The translations under genes were made by a program, and so were the position numbers. This document shows positions 1 through 64,000 of a stretch of DNA of 64,000 nucleotides, in pieces. A model generated the notes under the pieces. It did not search any database. It had not been told where the DNA came from and saw nothing but the letters and a program-made list of their open reading frames with translations. Numbering within the stretch: the first letter of the stretch is position 1; the number at the start of each line of letters is the position of its first letter. Origin of the DNA: Chondrosia reniformis (taxonomy: Eukaryota > Porifera > Demospongiae > Chondrillida > Chondrillidae); the NCBI GenBank assembly GCA_947172415.1, contig OX359190.1:8866001-8930000 (forward strand), in the 5' to 3' direction.

Positions 1-18
1 TATATTTTATGTTTACAG

Positions 19-1112
19 AGATATGCAAGAACAATCATTTATGCTTAAGGAGGAGATTTTATCACTCAAGAAGGTACCAGAAATATAATGAATACAAAAT
101 ATCATAATACGTATATAATGTCAGCTGTTTCTGTTATTGTTATGGAGGATGTGAAAGAACAAAGTGACTTGATAAAGGAAAATCAAGAAAAGCTGGCTTT
201 TGAACATGAACAACGAGAAGTACGATATGACCTGTAATATATAAGGTTGATGTAGCTATGTTATAGTAGCAAAAAGAAGTCAACAATGATATCTGATTCA
301 ACGCTTTTTAGAATATTAAGTGATATGATGTCATTGCCTTCTGTTCTACGTGCATGATTTCCTATAAATAGGAGTTTGAAAATAGGTGCAAGAATTTGCA
401 AGCTCAGCTGGACCAACTTCAGAAGGAGAACTCAAATTTTAAAGATTTAACCAGTAGATATGGCAAAGCTTTATTGCAAGCAAGTGAACAACCTGGAGCT
501 GATGACAAGGAGCAAGTTGTAGAGGGAGATGGGGAACACTGTGCATATGTGAGAGATGGCCCCCTGTTATTAGATGGTCTGGATGTTTCATGTAAGAGTT
601 TTTTTAAAGTACATTTTTTGAGCAGTCATGCAAAACAACTCAATAATTAAATATCTACGTACTTCTAAACCATACATTCGTATGTCATTGTATATTAATC
701 AACCCACAAGTAAACAAGTATCTTGTGAAATCCTGCATGTGCATACATAGAAGCATATATATTACTTCAACATGCACTCTGCTTATATATATGTTTTCTA
801 CCATAATGGTGTACACATATTATGCCCATAGTGCCAAAGAATCTTGCTGACGTCACAGTAGAGAACCTGGTGGAACATATTCCTGCCATGACTTCAGAGT
901 ATGAGAGGATTGGTTATAAGTTTGGTGTTGGGGACTGCATCAAATCTTTAAGAGGATATCAAGCTGTACCTCAGCAGAAGTGTCTGATGATGATTGAGAA
1001 GTGGATTGACAAGGGAGAAGATGTCACTTGGGAGAAATTGCTCACTGTGCTGCAGTCACTGGAAATGAGAGATGTGTTTCTAAAGATAAAGAAACAATTG
1101 ATCAACTATTAA
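19..1112 (+). CDS. Coiled-coil / death-domain protein, 3' part of gene
   Basis: Four exons can be followed: about 19-73, 148-219, 372-591 and 832-1112, each with AG acceptor and GT donor and compatible phase. The first three encode a charged, heptad-like coiled coil (for example QAQLDQLQKENSNFKDL). The last encodes about 93 residues of a death-domain-like helical bundle, with LVEHIP near its start and the hallmark WEKLLTVLQSLE near its end, then a stop. The gene begins left of the window, so any N-terminal domain is unseen. The last exon matches in phase, length and sequence the terminal exon of the minus-strand gene at 34227-31453 (VPKNL/VPEGS at the start, WEKLLT near the end), so the two are paralogues. 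Death domains mediate homotypic assembly of signalling complexes; the partner here is unknown. An AATAAA lies near 1188. Confidence 0.75.
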
Positions 1113-1522
1113 CTATTAACTATAATATGTACGTAATTGCATGGGTATATATATACATAACAGTTAGCAATGTATAATGCCATTACAATAAAACTCAGTC
1201 TCTATTGTTTTATAAGTTTCCCATTTGATTGTGAGTGTTCAAGGCGTATATATGTATATTAATTGAGATGCATGCAGGAATATATATGATAGCAATACTT
1301 ATGCTATACAAAAAGGAAGACACTTCTGGATATAAAATTTGATGAGGCAGTGCAAATTTTGATTTCACATGTATTTTCTGAATTGGAACCACAGTCTTTT
1401 TATATATGATGATGCAATGAATACAATCACTTATACGTATATTCCTATTTACATAATTTCCTGTCTATGTATATATTTGGAGGTTATGAGTTACCTCCTC
1501 CGTATTAGAATACACACACAAT
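1113..1522. other. Short intergenic spacer
   Basis: This holds the 3' end signal of the left gene (AATAAA near 1188) and AT-rich sequence up to the ATG at 1523. I see no further coding exon. Confidence 0.6.
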
Positions 1523-4500
1523 ATGGCGAAGAAACTTAGTGGTCAAATCCTTCTGAAGAATCCCGTTGTAGTTAACGTTAAGCAGAGACTCAAAGACTTG
1601 CATATACAAGACTTGATCAGAACTGGGTCATATGGAGCTGTGTATAATGCAACGTTGGATGGCAACCCCGGACCGGTAGTTGTGAAGAAGTTACATCCAG
1701 TTTTATGCGAAGGTGATTGTTAACTACATGCGTTAATGTTGCGTTGTATATTAAAAGGTAATTGTATTCAGCATCACATTGTCAAACTAAGTGTTTCAAA
1801 ATGATACGGCCTTTGATTGAAACGATATCATAGCCGGAAATCAAGTAACGTGGACCGATCTACTATACGAGGTGCTACGAGCAAATTACCAACGAATCCG
1901 TACGTATCATCTTACCTCCCATCTTACAGGAAGTAGTCGCTATAGGTTATCTTATAATGTATTAAATGATGGGCTAGCCGGCCTTGCATTCTGTGATCAC
2001 ATGCATGTATTGGTCTATAGGTATTGTTTTGGATAGATTTCACCAGGAGGCAGAGCTATTGAAAACGTTTAACCATGAGAATATAATCAAATGCTACGGT
2101 AAGTCATGAATATTCAGTTGATAATGGCTAAATTGTCCATATGTTTTCACTGTGTATGGACATTATGTATATATAATCACTCATAGTTATATATACAATG
2201 AATTAAGGGAGTTATATAATTGTGCAGAGCCTGTGTAAAGGCCATGATAAGTAATATTCAGTGGAATGTAATGCCAAACCAGTCAAGTGATCGCAGTCTA
2301 ATCTTGGCTGGGGACCAAAATCCTATTAAATTGACAACCAGTGATCGCCTTCCAGTCATCCAAGATAGAAAAAGACCACAGACAGCTGTTTCACCCTCAT
2401 TTGGGCTCGTCAGTGTGGTACACTTCAACAATGGTGAGCTGGATGACTGTCTTCACTTATTAATCCACCACAAGTGAACCAACAACCAAGATTAGGCTGT
2501 GATCCTTAATTGGCTGGTTTGGTGTAATATATACATTCCAGTGAATATTGTCATCATATACATATACTGTACATAACAATGCATACGTTTGTGACATTTT
2601 ATCATAGATTTTAAAGAGGAGTCATCATAAAATTTTATTTGATACAGTTATTAATACAGTCATGTAAATGCTGTATTTAATAAACTTAGTGTTTCATCTA
2701 TATTAGAGGTTTTAACAGAAAGAAGTGAAAATGCTCTTGAAATTCCACTATTGGTTATGGAGAAGATGGATGAATCATTGAGAGATTTTATTCACAGAAG
2801 AAAGAGTAAAGGTCAATTTCCAAGCTTGCATGACCAGGTCTTCATCTCTTACCAAATTGCCCGTGGGCTGCAGTACCTTCACACATTTAGAAAAGAACCA
2901 CTTGCTCATCGAGATCTCAGTGACAACAACATCTTGCTAAGTGAGGATGGGAAGATTGTCAAGATTTGTGATTTTGGACAGTCTCGGTTCTGTAACCCTG
3001 GACAGATGACCCAGGCACCTGGTACACTTGCATTCATGCCAACAGAGGCTACCACTGAGGGATATGACCTCAGCATTGACATCTTCTCCTTGGGGGTATT
3101 GATGCTTGAGATAAGTACACTGAAAGCACCTGATCCTGACTTATCTACTAAAGCTGACAAGCAAAATTTGGATCAACTCGAGAGAAGAAAGAATGATTTG
3201 AGCTTACTGCCAGATAGCCATCCACTGAAGCCTCTAATCCTTTGGTGTCTGAGTGAGAGAAAGGACAGAAGACCATATAGCAATGCTGTTTGTCAACTGC
3301 TTCAGTATTTACAGTTTACGGTAAATGCAGTATTGATCTGAAAACGTCACCACACCAATGTATTTATACACTTATTTTAAAGGTTAAAAAGCAGGAAAGA
3401 ATTGATGAACTGCAGAAAGAAGTAGAATTGAGGCTACTACATGAAACTAACGCAACAGAGAAGTATAAGGTACGTATATAGGAATTAGAGATTTGAATGG
3501 AACATGTCAAGCGCGCAGCATGCTTATGATAAGGGCAATAAAATGATCAAAATCATGATTTTATAATTTTTGTAGGAAAAATATGAGGCACTTTACAGTG
3601 ACATGAAAATCTTAAAACAGCAAAACAGACTTCTTGAGGTACAAAATGTGGTATATATATCAACTCGCTGAAGGAACTTTACTACCCATGAACTGGATTC
3701 AATAGATATTAATTTTTAAGCTATCACCATATCAGTAGTAGTGCCATATTTAGAAGATTCTTCAAGGAATGAGGGAGGGAAATAGTGATTCCATGTGGCC
3801 AGAGGTAATATGAAAGTTAGTTCCAAAATTCCAAGTAGATGGCAAGATTAAAGCAAGGCCCATCCCCCCTAGCTAAATGCACCTCAGTGTAGCACAATTC
3901 AAATCAGAGGTCTATGTGATATTCTTAAATACACTATGATAAAGTAAAATGTGAGCTAAGAGAGAAAGTGTTAAATGAGTACTGTGTGATATACATGTAA
4001 TAAATGATAACGATATGAATCAGTATATAATTTAACTAGATTTTCTGGGTTCAATTTCCCACAATTGTATTTATATAAAATGTAGTTTGATTTTTACTGT
4101 GGTTGTTCATATTTTTTAACAATCTGTCAAACTTAATAAGGAGAAATGGGGAGAAGACAATGAAGAAGATATACAGGAGGAGGATGAAGAAGATGATCAT
4201 CAGTACGATGATGTAGTAGCTGTTCTTCCCAAAAAATATGGTTCATTACCCCCAAAGTCCAACCTACCTCAAAATGTAGGAACAACATATCTCAGTTCAA
4301 TTGAAAACTCTGTGAGCTCTAGAGAACCCTCGTACTCAAGTATGCATTACTACAGAGGACATAGAAGGAAGAGTACATTAAATACTTTATCAATCGGTCT
4401 AGTAGGAATACTCTGCGATAAAAAGGTAATTGGAACAAAATAATTTATGTAAATACAGGAAAACCTTCTAAACTGAACATGCCCCTGTATGAGGATCAAG

Positions 4501-7500
4501 TAAAATGTTCAGTTTAGGGGGTGTTCAGATTAGTGAGGTTTAATTTATATACATCCTAGCTATGAATGTACTTGATTGAAAATGTACATGTATAATTCAA
4601 TTCTAAGTACGACACTAAAAACTGTTAAACCTGGCTTTTGCAAGGGAATTCAATCCTTTTTTTTCATTCAGAGACATTTTATGTACCACGTTTGGTAACA
4701 TGACCTCTATATTATTTGCATGTTATTTTTTACAATTTACATAAACCTGCAGGCCCTTCATATTCAAAAGTCCACTGAACTACAACATAACCATAGCGAC
4801 TACTTAAAAGGAGAAAGCATGATTGCAAAGCTCAAAGAGAGTATCGATAGTACATTTGAGCCTGGAGCTAATTATTCAAATGATGTACAAATGTTTCAGC
4901 AAGCAACTAGAGAACTCAGACGCATTCAAGTAAGCCCAATATATACCACAAACAAATTACTGTATATATAAAACACTATATAATACCATATACCACATAT
5001 GTTATATGAGTATACTATATACGTATATACATAGATACATTCAAGTAAGTATTTACGTACTTGCATATATACCACGCATGTACTAGGATGGTTGATAGGC
5101 ATAGTAAGAGTAGTCAGTTAAACATAAGGAGAGAATAAAAACCATTTTTATACATCTTTTGACAAAATAATACTTTAACTTCATTAGCTTGATCAAGAGG
5201 AACTCATGGAGAAGCAGGAAGCACTTAAAATGGATTGTGCATCTCTTGAGGAGCAGTGCAACTTGTTGAAAAGAACCCTAGCTATTGTTGATCCAGTTAT
5301 GGTATGTTTATTAGAATGAACATGTGCTATATTAAATGATGTCTGACTTGCCATATGTATGCTTGTTGGTAAGTGATGATAGTTAATAGTTAGGTCTGGA
5401 ACCTCAGCCTGTTTGTTTACATATAAAGCAAGGATCTTAATGACATACGTACGTACCTGATAGTAATAATGTGAGAGTCTTAATGACACCTATATTAATT
5501 CTCATACTTCATTCCTATCAGACTGAAACAACCTTAGCCCCCAAGAGCCCAGGCCCCTATAAAGGTATATATATGTGTGTGTGTGTGCATGTACGTATGT
5601 GTGTGTTTTTGTCTTGCTCTACATCCTCACGAGGATGGGGGAAGGATGGAATGGGAATGGTGTGTATGTGTGTGTGTGACTGTATCTGATTGTATGTGTG
5701 CACATGTGTGTGCATGTATATATGTTTATTGATTATTTGTAATAATATTATTTTGAATTATCATCATCATCGTCATCATTTTTAATTTAATCAGGAATGT
5801 CCCTTCAGCTACTCAGCTGGTCTGCCAGGGAATCCTGTAATGCAAGTGCTATATGTATTGTACATTAAGTAATATTTCTTGCCTTTAGTTAATTCTATCA
5901 TTTGCATAAGGAATATCCAATACAACTAATTCCTTACTGTTTACAATCTCTCTCTATAACAGAAGGACTTCCATTGGCTAAACCTGAAGTGGTGCACAAG
6001 TTGAAACTAGAAAATGTGGAGTGGTACTGGGGGATGTTGTCCAAGTAGGTATAAGAAGGTTCTCCATATATAGCAGTAGCAGTAGACTGAGTCACAAGTA
6101 TATACAACAATCCTGTTCCCTTTCTAATGTAATCAGATATAATTAGCTCCTATATATATAGGTTATATTCAGATGAAGCTTTAGCCATTTTTATATATGC
6201 ATAAATGTAACTCTTAAGTTCACTTATTAAAACTATTCAGTTGTAAATATTTGAAGAAATTAATAATTTATCATGATTATATATCATTATGCTGATGAAG
6301 ACCTCCGTGTTGAAACGTTCAATTTGTTTTAAATACAATTGTTGCTGAGTCTCAATAAATTAGGATACTTATTAATCAGTATATGTATGTTAAGAGTAAG
6401 AGTTATTAAATGTACATACATACCTTCAAATATTCTGTACTGCTTGCTCATTTATTGGTTGACTGATTAATTCCATTCTACAGAACAGAAGTAAATAATG
6501 TAATGGAAAAGAACTCAATTGGAAGCTTTCTTGTCCGTGATAGCTCTCAGCACCAAGGATGTTTTGTACTAGCTGTCAAGTAAGATACAGTTTACTACTT
6601 AATGCAACTAGACACTTTATTCAAAAAAAAAAGAAAATTTTAACACTTAATGTGTCCTTCCCATTTAATGTTGTCCCTCCCACTTAGTGTTGTCCCTCCC
6701 ACTTAGTGTTGCCCCTCCCACTTAGTGTTGCCCCTCCCACTTAGTGTTGTCCCTCCCACTTAGTGTTGCCCCTCCCACTTAGTGTTGTCCCTCCCACTTA
6801 GTGTTGTCCCTCCCACTTAGTGTTGCCCCTCCCACTTAGTGTTGCCCCTCCCACTTAGTGTTGCCCCTCCCACTTAGTGTTGCCCCTCCCACTTAGTGTT
6901 GCCCATCCCACTTAATGTTGTCCCTCCTTCCATTATTAGAATTGATCAAGAAAGTTACCATGAATTACTAATTATTCCAAAAAATGATGGCTACATTTTG
7001 AAGCACTCAGACATCAAGTCAATGAAATTTTTAAGTGTTATTGATTTAGTTGATCACTTTATGAAGAGAAACTTTGATGGAAACCATCTATTTTACCTGA
7101 CAAACCCCATCAACAAAGAAAAGGAGGTGTGCCACAAATATATATACATTATAACATCACTTACTTTTCTACATTTTGTTTATTGCATAACTCCACTGTC
7201 AATAAAACATCCTTCATTAGCATACGTATAGACACATGCATAGGTGAATATACGTATTTCTAATTTGTAACCAAAAATAGATCATTGAGGTGATAATGGT
7301 CATGTTTAATGCCGACTATCTCTTCTTACTGAGAGTGTACCACCAAATGCATTGATATTACATAATCATATATTTAGTATTTATAATTTTCATAGTTTAT
7401 ATATGTGCCTCCTTCAATTCCGGTCACCTTGTTCATATATACACTATCAGGGCTGCATGCAGAACTTGGGGCCAGAGGGGGCAAAATGAAAAATTTTAAA

Positions 7501-9291
7501 ATTTAGGGGACAATGGTATGAGGGTGTTGAAGCAATTTAGGGGTCTCCCAACGTCTAGGGGAATGCCACCCTGTCCCCCTCTATGTAGCCCTAATATGTA
7601 GGCATGCCAATTATCATATAAGGGTTAGTGATCTTCGTCATCATACAGCAAGCCTAGGTTGATTTATGATGTATACATCTCCACTCTTCTACACACACAT
7701 AAACACATACGTACATACATTCATACACAAGCATCCATCACTCACACAACATAATACACATGCACAGACAAACTATATTCATACTATAGTATGAATATTA
7801 TGAATACTATTAAAAAAGAATTTGTCATTGGAAGCCATCTTCACAATCAATTTGAAGATGGCAGACTTATTAGACTAATTGTAATATAAGCCACAAAATA
7901 TTATAAATCATAACTACCAAATTATGTACTTGTTGGTGATTCCTCTCTTTGAACAAACTGATATATATACGTACATCATATTTGTAATATATGTATATAC
8001 TGTAAGTAATGCCAGTCCTCAATTGTAGAAGGCTAGTTCTGCGAGAAAGATGAGAGAATGTATTGGCATGTTGGAAGGAAAGGTTGCTACAGCCATGACA
8101 TTGCTACGACAGTGGAAGGTCCCTGAGGAGGTCATAAGGGTGATTGAAAACCCTGATCAAGATTTAGCTTACTCACCTCAGGCGAGAGGTAATTATATAT
8201 TAAGTACCCTTTATACGAAAAAGCAAAAATGAAATTTACAATGCATGATCCTACACATATGTACACAGTACCTCAACATACGTATATACTGTGAATAGGG
8301 ATACTGGTATATATGTAGTTCATGATCAGTGGCAGAACACAGATGGCTTAAACCAACTGTCTTAGGTTATATAATAAAATTCCCAGAAAGTAGTTCTTAC
8401 ATTTTGTACTATTCATCCAAATTTATTTGTGCCTACCTGACTGAGAGTTTCTAAAAATGTTTAGCTGAGTAATAATTGGTTACTGACATTTTTTACAGTT
8501 GCAATTGGTTGATTCCTACCTACACATGTATCTTTGATATGTGCTGTAGTTTCATATTATTATAATTACACCTCTGTTCAGCAAACATTGTTATTTGTAG
8601 GTAAGTCAGGATCGGATATTTTGGAAAGTAGTAAAGCAACTGATCGTGGCGTAACTCTTGAGTTACTGGCACCTGTCATTCCTCTGATTGCAAGCAAATG
8701 GGCTGGAATAGCCAAGGCCTTGGACCTGTGTGACTATGTGTCTATTTTCAAGGATCTTTCTGACATGGCAAAGGTATCGTAGTATAGGACAAATCAGGGT
8801 AATTTTGAATATACTTTAGATCGCCAACTTTATCCATTTCTAACTCCTACAATAAATTTTGTAATATTGTGAAAATTTTCCCCTCAGATGTACTTGGATA
8901 TGTTGGGATATGCAACCTTTTGTGCATAAACGAGGTTCAAGGTGTTCCCCAAAGGGTCCTTCTGTTACCCTAACTGGAAGTTTAATGTTTCGTCCACCTG
9001 GGGTAATTTGGAATAGTTGTATTGCAACTGTGATTTCCTGAATGTCTGTTGTTTTGAATTACCCCATACTCCAAATTACCCCAAATTACCCCAAATTACC
9101 CTGTATATTTTATCAACAGTAGATAATATAATATAAACTATGCACTACAATTGATTTTTTAGGTGAAGATTGTACTTCAAAGATGGATTGAAATGGGTAT
9201 CAATGTCAACTGGATTATTCTAATTGATATCTTCAGAAAGATTCAACTTGATGATGCTGCAGAAATGCTTGTTACTTTAAGGAAAAATTAA
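1523..9291 (+). CDS. Protein kinase - coiled coil - SH2 - death-like domain protein
   Basis: Sixteen exons, about 840 residues: 1523-1712, 2021-2098, 2707-3320, 3383-3469, 3576-3638, 4141-4425, 4753-4929, 5188-5301, 5522-5564, 5795-5836, 5963-6044, 6483-6579, 6940-7126, 8029-8188, 8601-8773, 9163-9291. Exons 1-3 form a kinase domain: glycine loop RTGSYGAV (first Gly replaced by Arg33), VVVKKL with lysine 55, QEAELL as the alpha-C glutamate candidate, HRDLSDNNILL, DFG, and a PTE in place of APE/PPE. Catalytic residues are present, so activity is plausible; the HRDLSxNN loop suits the tyrosine-kinase-like group. Exons 4-8 are coiled coil with an acidic stretch near 4150-4200. Exons 11-13 form an SH2 domain: WYWGMLS, then SFLVRDSS with the phosphotyrosine-binding Arg. 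Exons 14-16 give a helical domain ending WIEMGINVNWIILIDIFRKI, like the local death domains. Individual exon edges may be off by a few bases; summed lengths miss an exact frame by one base. Confidence 0.8.
2251..2550. mobile_element. Foldback/MITE-like element in intron 2 of the kinase-SH2 gene
   Basis: The two ends are long imperfect inverted repeats. AATATTCAGTGGAATGTA near the left end reappears reverse-complemented at the right end (2530-2550), followed inward on both sides by CCAAACCAG and then CTAATCTTGG. The inverted arms are about 60-70 bases. An ORF of 85 codons inside has no other support. A related single arm lies at 30529-30631. No coding capacity for a transposase, so a non-autonomous element is the likely reading. 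Confidence 0.65.
6648..6930 (+). repeat. 19-bp minisatellite just before the SH2 acceptor
   Basis: About 14 tandem units of CTTAGTGTTGYCCCTCCCA, alternating TTGCCCC and TTGTCCC. The pyrimidine-rich array runs to within about 10 bases of the AG that begins the SH2 exon at 6940, so it makes up most of this intron's 3' half. Confidence 0.9.
8328..8400 (+). mobile_element. Degenerate tRNA-derived SINE head
   Basis: AGTGGCAGAACACAGATGGC resembles a polymerase III box A region. The segment ends in CCCAGAAAGTAGTTCTT, shared with the copy at 41692-41775. Box B is damaged by an insertion (GGTTATATAATAAAATTCC). It lies in an intron of the kinase-SH2 gene. Confidence 0.5.
8795..9103. mobile_element. 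MITE-like element with 11-bp inverted ends
   Basis: The segment starts with CAGGGTAATTT (8795-8805) and ends with the perfect reverse complement AAATTACCCTG (9093-9103). Near the right end AATTACCCC repeats in tandem. It sits in the last intron of the kinase-SH2 gene and has no coding capacity. I see no clear target-site duplication. Confidence 0.55.
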
Positions 9292-9565
9292 TACACCTGT
9301 AAACAATAACAACAAGCAATAAACTCTTAATCAACATGATAATAGTGAATTGTAAATACCAAACATACGTATATACACTTATATATTATCTTGAATTTGG
9401 CCATTAATTGGCTAAAGTTACATTGTATAGTGTACACATATAATGAGCCCCACACGACCATGTATTGCTCCCAAGGAACTCCAAACTCCTGTAACACTAT
9501 CTCCCATGTGCACTACACTATAGTCTTGCAGCTTCTCCCCTCTCTCCTACAAATCTGTTAACACT

Positions 9566-9800
9566 CATCTCGTGCCATCTCCAGCTCCTTCACACTCACA
9601 CACACATGGAACTCATCTCTCGTAGTCTCTCCAATCTCTAGCTCCTTCACACTCACACACACCCACGCACACACATGGAACTCATCTCTCGTAGTCTCTC
9701 CAATCTCCAGCTCCTTCACACTCACACATGCCCATGCACACACATGGAACTCATCTCTCGTAGTCTCTCCAATTCCTTCACACCAAAACACACAAACCAA
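9566..9800. repeat. Minisatellite, about 70-80 bp unit, three copies
   Basis: Repeated ATGGAACTCATCTCTCGTAG followed by TCTCTCCAATCTCCAGCTCC and CACACTCACACAC. Open frames on both strands here are products of the repeat and are not genes. Confidence 0.8.
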
Positions 9801-9883
9801 ACACACATGGCTTGTGTCAATGCACTATGGCACAAATCAATCGGCTTGCTCTCTCACAGTAAATATTTTAATGTACAATTTTA

Positions 9884-10145
9884 GTTCTAGATCTAGATCT
9901 GTAACTCTGTAAAAATGGCTAAAATGAGTTCCTCTTGATATGTTTTTAAGGCAATTTCAATTGCTTGTGAAACTGTTATTCTTATTCTACATGAATGGTG
10001 GTTATGAACTGTTTCCATATATGGCAATATACTAGCATTGCTATTGCACGAGTTGTTTTTGAGCTTGCCTATGCTTGTCACTGCTATACAGTTCTCCTTG
10101 TTATTGGCCCATAACAATATTAACAATCAGAACTAGATCTAGAAC
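9884..10145. mobile_element. MITE-like element with inverted ends
   Basis: The left end GTTCTAGATCTAGATCTG and the reverse complement of the right end GTTCTAGATCTAGTTCTG match at 16 of 18 positions. About 262 bp, with no coding potential. Target duplication not evident. Confidence 0.5.
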
Positions 10146-11127
10146 ATTCTAACGAGTTCTCTCTAATCACTATACATTGTTTAGAAAAAAGTGAGACATT
10201 TTCATCTAGATGTACTTGTATTGTGGCAATTAATACTTCACTTTAATTTTATCAATGTAGGAAACCACAAACAATATATATAATAATTCGCACAAAAGAC
10301 ATGTAAAATTTTAAAATAATAGCAATTGGAATATCTTAAAACATTGATATGATAAAAAGACTGACATTATACAATAGAATCAGTACATGTACAGTCAGAA
10401 ACTTTTTTTATTTCATTCTAGAGAAGTTCATTACATACATCAAGAATGAGTAGAGAACAACTGTATGCATGACTGGAACTGTTTTACAGACAACATTTTT
10501 GTCATTTGTAGAACAACTAGAATAAAACATAAACTGTCTAATGAGCCCGAAAGTGTACATAAGTAATAAAGTGTTTCCACTTGTCTGGACACTTCATACA
10601 TATACAACATAACAGATATATACTCCGTGTACATGTCTATTAATTTTTAGTAAAATGTCTACCCTTGAAGTTTAGGTAGTTATATAAAGTACAAATTAAC
10701 TTCAATCTAATGTAGTGCCTAGATATCAAACTCACAAAGCTGCAGTCTGACAGAGCGATGTGCATTTAGCGATTCTCGATCATCTCGAGATCGTCCACGA
10801 ATACGTATCTGTTCCAAAAACTTTCTACCGACTATATATCATCAGTCGAAAAGTAAACATTCTGATAAAGCTTTGCCTTCACTTATAACACCAAAAGCTC
10901 TACGGCTGTCAGCTTCCGACTTCGTATCTCACACCCAAACCATACATATGCAAATGTAGATTCATTCGTCTTCTCTTCCCACATATAGATTGCGGTATAG
11001 CAATGTACACGAGACTTTTATGCAATGAACACTAAATATTGTAGCAATTAAATGTAAAATCAAAACGGATTCAATGTCAAATAATCCGTTTGTACATTTA
11101 TAAGATGTAAACAACTACACTTGAGAC

Positions 11128-11172
11128 TACGCAAGTTACAAAATAGGACCTGCATATTTTGTAACTTGCGTA
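11128..11172. repeat. Perfect 18-bp hairpin, 9-nt loop
   Basis: Arms TACGCAAGTTACAAAATA (11128-11145) and its exact reverse complement (11155-11172). It lies about 390 bp upstream of the TATA box of the GC-rich transcript. It could be a remnant of an element or a transcribed hairpin; its function is unknown. Confidence 0.7.
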
Positions 11173-11557
11173 CTGGCTCGCTGCCTAATGCACGATTGCT
11201 GGTACAACAGGAGTGCGTAGCTATACTAGCTATACTAAAATAAAGCCTACACGAAAATGTCTTAATGTATTTGAACTATTATGATGTGTAGTTATGCCAA
11301 AGAGTGAGTATTCTGTAACTTGCTCTATGTTGTGCATGGAGTAATGTGCACAATAGCTGTATGTCACGGAAGAATGAGTCTATAGAGAAGGTCGTGACTG
11401 AGTTGTTGTGACTTTCGCCTGAATATGTTCTTTCTATTGAGGAAGGTTTTGCTGAGCTGTTTTGACTTTTCTTTGCTGAATAACTGAATGGATGTACTAC
11501 ATGTACTCATTGTTCTCGAACTTGCCACCAGAAAATCGTTCGAAAAAATACGTTTAA

Positions 11558-11566
11558 TATAAATAG
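11558..11566 (+). promoter_or_regulatory. TATA box of GC-rich transcript, locus 1
   Basis: TATAAATAG, 25 bases before the conserved TTCTTTGGCC. The same motif with the same spacing precedes the homologous segments at 50352-50360 (minus) and 63485-63493 (minus), which supports a real core promoter. Confidence 0.6.
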
Positions 11567-12378
11567 ACCCTAGCAAATTTCATTCTTTGGCCTTCGGGCC
11601 CCACTCCGTTCCAGCGCCGGAGTATACGGTTCGCCAGCCTCCGGGAATTTGGTGCGACAACCATGGCTTGGAGTACGGTCATGGGACCATGTGCTGCTGA
11701 AGGATCTGAGGTTTCTCTGAGGGGGATGGTCTTCTCCAATATGGCCTAGGATCCGGGGTTGTTCCTCCCTACAAACTCGCCTTTGTGCGTTTGTTCTCCC
11801 AAAGATCGAGGCTGATGGTCTGGAAGCAGTGCGTGGGACCAGTACCCACCGACTCGGCGAAGAGAAGCTCTGACCGGAGTCCCTGTTTTAGGCAGCCCGT
11901 TTTAAGGTAATTGCATTGCATACACTTGAATTTGGTTGTTCAGGCATTTTACTTGCATTGGTTCTCAGCAATTGTTGGAATTCGGGATATTATGTGTTAG
12001 CTGTTAAAAAATATGTATATTTTAAGGGTATGTATAGAATTTTTGCAAAGGCATTTTTTGGGCATTTAGCAAGATGGTATTTTTGTTGCATTTAGCATTT
12101 TAGTATATTAGACTTTTTGTAGCATTCAGCAAGATTGGCATTTTTGTTGCATTTAGCATTTTAGTATATTAGACTTCTTGTAGCATTCAGCAAGATTAAT
12201 TGGCTTTTTGTGTTGTAAGAAAATATTACTGACTTTGAATGGAATATTTTATATTCTGAATTTAAATAACATTCTTTGAACAAATCAAATTGATGTATAG
12301 CAGAGTAAAAATTGAAAAACTTAACTGAAAGAAACCCACTGTTAAAAATACAAATTCAGAACCAAAAAATCAATTCAA

Positions 12379-12750
12379 TTGATTAACTTCAGAACAGAAT
12401 TTCAACTTCAGAACAGAATTTCAACTTCAGAACAGAATTTCAACTTCAGAACAGAATTTCAACTTCAGAACAGAATTTCAACTTCAGAACAGAATTTCAA
12501 CTTCAGAACAGAATTTCAACTTCAGAACAGAATTTCAACTTCAGAACAGAATTTCAACTTCAGAATTTCAACTTCAGAATTTCAACTTCAGAATTTCAAC
12601 TTCAGAATTTCAACTTCAGAATTTCAACTTCAGAATTTCAACTTCAGAATTTCAACTTCAGAAATTTCAAACAGAATTTCAACTTCAGAAATTTCAAACA
12701 GAATTTCAACTTCAGAATTTCAACTTCAGAATTTCAAACAGAAAGATACA
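12379..12750 (+). repeat. TTCAGAATTTCAAC satellite
   Basis: A 19-bp unit (AACTTCAGAACAGAATTTC) repeated about ten times passes into a 14-bp unit (AACTTCAGAATTTC). The 145-codon frame across it is repeat-encoded. It lies inside the long intron of the locus 1 transcript. Confidence 0.9.
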
Positions 12751-14240
12751 TCAAACAACCGATCTTTAAATTTGAAGGTTTGTCATGTTTATATGAAAAT
12801 TATTCAGTTGTATTAATATATTTCTATACATTCTACAGGTTCTGCAAGTTTTACATTTTCCATGGCAACGTTTTGGACTCTTGACTTATTTGAGCTGGAT
12901 GTCAATCTTCTGTGGATTTGCAACTTTCAACTGGCTGCCCCTATTCCATTTTTAGACTTGCCACTGAGCTGGCAGTCTCTGGTCTGTTTTTTGATTTGTC
13001 ATTTTGAAGTACAATTTGATTTGCATGCCACTTGAGATGGCCTTTTGTTTTGTATTTTGATTTGCCACTTTAAGCTGGCTGTCTTGCGCTGTATTATTGA
13101 ATTACCCTTTTGAGGAGGTTGTTAATTATTATAGTAAACTCGAGACACTCAAGATTTGCATTTTGCATTAGCAAGATTGGCATTTTGCATTACGCTCAGC
13201 AAGATTTGCATTTGGCATATACGTACTCAGCATGCAAGATTCGCATTTGGCATTATGTTAGCAAGATTGGCATGTTTGCATTATTTGCATTTAAGGATCA
13301 GCATATTCTCAAGATTGCATGGCATGTTTGATTTCGGAAGAAAATGTTGACTAATTTCATCTTATTAATTTACATTCTATGTAACTTATTTCGACTACGA
13401 GTAAAAATTGCAAAACGTAACCGAACTGTTACTAGTAAATTCAGAACCAGGAATACAGGAATACTTTGGAACAGAGTAACAGTAACTTCAGAAACAGTAA
13501 CTTCAACTTAATCCCAGTAGCAAGAGTAAAAATTGTAGTAAAAATTGCAACTTAACCGAAAAATTAAATCTTAATTGTAACTTCAGAACTAGGAATACTT
13601 TGGAACAGAGTATATATGTAACAGTAACTTTAGACACAGTAACTTCAACTTAATCCCAGTAGCAAGAGTAAAAATTGCAAAACTTAACCAAAAATTAAAT
13701 CTTAACTGTAAAGATAGTAAATTCAGAACGAGTAACTTCAGAACAGGAATACTTCAGAACAGGAATACTTCAGAACAGAATAACTTCAGAACTTCAGAAT
13801 CATAATTTCAGAACTTCAGAACTTCAGAAACAGATAACTTCAGAACTTCAGATTCAGAACTTCAGAACTTCAGAAACAGATAACTTCAGAACTTCAGATT
13901 CAGAACTTCAGAAACATAATTTCAGAACTTCAGAACTTCAGAAACAGATAACTTCAGAACTTCAGAACTTCAGAAACAGTAACTTCAGAAACACAAGCAA
14001 CCAGATCTTTGTCTTTTGAAGGTTTGACATGTTTATATGTACGTACAATATTCAGTTGTATTTTATTATTTTTTACACATTTTACAGGTTCTGCAAACTT
14101 TACATTTATATTGCAATCTTTAGAACAGAAAGATACTTCACAAGCAACCAAATCTTCAAGGTTTAACATGTTTACATGTACATTATTCAGTTGTATTACA
14201 GTATTTTCCTATACCTTCTACAGGCACTGTTTACATTTGC
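12735..14240 (+). repeat. Three copies of an exon/intron-like module
   Basis: Intron-like segments 12778-12838, 14022-14087 and 14161-14223 (61-66 bp) each begin GTTTGNCATG or GTTTAACATG, contain ATTCAGTTGTATT and end in TACAG. Each is preceded by a similar exon-like stretch (AGATACNTCA... then AATCTT/GATCTTT and AAG) and two are followed by GTTCTGCAA. They may be extra exons of the locus 1 transcript. Confidence 0.55.
13735..14000 (+). repeat. ACTTCAGAAC tandem repeat
   Basis: Irregular tandem array of AACTTCAGAACTTCAGA with interspersed GATAACTTCAG and CATAATTTCAG units. It is related to the 12379-12750 array. Confidence 0.85.
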
Positions 14241-14293
14241 AGTTCTGGACTCTCTCAGACTTTCATCTACTTTAACTCGTCATTTTGTGCTTG

Positions 14294-14510
14294 GCAGTTC
14301 CTGAATAGTTACTTTGTCTCTGGTTGTCTCTGGTCTAATTTGTATTCTGGATGTCCCTGGCCTATGAGCTTGGCAGTCCCTGAATGGTTACTTTGTACTG
14401 GTTGTCTCTGGTCTAATTTGTATTCTGGATGTCCCTGGTCTATGAACTTGGCAGTTCCTAGCTGAATGGTTACTTTGTCTGGTTGTCTCTGATCTAATTT
14501 GTATTTGTCA
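14294..14510 (+). repeat. About 79-bp tandem repeat, 2.7 copies
   Basis: Units contain TTGGCAGTCCCTGAATGGTT, then GGTTGTCTCTGGTCTAATTT and GTATTCTGGATGTCCCTGG. The minus-strand open frame here is repeat-derived. Confidence 0.8.
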
Positions 14511-15475
14511 TTTATCATTTGAGCTGGCTGTCCTACATGTCCTATATATTTTCACTTGCCATTTTGAGTTGGCTAGTCTGTCTTTTAATTACTGTCCCAT
14601 TTTTACTGACTTAGGTGTCTCTGGTTTATTATAATTTAGGGCTCTTTATATAAATAGCATTACATCCATGGCCTAATTAGACTTGCCATTTTGAACTACC
14701 TATCATCTTTTAATCCATACTTTAGAGTTTGATTGTCCCTGCATACTCTATTTGTGACTGTCAATAGAGCCATCATTGCATGGTCTGTTTTGATCTGACT
14801 GTCTGATATATGTTAATTTCTACATTAGTTTGATAATTTCTACGTTAGTTTGAGCAAGTTATCGATATCAGCTGTTCAAGGCCTAATTATTGTGTACTTG
14901 TCATCTTGAGCTAGCTGTTCCTGGTCTGGTATAACTTGTCCCTAGCCAAATTGTAGCATTTTAAACCTAAATATAACTTATGTGCATGCTACCTAGCTGT
15001 TGTTCTTCTGTTGTCAAGTGTTTGTATTCACATTGTTGCTGTTGTTCTTCTGTTGTCAAGTGTTTGTATATTCACATTGTTATATATACTTGCAATGCAC
15101 ATGCTTCTAACATTGTTTAGTATGATATATATCCCTTTCATTCCTTTATATAGTGGTCCCTATCTCACACGAAGGCAGGTCTGATTTGAGGTAAAGTGAC
15201 GCGCTGTTCTCCGGTGCTACGCCGGCGTGTCATGATTCTCAATGAAGAAGGTTTGAGGTCCGCCAGGGTCGGGTCATTGTACACGTAGCATTTGTACCTT
15301 GATCTAGTAACTGGTCACAGGGCGGCTAGGTACGCCGAGCCGTTCCCGCGCATCTTCCTCCCCTCCTAGCTGAGAACGTGGAGCACTACTGGGCGGAGTG
15401 GGGGGCACGATGTACTCCCACCTCCGCGTGGTGTGCCCCGGATTCAACTTTTTCATGGTTGGAAGTTGATACAAA

Positions 15476-17942
15476 GAGGAGTACAAACTAAAAAGAAAAG
15501 ACGAATTATTCTAAAGTGAGTTCAGATTCAGATTTGTGTCAGATTTGTTGAATTTTAAGCATGTTAATTTCTCTCTTACTGCAGTTGATCAAAAAGTCTC
15601 TAAATGCTGCAATTTATCCACTCATATCTCAAGGCTAATTGAAACTTGCATAGCACATAGCATTACACCAAGTGAAGAGATGCTAGTCTCTTTTTGTAGT
15701 AAGTTGCCAATCATTTGCAAAACAGGAATCCTTTAACTTTGTGGTAGTCTCCACGTACTCTACATACTGGAAATAGGTCTAATATTTGTCACTCTAGCTT
15801 CTATATTACTAATCTTGTTTATGAGGCCATTTTTAATAGCCTTTAACTGTCTGTTTAGGTTAGTTGTACCTAGTCTAGATTTGTTCTTCTGAGAGATGGC
15901 TGTTCTGGTTAATTCACTACATACTAGCTGTGCCTTGGCCTATACCTAGATTTCCCTTTCACTTTTAAGTTCCAATTTTATTTTCAGTTGTCAAATTTGA
16001 ATTTAATTTGAATTTAATTGTGTCTGTGTATTATTAGGTGTATCCAAATCTACGTACATGGCCTAATATTTTGCAGACTTGTCTTTTGAGCTGGCATTCT
16101 CCTGGTACATATGTATATTTTGACAGTCATTTTATTCAATGTCCGCAATAATTTTGAAGCTTAGTTGTTAGAACTGGAATTTTGTGATGCACATCTTTGT
16201 ATATGACATTTAGTTTTTTGTATGTATTTATGTATGCTTTGTATGTATGTATGTAAATTTGATTATTCTATTCTGTGCAGGATTGGTTTCAAAGTGGCTG
16301 AAAATGGTTGGATGCACTGATTTTGGTTTCGGGTTAATTTGAAGATGTCAGATTGTGTTTCCAAGTTTTATAGACACTGTGACATTAATTTTGAGTATAA
16401 ACATTCTTATTTTAATTTTATTATATCAAATAGCAGCCTTGTTAATTATCTGCTATATTTCATGTCTTGTAAGTGAAAGTACATAAGTATCATTACATGG
16501 TTACAGACCATATTATAAATACACTCACTTACTAGTCACTAAGAAGGATTTTCCATTATAAAATATACATAAAGTAGTCTTACACAATTTGTGTTTTACT
16601 ACTTTTTTGTTCATTGTGTCATCCCTGCCCCTCCCTACTGTAGGTGTGGTTTGGAGATCACATGTTCTCGTGTTCTACAATGGGTATATACATACAGCAT
16701 TCCATTGCTGAAGATTGTCAAAGAGTACCTGGACTGCATTGATACACTCCACAGATAATTGGAATGCATCCAAATGCTGACATTACGATCTGAAACTAGT
16801 CAGTTTTGCACCATACACAGATTTCTAGGCTGGGTATGACTTTAAACACTGTATGATGCAAACTATGTTTCTATCTTAAGTTTATTGTTTGTATCATGAG
16901 TATTTTATTATATTATACTATTAATACTGTTGAATAAACCCTTTATAATTGCTCTGAAAAGTTGCTTCAATTAAATACAAGAGTTAGCTATTTGGTTGTT
17001 TTTGATAGATAGCCAGCAATTTAATTTTATAACTGCCACTTATTATTAATTCATTTTGAATGTACTATATATAATTATACAACTCATTTAAGCCCACATT
17101 ATACATTTTAGGAGCATTTAATTAATAACTTATGTAATACGTACAGACAATTAAATTAAAGAATTCCTTATCAATAATATACAACTCTATTCTAATTCAT
17201 TTTTATCACATGTGGTGACTTCCCGAATGATTGCCACTTATCATCATAGATATCCTAACAAACCTCCAGCAACACTGTTATCTATTTATAGCACTTTTTT
17301 GGTCTCATCACCATATCTAGATTATTTTACTGCACATTTTCTATAAATAGGTATGAATAATTACTGACTTCAACTACAATTGCAACTGACCACACTATCA
17401 GACAGCTGACACTGGTGATGAGCTAATGTTAATACATAAACTTCATGGTACAAGAACTATTATCATTCATGATAACGTAGGCTTTTATCTATATATATAT
17501 TCAATATAACACATGGTTTGCATATAAATTTCCAATAGGTTTTCTATAGTCCTATGGCCTTTTATATGCAAACTTTGTCCTCCGTTTTCTAAGAAACGGA
17601 GGCCTAAATCAAAAATCCCTTAATTTAAAATGAGTTTTATACCCTAAACTTTATGATGATATGCCCATTTTGTTTCTAGGTCCTTTCTTGGAGCCATATG
17701 AATTATTTAATTATTTATTTATATTATATTATATTATATTATATTAGATTACCTTAGTATATTGTAACTTGCACTGTATATACAATACAAATGACTGTAT
17801 TAGCCAGTAAAAATTAATCATGTGCAGGTGGATATGTACCAGTGATTTACTATAAAAACCGACAATATTCATACAAGCAAGCAGTTTTATAATTGGTCAA
17901 CATCACTTTATTAAAGGACAGCTCAGAAGAAGGAGTTTTGAA
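15476..17942. other. AT-rich intergenic region
   Basis: I see scattered AT-rich sequence with no supported exons. A short ATATT tandem run lies near 17720-17745. Small open frames (for example 15536-15736) show no splice context or homology I recognise. Confidence 0.5.
17851..17860 (+). promoter_or_regulatory. TATA box of CUB/collagen gene
   Basis: TATAAAAACC, about 90 bp before the ATG at 17943. Confidence 0.5.
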
Positions 17943-19848
17943 ATGAAAGGGACAGGTTTACTGTTACTCCTTTGTTCTGTATTCATGGGAACAGAATTAG
18001 GAGCTCGATATGAAAGGGAATACAGTTCGGAAGAACTGGCGAGGAGAGAGATGATCACAAGAACAAGAGATTCTAGAGGGGTATCAGGTCCACGAGGACC
18101 AACCAGTTCCTTGTCAGTGGATACCTTTTCAGGACCCAGTTGCTTCATAAAACACTGTTATCCATCTTTCAAGATGCCTCCAAAGTAGGTCTATTGAATG
18201 TTATAATATTCTACATACAGCTATTCAGAATTACAATATATATATATGTACTAAAAATGTACATATATAGCTACATATATTATATAAATTTGTATAACCC
18301 TATGAACCCAATTTTTATGCAGTAACTATGGTTTCTTTGAAATGACTGAAAAAAATGGGTGCTGTTCAGTTGAATCAATTTCTGGTCCAAATTCTATCAC
18401 ATTTAACTATGATGTTGCAGTAATTAGTCAGCCAGGATTTGGTTTTCACCCCTATTTTAATAACTTCTTGTGTCAGTGGCATTTTGATGATAACCATTAT
18501 CATTACTTGATGTTGATAAAGAAGGATTTCTTCATGTATCATAACGATTCTAGTAGCTGTAGCTGCAATGATCATTTACAGGTAGACTACACCACACCTA
18601 TAGCTAGGCAAGGGAGTGGATATGTATCCACACACTATATTTGTGGACCAGAGACCTATTATGATCCAAAGGATATAAACAAGTTCTGCAAAGGTGGAGT
18701 TTCTACTTGTCTCCCTTCTCATGTTGGTAAGCCATCTCCTTTTTAATTTTTGTTTCTGAAAGTTTCATTGAAGATATGTATATACCTGAAAATAACTACT
18801 TTAAAACTTATAGTTTATTATACATGTATACCATATGAATGAATTAAGTACATGTACATGAGTTAAAATTTGGAATATGAATCATATTATGTTTATTAGG
18901 TGGAATTAACATAACCTTCAGAAGCAACTCTTTGGGAAATGCTGTTGGGTTCAAATTATTAGTAATGAGATTTCCACCCATTAAACACACACACCAAGTT
19001 TTATCATCCCTACCAGGTATGCCAGCCATTTCCCCACCAACAAACCGGCCAGGATGTACTAAGCCACTCCATCCATCCGGCACACCGGGTACACCTGGTA
19101 AAATTGGTCCACCTGGCCCACGTAGCCAAAGGGAGAAGAGATCATTAAGAAGCTCGTACTGTAGAGTTGGAAGCTATTGTCAAGGGACATGTTCCATATC
19201 ATTATCATCTCTCACATCCCTTCAAGTAAGATCTATATGTGTGTATATTAATTATAAGATTATGTATTCAAGTTATATGCCTACATGTGCATACGTACAA
19301 ATATATAATATGTGCCCAGTAAATGGATCATTCATGCACATGTATAGGATATTAATCTAAGATACCATTTTCTATATGCCTATTCTGTAAAAGAGCCTAT
19401 AGGGGAACTAAACCTGAATAGAGCTTTGGATGAAGATACAGGAGTCTTTTCTTCCTTCTTTTCCCTTCTTTCATCTTCTTCTCCACTGGGTCAGACAGCC
19501 GTTTCTGGGAATTCCACCCTTCATCAGTGATCCTGAGAGTCTTTGTCTTTTTCTTTATCTTGATCTTCTATGAATCCATGCATGTGTTATAATACATATC
19601 CTCTACTGTTGCAGGTAAATTAAGTAACTCCAGTTGTGCATATATACATAACATTCAAAATTTTTGTTGTCATAGTAATGTTTTATATGATACAGATTGA
19701 TCTTATGAATTTAAGAGCAGAAGTCAGTGGAGCCATTTTGGATGACAGCACTGGTGAATTGGCTTGGGATTTTGTAAACTCTTCAGATGATGTTCTAGTG
19801 AGGATTGCAAGGATGACTCTAAAGCAATTGAAAAAAATCAGAAACTGA
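17943..19848 (+). CDS. Secreted CUB-domain protein with a short collagen-like segment
   Basis: Four exons, 17943-18184, 18323-18726, 18900-19225 and 19696-19848, total 1125 bases, exactly 374 codons plus stop. The protein begins with a signal peptide (MKGTGLLLLLCSVFMGTELG). A cysteine-rich CUB-like domain spans exons 2-3: CQWHF, DHLQV, ICG, and a GNAVGFKLLV strand near its end. Then comes a brief Gly-X-Y run (GTPGTPGKIGPPGP) next to a basic KRS site that could be a processing point. The C-terminus is a short acidic helix-rich tail. It probably acts in the extracellular matrix or at the cell surface. The divergent neighbour on the minus strand is a short-chain collagen, so this looks like a small matrix-gene cluster. 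The CUB assignment is firm; the overall function is not. Confidence 0.8.
19368..19590 (+). repeat. Dispersed ~210-bp repeat, copy 1
   Basis: Starts near GCCTATTCTGTAAAAGAGCC and ends near GATCTTCTATGAATCC; contains TTCCACCCTTCATCAGTGA. Other copies are at 24938-25125, 27176-27395 and 37868-38088, with a fragment at 28873-28925. It lies in the last intron of the CUB/collagen gene. Confidence 0.8.
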
Positions 19849-20656
19849 TTATAGTTTACAGCAGTTTGACTACAGAGTTTCTATTATACATAGCTATTAT
19901 GTGTGTAATGATACACATGACATTTTTATCATAATAATTGATTGAAATTAAATGGTATTATATTTACTATACCTTTATATCCTTCCAAAAATTTCCATTC
20001 CATTTACATGTGATGTGTGATGTATATATTTGGAGTGATCAAGTGAAAGAGATAATGTTTTATGATGTGATCTATATCCTTGGCTGATTGAAAGGAACTT
20101 CTGTTCCCCTCATTTGGTGCAATCTCGAAACTGAAGGCTTAATCTCAGCTCATCATGATCATCTGCATTCAGCAAAAGTCGGAAACTGAAGTGACGTAAT
20201 GATTAATTGAAGCCTTTCGACTGCATGCATTTGCATGGCAAGTCAGGTAGGAAATTTGGAGTGACTCTTGTGAGTTTCACTACTAGTATATAATATGTCA
20301 AATATGCTTACATGGTTAACCTTAACATTTTCACTATCTTGTTTCAATAGTTTGTCCACAGATGTGCCAGTCATGTACTGTTGCAGGCACTGCCATCCCT
20401 ACTTCTACGTTCATTCCTTTGGCCTTCCATGTTTGTGTGGATGCATGCCTTGTATTATTTTTATCAAGTAACAGCTATAATTACCAGATATACGTAAGTA
20501 ACACAATTTGATGGTTTGATTCAACTTAATACAGTTTTTGGTCTACGTAGATATTCATACAATTAATATATAGAAAAGAGTAACAACAATTTCTTAATTC
20601 TACAATATTCTACTAGCACTTTTATGTTCCAGTTGGATATTCATCTTCTCTCCAGT
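19849..20656. other. Intergenic spacer between convergent matrix genes
   Basis: Separates the 3' ends of the plus-strand CUB/collagen gene and the minus-strand short-chain collagen. I see no supported feature. Confidence 0.5.
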
Positions 20657-22396
20657 TTATCTTATGTACAGCTCCACCCTTCTAGTTGGTATAGCTTCAT
20701 CAACTGACACTTGATCACAACACCAATGAATCTCAATATTATCAGTAGAAGAATTTGTTAGTCTTTTCTTAAACCAAGGAGGGTCTGCATTGGCGCTACA
20801 AGATATCAAGAGTTCAGGGCTGTCCCACAGTTGATTAGAATAGATTTTTGGCTCCCAACCAGGACCAGAATTTCCTGTAGCACAATAATAGTCACTTCCT
20901 ATGAACATTGGACCTGAGACACCACCATTTCCTGCAGATGAGCAAGTAGGACAAGGACCCCCAAATTCTCGAGCTCTACTTGCTACAACATAACTCCATA
21001 TGTGTTGCCGTGGTGACCCTTGAGTAATTGAAATACCATCCAAGTAAGGCTCATCAATTGTTGGAGTAGCACCTTGACGAAACCCAAATGCATCTGTACT
21101 GTGGTATTGATAAGCTTCAATCATTCCACAGACCTCTTTAATCTCCTTTCCAAGGGTATCATAGTACACTGAACTGCAACCTCCCTCAACTGAACTCCTG
21201 CAATACTGCTTACTATTGTAAGTATACGTTTTCAGACTTGAAGGATATCCAACTCCTTTATTCAAATCAAAGTATCCGATTCTCATCCATGTTCCATTTC
21301 CACAGTGAGGATGTTCTCCTATGAAGCACAGTCTTCTGCTAACAGATCCGTCTCTTCTGTTCTGTATCCAGTACCATCCATCAGGACTGTGAGGATTACA
21401 TATTGCTATCTCTTCACAGCTGAATGCAGGATAATCTGAAGACCTTCCAAGTCTAGTTTTTGTATTCTTCAGTTCTATCTGATCATCTATGTAGTCCTTA
21501 CATTGCTGTTGGAGTTGAGTGGTGATTCTGTTCTCAGTGTTTGTATCCAGTATGGTAATACCAGGTCTCCCAGGAGCCCCTAGATATCCAGGAGGTCCAA
21601 TATTTCCAGGTGGCCCCGGATATCCAGGTGGACCAGGTGGACCACTTGTACCAGGTTGACCAGGGGTACCTACAATGCATGTACATATATATACAGGTAA
21701 TTTCTAACACATGCAGTTTAGGAAATTTAGACTCCAAAGATATAAAATTTTCCTATATTTTTTAGTCTTGCATGGTAGCTAAACCATTCTATATACTTTA
21801 TTTTATAAACTACTCAGTCTCTGATAATTCATATAGCGATACATAATTATATTTAAACTTTCCATTAGTTATGTAGCAGTTCCCTGTGACTATGTTGAAA
21901 GTCTATTTATAAACTGTAGTTTAGTCTATAAGTACTGTATGTTTAAATGGTTATGTACACAGAGAACTGTGAATAACACATATAGGGATTGGAATTTGTA
22001 AATAAGGAGTTCCTCACCAGTGGTTCCTGGATGACCTGTTGGTCCAACAGCACCCTCTATTCCTTGTATACCTTGTGATCCCATATTTCCTGCATGTGTG
22101 CAGAACATCAACATTGATGTTACATGTACAGCTACATACAGCAATGAATGTCTTCAAAGTTTTATATGTAAATTTATAATAACATGCAGTAACATGCCTT
22201 TGGGTCCTGGGTATCCCCTGGGGCCTCCTTGACCTGGGGCACCAGCTACACCTGGAGGCCCAGATAGTCCAGGAGGTCCAGGTTGTCCATCACGCCCATC
22301 TCTTCCACGACAAGGAGTAGTAGTATTTTGACTGTTAACTTGACTGAAATGGCCCAACAAGATAAATAGAAACAACACAACTCCCAGAACTGTCAT
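20657..22396 (-). CDS. Short-chain collagen (C4-like), secreted
   Basis: Three exons on the minus strand: 22396-22198, 22089-22018 and 21669-20657, total 1284 bases, exactly 427 codons plus stop. A hydrophobic signal peptide (VLGVVLFLFILLGHF) is followed by interrupted Gly-X-Y triplets across all three exons, about 40 triplets in all. A globular C-terminal domain follows, typical of sponge short-chain collagens: DGWYWIQNRRDGS, GNGTWMRIGYFD, DGISITQGSPRQHIW, DYYCATGN, IEIHWCCD. Such proteins are secreted and contribute to spongin-like or basement-membrane-like matrix. The first intron needs a GC donor (GCATGT) to keep the frame, and the exact total length supports that. A TATA box sits about 45 bp upstream of the ATG. 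Confidence 0.9.
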
Positions 22397-22437
22397 GTTT
22401 GTACTATATTATTATAATATACAGTACTAGTGCATTG

Positions 22438-22447
22438 GTTTATATAG
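22438..22447 (-). promoter_or_regulatory. TATA box of short-chain collagen gene
   Basis: TATATAAACC on the minus strand, 42-51 bp upstream of the ATG at 22396. Confidence 0.55.
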
Positions 22448-23305
22448 ACGGGTTGCCCAACAAAGGCTCTTTGTGAGAGGCCGGATGCGGCCTGCGCTGG
22501 CCTATGTCAACACTCTATAATTAAGTGTAGCTAAAGTATTGAATTATTCATGAAAGTGTTCATTTGATAGTTTATTTAACTGTTACATTCCAGACTATTG
22601 GTTGATAGTGAAGATGGATCGCTATACATACTTATACAGAAATTTGCAACTTCATCATTGCTTATAAACTTTCTAATTCCCTACACATGAATGCATGAAT
22701 AATCTAGAACACCATACAGTTAACATGCATGCTTATAGGTGACATTAGCTAGTAACTCCACAAACCCATTCTGATTTGACTGCGACCTACTAGAAGCAGT
22801 GGCAGATTTAGGGTGGTGGTGATTTGCCCATGAGTTTGACTTTGTAGCTATTAGCTATATTCTTTTACTGTCCTAATTTTATACTTTATATTTCACTCCT
22901 ACATAACTACATAACTTATCACCCCTTTGGATTTGTCCCTTTGAAGCGTAAAAGATTTATTGTCGCATTGACCATGCATCACATCTGAATTGTTTTTGTT
23001 CTGTGATCATGAACATTTATGTGTCTTTTTTCTCATCAATTTATAGAACCTTGTCATATATTTGCCATGATTGTACATGTATCATTCCTTACTTTACCAT
23101 GCATCACGCGCGCCATTTTCTTTCATTACCGCTCGATTTATACGGTGTAGGAAGAATCCAAGGGAGCTCTCGACTGAGTCACGGCCCGGTGCTTTCCCTC
23201 CACCTCTCTTGCCGAAACAGATGATTTCTATCTCAACACAGAAGTAAGTCGCTACAAGAAAATAGATTGAAGTTCCTACTTGTATGATCGGATTTGCTAG
23301 AAGAA
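22448..23305. other. Intergenic region between divergent genes
   Basis: Lies between the collagen promoter (minus) and the first exon of the coiled-coil gene (plus). A moderately GC-rich patch at 23100-23230 could be the 5' leader of the plus-strand gene. No supported exon. Confidence 0.45.
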
Positions 23306-26300
23306 ATGAGCTTCGATGACAATCAACGTGGCGAGCCTTATGATTTGATGACTAACTTGTTGATGACTGCTCAATGCGTCAGAGAGCTCGAAAGAGACTA
23401 TGACTCCACGAAAAGGCAATTAGAGTGAGTTTTAATTTGTAATTTCTCGTATTGTGTTGGTCCTAATATTGTAATACTCTATCATTTGTTCTGTACGTCT
23501 CCCTTGGTAGGGACGCCAATAGGCAGTTAGCGGCTAATGGGATACAGTCCGAAGATTCGTATTCTTTTCAAAGTGCAGTAAGCGAAGTTCTACTCTCTAT
23601 TCGAAACTAATCCTGATCCTTTTTTGAGTCACTATTTCTATTGTTTTAAATGAAACCTCTGGTCCGTGTCTGTTTTCTTTGCAAGTTTGAAATGCAGAGC
23701 ACAATGATAAATAATAAATGCTTATAGCAACCTCAATGTGTTTGAACTTCATAATTACATGTACTTGTCTGCAAATGTTTACTTGTCGACTGATTTCTTA
23801 AGCTCTTGTCCTTGTGATGTGCCTCTTTAGAACCTGATTTCTGCACAACCTCCATCATCAGCTATTAACAAGGTCGAGTCAATTACGGACTACTTACAGA
23901 AGAAGATGAAGGAGGAGAAGACATTTCTTGTTGGAGGAGTAGCCTATATTGTGAAGCCAGGGGAAAGGGGTAAGTTGAGCAACATTAGCTTGCTGATTGG
24001 GTTGGTCGGGTTGGTAATCTTGTACACTTCAAAGGTCCTCTGTTACTATGGTAACTTGTGGTCTGTGGATATGGATGCCTTGAAACTAAATACATTTGTA
24101 ACTTGTTAAGTGTGTTTTGCTTGAATAAAGTTGGATGAAAGTATTTGTCAGTAAGAAATATGAAAAGCTCTGGCATTTATATGAAAATTTAACACTAAGA
24201 GGAAATGGTACTCTTGTAGAAGGTGTTTCCTTAATTCTAATTAGTGTTGGCCATTGAACATCTTGTAAAGTTTACAAATGTGTTGATATTTGTTGAGGTG
24301 CCAGAGTAACCTCGCATTCCTGATATGTGCTCATGGCTAGAGATCAATGCCTGACTTATCTGGTATATGCCGTTAACTAGAGGTCAATATAAAGTCCTGA
24401 ATAATTATATGCGTATGAATTTATATCTGTACTGTATACGTAGCCCCACAGCTAGGTGTCTGTAGATTGAGCAAGTTTCTCCTTAAAAATGGATTTCAAA
24501 GTCTCTAATTTCTCACATAAGGGCTAAGATTTATATTTTCCTTCAATAAAGCCCAAAATTGTCATATTTAAAATGCAGTTGAACCAGCTTAAGATGAACT
24601 CGCTTTTCATTTAAGATTTTATGTTTATAATGATCCTGATCATTTCATCTTAACGGGGTTCGACTGTAGTTTTTTAAATGCTGTGACCCCATTGTCTAGT
24701 TGCTGGCGAGCAAGAAGAAGAAACTGACCATGGTAATGGCCCAGAAGAGACTGTAAGTGAGAATCGTGATTTAAGGAGGCGTGTAGCTGAGCTCGAAGAT
24801 GATGTACGACAGCTACGAATACAAGATGCTATTAATGATACGTCTGAGAGGTAAGTTCCTGAGATCTAATAGTGATAGTAAAGTTGTAAATGTGCATTAG
24901 TGTTGGGAGTATAATTAGATGAGCAATCTAAAACACCATTTTCCTACCTACTACATCTATTCTACCGTAAAGGCCTATAGGGAACTAAACCTAGTGAGAG
25001 CTTTGGATGAGGATACGACAGTCTTCTCTTTGTTCTTCTGCTCCACTGGGCCAGACAGCTGTTTGTTTCTAGGAATGCCGCCCTTCATCAGTGACCCTGG
25101 AAGTGTTAGATCTTGAATTGATCTTCAATGCATACCTAATTATTACACAAGCCCTCTGCAATATTATGCAATATTACGCAATATTGTGTGGTCTCCAGTG
25201 GATATGGGTCCAGTAAGACTGTCAAATCCCAGAACAAAGGTCAGTCTGTCTTGATGAGTGAGGCTGCAAGCATCAAAGCTGATGTGTGTCCCTCTTGCGA
25301 GGAACTGAAAGATAAACTGAAGTTGTCCAAAGACATGGTCCAACGCCTGGAGGTGGGTTGCATGTAGTAGAGTATGGGAGTACTCAATATGTGTATTCTA
25401 TGGGATCCCTGTGAATTCCTTTGTGTGAAGTATGACATAAACAAGTGTACCTGTGTACCTGTATTACATGGTGAAAAGAAGAAAGTTAGATTTCATTTGT
25501 TCATTCTCTTAGTCTTAGGGACCTAGTAAATGTAGTCTTTTAGAAAATAGATGTTATATTTGATACATAGTACCTTTGTACATCACTGATGTTGACTTAA
25601 TCCCTTAATCCTCTATTGTGGTATTTTCACTGTTTTTATAAAACTCTATTCACTTTTGGTATTCTGTAGGAGTGGTATTCGGATACTTGTAGGAAGAACA
25701 GTGAGACAGAGTCTGTCTTAGAACAATCTCTTGGCACAGTTCAGAATCTAGATGTACGTCTCTAAGTATAATCCATCAAAGACTTACATCTAGATTATGT
25801 ATAATCTAGTATATGTACGTATGTAATGCTATGTACTATAGCTACATATACGTACGTATGTAATGTTATGTACTATAGCTACATATACGTACGTATATAC
25901 GTAGCTGGCTACACCAGTCTGTGGAACCTACATTCATGTCAGCCTTATGTACTTTCCTACTGGTCTAGCACTGTATGCAATTAGCCGTCTTGCATGTTGC
26001 CTAGTTCTTGTTCCAAGTCAGATTCTCCATTTCAGTTTTGTACTCTGTTCTAATAGGAACAGTTGGAAGAGGCAACATTTGAAAAGTACAAGTTTAAACA
26101 AGAACTAGACACCTTATCTAGAAGTCTGAGTGAAACCATGGTAACTATGAAAGCTCCTATTGAGTATTGCATACCATCCATGTACATGTATTGTAAATAT
26201 ATTGCAGTTATGTATACACGTACATAGAATACATAATATATATATTAATTGGGTAATGTTGTGCTAGCATTCCGTTACGAGCAGCCTCTGTGTTGTTTTC

Positions 26301-28000
26301 ATTCTTACTTCCAGTTGTTAAGCTTGTCTCATTGATATATTATACAGGTCATACACAATTATAAGTTATTCGTAATTATGTACCTATATTTTGCAAATGG
26401 CAGCGTTCATGAAGCTTAAATTAACTAAGCTTTTCTATTGATCGTTCTTTATAATTTTTGAGGATACTTAAAGTTCAGAATTGTTAATACTATGACTATG
26501 TTACGTAAGCCCAATAAATGTACTCTATATACACTGTGTAGATTTTCGGAGTGATGATCTCGGTTGGTTGTAATTCATAACTCAGGGGTAACTCTCTTCC
26601 AACCAGCCAACCAATCAGATTGTGAATTATTTGAGTTTTTATTTGTCGCTGTTTGGAAGAGAGTTACCCCTGAGTTACTGTATAATGGTGTTTATATGGA
26701 GTATTTATACTGTGTGTACTGGTGCGATAATATTTCTGATTCTCTGACCAAAGGACACATTGCACAATACCCGTTCACATCTGAAGAGATCTCAGTCTGA
26801 CAAGATGAGCCAAGGAGTAGCTGCCAGAATACAGGTGGACTTTGATACACAGGAATTGAAGAAGAAGGACGCCCAATTGAAACATAAAGACAACATTATC
26901 CAAGAGAATTCAGTGATCATCAAAGACCTGCAAGACCAGATAAGTCAACTGAATACTGCCATCGCTAAGCAGAAGGAGGAGGCAAAGAGATGGAGGAGAA
27001 TCTCTGATGAACATCAAGCAAAGGCCATGGGACTCACAGAACAGCAGCAAGTGTTAAAGGATAATGTTAAGGACAATGAAGCGTGGAAGATACAGGTTTG
27101 ATAGCTCCCTGTAGATACGTGTAGTAGATGTAGTTTGCATTGACCTAACATCTTAGATTTAGCATAGAGAGCCAAGGATTCACAAAAGATCAAGATTGTT
27201 GACAAGAAAAAGGTAAAGATTCCCAGGGTCACTGATGAAGGGTGGAATTTCCAGAAATAGCTGTCTGGCCCAGTGGAGCAGAAGAAGAAAGAAAGGACTC
27301 CTGTATCTTCATCCAAAGCTCTCTCCAGGTTTAGTTCCCCTATAGGCTTTATTTATTACAGAGTAGGCATAGCATGTAGGGAAATGATGCATGATAATGT
27401 ACATATGAATCACAACAAGTTGTGTAGGTTATGGTTAGCATCAAGACTAGATAGAAAGCCTTGAATAATGGTCATCACTGCTAAGACATTAGAAGTTGTA
27501 GTCACTGTCTCTGATTATACTTCCAGTGTGATATATAAGTCTGGTGCAGTTAGAAGAGACCCCTATCATCTAGTGATTAATTCTTCATGAAAATGTATGT
27601 TCATTATTGCCAATGCTAAAAGAATGCACTTGCTTCTGTGTATACAGTGTGAATTGTTTCAGAAGGACTTTGAAGACAAAGTGGTAGAGTGTCAGCAGTT
27701 ACATGAAAAGGTAGATAGCCAAAGTCGTGAATAATCTCTAGGTCTGGAGATTGAGGCCAGTTTATCCAAGTTTCTCTTAAAAAACTCTTTAATTGTGTGA
27801 TGTCATCATTAGGGTCTAATGGCTTCAGCTGGATCCCTACTAACTTCATAATGTCTGCTACCTGGTACCTATATAGTCTGGTTGTATGTAACCATAGATA
27901 CGCAAGTACATAAGATCTATGATGATCTATTTGTTTGTGTTTCATTTATAGGTTGCGCAATTAGAGGAGGAGGTCAGACAACTACGAGCTATAGCATGAT
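23306..28000 (+). CDS. Coiled-coil protein of unknown function, tandem paralogue 1
   Basis: Exons readable at about 23306-23423, 23513-23577, 23831-23968, 24701-24850, 25200-25352, 25671-25754, 26059-26141, 26796-27096, 27662-27707 and 27952-28000 (stop). Start ATG gives MSFDDNQRGEPYDLM. Nearly the whole protein is charged and heptad-like, with a CPSC motif in the fifth exon (CPSCEELKDKL) that could bind metal or form disulfides. No enzymatic domain is visible. The next gene downstream repeats the exon series and the motifs YLQKKMKEEK / YLERKASERK, EQLEEATFEKY / SQLEESSFEKF and KRWRRISDEHQA / KKWRRSSDSFQA, so the pair arose by tandem duplication. I do not recognise the family. The transcript may run through the repeat copies in its introns. 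Confidence 0.7.
24938..25125 (+). repeat. Dispersed ~210-bp repeat, copy 2
   Basis: Shares AGCTTTGGATGAGGATAC, TCCACTGGGCCAGACAGC and CCCTTCATCAGTGACCCTGG with the other copies. Intronic. Confidence 0.75.
26579..26676. repeat. Perfect 24-bp inverted repeat, ~50-nt loop
   Basis: Arms 26579-26602 and 26653-26676 are exact reverse complements (core CAGGGGTAACTCTCTTCC). Pairing continues inward with one or two mismatches for about six more bases. It lies in an intron of the coiled-coil gene, so it would be transcribed. It is either the ends of a small element or a hairpin RNA precursor. Confidence 0.7.
27176..27395 (-). repeat. Dispersed ~210-bp repeat, copy 3 (inverted)
   Basis: Reverse-complement copy with CACTGATGAAGGGTGGAATT and CAGTGGAGCAGAAGAAG. 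It lies in the intron after the exon ending at 27096. Confidence 0.8.
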
Positions 28001-28306
28001 AGGATGTTGCAAGAATTATTACTCTTTCTTATGTTTGTAATGCACACTTGCATCATGCACACCTCATGTGATATACTTGTTCTGAGAGACCGAACAACTG
28101 ATTAAAAAAAACATGATATAAACATATTTATGTACACAACATCATTTATTAGATTTAGAAATTGCAAGGGAAGCCGTATGCATCTTGTATGTCAGCCATT
28201 TTATCTATTAAATAATAAACCGAGTTCTAGCTAGCGCTGCTTTTGAAGAATCTAATTTATATTTTCTACTATTGGACAATCATATTGTTAATGTTATGGT
28301 ATCGCA
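28001..28306. other. Spacer between the tandem coiled-coil genes
   Basis: AT-rich with AATAATAAA near 28210; no other feature seen. Confidence 0.4.
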
Positions 28307-31193
28307 ATGGAAGTAGTTGTGATTGTAGGCGATCCCGATCTACCTCAACCACAGCAGCAATCTCAGAGACGAGAGGAATTTGATGTGTTTAAAGAACTTT
28401 CGCTCACTCTAGAGAACAGCAAAGAGTTGGAGAAACGGTATGTTTCACCTTATTAGGTGGAATGTATCTATATAGGTACTAACTTAGGTCGATCCCTATC
28501 CGAACGGTATATCAGGTGCTCCTATACTGTAGATATGTTGGTCAATATCAAACAGGTGGTATCACGGAAGACAGGCGCTTGCAGAGCGGTTCAGCTGAGA
28601 GCTTGGTGAGTTGGTCCAATGCAAAGTAAAGCATTAATTCCCTCTAGCTTGCTGGCCCTATCCTGCTGGATTAAGTTTGTCACCGTCACCGTAGAGTTAT
28701 CCGTAATGTAGTACTGTAGAACGTATCATTATCCAATTATTCAATACGACTATGAGTAAAATAATTGCATGCAGATAAACCATCAAAGCATTGTATTCCC
28801 TATACACACTAGCTAATATGAGCTTGAGGATAGTACACTATCTCAATCTTTATAGCTACTACTTAATGGGTCAGCAAAAAAAATTCTGGGAATTCCAACC
28901 TTCATCAGTGACCCATGAAGTCTTTTCATGACCATTTAAAATCCTCATGTGGGTTTTTAAAGGCTCGTTATTAATTTGTGTGTGTCATCTTTTAATACCT
29001 CAATTCCTGAGGTATTAAACCTGTTTTAATTTCACTTATTAGAAAAGTCATACTCAACAAATATTTTCATATTCCCTTCTCATCTTTCTGTGAAATCAGG
29101 GGGATCCCCAGCAACCAAGCTCTGTTTGTAGTCAGTTGAGTGGCCTGACTGAATACTTGGAGAGGAAGGCCTCGGAGAGGAAGGCTCTTTTGATAAAGGA
29201 CCAGATTTATCTTCCTGTTTCACAGCGACACACACCAGGTGATATTAATATTAATATAGTTATGTGATATTAATATTAATTTACAACAATATAGTTATGT
29301 TTCAGTGACACTTTTGGGAGATTTCATCATGAAATTTAAGGATTTCAAGACCTTTAAGCCCCAGAATCTTCTTCCTCACTGAAATGTCCTGAACTCGTTA
29401 GTGTTTTGTGATGCTGTCTCAATTACTTCTACTGTGTAGAGAAAGCTGATAGTTTAGCCGTTTGTGAAGCCTGCACAGACTTCAACATTGAGGAGGTTTT
29501 GAAAGAGAACTTTGCATTAAAGAATAAAGTAGTTGTTCTGAGAGATGAACTGAGACTGCAAAGTAGGACTGAGGTGTCTGAAGGCAGGTAGGTAGTATGA
29601 GGGAGGATTGAATGTCTTGTTCATGTGTTTGTAGTAACATAGTGGTGTTTTAGATTGTCTTGCAGATCAATATGATAAGCATTGCTCATATAGATATACG
29701 TACAAACCTCAAAATGTGACAATACTTTACATATAATGTAATCTCCGTACCAATATTTATACAGTAAATTTGGGAGTTAACATACTTATATTATGTACGT
29801 ACGTATGTACTTCAGTATTATAGATGGTTTAACCTCTTGTTTTGTACTCTTTCCCTTCCCTCTCTCTTAGAGTTAGTCCTGATAAGCTGACTTCAGCTAC
29901 ATTTGGTGAAGCCACTCCAAGTGTGAAGGAGAGTTGTACAACTTGTACGAGACTGACAGACCAGCTACAGTCCCTTCAATCCAAGTACAAGAATCTAGAT
30001 GTACGTATGTAACTACTTACTTTATTTAGTCATGGAACGTCATGGACTAGGTACACTGAAGACTACACACCTACAGCTGGACTTGATTAATATTGCACCT
30101 GATGTATCTCTGATTTATATAACTGTACATTTACAGTATTAAAGGAGAAGTTATTTGTACAGTGCAAAGGTTCTAATGTATTACAGAAATATGTAGCTAC
30201 CCAATTGGTGCAGTAGATGGACAGCTACACGTCTCTGCTCTCTATCTTCATAGGAGGATTATTTGAAAGCTTGCGATCAGAAGTTTCAGACGCAAGACAC
30301 ACTTGACTCAGCTCTGAAAACAGTTAGAAGACTAGATGTACGTATGCAAACCTTTAGCTACCTTACTATTAAGGATTATGATTATATATATAAAGGTATA
30401 GATAGGCCATGATGACTAACAGAAAAGGGATGCAGACATTGAGATGTACCTACGTATACCACATTAAAGAGAACCAAGGAGGTCAAATAGCAGTCTGTCT
30501 GTACGTTTGATAATTTTATTGTCATTTTGGATGACTGGGAGGTGATCATTGGTTGCCATGCATTTAATAGGACTTCGGTCTCCCAACCAAGATAAGGCTT
30601 TGGTCACTTGGTTGGTCAGGCATAATATATCCATATATAATATATATTTCTATCACAGCTAGCTTATGTGTTTTACCAATTCTCTTGCCCACATAACTCC
30701 TCTATATAGTCACAACTGGAAGAGTCAAGCTTTGAGAAATTCAATATTCAACAATTGCTAAGGTCTCTGTCCAGTGACCTAAATGAAACTAGTGTAAGCT
30801 TATAAGATGCATTCAGCTCAAGTGTCTAATCAGCCAATCTTACCACTAGATGACACTCTTTTCAAATATGACAGGTTGCCATGGTTTATCTGTTTACAGG
30901 AGAATCTTAGCTACCAGTCTTGTGTTCTGAGTGACCAAAGTATTGCAGCCAAGATGCAGATTGAAGTCAAGGAAGAGACCATTTGTAAAAAAGATGCAGC
31001 TTTGGACTATAAAGAGAGATTGATGAAAGAAAGAGATGATTGCATTGCTGAGCTACAAAAGGAGATTGATGGCTTGAAGGAGGAAGTTAAGTTTCATAAG
31101 AGCGAGTCAAAGAAATGGCGAAGATCATCAGATTCTTTCCAAGCAATGTCTGAAGGCCAGAAAGAGGAGCTTGCTCTCTTGAAGGAAATTTGA
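28307..31193 (+). CDS. Coiled-coil protein of unknown function, tandem paralogue 2
   Basis: Exons at about 28307-28437, 29100-29238, 29440-29587, 29871-30000, 30254-30337, 30710-30793 and 30900-31193 (stop). At least one small exon between the first two is unresolved: a candidate near 28585-28605 does not keep the phase. The start ATG gives MEVVVIVGDPDLPQ. It is a charged coiled coil with two CxxC-like motifs, CEAC in the third exon and CTTC in the fourth. Exon order and motifs match the upstream gene. It ends earlier: after KKWRRSSDSFQA it stops within the long last exon and lacks the two small terminal exons of paralogue 1. The family is not recognised. Confidence 0.65.
28873..28925 (+). 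repeat. Fragment of dispersed ~210-bp repeat
   Basis: TTCTGGGAATTCCAACCTTC followed by ATCAGTGACCC, matching the 3' half of the other copies. Intronic. Confidence 0.6.
30529..30631 (+). mobile_element. Single arm of the 2251-2550 foldback element family
   Basis: GGATGACTGGGAGGTGATCA, then TTTAATAGGACTTCGGTC and CAACCAAGATAAGGCT, match the reverse complement of 2275-2370 in order. It lies in an intron of coiled-coil paralogue 2. Confidence 0.65.
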
Positions 31194-31452
31194 GGGAAGA
31201 TGCAAGTTTGATATACAATAATAGGCCTAGGATTCTCTGATTACATTAATATTGTAGATATATATAGATACAGTATTATGTAGATATAGATATCCTATTA
31301 TGTATTATATTACTATGATTTATAATGCTTCCAATGACTCAATCCAAGATTTCTAATCTTCAGTTGAACAAGCACCCAGAATAGTATAAAAGAAATTAAT
31401 GCATTGGTAATGATACATAGATTTCTGGAAAAAAAAATGAAATTATCAAATT

Positions 31453-34227
31453 TTATGTAGTTGTACGTATACTATTATAAATTCTGTCAGCCAAATTTCG
31501 CTTCTCCAGTTTCCAAATCATGGTCAAAAGCTTCTCCCAAGAAGCATCTCTACACTGTTCAAGCCACGCCTGCAGTACAGCGAGGCACCGAGACTGAGTT
31601 GTGCCTCCTTGACCAACCTTCTGATTGTCGACTTCAGTTCTCATTCCCAATCCATAACCCAGTAAATCCCAAATGGAAGTCATATCTGGTACAAACTCTA
31701 CCAACGCTTCTATAGTCAGTAGATGAGATCCTTCAGGTACTGCAGACAAGAGGTGGAAACATGAACATGGAACACATTCACTCTGATGGAATATAAGTAC
31801 AGTGGACCTTCGCATATTTGCAGCTATCCGTCCACGGCACCATACGTATATCAGGAATTGAATTTGTGTGTCTAAAGAATGTGAGATTACTAGTTTTGCC
31901 CACATCTGCAATCTTTTTGATTTGGCACCTTAACAATTCTGTATACTAGTCCGTACACCTTAACAATTCTGTATACTAGTCCGTACACCTTAGCAATTCT
32001 GTATACTAGTCCGTACACCTTAGCAATTCTGTATACTAGTCCGTACACCTTAGCAATTCTGTATACTAGTCCATACACCTTAGCAATTCTGTATACTAGT
32101 CCGTACACCTTAGCAATTCTGTATACTAGTCCGTACACCTTAGCAATTCTGTATACTAGTCCGTACACCTTAGCAATTCTGTATACTAGTCCATACACCT
32201 TAGCAATTCTGTATACTAGTCCGTACACCTTAGCAATTCTGTATACTAGTCCGTACACCTTAGCAATTCTGTATACTAGTCCGTACACCTTAGCAATTCT
32301 GTATACGTACTAGTCCGTACACCTTAGCAATTCTGTATACTAGTCCGTACACCTTAGCAATTCTGTATACTAGTCCGTACACCTTTTGATCCCAGATATA
32401 GTAATATATGGTAACAGACATTGAACCACTCAGTAATGATGACATCATAGGACTCTGGCTTAACCCCACCCACTCGGGATACCTGAGAATTAAAATTACG
32501 TTGCCTGTTACAGCTCTTCAGATAATAATGTTATATGCCAACAGTCTGTATACCATAGAAGTGGTATCAAAGGTTAAGGTCACTATTACCTCTTTTAGTC
32601 GAAATAAACCAGATTTACCAGAATCTAATGATTTGACATACGTACGTACGTACATGCATGTAATTATGCATGTAATTATGCATGTAGACATTCTGCTTTA
32701 CAATTGACTGGTAAAAGGTTTCTACACTTTAGCTTAGAGTGTCAACTTACCCTGATAACTAGGCATTGGCTGTTCAGAAAAACTATTGTTGAGCCCATTA
32801 ATCCTGCTACTGCTTGCACCAGAAGTAGCTGAATAGCTTAGCCTGTGGTTCTCATAAGCATCTATTCTTTGTAAGAGACTATTCTTCTCAGTTTGGTGTT
32901 CTTCACATCTTTTTCTTAAATCTCCACATTCCTTCATCAGCTCATCACATTGCTTGCTACTAGCTTCTAAACTTTGCTTAAATTCATCTCTCTCCATTTT
33001 CATTTTGTCTCTTTCCTTTTGTAAGTTATTCTTTTCCTTTTTCAGCTTATCGCACTCCAGTTGCTCGTTTTCTTTCTCGAGCTCAAGTCTACAGGATCTT
33101 TTCCTTTCCTCCGTGAGAGACTCTGTCAGCTGCCTACATATATATGACAGATAACAACTAAACCACAAGTATTTAAAATAATCAAGAACTGAAACATATT
33201 GGAAGAAATTGACTACAGAAATTGAAACTGTTGTAAAATTAGTAAACAAATAGATTTCTTGTCTTTTATGCTGTATTTTTTAATAAAGTTGAAAAGGTAC
33301 TTCTGAAACATATTCATCAAACAACAACATAATTATACTATACTACATATATTTAGACAGGAGATCAGTTGGTACCTGTTCTCCTCTGTCAAAGTGCTCA
33401 GTTCAGAAACACATCCTTCTAGTTGATGTAGTGCTGTTTTAAATGTATCACGAAGCATCACAAAAGAGTTGGTAGGTGAGAGAGTGCTTGATGTCAATGA
33501 ACCACCTAAGCAAGGAAGTGGACATTTAAAACTCTTCTTGAGTAGTTACAGAAACCTTGTCACATTGTAGGTGAACACAACCAATCAGCAAGTATTATTT
33601 AATTCAGTAACCCTTAGCTACAGGTCAAATGATGGAAAGGATGGAGAATACAGAACCTTTTATAAACAGCACACATGTACGTATGTATGTGTGTGTGTGT
33701 GTGTGTGTATATTAGTGTAACAAACCTCCAGTGATTATACAATATGTTAGAAATCGAGCATTGGTGATAATAATGACATAAAACTAAATAAAAGATCTAG
33801 GGTTATGCCAAATTGATAGTACTGCCTTATATACTTGTGCCAAACCATTTAACTATTCTGAGTGTACAGACTGCACAAGTTGACACTGTATGGTGTACAC
33901 TTGACGATATTACCTGATGACCGAGGAGAGGTGCCTGCTCCCAGAGATGTGGAGGGTGTAGAGTGCAAGCTGCTGTTCTCATTTCGGACAACGCCAGGAG
34001 GGAAAGACAGTGTTGGTCTAGAGGGAGTACTGTTAAGGAAGGTGGGGCTATGTCCTGATGAAACAGAGGTGCCTTGGTGAAGAGTTGGTTGGCTTAGTGA
34101 ATGGTTAAATTTTGGCTAGAAATCGCAAAGAAGAAAAAATATAAAGAAATATACGTTTGTTTTGTGCGATGAAACTTACTATTTTTGCTGGAATGACTAG
34201 TTCACGATTCGTTTTTCGACCTGCCAT
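31453..34227 (-). CDS. Coiled-coil / death-domain protein
   Basis: Five exons: 34227-34180, 34115-33914, 33505-33376, 33133-32751 and 31739-31453, total 1050 bases, exactly 349 codons plus stop, all phases matching. The short N-terminus is basic (MAGRKTNRELVIPAKI). A Ser/Thr/Pro-rich stretch follows, then a long coiled coil in exon 4 (LEKENEQLECDKLKKEKNN), then a death-domain-like bundle in the last exon with EALVEFVPDM near the start and SWEKLLTMIWKLE near the end. The death-domain exon shares phase and sequence with the gene at the left edge. It is likely an intracellular adaptor; there is no signal peptide or catalytic domain. The last intron carries a 30-bp minisatellite. An imperfect hairpin lies 64 bp upstream of the ATG. 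Confidence 0.85.
31931..32383. repeat. 30-bp minisatellite, about 15 copies
   Basis: Unit CCTTAGCAATTCTGTATACT plus AGTCCGTACA, nearly identical throughout, with a 4-bp expansion (ACGT) in one unit near 32306. It lies in the last intron of the death-domain gene; the open frame running through it is repeat-encoded because 30 is a multiple of three. Confidence 0.95.
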
Positions 34228-34290
34228 TTTCCCATCTATTTAAATGGCGTCTTGGAAAAGAGTAGCTCACGTGACCATCGATCACTAACC

Positions 34291-34355
34291 TAGTCTGATG
34301 AAATCTGACCCAAAACTTACGCAATACTTGCTTTGGGTCTGATTTCATCAGACTA
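34291..34355. repeat. 24-bp inverted repeat upstream of the death-domain gene
   Basis: Arms 34291-34314 and 34332-34355 pair over 24 positions with one mismatch, loop 17 nt (core AGTCTGATGAAATC). It sits about 64 bp upstream of the ATG at 34227, in promoter or 5' leader position. Confidence 0.7.
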
Positions 34356-35384
34356 TGATCAACCTACTACACATATGTGTAATAGGTTGGTATATATGTA
34401 GTAGATTAGGTTATACGTAGAATGTGTCCGTATGTCCACAGATTTAGGCAGATATAGTCTTTTAAAGATTGGCGTATAGTCTGTAATTATTTATCCATGC
34501 AATTACACTATCAAATGCTGACATACTTGATTGTCTCAAACAATGATATAGGCAAAGCATGTAGGAAAGTCCTTTGTTGTACATCCTTTGTTTTCAAATC
34601 AGCATGACAGCAGGGGACACTTAAGGGATTCACAGAAAGGTAGTTATATCATGATTACATCCTGCATCCCTTAAATGGTAATGCATAAACAGTCTGTATA
34701 AGCCTATAGTGTTGCAAACAGACTGATACTGACTTTAATATGCATACTGAGCTCAAGGGGCAGCTGTATATAGCTACATAAGCCTCAACTGTAATATACG
34801 TACTATAGGTGCTATAGGTGTCTATATGCCATATTATTTTTCCAATGACAAATAAATATATTACATGATAATAAACAAAGAACAAGGACAGTATAGTCAA
34901 AGACATTATGTGAGTACTATTAGGCCAAGTAAACAAGGAATGACACAATTCAGATGTAATGGAGTTCTGAGATGACTAGGCCAATGGGAGGTATATAAGG
35001 ATATATAATAGCAGAAGCTGGTTGCTCAATATATTTACATAGATGGCCATGTGTGTGTGTACTCACTGCACACACTGTATGTTGGAAACATTATTAAACA
35101 GTATATAACCATAGTATTTAATATGTGGATCATGTACTCTTGGAATGTACGTACATACGTGACTTGCCTCACATTAACAGTTATAATAATAATAACATTA
35201 CAATATTCTTAGTATAATTGTTTTCTGATTAAAAAGTGATTAGGATAAAGATTAAAAGCAAGTTTATGGTTAGATCTGAGAATAATGTTCCATGTTCTAG
35301 AAGCTAGTGTTAAAAAAAGTTATTAAAGATCTGAGTATATTTTAGAACATACAGTTAATTAAAAAGGTTTTCTTAGATATATCA
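34356..35384. other. Intergenic region
   Basis: AT-rich sequence between the death-domain gene's 5' side and the 3' end of the metallopeptidase gene. No supported exon; a small minus-strand frame at 34948-34655 has no other evidence. Confidence 0.45.
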
Positions 35385-36839
35385 TCACTGATGCACTGAT
35401 ATTTCAGTCCTTTTGGCAAGATAGGATGAGTTGAAAGCATCTTCAAATATGCTTTGGTCATCAGAATAGATAAAGGCAGTCTTGGGGACAGACATAGAGC
35501 ATGTTGGAACAGGTGTTGTCAGTGAGTTACGACGAGAGTTTTCCGTCCAGCTGTGAATTCTGAGCTTTTGGACATGTTTGGTTTTCTGATGAAGAAATAA
35601 TGGGGAGACATCATACAATTCTGCCACATCTTGCTGAACTTGTTCTGTCACTTTGCATCTATGAGAATTAGACTTGAAGGAGGACATCCCTGGTCTAACG
35701 AGCTCATAGTTACCATGTCTCAAGTGCATCAGTTCTTCCTTGTCAAATGTGAACCTGAATTTGACAAAGAAATCCTTTTTTCCACTCTCATTCCCGTTTT
35801 TATAGAGATAGGGGTAGTTCATCCAAGAGAGAGTTTCTGGGCATTTCTTTGAGATGTGTGAATCTTCAAAGGTGTGAGGAAGGTTGAACATATGAGCAAT
35901 CTCGTGTACACTTGTGAAAAGGTAATCCCACAGTGCCAAAACATGCTTGATGTTATGAGGGCGAAAGTCGTCCCAATCGGGGAGGTCAGTGTGAGCTTTT
36001 GAAAAGATGGCCGCTCCATTTCTGCCATATTTGTTGATGTAGTCAAACATATATCCCATGAGGGAAGACTTCTCAGCTTCAGAGCCAAGCAGTACCCACA
36101 CCTTCCAGTCTAAGTGTCCATCTTCTTTCTTTCTGAAGACCTTGCTCCACTCCCTTCTGAGGACTTTGTGCAGCTCCTGTGTTGTCCATTTATCCTCTGG
36201 ATTTGGGTCTTGCACAATGTTGCATTTTTCTTTTAAAAGTTTCAGATCAATTCCGGCATCAGAGAATGCTTTGTATACATCCAGCTCCCTCCTTTCTATT
36301 CCTGCTTTCTTGAGTAAAGGGTGCCAGTGTGTGTCAAACGTGGGAAGGCTGTACACACCTTCTTCAACATCAAGTTCCAATGACACTGTCCTGAAAAAAG
36401 TGGAGTATCTAGTGCACTGGAAATTACAGTTCTCTGGTACATCTGCCTCTGGAGGAGAGATGAAGTGAAGCTCAAGTGCAGCAATCAGATTTTCCTCCTC
36501 ATCTTGGGTAATGTTCAATTCCATCTCAATACTGATAGAGTTCTCAACTTCGAGTGTGCTTCCCAGGCCACTCAATACAACTAGTTCTTCTTGCTTCTCT
36601 TCCTTAACTTCACAGCATCTGAAACTGTGGAGAAACTTTTCATTCTTAAAGATGTCTCCACTGATGACTGATAGCACTGATCTGTGAGAGTCCACTTGAT
36701 CCATGTCAACTCTCAATTCACACCAGAGCCCAATCTTGGACTCTGTACTTCTGTAGCTGCCGCTGTATTTCTGAACTGTTACCATTTCTGAACCACTGGA
36801 GATTGTTGAAATGATTCTTTGTATGATTGGAATTTTCAA
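35385..36839 (-). CDS. Single-exon metzincin-like zinc metallopeptidase
   Basis: One uninterrupted frame of 484 residues. Residues 312-322 read HEIAHMFNLPH, an HExxHxxNxxH zinc site: three histidines as ligands and Glu313 as the catalytic base. A Met-turn-like SWMNY follows at 338-342. HTF after the third histidine recalls pappalysins (M43), but the usual Gly of HExxHxxGxxH is Asn here, so the family is uncertain. The first 250 residues are an acidic domain I do not recognise. There is no obvious signal peptide or membrane segment, so it may act inside the cell. It has no introns, unlike every other gene here, which suggests retroposition or acquisition from a microbe. A TATA box lies about 12-21 bp upstream of this ATG, so transcription could start very close to it or a downstream ATG may be used. 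Confidence 0.8.
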   Translation of the reverse strand: MKIPIIQRIISTISSGSEMVTVQKYSGSYRSTESKIGLWCELRVDMDQVDSHRSVLSVISGDIFKNEKFLHSFRCCEVKEEKQEELVVLSGLGSTLEVENSISIEMELNITQDEEENLIAALELHFISPPEADVPENCNFQCTRYSTFFRTVSLELDVEEGVYSLPTFDTHWHPLLKKAGIERRELDVYKAFSDAGIDLKLLKEKCNIVQDPNPEDKWTTQELHKVLRREWSKVFRKKEDGHLDWKVWVLLGSEAEKSSLMGYMFDYINKYGRNGAAIFSKAHTDLPDWDDFRPHNIKHVLALWDYLFTSVHEIAHMFNLPHTFEDSHISKKCPETLSWMNYPYLYKNGNESGKKDFFVKFRFTFDKEELMHLRHGNYELVRPGMSSFKSNSHRCKVTEQVQQDVAELYDVSPLFLHQKTKHVQKLRIHSWTENSRRNSLTTPVPTCSMSVPKTAFIYSDDQSIFEDAFNSSYLAKRTEISVHQ

Positions 36840-36850
36840 AACTGTTCACT

Positions 36851-36860
36851 CTTTTATATA
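36851..36860 (-). promoter_or_regulatory. TATA box of the metallopeptidase gene
   Basis: TATATAAAAG on the minus strand, immediately upstream of the ATG at 36839. Confidence 0.55.
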
Positions 36861-37387
36861 ACCAGTTTCTGCAATGATGTCACTTCCTCTTGAGATTATC
36901 AATTCTCATTAATAGTTGAAGGAATTTCCACTTAAAAGTCTTGAGAAGGTTCTACAGTTATAATTTATTAGATCTATGTAATAAGGATTTCCTATTTGCC
37001 AGTTGAATGGCTGATTTGATAGATGCTCTATACCTTTGCACCCTATCAGACAGTGCAACCTGGTTGGTCATTCATTACACTTTAAAATTTAAAAATTTCA
37101 ATAGCTTATTAATTACATACACAAATTATGTAGTTTCGGGGATTTTGCTTGCATGATGAAACACTTTTAGTTTAACTTTGTATAATGGATATGTGTATAT
37201 ACTATATATATAGAAAGCACTTCCTGATGTATTTCATTTTTAGATTGTTGGAGTGTGTCCATATTTAGACATTGGTTCAGTTAAGGATATATATGAAATA
37301 ATTATTCTGGATAAATATTGCATGTGTACATATAATAGTATAATCTGCATATATAATACTTATCAACCTATATATAATGCACCGGTA

Positions 37388-37560
37388 TATACCACCTCCA
37401 AACTTGGTGCATGTATGTGACTGTCTGGGAAGTGCAGCTTGGCAGCCTTAAGTGACGAAGGCTTACTGTGCCCAGGCAGTCGGGCTATGTACCTGGGCAG
37501 ACAGCCTGGTAGTCTTAAGTGGCGATGGTTTATACATGTCCAGGTATAGCCCTGTGCCCC
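37388..37560 (+). repeat. Dispersed repeat shared with 40226-40330
   Basis: GAAGTGCAGCTTGGCAGCCT then TTAAGTG and CCAGGTATAGCCCTGTGC recur at 40226-40330 (GAAGTGCAGCCTTGTAGCCT...ACAGGTATAGCCCTGTGC). The first half is also partly duplicated within this copy (GGCAGCCTTAAGTGACGAAG / GGTAGTCTTAAGTGGCGATG). Confidence 0.65.
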
Positions 37561-37867
37561 TTAACCAGAACTGGTTGGTATTTATCTACATGCACCTTAA
37601 TGTATGTATATGCATGAGCATTTTAATAATAATATAATAAGAAGAATATTATGCGTATATACCTAAATATACGTACGTACGTATGTAGCTGATATATATA
37701 TATATATATACACAGGTAAGACCATAAATGGGCTAGATGATTCATTTCTATTATAATAACAAAATATATAACGCTATATATAATAGCTATTTGAATGCAT
37801 AATTTGTATAATTATATATATACGCATGATGCTTTTTAATTATTGGCATTTATAATACGTATGTAGT

Positions 37868-38088
37868 ACAAGGATTCATAGAAGATCAAGATAAAGAAAA
37901 AGACAAAGACTCCCAGGATCACTGATGAAGGGTGGAATTCCCAGAAACGGCTGTCTGATCAAGTGGAGAAGAAGATAAAAGAAGGAAGAAAAGACTAGTA
38001 CTCCTGTATCTTCATCCAAAGCTCTCTTCAGGGTTAGTTCCCTTATAGGCTCTTTTACAGAATAGGCATAGCATGTAGGAAAATGGTA
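37868..38088 (-). repeat. Dispersed ~210-bp repeat, copy 4 (inverted)
   Basis: Complete-looking inverted copy from AAGGATTCATAGAAGATCAA to CATAGCATGTAGGAAAATG; closest in sequence to copy 1 at 19368-19590. Confidence 0.8.
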
Positions 38089-39858
38089 TCTTATGTATAA
38101 ATACAACATGTATTACGTACATGCATTTATCATGGGATCTTGCATGCAGTACAGTCATCACTCAATATACAGTCAGTATTGTTTTTGTATATACAGTAAC
38201 ATGCATATGCCTAAATGTACTGTATGTACAAAATGAACATGCAATAATGAATAATCAAATATACACTGTAATGAATTAAATGAATTATACCCAAAATTCA
38301 TGCATATAATATAATTATGCGGGGCAACCAAGGCAAATTATACATAACTGTTGCATAAATACAGTAAAATATAAGAGAAACTTTGGTCGCTTATTATAGT
38401 TCTACAATGCGATATCCCACTGATAACTCCGTAAATGCCGAAAAGCCTATAGCAATAGCATCCTCGTGTTTCGTGCATGTATATAATCGATACACCACTA
38501 AGTAATATTGTGTAATTATTACATAATTTAGATGAGTTAAAAATATTCCTGGCTATACAGTCTGAATGTTAATTAATAAATAATATCAAGCAATCAAAGT
38601 CGATCAAGGTTATAAGGGCAATATTTCACCATAATTGCCCCTATATAATCATGAGAAGTGAGAATGTCTCACTATATACATTTTTAACAATGTATATATA
38701 CTGTACGTATGTTTTTATAATACAATGCATGTCAAGTATGTATGCACCTATATATAAGTACGTAGTGCCCTTCTAATTATATAAGAGCATAATATATTTC
38801 TGGGAAAGTCTTTTATAATTGTGATCAAAAAGGGTATTATATGGAAGTGTACATAAGTAGGACATTGTCTTCCTCTTATATAACTATTATATATTTTATG
38901 GTTTATACGTAGGTGACATCAATAATACAGAGTTCATATACGTACATGTCTATTTAAACTTTATGAAAGATTTCTCTATAGCTGTACTTTAGACTTCGTG
39001 AATTAATCCAATAAATTATATACATTTCAGCAAATGTATACCTATTCACAATCAAATGTCCATGCATGCATTTATATATACAGTATCAAGTTAAAATGTG
39101 CATACACTCTCCATGCAGCAACCTCTAGCTATGGATCTGCTCAAAATAGTTGTATATACATGTATGTATACATGTTCAGATCATGATGGATGTACATGTA
39201 GTCTGTTCTACCATGTACACTGGCATGGTGATGACTGAGCATGTCAAACCAGATTAGCTGTAGTGGACAAGACATAGGTAGTATATACACACTGTAGAGC
39301 ATAGTAAATTATATACGATGTATAAATGTATATGTGTATGTATGTGTCATATACATGAATAATATGAAACATGTAGGTACATGGATGTAATTAGATTTAT
39401 ATTCACATAATATCTTCTGGAGGATTAAATTTGACACTTAATCAATGAATAATAATACATACATTATTATGGATGCAATCATTCAAAACTCAATCTTCAA
39501 AGTTAATATAGAAACATTTGAACATGTGTCTGTCGGAGGAGAGGTCAATATGAAACTTGCAGCCACATGATTTGTACGTGCTACATAGCGCTGTTGCGGT
39601 TAAATTTCGGGATTACGTCATTAACTATTTTAAGGTCAGGGGAACTTTTTTTGCAATCCCTTACCAACTCTCCCATTGAACAGAGTAAGATACCAAGGTA
39701 CAGCGAATCATTAAAATTTCATCGTGTGATTTTCATATATCAGGCTTTGTACCAATTGTATTAGTAAAGATGTCATTATTCTTTGATTTAGGTTATATAT
39801 TAGTGTGGCGTGACTATTTTGTTTTCCCACAAATCAAGGACTACCATTTTGTGGGAGG

Positions 39859-42800
39859 ATGTCGTCAAATGTAAGTGGATGATATCGCATATATAATTCG
39901 TATAAGTTCTTAAATGTAAGGATTATCCGAGCGTTTTATTGCCTATAACTATCATGCGTTTCGCTACTTCCTGGTATGCGGTAGTGGTTCATTGAAATGT
40001 TAAAGTCATTCTTTATCTATGTACATACATGTGCTACAACATAGCAGCGCTGACTATATCCTAGGAAACACTACTACAAATCTGGAATATGGTTAGTGGC
40101 TTCTATGCAAAGTTTATAATAGAAGACGGAATTTGACTGGATAATAATATATAACCCCATGGCTCATCTACCTATCTCACACGCACCCTTTAAATCACCC
40201 TCATCCCTCATTGCACTTGAACTATAAATGAACTTGGTGCTTGTGTATGTGGCTGCCTACGAAGTGCAGCCTTGTAGCCTTAAGTGGAGGTGGTTTATAT
40301 GTGTACAGGTATAGCCCTGTGCACATATAAACCACCACAGTACTGGAGAGTGGCCATGTTGACTTAAAACAGAGGCATCTTCCGGTTTGAGTTTGCCGAT
40401 ATTATCAAGCACTTTCCTAAAGATGAATTTCTGAAGCAAACATTACAGCTTGTACGTATGTATATATCATCTGTATTAACATGAAGCCACCATACTTCCT
40501 ACAAGTCTTCAGTACATAAATGCGATGTATTACATCTGAATATGCTACCCTATTCTTTTAAGTATTATGTACAGTGGCAGAGCACTGATGGTCAAAACCA
40601 GCTGTCCTGGGTTCAATTCCAGCAATTGGTTATTTTGTGTTTTTCCCTCTTCATGATTGAATACTTATGGTTTGATTATCATTTTAATTTTACATGTATA
40701 GTTGATGTTGGTAAATATTGTAATGGCTTTGAGGGATTAACTTTAATAATTCATAGATGCAATTTCTGATACTTAAGATAATGAAATTCACTTTTGTTTT
40801 CTTTTCTTTTAATGTCTTTTCAGAATGAATCTCATGAACTAACAGATCGATCTAAATCATCTCCAGAGACATCTGTTACTAAAGTATCTGTACAAGTTAA
40901 AAATCAACCAAAACAAAAGAAGAAAGATGAGGAAAAGGTTAAAAAGTACAACAAAGAAATTGAAACTTTGAAGCAGGAGAAGTGTAAAATAGAAAAAGAT
41001 ATAGTATTGCTTGGAGGAAAACCAGATGAACTCCTAAAATTGGTAATTGTAGCATAACATATGTACAGTATATATTACTAGAGTATTTACATATATCCGA
41101 AATTTAGAATTTAAAGAAATTTAATTTTATCAACTCACTGGTCTAATATTTTTAATATTGCACTTTATTTGAACAATTACGAATCTCCCACTACAATTGT
41201 TGATGTGCAAAAACGTTATTCACATGTATTTCCTTATCCTTAACACTGGTTCAAAGTTCAAAGTACATATACATATATATTATCAGCTATTCAATTTAGC
41301 TTCCAAATTTTCATTTTAAATGGACACTAAGCCTGATACTACATATATCCTGTTTCATTTTGTATCTAATTCCAGGATGATTCACATTCATATTCAGAAT
41401 CAATAGCTACCAGCTATAGCTTGCCTGTACAACCCAGAAAGGGAAAGGATACTAAAAAGTTTAATAAGGATCTTAAAAGGATTAATGATTTAGTTAAAAA
41501 GCTCAGAGGCCTAATCAAGCAGATTGAAGAATTAGAAAAGAAGAGAGAGGAAAGATTAAAGAATACAGTGGCAGAAATGAGTGAAGAGCCAAAGGAATCC
41601 AAGGAACAGGTACATACTGTGAATATGCTTGGACTACAACAACTATCATGAAGCTACATAATAATATGATGTCATCATGGAAGGAAAACAAAAGAAGAAT
41701 ACTTTCTGGGAATAGAACCATTAACAGTTGATTTAAGCCACCAGTGCTCTGCCACTGAATCGTGCACAATTACCACTGAATTGCCCTCATACCAAACTAC
41801 TTACATGTATAGTATACGTATGTGTAGCTCAAAATGTAAATGATTTAGTTAGGCCAGAGGGAGCTGGCTATTATTGAAACTGTTTCTTCTGAAAGGGTCC
41901 ATCTAATCTACATTGGCCATCTACTACTAGTAGTACAGTACATGTAGTTGTTGAACATTGTGACCATCTACTACTAAAGTGTATACGTACCTATGATTAC
42001 ATTTCTTATATTAAACCATGTGATAAAGTCTCATTGAATAGCTATAACATACATACGTATATACGTACGTATGTATTGTTTCACTTAGAGCGTATCAAGT
42101 TCATCTTTACAATCCTCAAGTAAGGGTTCATTCCCTCATAGAAGATCTTCTTCACAAAAGAATAAGAAAGCCACTGCAGCAGAAAGGAGTGAGAATGCCT
42201 CATTATCCAGTCTTCCTCATCATTCAAGTTCTCCAGAGGTTCCACAAGAGACTGAACAACAGAATGAATTAGTTAGAAAGTTAAAAGAAAAAGATGAAGA
42301 AATTGAAAAGCTAAAGATCGAGAAGGAAATCCAAACCACTGAAGCACAAAAAGAATCACAGAGATCCCAAGAAAGAATAAAAGAGTTAGAAAATGATGTT
42401 GAAAAGGAAAGAGAAGCATTGCTCCATGGAAGGAAAGCACTATACCAGGTTGAAAACGACACTGGAAAGCAATTGGCTGATGAACATGAAAAAATATTAA
42501 AGCTAGAAGAAGATAAAAGGTATGTATGTAAGATATTTATTATCATTGTTTTCAATACTACATTATAGAGGTTATGGATTTTGCTGTATTCACAGGTTAT
42601 ATCTTGAGGAAATCAATACACTGAAAGCAACAATAGCAGCTCACAAGGAGAAGGAGCTCAAAGAAGGTACACATCAGCGGGACTAGTCCACCTTTTGTAA
42701 CTCTTGTCACTATCAACCTAAAACTTAATTAAGAGACTTAAAGAATGCATAACTGAAGTGGTCACTTTGCTGGTATATTGTTACTTTCAACTTCTTACTT

Positions 42801-45800
42801 GAATATTCGTACTGTTGTTCATTTGAGCAGTATACAATTAATATACTGTACTACTCTATTTTATACATGTTGTCATAGGTATTGAATGTGATATCATTGT
42901 GAGTTGTCAATACCACCTTATGATCATATTTTAATTTTGAGCAAACTCAAACTTTCCTGAATGACATTTGAACCATAATTGCATAATTAAAAATGGCTGC
43001 CACAATTTTGTGGTTTTGCTACTTATCAAGTTAAATTAATAAATATGTTATTGCCACTGTTACCTTCTTACGTTAATGTTACTTGTAATGATCTTTGATA
43101 TTTAGATCCTCCAGATGATGAAGAGCAGTTTCATTCCATTCCACAACACCAGGATGCAGGCACTCTTTACCAGAAGTTTGAAAAGACACACAACTCACTA
43201 CACCAATCTGAAGTAGACAAGACTACCACTGCAGTACAACAACAGTTGGGTCCTCAAGCCCTACATTCAGAACCACATGTACCACAAAGTGGTGACACAA
43301 AGATGCCGGCAGTGAAAAAGGAGCTCCTCACAATGTCTACTAAGGAGGAAGTAAAGCAACTTCAAGATCAGCTGAAACAACTTCAGGACAAACTTACTGA
43401 CAAAGAAGCTGAACTTAGTGAAACTCATGTTGCGAGGGACGAATTGCTGAAAGAGAAGAGAATGCTCGAGGAAAGTATCAAGCAGATGGAACAGGAAGTT
43501 ATCAAAAAGGAAGAGGCTTTAAAGGAATCAACTCAGCTTAAGGGTCAACTGACACAGCTGCAAGGAGAGCTTGCTACTTTGAGAGCTAAGCCTGAGGAAC
43601 TGGAGGCTGTTATGAAGGAGAGGGATGACTTGGTAAAGGAGAAGGTAGAGACTGAGAAAGAGATCCACAAATCCCGACTAGAAAGAGAGAAGATTGTGAA
43701 AGACTTGACAGAAGAGAAAAAGAAATCAGATAAAGTAATCAATGAACAACAAAAGTGCATTGAGGAGTTGAAGAGCAAACTTGAAGAAGATAGCCAAGTC
43801 AAATATGGAATAAAAGATGCAATTGGGGAAGAGCCTAAACGAAGTGTCTCTCTTGAGCGCTCTGCTTCTATGGGCTCTGCTACTGCCACTGAAACACAGA
43901 TGGCTGCACTTTATTTGAAGCAGATTGAGGATTTAAAATCAGAAAAGGCTACTCTTGAAACTGAACTGGATAAAGCCAAAGAACATAATCAGCAATTAGC
44001 AGAGCATTGCAAGAAATTGGATGGGGAAAGAGATGCTTTAGCAATAGAATTGAAGCAGCTTCAGGATAAACAAGCTCTAAAGGAAGTTCCTCCAAAGAGC
44101 AAGATGGAAGGTGATCACTTGAAAGAGGGTATAGTCTACCAGCTAAAGAAATCTCAGGAGGACCAGGAGAGGAAGGAAGGCATCTCTCAAACAGAAGGCA
44201 CTGTATCAGAGAAGGGAGGGCTTGACTTGAAACAGATATCTCACATCCGTCAGCAACTCAGTGACCAGAGGGAGAAGATAAAGAGATTGGAGAAGGAGAA
44301 AGAAGAATTAGAGAAGGCATCAAAGATCCCATCTACGCAACAAGTAAAAGAGTTAAAGAAACAACTAGATGATGCGATAAAGACCATTCATAACCTTGAG
44401 GTACATTCACACATAAACAACTATGGATACTGTCACTGTTTATTTATTCATAGCAGATGCTTGTATGCATTAATAACCAATCTGTGGTTCAATATAGGAC
44501 CAGTTGGAAGAGATGACAGTGAAGTGGACTAAAGAGTTGGAGACTGTAAAGAAACTACGTTCTGAACGTGAGGAACAGGACAAGTTGATGACTAGCTGGG
44601 ATTGGCGAAGAGAGGAGTCCTTGAGAGAAAAGGACACTGCGAAAGACCAGCTCAAGGACTACAAGGTACTGTATTTAGTAGAACCACAAAGCATTGAAAT
44701 TGTAACTAGGAAACATGAAAATACACGTACGTATGTACATATGAACAAAGGACTGGCCTAATTTGTCCTAATACAAGATATCCTTAACTGGCAGATATAT
44801 TGATTGATTTGACTGATTTAGAATTAAAGTCACAATAATAACCAGGTAGCGTCTGTAACTTTAAAATTGTCTTTAGCTTTGGATCACATTAATATAATAT
44901 ATGGCAGAGAGAAGTTCAGGAAAAATATGGAAAATGTGTCTTGCTCAAGTTTCCTCTCTTTTATACAGTATTAGCTTATACTTTAATAGTACATGACATC
45001 ATAAAAGAAACTGTAAATGGCTGCCAATAGAGACAAAAGTGTTATGCACACAGCCATCTTAAAGAGGTGTCCATTCGTGTACATAGCATTATTTTTACTC
45101 CTATGAAATACATTCTACGAAATTATACATTAAAGTAACGAGAAACCAGTTATCTGAGTTACAGTTCAGTGAGCGTCACTTTATTAATTTATTGTCTTTA
45201 GAAGAAACAACAATCCACTGACGAAAGGCTTAGAGCTTTAGAAGCTGAGAATAAGCAGCTACTATCAGAACAGCAAGTGATGCAGAAAGAAAGCAAAAAC
45301 ATACACCAGATTGAACAAGAAAAGGAGAGCCTGAATGTAAGTATGTCTTTCTTGGGAAAACCTGCTGTATACATACAGTATAAATATTAAGTATTGCACA
45401 AGCTGTACCATATTGTGGAAAGTTGTAGGAATATTGCAATGTAAGTAAGTTTGTAAGTAAGTAAGTTAAAATTGCTATGTACAACTGTAGGTAAGTATAG
45501 TGAGTCAAATTTCTCAGATGAATCACTTTATGCAAAACCATTTTGATAAGCCACCCATCCTCCAAGTAGTCATTTACATGTATCTGATCCATCTAATATC
45601 AACTCTTTAGATTTAGTAACACCATACGATACATTTCTTCTCAACAGGCTAGAATTGCTCTTCTACTTGAAGAGAAGCAAGGTCTGTCTGAAGAGATTGA
45701 GGCTAGGAAGTCTCATGAGGTTGGACTGAGACAAACTATTGTGGTGAGTGTATATTGTATTTGGTGTTTGTACATACAACAGGAAGTAGAGATACGTATG

Positions 45801-48800
45801 TACATATTGCTGAATAATATGTTAATACAGAATTATTCTGAAGAAAAGGAAAGATTAAAAAGTGCAATTGAAGAACTTCAAAAAGAATTAGAAGTTAAGA
45901 CTGCAATGGAAGAACAATTTACAATTCAAGTAAAGTTTATTTAACTTAATAAGATAATAGTTTATGAATAGTAATAATTAACGTGTAATATACGTAGCTT
46001 CAAACTTATGAGCAAGACTTTCAACAAGAGAGGAAAGATAGAGAGAATGCTCATGGAAAGATAGCCGACCTGGAAGAGAAGTATAGGAAAGAGTTAAAGG
46101 AGGTATCTACTGATAGAGATGAGAATCTGGCTCAATTGACAGGATTGAAAGAGCAATTAGTACATCAGAAAAATGAGGTATAGACTCTACAGTACACGGT
46201 AGAATCTAGATGTTATAATATTTTAACAATTTGAAGTGTGCTATATCTGTTCTCCACTGTACCTATGCATTTCCTACGCTGTTCTAAAGGAAGGCCGGGT
46301 CTGAAGCCCGCTAGACCCCCTGTATCCACCTGTGATTGTATAGCCAGAAATGTTGGTAGGAAGAATGTTTGCTGGATTGCCTGACTTGTCGTGTTTGGTA
46401 GATTCTATTTCCCTGATCACTGATTTTATAATGATATTCATGACCCATATGACAAACCCATGCATTCAACTCTATTACAATCATAGCCGAGGTATGCAAA
46501 CAGAATGCAGTTTGAAGTTATTAATGTCCTCCAGGATTCTTCCGTAGTAGCAAAGCCATATGAAGAAAATTTGTGCCACTAATGTGTTTCTAATGGATTA
46601 TGATTATGTAATAACTAAGATGTCATATACGTATATGTTGTATATACTCCTAGTATTTAATTTTGGTTGAGGATATGTTGGGATTGGCCCCTCGAAATGA
46701 ATTCGCTGCTAAAATCCGGCAAAGTAAATGTATCTTTATCTGAAAGTTGTGTATGTCCACATGGCAATACACATGCTTTACTTACAACTTTCTGTGCATA
46801 ATACGTGTGTTAACTATTTCCTTTATTTACTTCTTATGCCATGTGTATAGCTTCATAGAATGAACAGAGAGCTTGAGCATATGAGAGATACCTCAACTGG
46901 TTATGAACAGAAACTGATTAAGCAAGAAGAACAGTTCATGAAGAGGGAGAAGACACTGGTACAACAAAAGGAACGTCTGGATCAAGAAGTAAAGAAATCT
47001 AAGACAGAAATTCAACAACTAATGGGAACAAATGAAGAATACTCCAAAAAACAGAGAAACTTAAAGCAATTTGAAACAGCCTACCTGTAAGATGTTTAGT
47101 TATTTGTTATTATTCCATTAACTCTTACTTTAGTACATATGTACACACAGTATATACATAATACGTATATTAATACATATTAATTGTAAGTTATATAAAA
47201 TGTTGACATTTGATTTAGTAATCTGGCAGCCATAAGTTTTTTTTATTTTTAATTAAACATATCTCTGCTACATTTTAGTATTCAGGTTTACAGACTAAAC
47301 GCTTGAAACTTTTGTGTACATTTGCAATTAGACACTAAAATCTTGTCTAAGTACAAAGCATTGTTGTGATTATAAGTTGAAATATATATTTATGAAATTC
47401 ACACAAATGTAGGGACAACTATATTGTTTTAGGTTTCACACCGTATTTATATTGTAATTACTGTAATCTCACTATTCTATACTCAGGGCAATGACTCAAA
47501 ATGCTCATCAGCTCGAACAGCAGGTAGAAGCTTTGCAGAAGACCCAACATGCTATCAGTCAGCAAGTTCGTGATCTACAGGCCGAAAAGGCAGCTCTTGA
47601 GAGTAGGAATAAAGAGCTCAAACAACTAACTGATCATGTGACTGCTGAAAATGAACGACTGAACAACCAAGTACAGTACGTGTTTCAGCAGAATAGGGTA
47701 AGAATAAGAGTACATTGCCTCATTTGTCATATGAGACTAATGAAGTTCTTTCTTTTAATTCTTTTAGAGTCTTGCATCAGAAGTGAAACATTTAAAGGAA
47801 AATAATCAGGTATGCATGCACAGTTAAGTTAATAGCATTTAACTGATTATTATTTTCTTTGTACAGTCTCTTGAGGAGGTCACAGATCGAATGAGAAGAT
47901 CTGTCACAAGATTTCCAAACAGTGAAGAACAGGCTTGTCTGTCACTGCCAACTTCCAGTAAAAATTTAGTTCAGTCCCTAGTAACCTCAAGAGGAAGAGG
48001 AGCAGACCAGTTGATGGGCCATCAAGATGGTCAGTTTGATGACAATCTATTCAAAGAATCAGAGAAGGATAGTCCTCCCAGTTCCACAGTTGATAAGGCA
48101 CATGGACAAGCTTCAGGTGGACCTGTTCAAGCCCAAATGGATCGTGAAAGACCATCTGGCCAAATTGAAGACAATAGGAAATATCAACCCGAGTTTCAGC
48201 AACCTGTAAAGGGTAGTACCTATCCTACAGAAAGAGGACCTCACCAAGATCCACCAGCTGCAAGATATTCAGGTCAGCAACCTTCACCTGAAGGTACTAC
48301 CTATCCTACAGAAAGAGGACCTCACCGAGACTCACCAGCAGCAAGATATTCAGATCAGCAACCTTCACCTGCACAAGGTACTACCTATCCTGCAGAAAGA
48401 GGACCTCACCGAGATCCACCAGCTGCAAGATATTCAGGTCAGCAACCTCTGCCAAGGACATCTGGAAGGGGACGTGGGGAAGCCAGTGTCATTCAAGGAA
48501 CACACTACCCACACGGCACTGCTTATAATCAGCAAGCAGGAAGCACATATGCCGTGGAAGCAGCTAACAAGCCACATCGTCAGCACAGTTCTGAACCTCT
48601 CCCCTCTTCTCTTTCAGAGAGGTCAAGTGATCCTAGCCTGCCGGAACCTTATGGGAGACCTGGTCAATTTTCCTTAAACCCATCTATCAAGAGTGTTAAT
48701 GAAAGCACTCTCTTTGCACCGAATGAGAAGTACATTGGAGAAGACATCAATCATGAAATCCAACACGAGGCAAAGAGAGCGCAGAAAGATCGAGGAGAGA

Positions 48801-48937
48801 TCCTCCACGCTGACAGTGAAACTGATGAACAAGACTGGCCGTTTGATCCTAACCTTACCTGCCCTAAGTGTAAAGTGGTCTTTAGAAGAGGTCAAATTCG
48901 TGAATATCGTTATCATGTGGATGAATGTGAAGTTTAA
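39859..48937 (+). CDS. Copy A: long coiled-coil protein with C-terminal C2HC zinc finger
   Basis: Exons include 40824-41040, 41375-41610, 42089-42522, 42597-42666, 43106-44400, 44499-44665, 45202-45338, 45649-45743, 45832-45929, 46000-46176, 46850-47088, 47486-47697, 47768-47808 and 47866-48937. A short first exon at 39859-39870 (MSSN, then GTAAGT) fits the phase; a further small exon near 40385-40446 is possible. The protein is almost entirely coiled coil, then a Pro/Gln/Arg-rich region with about three repeats of TTYPTERGPHRDSPAARYSD type. The end is CPKCKVVFRRGQIREYRYHV then DECEV: Cys-x2-Cys ... His-x3-Cys. That finger after a long coiled coil resembles NEMO, optineurin and TAX1BP1, which bind ubiquitin; orthology is unproved. 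Two tRNA-derived SINEs sit in its introns. Copies B and C repeat its 3' half. Confidence 0.8.
40226..40330 (+). repeat. Dispersed repeat, second copy
   Basis: Matches 37388-37560 as described there; it lies in the presumed first intron of copy A. Confidence 0.6.
40568..40655 (+). mobile_element. tRNA-derived SINE head
   Basis: TGGCAGAGCACTGATGG fits polymerase III box A and GGTTCAATTCC is an exact box B (GGTTCRANNCC) about 30 bases on. No tRNA cloverleaf or anticodon arm can be folded, so it is a SINE and not a tRNA gene. Confidence 0.65.
41692..41775 (-). mobile_element. tRNA-derived SINE head (inverted)
   Basis: On the minus strand, TGGCAGAGCACTGGTGG (box A) and GGTTCTATTCCCAG (box B), followed by AAAGTATTCTT, shared with the copy at 8328-8400. 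It lies in an intron of copy A. Confidence 0.65.
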
Positions 48938-49614
48938 TTTGAACTTACACTACGGCTAATGAAACTCCAATGATGTAATTAGCATGCATAAAAATAATTA
49001 TATTGAACATTAAAGCATTTTTGCTAAACTAATAACTTGTTAATAGAGTAAGGATTTCAAGAACAACTTGTTTTCATCTAGATCACATTTCATACTTATA
49101 TCTTGGTTGTTAAATTGGCATTTGAATTTAAATGTAATAGTGATTCATATTGATCAAGGGTGCATACGTTAGGGTGAAGAGAAAAAAGAAAAAAGGACAC
49201 TGTGTATGATGTGGACTTGCCCACTTTTTCTTTTTTTACATTTCTTCCTTTTTCATTTTCCTCTTTTTTCCTTTTTTTCTTTTTCGGTTTACATTTTTTA
49301 TAATACTTGTTATGCAATAATTTACGAGAGTATACTGAATGCTTACATAGATGTAGCTCTGCATTCTGTATTTGCGGAGCCGGGTTATATTTTAATGTAT
49401 AACTTATGATACCAATTTCATTATGAATTCGTCATTATCGACGATTGTATATAACCACTTCACAATGATCATTTTTGTTAGACAATTCTGAAATATACAT
49501 GTATACATGGTATTAAATTAAGGAAATGTTCAAACATTGTAGTTCTTAAACAAGTTCTTCATGGTTGCTGTTTCTTCTCCTTTTGAATGTTACTGGAATG
49601 GTGCTGCAGTACTT
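48938..49614. other. 3' flank of copy A
   Basis: 48938-49116 is repeated after copy C (63097-63280). The rest is AT-rich with a T/C-rich run at 49220-49285; no supported exon. Confidence 0.5.
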
Positions 49615-50330
49615 CTTTTTGCATCACTTTACTGAGTGTAAAGGTGATCCCAGGGCACACCACGTGGAGGTAGAAGTACTTCGTGCCCCAAATGGCCTCC
49701 GGTTTCTCAACTCTGTTTGACACTTCCACTACTTGCGTCGTAAGAGAAGTTGCACGGGAGCGATCCGGCGTACCTGACCGACCTCTGACCAGTTACTAGT
49801 CTTGCCCTGCTACGCTACGAACAGAACAAGCCCGACCCTGGCGGACCACAAACTCCCACCAATGAGAATCATCATGTGCACACAACGTAGCTTGGGAACA
49901 CTGCACACAGACTTTAGCTCATTGGGATCGGCCAGGCGCTTTAGAGTAGGGACCCATCAGTTCAATGAAACTATAAGAAAAGAAATAAAAATACATGATA
50001 TACGATGAAATATTACATTGATGCAAATTCCTTCCAAACCAACCTGAAGCTGCAGCCTACAACAGGGGTTCCTGACCGACTACGTAGTGGCACTGGACCC
50101 ACGCTCCTCCAGGTACGGGCCGTATAGTGAGAATCCGCAAGTGCCAATTTAACACACAAGCAGGATTAATAGTGAGATACATCTCCAGGCACTAACCCAT
50201 AGCAGAGAGACCACCCCACTATACGAACACCGATGACCCTTTGTCGCATGGTACCATGGTCGTGCTCCTACCACGGTTTTCGCATCGATCCACACCAAAG
50301 TAGACCTCCAGAGTTGATAGCCCGGAGGCC
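49615..50330 (-). ncRNA. GC-rich spliced non-coding transcript candidate, locus 2
   Basis: Minus-strand homologue of 11583-15475. Exon 1 runs about 50330-50044 and ends CTTCAG|GTTGGT; the intron is 50043-49971 (73 bp, ending TTTCTTTTCTTATAG); exon 2 runs 49970 to about 49615. Shared blocks in exon 2 include GGTCCGCCAGGGTCGGG and CTAGTAACTGGTCA. Two terminal stem-loops occupy 49689-49652 and 49648-49623. In the second, both arms differ from locus 1 yet still pair, over ten base pairs with one bulge. AATAAATAG (50360-50352) occupies the TATA position. An 83-codon frame starts upstream (50470) and stops at 50219, and it does not continue into exon 2, so I favour a non-coding reading. Confidence 0.5.
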
Positions 50331-50360
50331 AAAGACTGAAAATTTCCTCGCCTATTTATT

Positions 50361-52512
50361 AGAAATGGTCGGCGGGAAACATCTTGAACTTGGCGGAAAG
50401 TCGTGAAACCAAAATTTTGTTTATTGTTTTCGATGTCATGTTCAAGAACAATAGAGAACATGCAGAACATGACCCGGCCTATTCAGCAAGTTGTTAAAGT
50501 TAATGAGTTTCGACTAGAAATCAATCATGGCTATCCAGCGAAGCAAATCATAAAAATTGTACAGTGACCCCATGAATAGAAATGCTTAGTTATATTCCTA
50601 TAAACAAGCTATCAATTTCAATGAACCTGTATTATTTCAGCAGTAATCAAACAGATGCACATGCTCTTGCGAGTGCATGAATTGACGTGTCAAGCGGCAT
50701 GTTTCATGCACAATTAACAGAGGACATTATTGAGGATACAGATGTAATTGTTATTTTAAACCATAACTTAATTTAAATAAAGAAAGGCTTTAATTTATGC
50801 TTATGCACTTTCGTGAATATCTATTCTGTGCACATACGTATATATAGCTAGCTAAATCACAATTTTGCACCCTCTGCAGACGGCTTACATGCAGACTTGC
50901 GAGAATATGTTTTACTTGTTCAAAATATATATTATTTGCACTTCCTTTAAAACGTGAGAGCTGACTAAGTATATGATAATGCTCTAATTGACTTTTATAT
51001 AGTTTGCTCAATCAATTTGTGAATCCAAAATGGCCGTTGCTACTAGTAAGCTCTAGTTTAGCGTTGTACATGCCCTAAACTGCACTGATTGGTAAGTTAT
51101 CTTGTTTAGAGAATCAGACCAACTGTAGTCTATAGGCGCTTTAAATGAAGTCTATAATGTTTTTTTCTTTATCACATGCAGAAATCAATGTCAGTAACCT
51201 AGCAACATGTCTAATTAATAAGAAGGACTGAGTGGAAGGGAATCATTAAAGTTATTGGATAAAGCCATTCAGGTAGGAAAAGATAAAGTATTGGATCAAG
51301 GGGAATATTTGCATGGAATCAGCAGTGAGTATAGCAACTGTAAAGTACCTGGACTACATCTGTTCAATGGGACCACCAGATTAAGCATGTTTACCACTCC
51401 CTAGTAGCTAATAACATACAGCTAACGTAGTTTAGTTGGGTGAGGTGTGTAGTACATGCTTAGAAGGTTCTCTGTAGATAGTTTGCCTTGTTATTTGGCT
51501 ATGAAAGCAATCCCTTTGATCAAGACGATTAAAATTCTTTGGCCTTGACATTAGTTAGTAGGTAAATTGCAAAAAATCTTTTTTCTGTAGCTACTTAGAT
51601 AATCTGTTTGTTTTTACTCTTCTTGTGTATCCATGGTAACTAGATATAGGAATACTTCAAATGAGCTAGATTAAATTTTTCCAGCTGGTATTCCTGATTT
51701 AGGGTTCATCCAGCTCCTAGTAGCTATGGCTACACTCATTTAGGGGAGTGGTTACAGTGCTGGCACATCTGAGGCTGCATACAGAACTTGGGGCCAGAGA
51801 TTGTACATATTCTTTGCCTCTGTATAGTTACTAATTAGCCTTATATAGAAAAGTCTCCATAGCACCCAGGTTCCCTGGCAACCATTCAATTGGAAATAAA
51901 GTAATCAATTGCTATTACTACAAAAAATGACATAACTGTTAAACAATTACTTTTTAAATGAATTTACTTTAGTTTCCTCTTGAAGGAATATTCACATCCT
52001 TTTCACTGCTTGTTTGTACAGCAGCACTTCTGTGTGTATTTCAAAGGGCAAGCTACCCATTTTCCCAAGTTATGAAAATAACTGACAAAGGATGCTATAA
52101 TAACCTCTGCTTATCAATTTAGCAGCTATCAAAAGCACCAGTTAGGCGACCTTGTCTTATGTAGGTGGAGCTGCTTAGACTTGATCCTCCAAAGCATCTA
52201 TGGATCACTGACATGACCTGGCTTAGCAAACTGTCACAGTTTTTACACTTTCTTGTGCACACTGACTGTTATACAGTAATTTACATATACATATACGTAT
52301 GTACGTACATACATATGTATACACAAAAATGTTCTAAATGAAGCTGGTTTTCTTGTAAGTGTTCTAAATGTGTTTTAAATTAGGGTTATATACTTATTAC
52401 AGTTACTTGTCATGTCAATAGTTATATTAGTTAAACTTCACGTCAATAGTTATATTAGTTAAACTTCACGTCAATAGTTATATTAGTTAATTAAACTTCA
52501 CGTCAATAGTTA
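50361..52512. other. Intergenic region; part is duplicated after copy C
   Basis: 50150-50890 recurs nearly unchanged at 63280-64000 (window end). The rest, to the 3' end of copy B, is AT-rich; near 51770 GCATACAGAACTTGGGGCCA matches a stretch near 7455. No supported exon. Confidence 0.55.
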
Positions 52513-52520
52513 TATTAGTT
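52413..52520. repeat. 28-bp tandem repeat at the broken end of copy B
   Basis: Four units of GTCAATAGTTATATTAGTTA plus AACTTCAC. The array abuts the point where copy B stops matching copy A and supplies the new stop codon. Confidence 0.85.
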
Positions 52521-55500
52521 AGGATCACTGGACCTCTCTGAAAGAGGAGAGGGGTCAGATTCAGAACTGTGCTGCCGATATGGCTTGTTAGCTGCTTCCA
52601 TGGCATGTGTGCTTCCTACTTGCTGATAATAAGCAGTGCTGTGCAGGTAGTGTGTTCCTTGAATGACACTGGCTTCCCCACGTCCCCTTCCAGATATTCT
52701 TGGCAGAGGTTGCTGACCTGAATATCTTGCAGCTGGTGGATCTCGGTGAGGTCCTCTTTCTGCAGGATAGGTAGCACCTTGTGCAGGTGAAGGTTGCTGA
52801 TCTGAATATCTTGCTGCTGGTGAGTCTCGGTGAGGTCCTCTTTCTGTAGGATAGGTGGTACCTTCAGGTGGAGGGTGCTGACCTGAATATCTTGCAGCTG
52901 GTGGATCTTGGTGAGGTGCTTTTTCTCTAGGATAGGTAGTACCCTTTGAAGGTGGAGGTTGCTGGAACTCGGGTTGATATTTTCTATTGTCTTCAATTTG
53001 GCCAGATGGTCTTTCACGATCCATTTGGGCTTGAACAGGTCCACCTGAAGCTTGTCCATGCGCCTTATCAACTGTGGAACCGGGAGGACTATCCTTCTCT
53101 GATTCTTTGAATAGATTGTCATCAAACTGACCATCTTGATGGCCCATCAACTGGTCTGCTCCTCTTCCTCTTGAAGTTACTACGGACTGAACTAAATTTT
53201 TACTGGAAGCTGGCAGTGACAGACAATCCTGTTCTTCACTGTTTGGAAATCTTGTGACAGATTTTCCCATTCGATTTGTGACCTCCTCAAGAGACTGTAC
53301 AAAGAGAAAAATAATCAGTTAAACGCTAATGAATCATTTCACTTAACTGTGCATGCATACCTGATTATTTTCCTTTAAATGTTTCACTTCTGATGCAAGA
53401 CTCTAAAAGAATTAAAAGAAAGAACTTCGTTAGTCTCATATGACAAATGAGGCAATGTACTCTTATTCTTACCCTATTCTGCTGAAGCACGTACTGTACT
53501 TGGTTGTTCAGTCGTTCATTTTCAGCAGTCACATGATCAGTTAGCTGTTTGAGTTCTTTATTCCTACTCTCAAGAGCTGCCTTTTCGGCCTGTAGATCAC
53601 GAACTTGCTGACTGATAGCATGCTGGGTCTTCTGTAAAGCTTCTACCTGCTGTTCGAGCTGATAAGCATTTTGAGCTGATGCCCTGAGGATAGAAGGAGT
53701 GAGATTACAGTAATTACAATTACAGACTGTGAAACCTAAAACAATATAGTTGTCCTTACATTTGTGTAAATTTCATATATACTGTATATTTAAATTATTT
53801 AACTTTTAATCACTAAAGGAAGAGTTAACAATGCTTTGTGCTTAGACAAGATTTTAGTATCTAACAGCAAATGTACACAGAAGTTTCATGCGTTTAGTCT
53901 GTAAATTGTAAAATTAAAATGTAACAGAGATATGCTTAATTAAAAACAGTACATATGTACTAAAGTAAGAGTTAATGGAATAATAACAAGTAACTGAACA
54001 TCTTACAGGTAGTCTACTTCAAATTGCTTTAGGTTTCTCTGTTTTTTGGAGTATTCTTCATTGGTTCTCAAAAGTTGTTGTATTTCTGTCTTAGATTTCT
54101 TTACTTCTTGTTCCAGACATTCCTTTTGTTGTACCAGTGTGTTCTCCCTCTTCTTGAACTGTTCCTCTTGTTTACTACTCAGTTTCTGTTCATAACCAGT
54201 TGAGGTACCTTTCATAGGCTCAAGTTCTCTAGTCATCCTATGAAGCTACGTACATATATACATTACAGCATACAAAGGGAATAAGAATTTTATAAAAGGA
54301 AATTGCTAAAGAATCTTATATTGTAAACTATAGTATACATATGCAAGCATGTACATACATACGTTCATATGTATTACAGTCTCTATAGGTAATTAACTAT
54401 CATACATTTACACTAAATTAAAAAGTTCATTAGTCCTTATCTTATGTATATTACGAAATTAACATGTTCAAGATCAAAGCAAAAAGTTAAAGCTTCATTA
54501 ATGATCTTCATAATGTACGTTATAAACGGGCTCCACTGTATTTAAGCAATTAATTTAATATATATCTCTAAATGAAGCGAATCCAGCTTCTCCCATTCCC
54601 AAATCCTGGATATGCCCCTGTATACGTTTATATGAACTACATATTTAGCAGATGCATAAATACTGTACAACAGAAAATAACATACATACAACATAGATTT
54701 TACCATGTACTGTAGAGTCTATACCTCATTTTCATGATGTACTAATTGCTCTTTCAATTCTGTTAATTGAGCTACTTTCTCATCTCTATCAGTAGATACC
54801 TCCGCTAACTCTTTCCTATGCTTCTCTTCCAGGTCGGCTATCTTTCTATGAACATTCTCTCTATCTTTCCTCTCTTGTTGAAAGTCTTGCTCAAAAGTTT
54901 GAAGCTATGTGCATGTTTATTATTACTACTCATAAACCATTATCTTATTAAGTTAAATAAACTTTACTTGAATTTTGAATTGTTCTTCCATTGCAGTCTT
55001 AACTTGTAATTCTTTTTGAAGATCCTGAATTACACTTTTTAATCTTTCTTTTTCTTCAGAATAGTTCTGTATTAAACATTACTATTACATATCTCTACTT
55101 CCTGTTGTAAACAATACACTCACCACAATAATTTGTCTCAGTCCAACCTCAAGAGACTTCTTAGCCTCAATCTCTTCAAGCAGAAGAATAATTCTAGCCT
55201 ATTAAGAAGAAATGTGAATATAAAAAGTACTAGTTATTATGGAAATATCTAAATCATACTCAATTAATTTTAGATATGCCATGCAGCTTACTTTTAAGAC
55301 TTTTACTCGATCAGTAACTGAACCAACATTATATTCCTTCATGCACTGAGTCATGTGCTCAACAAGCACAGCACTTTTAACTCTCTCAGCTGCTATATCT
55401 TTAAGACACTCTTTGATAATTGGCTGGAAATAATCCTTTTCTTTTCTTGCAAACTCATTTAAAAGATGGACTCTACGTTCAAATTCACTTACAGACACAT

Positions 55501-56519
55501 ATCTCCTATTTTTAAGAACCTTTATAGGGCCGGGAGTTGGCCACTTGTGAGCAAGAGTGCTGATCATGACACAACCGAAAGAGAACACATCCAGTTTGGC
55601 ATCATATCTACAAGAGTGATCAAAGCACTCTGGGGGCATGAAGTGCTCAGTACCTGGAAGGATTCCTGTAGCTTTTCGAATCTTGGTTTCCGAATCTAGA
55701 GCTCTAGCAACCCCAAAATCAGTAATCTTGGTCAACATGGAGGTGGTGTTGAGGAGAATGTTGTTAGTGCTAAGATCACGATGAACATGATCTTGTCCAT
55801 GCAGGTAGGCCAAACCAAGGACTACCTATTACAGCGTAAACACATGTATAATTATCACTCAGTCTGCCTATGTATATGTATGTATATCAAATTAAGTCAT
55901 CTGGTTCTACTGTATTATACTGTTATATCTTGCCCTGAGATATCAATTATTTATGTACAGTCTTTAATTAAGAGCATTTATGCATTGGAAACGTTACAAA
56001 ATAATATAAGATTATAAAAAGAACAGTATTTTTTTAAAATGATTCTATTTTTATATAAAAATTGATTTGAGATCAATATATACCTACGCGTACCTGGTGC
56101 AGGATCAGAACTTTGTCTTTCAATTCCACTTCGTCCTTCTTCGTATTCTCCAAGTAGGTCCTTAAACTGGTCATCATTAGCTCCAAAACCAGAACGGGAT
56201 GTCTGATTCCCGCTTCGAAGAAGACGCCGTATAGCTGTACGATGTTTGGATGTCGCAAATTGCTCCACGTACGACATTCTTGAACGAAATCTTGAAACGG
56301 CTTTCCCTCCATCTCTAACTCTTTATGAAGCCTTTTCGTGACGCATGGTATTCCTCTCCACAGAGCCTCATTGACCACACCGTAACTTCCTCTTCCTAGC
56401 TCCTTCCCCGTCTCCCTAACGTCCTTCACTTTCAGATTTTCAAATTCTTTGTGAATGAATGCTGCCATTACTTTTAATTCAGCATAGCCCATATATGTAT
56501 TTATGTTTGCATTATTCAT
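52513..56519 (-). CDS. Copy B: protein kinase fused to the copy-A coiled coil
   Basis: The kinase exons are about 56519-56094 and 55825-55293 (an internal ATG at 56466 is an alternative start). Visible motifs: GRGSYGVV glycine loop, VTKRLH lysine, HRDLSTNNILL, ITDFGVAR, and GTEHFMPPE, so all catalytic residues are present. It groups by eye with the kinase at 1523-9291. Seven exons then follow that align with copy A: about 55198-55123, 55065-54969, 54905-54727, 54247-54006, 53684-53475, 53404-53363 and 53296-52513. They start at the exon matching A's 45649-45743. The Pro/Gln repeat region is kept, but the frame ends at SERSSDPN, where a tandem repeat replaces A's last 105 or so codons. Copy B therefore lacks the zinc finger. 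The gene looks like an exon-shuffled product of an inverted duplication and is plausibly active. Confidence 0.75.
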
Positions 56520-58650
56520 GATAATATGGTGGAAGTAGGTAGTACTTTACCTTAATCAAATGAAGAAAATGGTTTCCAATTGCAATTATGCATTCAGTAT
56601 TATATACTGATATTTTTGCATTTAAGAGAGAGACACTAGACATTAGTGTTACATCTATCCCAATTTTCAGAATTGCTATTGAAGGGGAAAATTTATTAAC
56701 ATACTGTACTTAGTAAAATTTATGTAGCTACAGTTTAAAAATTAAGTACAGTTTAAATTTGAGTACAGTTCAAATGCAAGTTTTGTAAACCAATACAAGT
56801 AGACCAAGTCCACAGTATCAAGTTAATTGTTGACTGCTACTTCTCATCAAATTGGATTCAAACTACACCCAATAGAAGAATCAAATGTTACAAAATGCAT
56901 ATATTATATGCAGTAATTGCAAAGCCAGCTAAACACAGGTGTTAGCTGAATATGCTGCAAAAATTCAATAGTATAATAACTTCCAAATACAGCCCAGCAT
57001 GGTACAGCTATAGGCTCAAAATGGCTGCAAGTCTATAAAATGACTGCAAGCCAATAGCCAATGGACAGCTAGCTTAAGCCAATTGGTTGCAAGTAAATAG
57101 ATCCATTTGATATGCAGTTATAAATATTGCTCAAAATGACAGATGAGCTATAGTTTATAATTGGTGACTGCCAGACTACAAAAGACTAAAGTACTGATAT
57201 ACCCAATCTGTGACACACCGCCATCATAGAATACCAAAATGTCCCAAACTGTCACACACAACAAGTGTACAAAAGCCAACATCCTAGATAATACAAAGTA
57301 TAGGTATTCTAGATTACAGCTAAAACATAATTGAAAATCTGTTTTTCTAATTCCAATATTCACAAAGGTTGATGCAAACTTACTGTATACAAAAGAAGAT
57401 TGTCATCTCTCCACTTAGTGAATGCAATGCTATGCAGCTGGATTTAGCACATTAAGTTCTCTTCTTGAGATATGAGATTTGTGGTCCATACAGTGCAAAA
57501 CTCTAAATTTACATATAGGGGACCATTAAATGAACTGTAGTGATAGGGAGAGGAAAAAAATATATAATTATTACTAATTAGAATATCTCTGATACAAACT
57601 GGATCTGAACTCACTTAAGAAAAGTCATCTATATTTTCAGGTCACATCCAAATTTACTATAGCTAGGCATTGTAAGGGTATATAGCTCAAAATGGCTGCC
57701 TTTAAATTTAGGAAAGATGTAATCATATTGACTCATAAAGCAAAAAATACACATACTTAAATGGTTGTCAGAAAGGTCTTCAATATCCAGGAATGATATG
57801 CACCCATATGTAACTCAGAAAGATTGCCTATTAAAGCCTCACAGCTATAGATTGTCAAAGTATTTCATAAGTAAAGATGCTTATCCACTCGTGCAAGAAA
57901 GTGATTAACGTAGACTTACAGCTCTTATCCTCTCTTTTTTATCATCAAATATCTGTATAATATGTTAGAAAGCACTAACTATGCACATGGACTAACACAA
58001 CATTGTTCACTAAATACAACATAACAGGCTTAATTCAAATCCCCATACGACATGGACATTTATACATATATAAAGAAGTTATTATACGTATATATATTTT
58101 AAAGGAAAATGTTATCAACTATCAACACTAATTCTATAAGTACGTATTGTCTCTATGTGTATATTGTATAATTCTCTATGTGTATATTGTATAATTCTCT
58201 ATGTGTATATTGTATAATTCTCTATGTGTATATTGTATAATTCTCTATGTGTATATTGTATAATTCTCTATGTGTATATTGTATAATTCTCTATGTGTAT
58301 ATTGTATAATTCTCTATGTGTATATTGTATAATATGTGTATTATATAGACTCAATTTGGTCACATTCAAAACAGATGAATACTGTATATAATATTTTCTA
58401 TACGTGACTGAACTGAACAATAAGTTGTATTTATAACCAATTTATAATAATTTCTCACAATAACAGTTTTTATATTGTAATTTTAACCTTCCATATTATT
58501 CAAGAACATTTACTTTGAAATAACACAATGCATATGTATATAGACATACGTAATAATATTAGTACAAAATTACCTATTAATAAGTAAGTTTTAGATCTCT
58601 ATAGATTATAGAGAACGCTGCAGCTGCTGATTGGCCATATTCCCCTAATA
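56520..58650. other. Region between copy B and the beta-helix gene
   Basis: Mostly AT-rich. A 33-base minus-strand segment, 57954-57922 (IFDDKKERIRA), is flanked by TTATACAG and GTAAGT and could be a micro-exon of something upstream of copy B; I cannot link it. Contains the minisatellite at 58147-58333. Confidence 0.4.
58147..58333. repeat. 23-bp minisatellite, eight copies
   Basis: Unit TCTCTATGTGTATATTGTAT plus AAT, essentially identical copies. Confidence 0.95.
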
Positions 58651-61284
58651 ATGACATTCTCCTCGTTAAGGCTTTGCTTTCTACTGATTACTCAGTTCTG
58701 TACATGTGCTTCTGAAAGAGTTTACAGAGTTGCTACAAGTAAAGAATTTTGTCCTGAAATTGAATCAGATGAGTACTGCAACACTTGGGAATACTATCAA
58801 AAGAATCAGTCCCGATTTTCTCAGTCAAACACAGAGTGGAGATTTATGCCAGGTATACATCACGCTCAGAGTGGCATTATTGCCTTTCAGAAGGTCAGAA
58901 ATGTAACAATTAGAGGTGTCAGTGATAATTGTAGCTTGTACTGTAATGGCAGTAACTTGTGTCAGTTGCTATTTGTTAATTCATCAGATGTGCAGATCAG
59001 AAATATCACTGTCATCTATCCTAACAAATTTCTACCAATGGTTAGTGTAAAAGTGTTTAACAATACTTTTAATATCAGTAAAAAACTAGTCTGTTTTGCC
59101 AGTAAAGCCGCTAATACCCCATTTGCTCCTTATAATTATGATCATTGTGTGTACAGCATGGCCTGGATATTTGTAAACGTGGCCAACTTAAATATAGAAA
59201 ACATTAGATTTGAAGGATATCAGACCCACTGGGCAATTGTCTATTCACAAATACAAGGGTTTCTTAATGTTAAGAATGTACACTTTGCTAAAATGGCTCC
59301 ATGCAATGAGCGAGAGGATAACCTTCAAAAGTAGGTCTGAATCTAGACACCATATTATGATAGTTCTTCACCCTTGGAGTTGGTATATCAGCTCACTGCA
59401 ATGGCATCTTTGGCTGTCCTTGGAAGAGATTTCCTTTTCTGGGCCTACCATCATAAATCATCGATCTGATAAGACTACAACTGTCCCTGCTGCTATACAT
59501 ATAATATGTGATACTCAGTGGGAGAAGGATGGCCAGGTGAACATAACTATGCACAAGATACAGTGCCTAAATGTCCCTTTGTTGCAGGTCCATTCAATTA
59601 ACAACCCTGGTCTAAGGATAGTCCTTGAAAATAGTACTGCTCTCATGGATAGAACACTGCCTAAAGATAATAGTTTTCTGGTATACCCTGCTTTAAGTAT
59701 CTTTCTGAGAGATCGTGAATCTACCAAATGTAAAAATGAATCTAAATATGTAATTATAAATCCCTTTCATGTTGAGATAGAGGGAGTTATAATAGAAAGA
59801 TTTGTTAGCAATATTGGACCTGGTGTTCTTCATGTAGTGGAAAACTACTGCAAACCTTCTTTGAAAGGAGTGTTTCTACTGAAAGAAAGTCAATTTATCG
59901 ACAACATTGGTTTAAATTTTGGAGGAATATTCTATGCTGAATACATAAGATACAATAGTCTAAGAAGTGATAGTGAAAATTCTAATAACTAATCCATATC
60001 CAGCTTTTTCATAGCAGTAGACAATGCCAGGTAACCCATAACAACTTTATTAATGGGTATTACCCTAATCAGAGAGAGATGAGTAGAGGGGTGGTAACTT
60101 TGAGTGGATTCAAGAGCTATGGAAGAGTTATCTATCAAGCTAATGTTATAAAAGAGAGTAAAGGAAATGCAATATGTTTGAATGATACAGACTTACAATT
60201 ACAAATGCCTCCTGAGTTGGAATATTCTAAATATAACTATTATAAGAAGGGACCACATAATGACTTGAAGAAGAATAAAGGAGGTCTCTTTGGAGGGGGT
60301 TTGTTTTTAGGAGGCAGTTCTAAGTTGTTATTTACAAATAATTTGACATTCAAAATAAAAAATAACAAAGTTTTCAATTCTGGAGGCGGAATGTATGTAC
60401 AAGGTGACTATAATAATGCTACTACTTTATCACCATGTTTTTATCAGATTGTGGATGAAAAAGGATCTTTCTATGATAATATTTCAATAAAGGATGTAAA
60501 TATCACAATACAAAGTGTTTATAATAATGCTGCAGCAGGGAATGAACTATTTGCTCCTCATATAGATTCATGTTTATTATATACTAAAGTGGCTGATGCT
60601 AACATGTCAGATGTTTTCAATAAAATATTCAATTTTGGAAATGGTGGTAATTTTAATATACATTCTGAAAGGGTATTGTTGTCTAATCCAAGAAGCATCT
60701 ACACTTGTAGTCTCTCCACTGGAAGAAGAGAAATCAAAATTAGAGACCATCCCATAAAACAACTTTATCCTGGTCAGGATCTGGAACTAAACATTATTGT
60801 ATTAGCTGATAAAGCCATCCCACTTTCAATTCCATTGTTAATTCAATGCTTTATAGAACAATTTAAGAATAAATCTCATCAGTTGCCATACTTTCCACCT
60901 TGTCAAAGCATGTTTTTGAATGCATCATGTAATAAAGTCATAATTCCATTTTCTAAACTGGATAAAATGAGATATTCTTCTAACATTGACAAAGATACTA
61001 GCTATAAACCTTTCTTGCTGTTTAATACGCCATTGGTACCACAAGACTTTATGGAGTCAAACCTGCTTTATCACTCAGAAAGACTAGATGCTCAAATGTT
61101 ATCACATTGTCCTTTAGGGTTTACTTTAAAAGAAAATCAATGCCAATGTCATAAATCACTACAAGAAATTGGAATACATTGTTTCATAAGCAACTCGTCA
61201 TTTGCATTACCTCCCAAATCATGGATAGGTTTTGATGAAACTGCTTCTGAGAGAAACAGTATATTTTATAGTGCTTTACTTTAA
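58651..61284 (+). pseudogene. Disrupted beta-helix-like secreted protein gene, 3' truncated
   Basis: Three frames follow one another: 58651-59334, then a second to 59992, then a third from about 59989 to 61284. The first starts with a signal peptide (MTFSSLRLCFLLITQFCTCA). Short strand-turn repeats follow (VTIRGVSDNCSLYCNG, VQIRNITVIYP), as in right-handed beta-helix proteins. The last ends with the CPLGFTLKENQCQC ... SWIGFD signature of a sponge/cnidarian extracellular family. A 61-bp intron at 59332-59392 could rescue the first break; the second, near 59985, needs a frameshift. It ends exactly where the copy-A-like duplication begins, so membrane or tail sequence normally following WIG is missing. 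N-glycosylation sequons are frequent. I read it as a pseudogene, although sequence errors are possible. Confidence 0.65.
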
Positions 61285-61286
61285 TT

Positions 61287-63096
61287 TAAGACAGAAATTC
61301 AACAACTAATGGGAACAAATGAAGAATACTCCAAAAAAAAACAGATTAACTTAAAGCAATTTGAAGCAGACTACCTGTAAGATATTTAGTTACTTGTTAT
61401 TATTTCTAAATATTACATTAACTCTTACTTTAGTATGTATGTACACACATTATATACATACTAATTGTAAGCAATTATATACAATGTTAACATTGACATT
61501 TGCTTTAGTAATCTGGCAGCCACAAAGCCAACTGTTTTTAATTAAGCAGATCTCAGTTGCATTTTAGTATTCGATCGCCAATTTACCGTTTACAGACTAA
61601 ACGCATGAAACTTCTGTGTACATTTGCTGTTAGATACTAAAATCTTGTCTAAGCACAAAGCATTGTTAACTCTTCCTTTAGTGATTAAAAGTTAATTATT
61701 TAAATATACAGTATATATGAAATTCACACAATGGTAGGGACAACTATATTGTGTTAGGTTTCACAGTCTGTAATTGTAATTACTGTAATCTCACTCCTTC
61801 TATACTCAGGAAAACGACTCAAAATGCTCAACAGCTCGAACAGAAGGTAGAAGCTTTGCAGAAGACCCAACATGCTATCAGTCAGCAAGTTCGTGATCTA
61901 CAGGCCGAAAAGGCAGCTCTTGAGAGTCGGAATAAAGAACTCAAACAACGAACTGACCATGTGACTGCTGAAAACGAACGACTGAACAACCAAGTACAGT
62001 ACGTGCTTCGGCAGAAAAGGGAAAGAATAAGAGTACATTGCCTCATTTGTCATGTGAGTCTAATGAAGTTCTTCCTTTTAGAGTCTTGCATCAGAAGTGA
62101 AATATTTAAAGGAAAATAATCAGGTATGCATGCACAGTTAAGTGAATATGATTCATTAGCGTTTAACTGATTATTTTTCTCTTTGTACAGTGTCTTGAGG
62201 AGGTCACAAATCGAATGAAAAGATCTGTTACAAGATTTCCAAACAGTGAAGAACAGGCTTGTCTGTCACTGCCAGCTTCCAATAAAAGTTTAGTTCAGTC
62301 CCTAGTAACCTCAAGAGGAAGAGGAGCAGACCAGTTGATGGGCCATCAAGATGGTCAGTTTGATGACAATCTATTCAAAGAATCAGAGAAGGATAGTCCT
62401 CCCGGTTTAACAGTTGATATGGCGCATGGACAAGCTTCAGGTGGACCTGTTCAAGCCCAAATGGATCGTGAAAAACCATCTGGCCAAATTAAAGACAATA
62501 GGAAATATCAACCCGAGTTTCAGCAACCTGCAAAGGGTACTACCTATCCTGCAGAAAGAAGACCTCACCAAGACTCACCAGCAGCAAGATATTCAGATCA
62601 GCAACCTCTGCCAAGGACATCTGGAAGGGGACGTGGGGAAGCCAGTGTCATTCAAGGAACACACTACCCACACAGCACTGCTTATAATCAGCAAGTAGGA
62701 AGCACATATGCCGTGGAAGCAGCTAACAAGCCACATCGGCAGCACAGTTCTGAACCTCTCCCCTCTCCTCTTTCAGAGAGGTCCAGTGCTCCTAGCCTGC
62801 CAGAACCTTTTGGGAGATCTGGTCAATTTTCCTTAAACCTGTCTATCAAGAGTATTAATGAAAGCACTCTCTTTGCACCGAATGAGAAGTATATTGAAGA
62901 AGACCTCAATCATGAAATCCAACACGAGGCAAAGAGAGTGCAGAAAGATTGAGGAGAGATCTTCCACGCTGACAGTGAAACTGATGAACAAGACTGGCCG
63001 TTTGATCCTAACCTTACCTACCCTAAGTGTAAAGTGGTCTTTAGAAGAGGTCAAATTCGTGAATATCGTTATCATGTGGATGAATGTGAAGTTTAA
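61287..63096 (+). pseudogene. Copy C: broken direct duplicate of the copy-A 3' end
   Basis: Begins mid-exon at the equivalent of A position 47007 and runs through the homologues of the 47486, 47768 and 47866 exons. The last exon keeps one TTYPAERRPHQD-type repeat where A and B have three. At 62950 a TGA stands where A has CGA, stopping the frame before the finger, and at 63018 TAC replaces TGC, so the first zinc-binding Cys is Tyr. It has no start or promoter of its own. Its upstream intron resembles B more than A, while its 3' flank matches A. Confidence 0.8.
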
Positions 63097-63282
63097 TTTG
63101 AACTTACACTACGGCTAATGAAACTCCAATGATGTAATTAGCATGCATAAAAATAATTATACTGTATTGAACATTTAAACATTTTTGCTAAACTAATAAC
63201 TTGTTAATAGAGTAAGGATTTCAAGAACAACTTATTTTCATCTAGATCACATTTCATACTTATATCTTGGTTGTTAAATTTA

Positions 63283-63470
63283 GCACACAAGCAGGATTAA
63301 TAGTGAGATACATCTCCAGGCACTAACCCATAGCAGAGAGACCACCCCACTATATACGAACACCGATGACCCTTTGTCGCATGGTACCATGGTCGTGCTC
63401 CTACCACGGTTTTCGCATCGATCCACACCAAAGTAGACCTCCAGAGTTGATAGCCCGGAGGCCAAAGACT
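63283..63470 (-). pseudogene. GC-rich transcript, locus 3: 5' fragment only
   Basis: Nearly identical to the 5' part of locus 2 exon 1 (TCTTTGGCCTCCGGGCTATC near its start), with the TATA motif at 63493-63485. It stops at a junction where 49117-50145 of copy A's flank are absent, so the intron, exon 2 and both terminal hairpins are missing. Confidence 0.6.
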
Positions 63471-64000
63471 GAAAATTTTCTCGACTATTTATTAGAAATT
63501 GTCTGCAGGAAACATCGTGAACTTGGCGGAAAATCGTGGAATTAAAATTTTGTTTATTGTTTTCGATGTCATGTTCCAGAACAATAGAGAACATGCAGAA
63601 CATGACCCGACCTATTCAGCAAGTTGTTAAAGTTAATGAGTTTCGACTAGAAATCAATCATGGCTATCCAGCGAAGCAAATCATAAAATGTACAGTGACC
63701 CCATGAATAGAAGTATATTCCTATAAACAAGTTATCAATTTCAATGAACCTGTATTATTTCAGCAGTAATCAAACAAATGCACATGCTCTTGCGAGTGCA
63801 TGAATTGACGTGTCAAGCGGCATGTTTCATGCATAACAGAGGACATTATTGAGGATACAGATGTAATTGTTATTAATTTGAAACCATAACTTAATTTAAA
63901 TAAAGAAAGGCTTTAATTTATGCTTATGCACTTTCGTGAATATCTATTCTGTGCACACACATAGCTAGCTAAATCACAATTTTGCATCCTCTGCAGACGG
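63471..64000. other. Duplicate of 50340-50890, reaching the window end
   Basis: Continuation of the direct duplication that includes copy C; small indels only. No coding exon supported. Confidence 0.75.

Follow-up and report, generated by a model that had tools for sequence, protein, structure and literature searches.

HDV-like ribozymes are scattered in animal genomes, mostly without a clear role, and the CPEB3 ribozyme among them is single copy. Replication-dependent histone and snRNA genes are multi-copy genes transcribed by RNA polymerase II (Pol II), the RNAs of which lack poly(A) and receive their 3' ends through the U7 snRNP or Integrator. PMC8256844 places the CPEB3 ribozyme in a Pol II transcript of animals, where it lies within a protein-gene intron, and describes the ribozyme of the R2, RTE and L1Tc retrotransposons as freeing the 5' end of the element. 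Metazoan retrozymes, as portrayed in PMC7761336, are of the hammerhead type, tandem and circular, and have no evident promoter. The present locus of the sponge Chondrosia reniformis was analysed in a stretch of 64 kb ('the window'), and two places in it, 11584-15484 on the plus strand and 50335-49609 on the minus strand, are confirmed by sequence comparison as the long-intron and short-intron subfamilies of one RNA-gene family. The explanation that best covers the evidence as a whole, with a joint probability of roughly three in four, is that these are Pol II ncRNA genes whose 3' ends would be made by an HDV-like ribozyme.

Results

An earlier note on this DNA had described two loci with a spliced-gene-like layout, and its positions for the splice sites, the start blocks and the TATA-like boxes were confirmed. 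The common start block, TCTTTGGCC, begins at 11584 (+) and 50335 (-), and the GT...AG introns of 3247 and 73 bp were recovered with both their sizes and their ends. As to the proposal that the two introns interrupt the gene at the same point, the donors are homologous in position (CCCTGTTTTAGGC... and CCCTGTTGTAGGC...) and the acceptors are about 14 nt apart; the two aligned blocks are real, but their conservation reaches 15484 rather than 15475, and 49609 rather than 49615. Since a ribozyme takes up the final ~80 nt of each block, the RNA itself probably ends earlier, at 15401 in the long copy and 49690 in the short one. The long-intron copy comprises the following features.

11558..11565, plus strand: TATA box TATAAATA; the box is TATAAATA in 8/8 long exon-1 loci
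11584..11906, plus strand: exon 1, 323 nt, GC 0.57; 8 loci compared in pairs are on average 98.9% identical
11589-11600, plus strand: 5' hairpin GGCC-UUCG-GGCC in exon 1
11907..15153, plus strand: predicted intron GTAATT...TATAG, 3247 bp, AT-rich (GC 0.33), poorly conserved
15154..15401, plus strand: exon 2 (248 nt), ending at the predicted cleavage site; 98.1% identity across 30 loci
15323-15342, plus strand: hairpin CGGCT-AGGTACGCCG-AGCCG in exon 2
15402..15484, plus strand: HDV-like ribozyme by pseudoknot descriptor and Rfam scores, predicted cleavage 15401/15402

The short-intron copy, and a truncated third copy, are made up as follows.

50371..50399, minus strand: two motifs upstream of the short copy, TTTCCGCC (50399-50392) and TTTCCCGCC (50379-50371), which we take to be E2F-like
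50353..50361, minus strand: TATA-like box TAATAAATA; TATA-like in 38/38 short copies by a loose pattern
50044..50335, minus strand: exon 1, 292 nt; identity 92.8% in 30 loci
50330-50319, minus strand: 5' hairpin GGCC-UCCG-GGCU in exon 1
49971..50043, minus strand: predicted intron GTTGGT...TATAG, 73 bp, GC 0.26; identity 69.2%
49690..49970, minus strand: exon 2 (281 nt), ending at the predicted cleavage site; 94.2% identity across 30 loci
49609..49689, minus strand: HDV-like ribozyme by pseudoknot descriptor and Rfam scores, predicted cleavage 49690/49689
63277..63468, minus strand: third copy, truncated, in which just the promoter and some 190 nt from the start of exon 1 are left; it shares 98.4% identity with the copy at 50335

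The sequence CCCGCC occurred in 36 of 38 short copies and in none of 8 long ones. Predicted introns with ends of this kind, in keeping with a spliced-gene anatomy, were found in 38 short copies, where the donor was GTTGGT in 37 and GTTAGT in one, the acceptor TAG in 24 and CAG in 14, and the length 73-116 bp; these copies were picked by a pattern that presupposes such ends, and the count omits 8 of the 16 loci of an earlier set, which either belonged to the long type or had suffered truncation or rearrangement. Repeats of the AACTTCAGAAC type are abundant in the 3247-bp long intron.

By sequence search, several hundred near-identical candidate ncRNA loci are dispersed in the Chondrosia reniformis genome, on both strands. 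A short-type pattern was matched exactly at 271 genome places, a further pattern at 380 and the ribozyme core at 478 (the latter two with up to 3 mismatches), and the reversed-pattern control gave 0 in every case; an exon-2 motif pattern had no match in the viral contig set or in the genome contig set searched. Exon identity between loci averaged 93-99%, and that of introns and of flanks outside the proximal promoter 34-70%. The sequence directly shows the anatomy, the copy number, and exons and ribozyme that are better conserved than introns and flanks. The intron of the short copies was 69% identical as opposed to 93-94% in the exons, its GT...AG ends being kept and its interior diverged, and the first 500 bp of the long-type intron were 38-59% identical as opposed to 98.9% in exon 1 (8 loci). 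Decayed or 5'-truncated copies include L076, L077, L079 and L082; the truncated copy in the window has lost its remainder through a ~1-kb deletion relative to 46996-50883. When 20 proteins from neighbouring ORFs were compared with Pfam, kinase and death-domain matches were seen, none of them linked to the RNA. A public Chondrosia RNA run is available as ERR10177766 (PMC12181767).

The inferences of the earlier note about the product were supported. Its statement that all frames of exon 2 are stopped agrees with the finding of at least 3 stops in each of three frames across exon 2 and ribozyme in both copies, and its statement that no reading frame is conserved with the longest ATG ORFs of 27-76 aa in 46 spliced copies, the commonest of which (50 aa at nt 153) was present in 9 of the 46. 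Each of three sequence searches gave at least 40 scored matches, the query's own place counted, which is more than chance; the 'transcript family' of two loci is a real family, but of several hundred loci. The Rfam search suggested there yielded no match at gathering score for 4227 families across the 64-kb window, as befits a note that recognised no family, but the HDV-like ribozyme at the 3' end had been overlooked. A tRNA search of the window found nothing, and hammerhead matches were absent from the window at gathering score and from 49400-50500 and 15100-15600 at E<=5.

The predicted spliced and cleaved RNAs are 571 and 573 nt long, although the two window RNAs are mutually only 54.1% identical, with many gaps. 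A closing helix joins the ends of each RNA, pairing CGGAGTGG (15394-15401) with CCACTCCG (11601-11608) in the long copy and CAACTCTG (50316-50309) with CAGAGTTG (49715-49708) in the short one; it is compensated, and paired at 8/8 positions in 45 of 46 RNAs. The hairpin CGGYY-AGGTACGCCG-RRCCG was located in 45 RNAs and had all its pairs in 44 of these, the UNCG loop was present in 45/46 RNAs and a junction-spanning 9-bp helix in 37/38 short copies, all of these counted helices having first been chosen from folds or by eye. Three short RNAs had MFE z values of -4.1 to -4.3, and a long RNA, at -1.7, was not unusually stable. When 12 of the 46 RNAs, short and long together, were folded to one consensus, this contained 19 double-changed pairs as compared to 18.8 in 30 column shuffles, and its energy was only slightly below theirs; since this fold failed its control, the structure common to the subfamilies is based on the single counted helices. 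Together, the conservation of exons relative to introns and flanks, the compensated helices and an exon 2 without open frame support the structured RNA gene that the earlier note had envisaged.

As judged from their sequence, both window genes end in an HDV-like self-cleaving ribozyme, the cleavage being predicted. A general double-pseudoknot descriptor, composed once visual inspection had revealed the motif, matched only 15402-15484 and 49689-49609 on both strands of the 64-kb window (two registers each), gave no match on 15 shuffled single strands, and, on the two strands of 273 kb of retrieved loci, returned 80 clusters, all of them family cores. Rfam models of HDV-like ribozymes matched the 3' ends of both divergent copies, namely RF01787 (22.3 bits, E 0.04) and RF02682 (22.5 bits, E 0.057) at 15402-15484, and RF00094 (28.1 bits, E 0.089) and RF02682 (26.2 bits, E 0.017) at 49609-49689. 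These scores are below every gathering score (28.1<50, 26.2<44, 22.3<37), which was also reached by none of 12 further loci, 11 of which were matched at E<=1 (L081 was missed).

The cytosine in J4/2 (CNAA) of HDV ribozymes is catalytic, and a G directly 5' of the cleavage site is unfavourable for them. P1 (7/7), P2 (7/7), P3 (3/3), P1.1 and the catalytic-C position in J4/2 were intact in 60 of 60 loci, a check in which the best P2' within 40 positions was chosen and in which the loci were anchored on ACCTCC-YGTGGT, the P3-L3 core, so that construction partly accounts for P3 and for the CC in L3. C-N-A-A (C69, A71, A72) was invariant across 42 distinct ribozyme sequences; the base directly 5' of the predicted cleavage site is G in the long type. 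In the 42 sequences 99.1% of cells paired, as against 32-51% when slid, and 8 cells were changed on both sides, as against 1.5 in shuffles (0/500 as high). Covariation was modest: of the 23 pairs, 2 had changes in both partners, a level reached by 49/500 shuffles. Intact pseudoknot pairing with some compensatory change is thus directly observed. The genome contains 543 exact ribozyme cores, the first 100 of which, as listed, include four types of sequence. A histone-type 3' end, suggested by a terminal hairpin and purine box, was considered and dropped once the hairpin fitted ribozyme P4.

A third family, TATA-driven by sequence and unrelated to the short/long family, occupies 80 genome places, and 59 of its 61 scored ribozymes exceed the RF02682 gathering cut-off. 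All 61 places scored by RF02682 belong to this family and none to the short or long type; in 14 control genomes nothing exceeded the cut-off, though 8 had a match at E<=10. The order TATA-exon-ribozyme and sharp exon conservation were seen in 5/5 third-family loci, the RNAs of which (MFE z -0.9 and -1.4) were not unusually stable. RF01787 gave 52 matches across the genome, none over its cut-off, and the listed places that were compared were of the third family; 11 of 14 control genomes had a match and none exceeded the cut-off. A fourth family is likely, its candidate lying within a longer, nearly identical repeat.

Discussion

The abundance of the loci calls for the consideration of a selfish, non-autonomous mobile element with an HDV-like ribozyme, spread by transposition and making an RNA without host function, which we regard as rather unlikely. 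In its favour are the hundreds of dispersed copies on both strands, the truncated copies, the longer repeat around the possible fourth family, and the HDV-like ribozymes known in retrotransposons (PMC8256844). When edges were examined by all-against-all BLAST and flank alignments, the starts of 112 of 436 short-type pair alignments fell ~425-350 bp ahead of the gene, the ends of 238 of 480 long exon-2 pair alignments fell in one 25-bp bin shortly 3' of the ribozyme, and such pile-ups could be element edges; however, about 90 of the 436 short pairs were similar for more than 500 bp upstream, and ends were scattered over many other bins. Retrocopy origin was rejected, the two spliced-junction patterns giving 0 and 0 genome places at <=3 mismatches, i.e., no intronless copy, which speaks against the mobile element as well. 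Distal promoter, intron and flanks are moreover far more diverged than the exons, as would be expected of old loci with exons kept alike by selection or by conversion; bearing on the latter, four gametes were seen in 829 of 1431 site pairs.

It is highly improbable that the motif is the 5' ribozyme of a downstream non-LTR retrotransposon of the R2, RTE or L1Tc type, with unrelated exons upstream; although this is a usual genomic setting of HDV-like ribozymes (PMC8256844), identity at +100..+300 downstream was 34.5% (short) and 47.3% (long; 30 loci each), and the reading is disfavoured because conservation lies upstream (exons 93-99%) and not downstream. A viroid-like or retrozyme-like circular RNA would profit from the end-joining helix, the ribozyme and ligatable 2',3'-cyclic phosphate ends, but appears very unlikely because each unit in the inspected loci other than L084 has a single ribozyme, because the genes have a TATA promoter and a predicted intron, and because only one pair of cores among 100 places listed is less than 1 kb apart (769 bp); metazoan retrozymes are 150-300-bp hammerhead repeats without an evident promoter (PMC7761336). 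Small-protein genes or their pseudogenes could likewise be multi-copy, with predicted introns and TATA boxes, but are hardly credible where exon 2 has no through-open frame in either window copy, the longest ORFs are so short, no single ORF is found in more than 9/46 copies, and mature lengths agree despite low, gapped identity.

For the preferred reading as ncRNA genes with ribozyme-made 3' ends, we infer transcription, splicing, self-cleavage, 3'-end function and a stable structural product from sequence. Transcription of the short/long family would almost certainly be by Pol II. The transcript would be driven by a TATA promoter, which in the short type is accompanied by GC-box/E2F-like or CRE-like sites, and would start at, or slightly 5' of, the cUNCGg hairpin, and one spliceosomal intron would be removed (73-116 bp in the short type, ~3-5 kb in most position-paired long copies). 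Exon folding may then bring both ends of the ~572-nt RNA together in a helix, directly 3' of which the 81-83-nt HDV-like ribozyme would cut its own 5' side and release an RNA that lacks poly(A) and ends in a 2',3'-cyclic phosphate, thereby taking the place of poly(A) or Integrator processing. For the product, our guess is a structural (RNP) RNA, stable and required in large amounts.

The wider claim, for and against which we see even odds, is that this one 117-Mb sponge genome would hold an animal Pol II gene class with an HDV-like ribozyme as the standard 3'-end maker; on its fuller form, in which the RNAs would be structured, often spliced and non-polyadenylated and would follow a third route beside poly(A) and Integrator/U7 processing, our judgement is just as evenly balanced. 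Several RNA gene families that are conserved, high in copy number and unrelated to one another end in this one motif, which makes its job directly testable. If it processes abundant RNAs, a ribozyme-based route would be added to Pol II 3'-end formation, and large animal ncRNA families would be revealed that poly(A) RNA-seq would miss.

Among known systems, histone and snRNA genes are alike in outline, and although no membership is claimed, the sponge genes would have the 3' end made by a ribozyme instead. Metazoan retrozymes share the multi-copy, non-coding, structured and ribozyme-bearing character, but the sponge genes differ by the HDV-like motif, the TATA box and the intron. The CPEB3 ribozyme is not a 3'-end maker of ncRNA, unlike the role proposed in the sponge. 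With the 5' ribozymes of R2, RTE and L1Tc the likeness is that of genomic multi-copy HDV-like ribozymes, but a 5' end is freed there, whereas the sponge ribozyme would form an RNA 3' end. With the HDV-like ribozymes of Rfam (RF00094, RF02682 HDV-F-prausnitzii, RF01787 drz-agam-1), the sponge copies have in common the nested double pseudoknot P1-P2-P3-P1.1-P4, the 7-bp P1, the CC in L3 with GG after P1, and the J4/2 catalytic-C position. Unlike those families, the window copies score below all gathering cut-offs, and they stand at the 3' ends of candidate ncRNA genes that have their own promoter and intron, conserved together with the part upstream.

Predicted spliced RNA genes in the window

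On rereading of the sequence, the two GC-rich blocks, the introns, the TATA-like boxes and the start blocks were all located where the earlier note had put them, and no open frame was found through exon 2 of either copy when all frames were checked, as that note had held. The relevant features are as follows.

11584-15484 (+): long-intron copy, intron of 3247 bp; predicted terminal ribozyme at 15402-15484
50335-49609 (-): short-intron copy, intron of 73 bp; predicted terminal ribozyme at 49689-49609
46996-50883 and 61283-64000: the two copies of a segmental duplication, with piecewise identity of 86-95%
47246-48635, 52520-53946 and 61283-62607: three copies of one segment, with ORFs of 348, 251 and 245 aa
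2751-3341, 55202-55813 and 56073-56519: fragments of protein kinase domains (Pfam Pkinase)
31453-32385: death-domain ORF, adjoining an array of ~60-bp repeats

The predicted spliced and ribozyme-cut RNAs of the two copies are 571 and 573 nt long, and despite these near-equal lengths their identity is only 54.1% over 545 aligned positions. The second duplicate (61283-64000) lacks about 1 kb, and its RNA gene is reduced to the promoter and the first ~190 nt. The three ORFs of the three-copy segment had no Pfam match; the 348-aa ORF, in the first copy, is proline- and glutamine-rich.

A predicted HDV-like ribozyme at the 3' end

In Rfam searches in E-value mode, the short copy (49608-49691, minus strand) scored 28.1 bits with RF00094, 26.2 with RF02682 and 20.8 with RF01787, and the long copy (15400-15484, plus strand) 22.5 with RF02682 and 22.3 with RF01787, all of these being under the Rfam gathering scores. 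Reading by hand gave, in the short copy, P1 GGGGCAC:GTGCCCT, P2 GTACTTC:GAAGTAC, P3 ACC:GGT, L3 TCCACGT, P1.1 CC:GG, P4 ATCA...TGAT and CAAA in J4/2, and in the long copy P1 GGGGCAC:GTGCCCC, P2 GTACTCC:GGAGTAC, P3 ACC:GGT and the same CAAA. P1, P2 and P3 were complete in all 60 loci of a scan that was anchored on the P3-L3 core and, for P2', picked the best candidate in a range of 40 positions.

A general double-pseudoknot descriptor, written after the motif had been read by hand, matched the window only at 15402/15403 (+) and 49689/49688 (-), and matched none of 15 dinucleotide shuffles of one window strand. Applied to both strands of all 95 loci, 273 kb altogether, it gave 80 clusters, every one with the family core; it matched 30/30 long exon-2 loci, 30/30 short loci, 14/16 loci of one further fetched batch, 4/6 loci of a fourth type and 0/5 of a third family, the last because J1/2 there exceeds the length allowed. 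The loci missed also included L075, cut by the fetched segment, L076, a 5'-truncated copy with one P1 pair broken, and the fourth-type L090 and L095. Rfam HDV-like models were found in 11 of 12 further loci. Among 42 distinct ribozymes, 99.1% of cells were paired, as against at most 51.2% when slid. Both sides had changed in 2 of 23 ribozyme pairs, the P2 change dividing the short from the long subfamily; two or more such pairs were reached by 49 of 500 shuffles, and the number of both-side-changed cells by none of 500.

Copy number

The genome searched, in which the window is C2:8866001-8930000, comprised 117,379,552 bases in 15 contigs; a published assembly of this kidney sponge is given as 117.37 Mb, made up of 14 chromosomes plus the mitochondrial genome (PMC12181767). 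Searching it with each exon, as the earlier note had proposed, brought out many further copies, with at least 40 scored matches per query, own place included: 83-100% identical for long-type exon 1 (47 first-look candidates), 96-100% for long-type exon 2 (458) and 89-100% for the short-intron copy (502). The short-type pattern occurred exactly at 271 places, and at up to 3 mismatches the exon-2 motif occurred at 380 and the ribozyme core at 478, at least 100 of each of the latter two being exact; all three reversed-pattern controls gave 0. By its letters, the long type made up 14 of 100 ribozyme-core places among the matches listed (478 in total). One locus, L084, carries cores 769 bp apart (C1:9708843 and C1:9709612), one of them without RNA body or P1 5' strand.

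Conservation, promoters and the selfish-element alternative

Mean pairwise identity, with gaps counted, rises in the short type (30 loci) from 38.9% at -400..-300 to 57.2% at -300..-100 and 76.3% at -100..0, and is 92.8% in exon 1, 69.2% in the intron, 94.2% in exon 2 and 90.2% in the ribozyme, then 47.2% (0..+100) and 34.5% (+100..+300) downstream. The long type gave 41.0% at -400..-300, 93.6% at -100..0, 98.9% in exon 1 and 58.7% dropping to 38.2% in the 5' intron (8 loci), followed by 39-51% in the 3' intron, 98.1% in exon 2, 98.4% in the ribozyme, and 62.3% and next 47.3% downstream (30 loci). Exons and proximal promoter are therefore kept alike between chromosomes while their surroundings drift. 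Among 37 distinct short RNAs, all four combinations were present at 829 of 1431 biallelic-site pairs, which may be read as recombination or gene conversion between copies but is not proof of it.

Predicted spliced copies numbered 46 (38 short, 8 long), a set excluding eight of the 16 loci of the further batch named above (L075-L077, L079, L081-L084), which are truncated or rearranged, or are long-type copies that lack exon 1. Upstream CCCGCC, presumably E2F-like, occurs in 36/38 short and 0/8 long copies, and TGACGTCA, which we take to be CRE-like, in 5/38 and 0/8. Five loci (L055, L061, L064, L073, L080) have this other promoter with TGACGTCA, yet exons of the common short type.

The strongest alternative is that the copies are a selfish element. 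Truncated copies do exist, and alignment ends accumulate at particular points, as such an element would have it; however, spliced-junction patterns found no intronless copies in the genome at up to 3 mismatches, flanks between loci have diverged, and a promoter with a TATA-like box is present in 46/46 spliced copies. The high copy number and homogeneous exons suggest a product required in quantity.

Fold of the RNA body

Helices were first taken from folds and then counted in the 46 spliced copies. The 5' hairpin bears a UNCG loop (UUCG, UCCG or UACG) in 45, the remaining one having CACG. An end-joining helix is formed by CAACTCTG:CAGAGTTG in 37 short copies, one being unmatched, and by CCACTCCG:CGGAGTGG in 8/8 long copies. 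A hairpin with loop AGGTACGCCG was located in 45/46 copies, with complete pairing in 44 and with stems CGGTC:GACCG, CGGTC:GATCG, CAGTC:GACTG, CGGCT:AGCCG and rarer forms. The 9-bp helix between exons 1 and 2 is complete in 37/38 short copies; no counterpart was found among the 8 long copies. Folding energy lay 4.1-4.3 sd under shuffles for three short RNAs, and just 1.7 sd for the long RNA (100 shuffles each). When 12 of the RNAs (nine short and three long, out of 46) were aligned jointly, the energy was -71.9 vs -61.2 +/- 5.5 in column shuffles, and double-changed pairs were no more numerous than in 30 such shuffles (19 vs 18.8); a fold common to short and long RNAs cannot be claimed before a structure-based alignment.

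Further candidate ribozyme-ended families

A genome search with RF02682 scored 61 places out of 4126 first-look candidates, 59 of them above the cut-off (best 47.3 bits, E 5.6e-6); 8 of 14 control genomes gave a match at E<=10, and none above the cut-off. All 61 fall among the 80 places of the third family (up to 3 mismatches; control 0). Five loci of this apparently TATA-driven family were read (L085-L089, respectively C4:8166277, C1:1386531, C1:614504, C2:8794523 and C14:1201568), and except for the ribozyme core their sequence is unrelated to the short and long types. They run TATAAATAG, a GC-rich stretch of ~290-300 nt (288 and 301 in two measured) and the ribozyme, with no intron seen; identity is 97.4% in the exon, 98.9% in the ribozyme, 23.0% far upstream and 40.6% downstream. 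Fold stability is ordinary (z -0.9 and -1.4).

Exact matches to the core ACCTCCNYGTGGT-N7-GG number 543 genome-wide, against 2 for the reversed control; the first 100, on C1 and C2, comprise 82 short/long, 8 third-family, 8 fourth-type and 2 others. The fourth-type places among the matches listed, 8 in number, are all mid-chromosome. Six such loci (L090-L095; C2:3.9-5.9 Mb and C1:4.93 Mb), with P1 GGGATGC:GCATCCT (P1' GCATCCT), have in common an AT-rich stretch of ~1.2 kb and a GC-rich block that follows an AG (acceptor-like ATGCAG) and ends in the ribozyme; four examined scored a sub-threshold 22.5-25.6 bits with RF01787. This type may be either a gene or a longer repeat.

Proposed mechanism and comparison with known ribozymes

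Among the matches listed for HDV-like ribozymes together with sponges, Chondrosia or Pol II end formation, no title or abstract start described such ribozyme-ended genes; the search covered open-licence PMC papers, and its result is not proof of novelty. R2-like sequences of sponges are described as not inserting into the R2 site (PMC13188248), in a paper whose main text lacks the word Chondrosia.

Judging from the sequence, transcription would start just upstream of the 5' hairpin, and splicing would be next. We infer Pol II rather than Pol III, because of the GT...AG introns and the TTTT runs within long exon 1. The ribozyme would cleave immediately on synthesis, leaving an RNA that has no poly(A) and is held shut by the end-joining helix. 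As to the product, our guess is a structural RNP role. HDV-like ribozymes cleave on their own 5' side (PMC8256844), and a ribozyme that ends a conserved RNA would therefore make the 3' end of that RNA.
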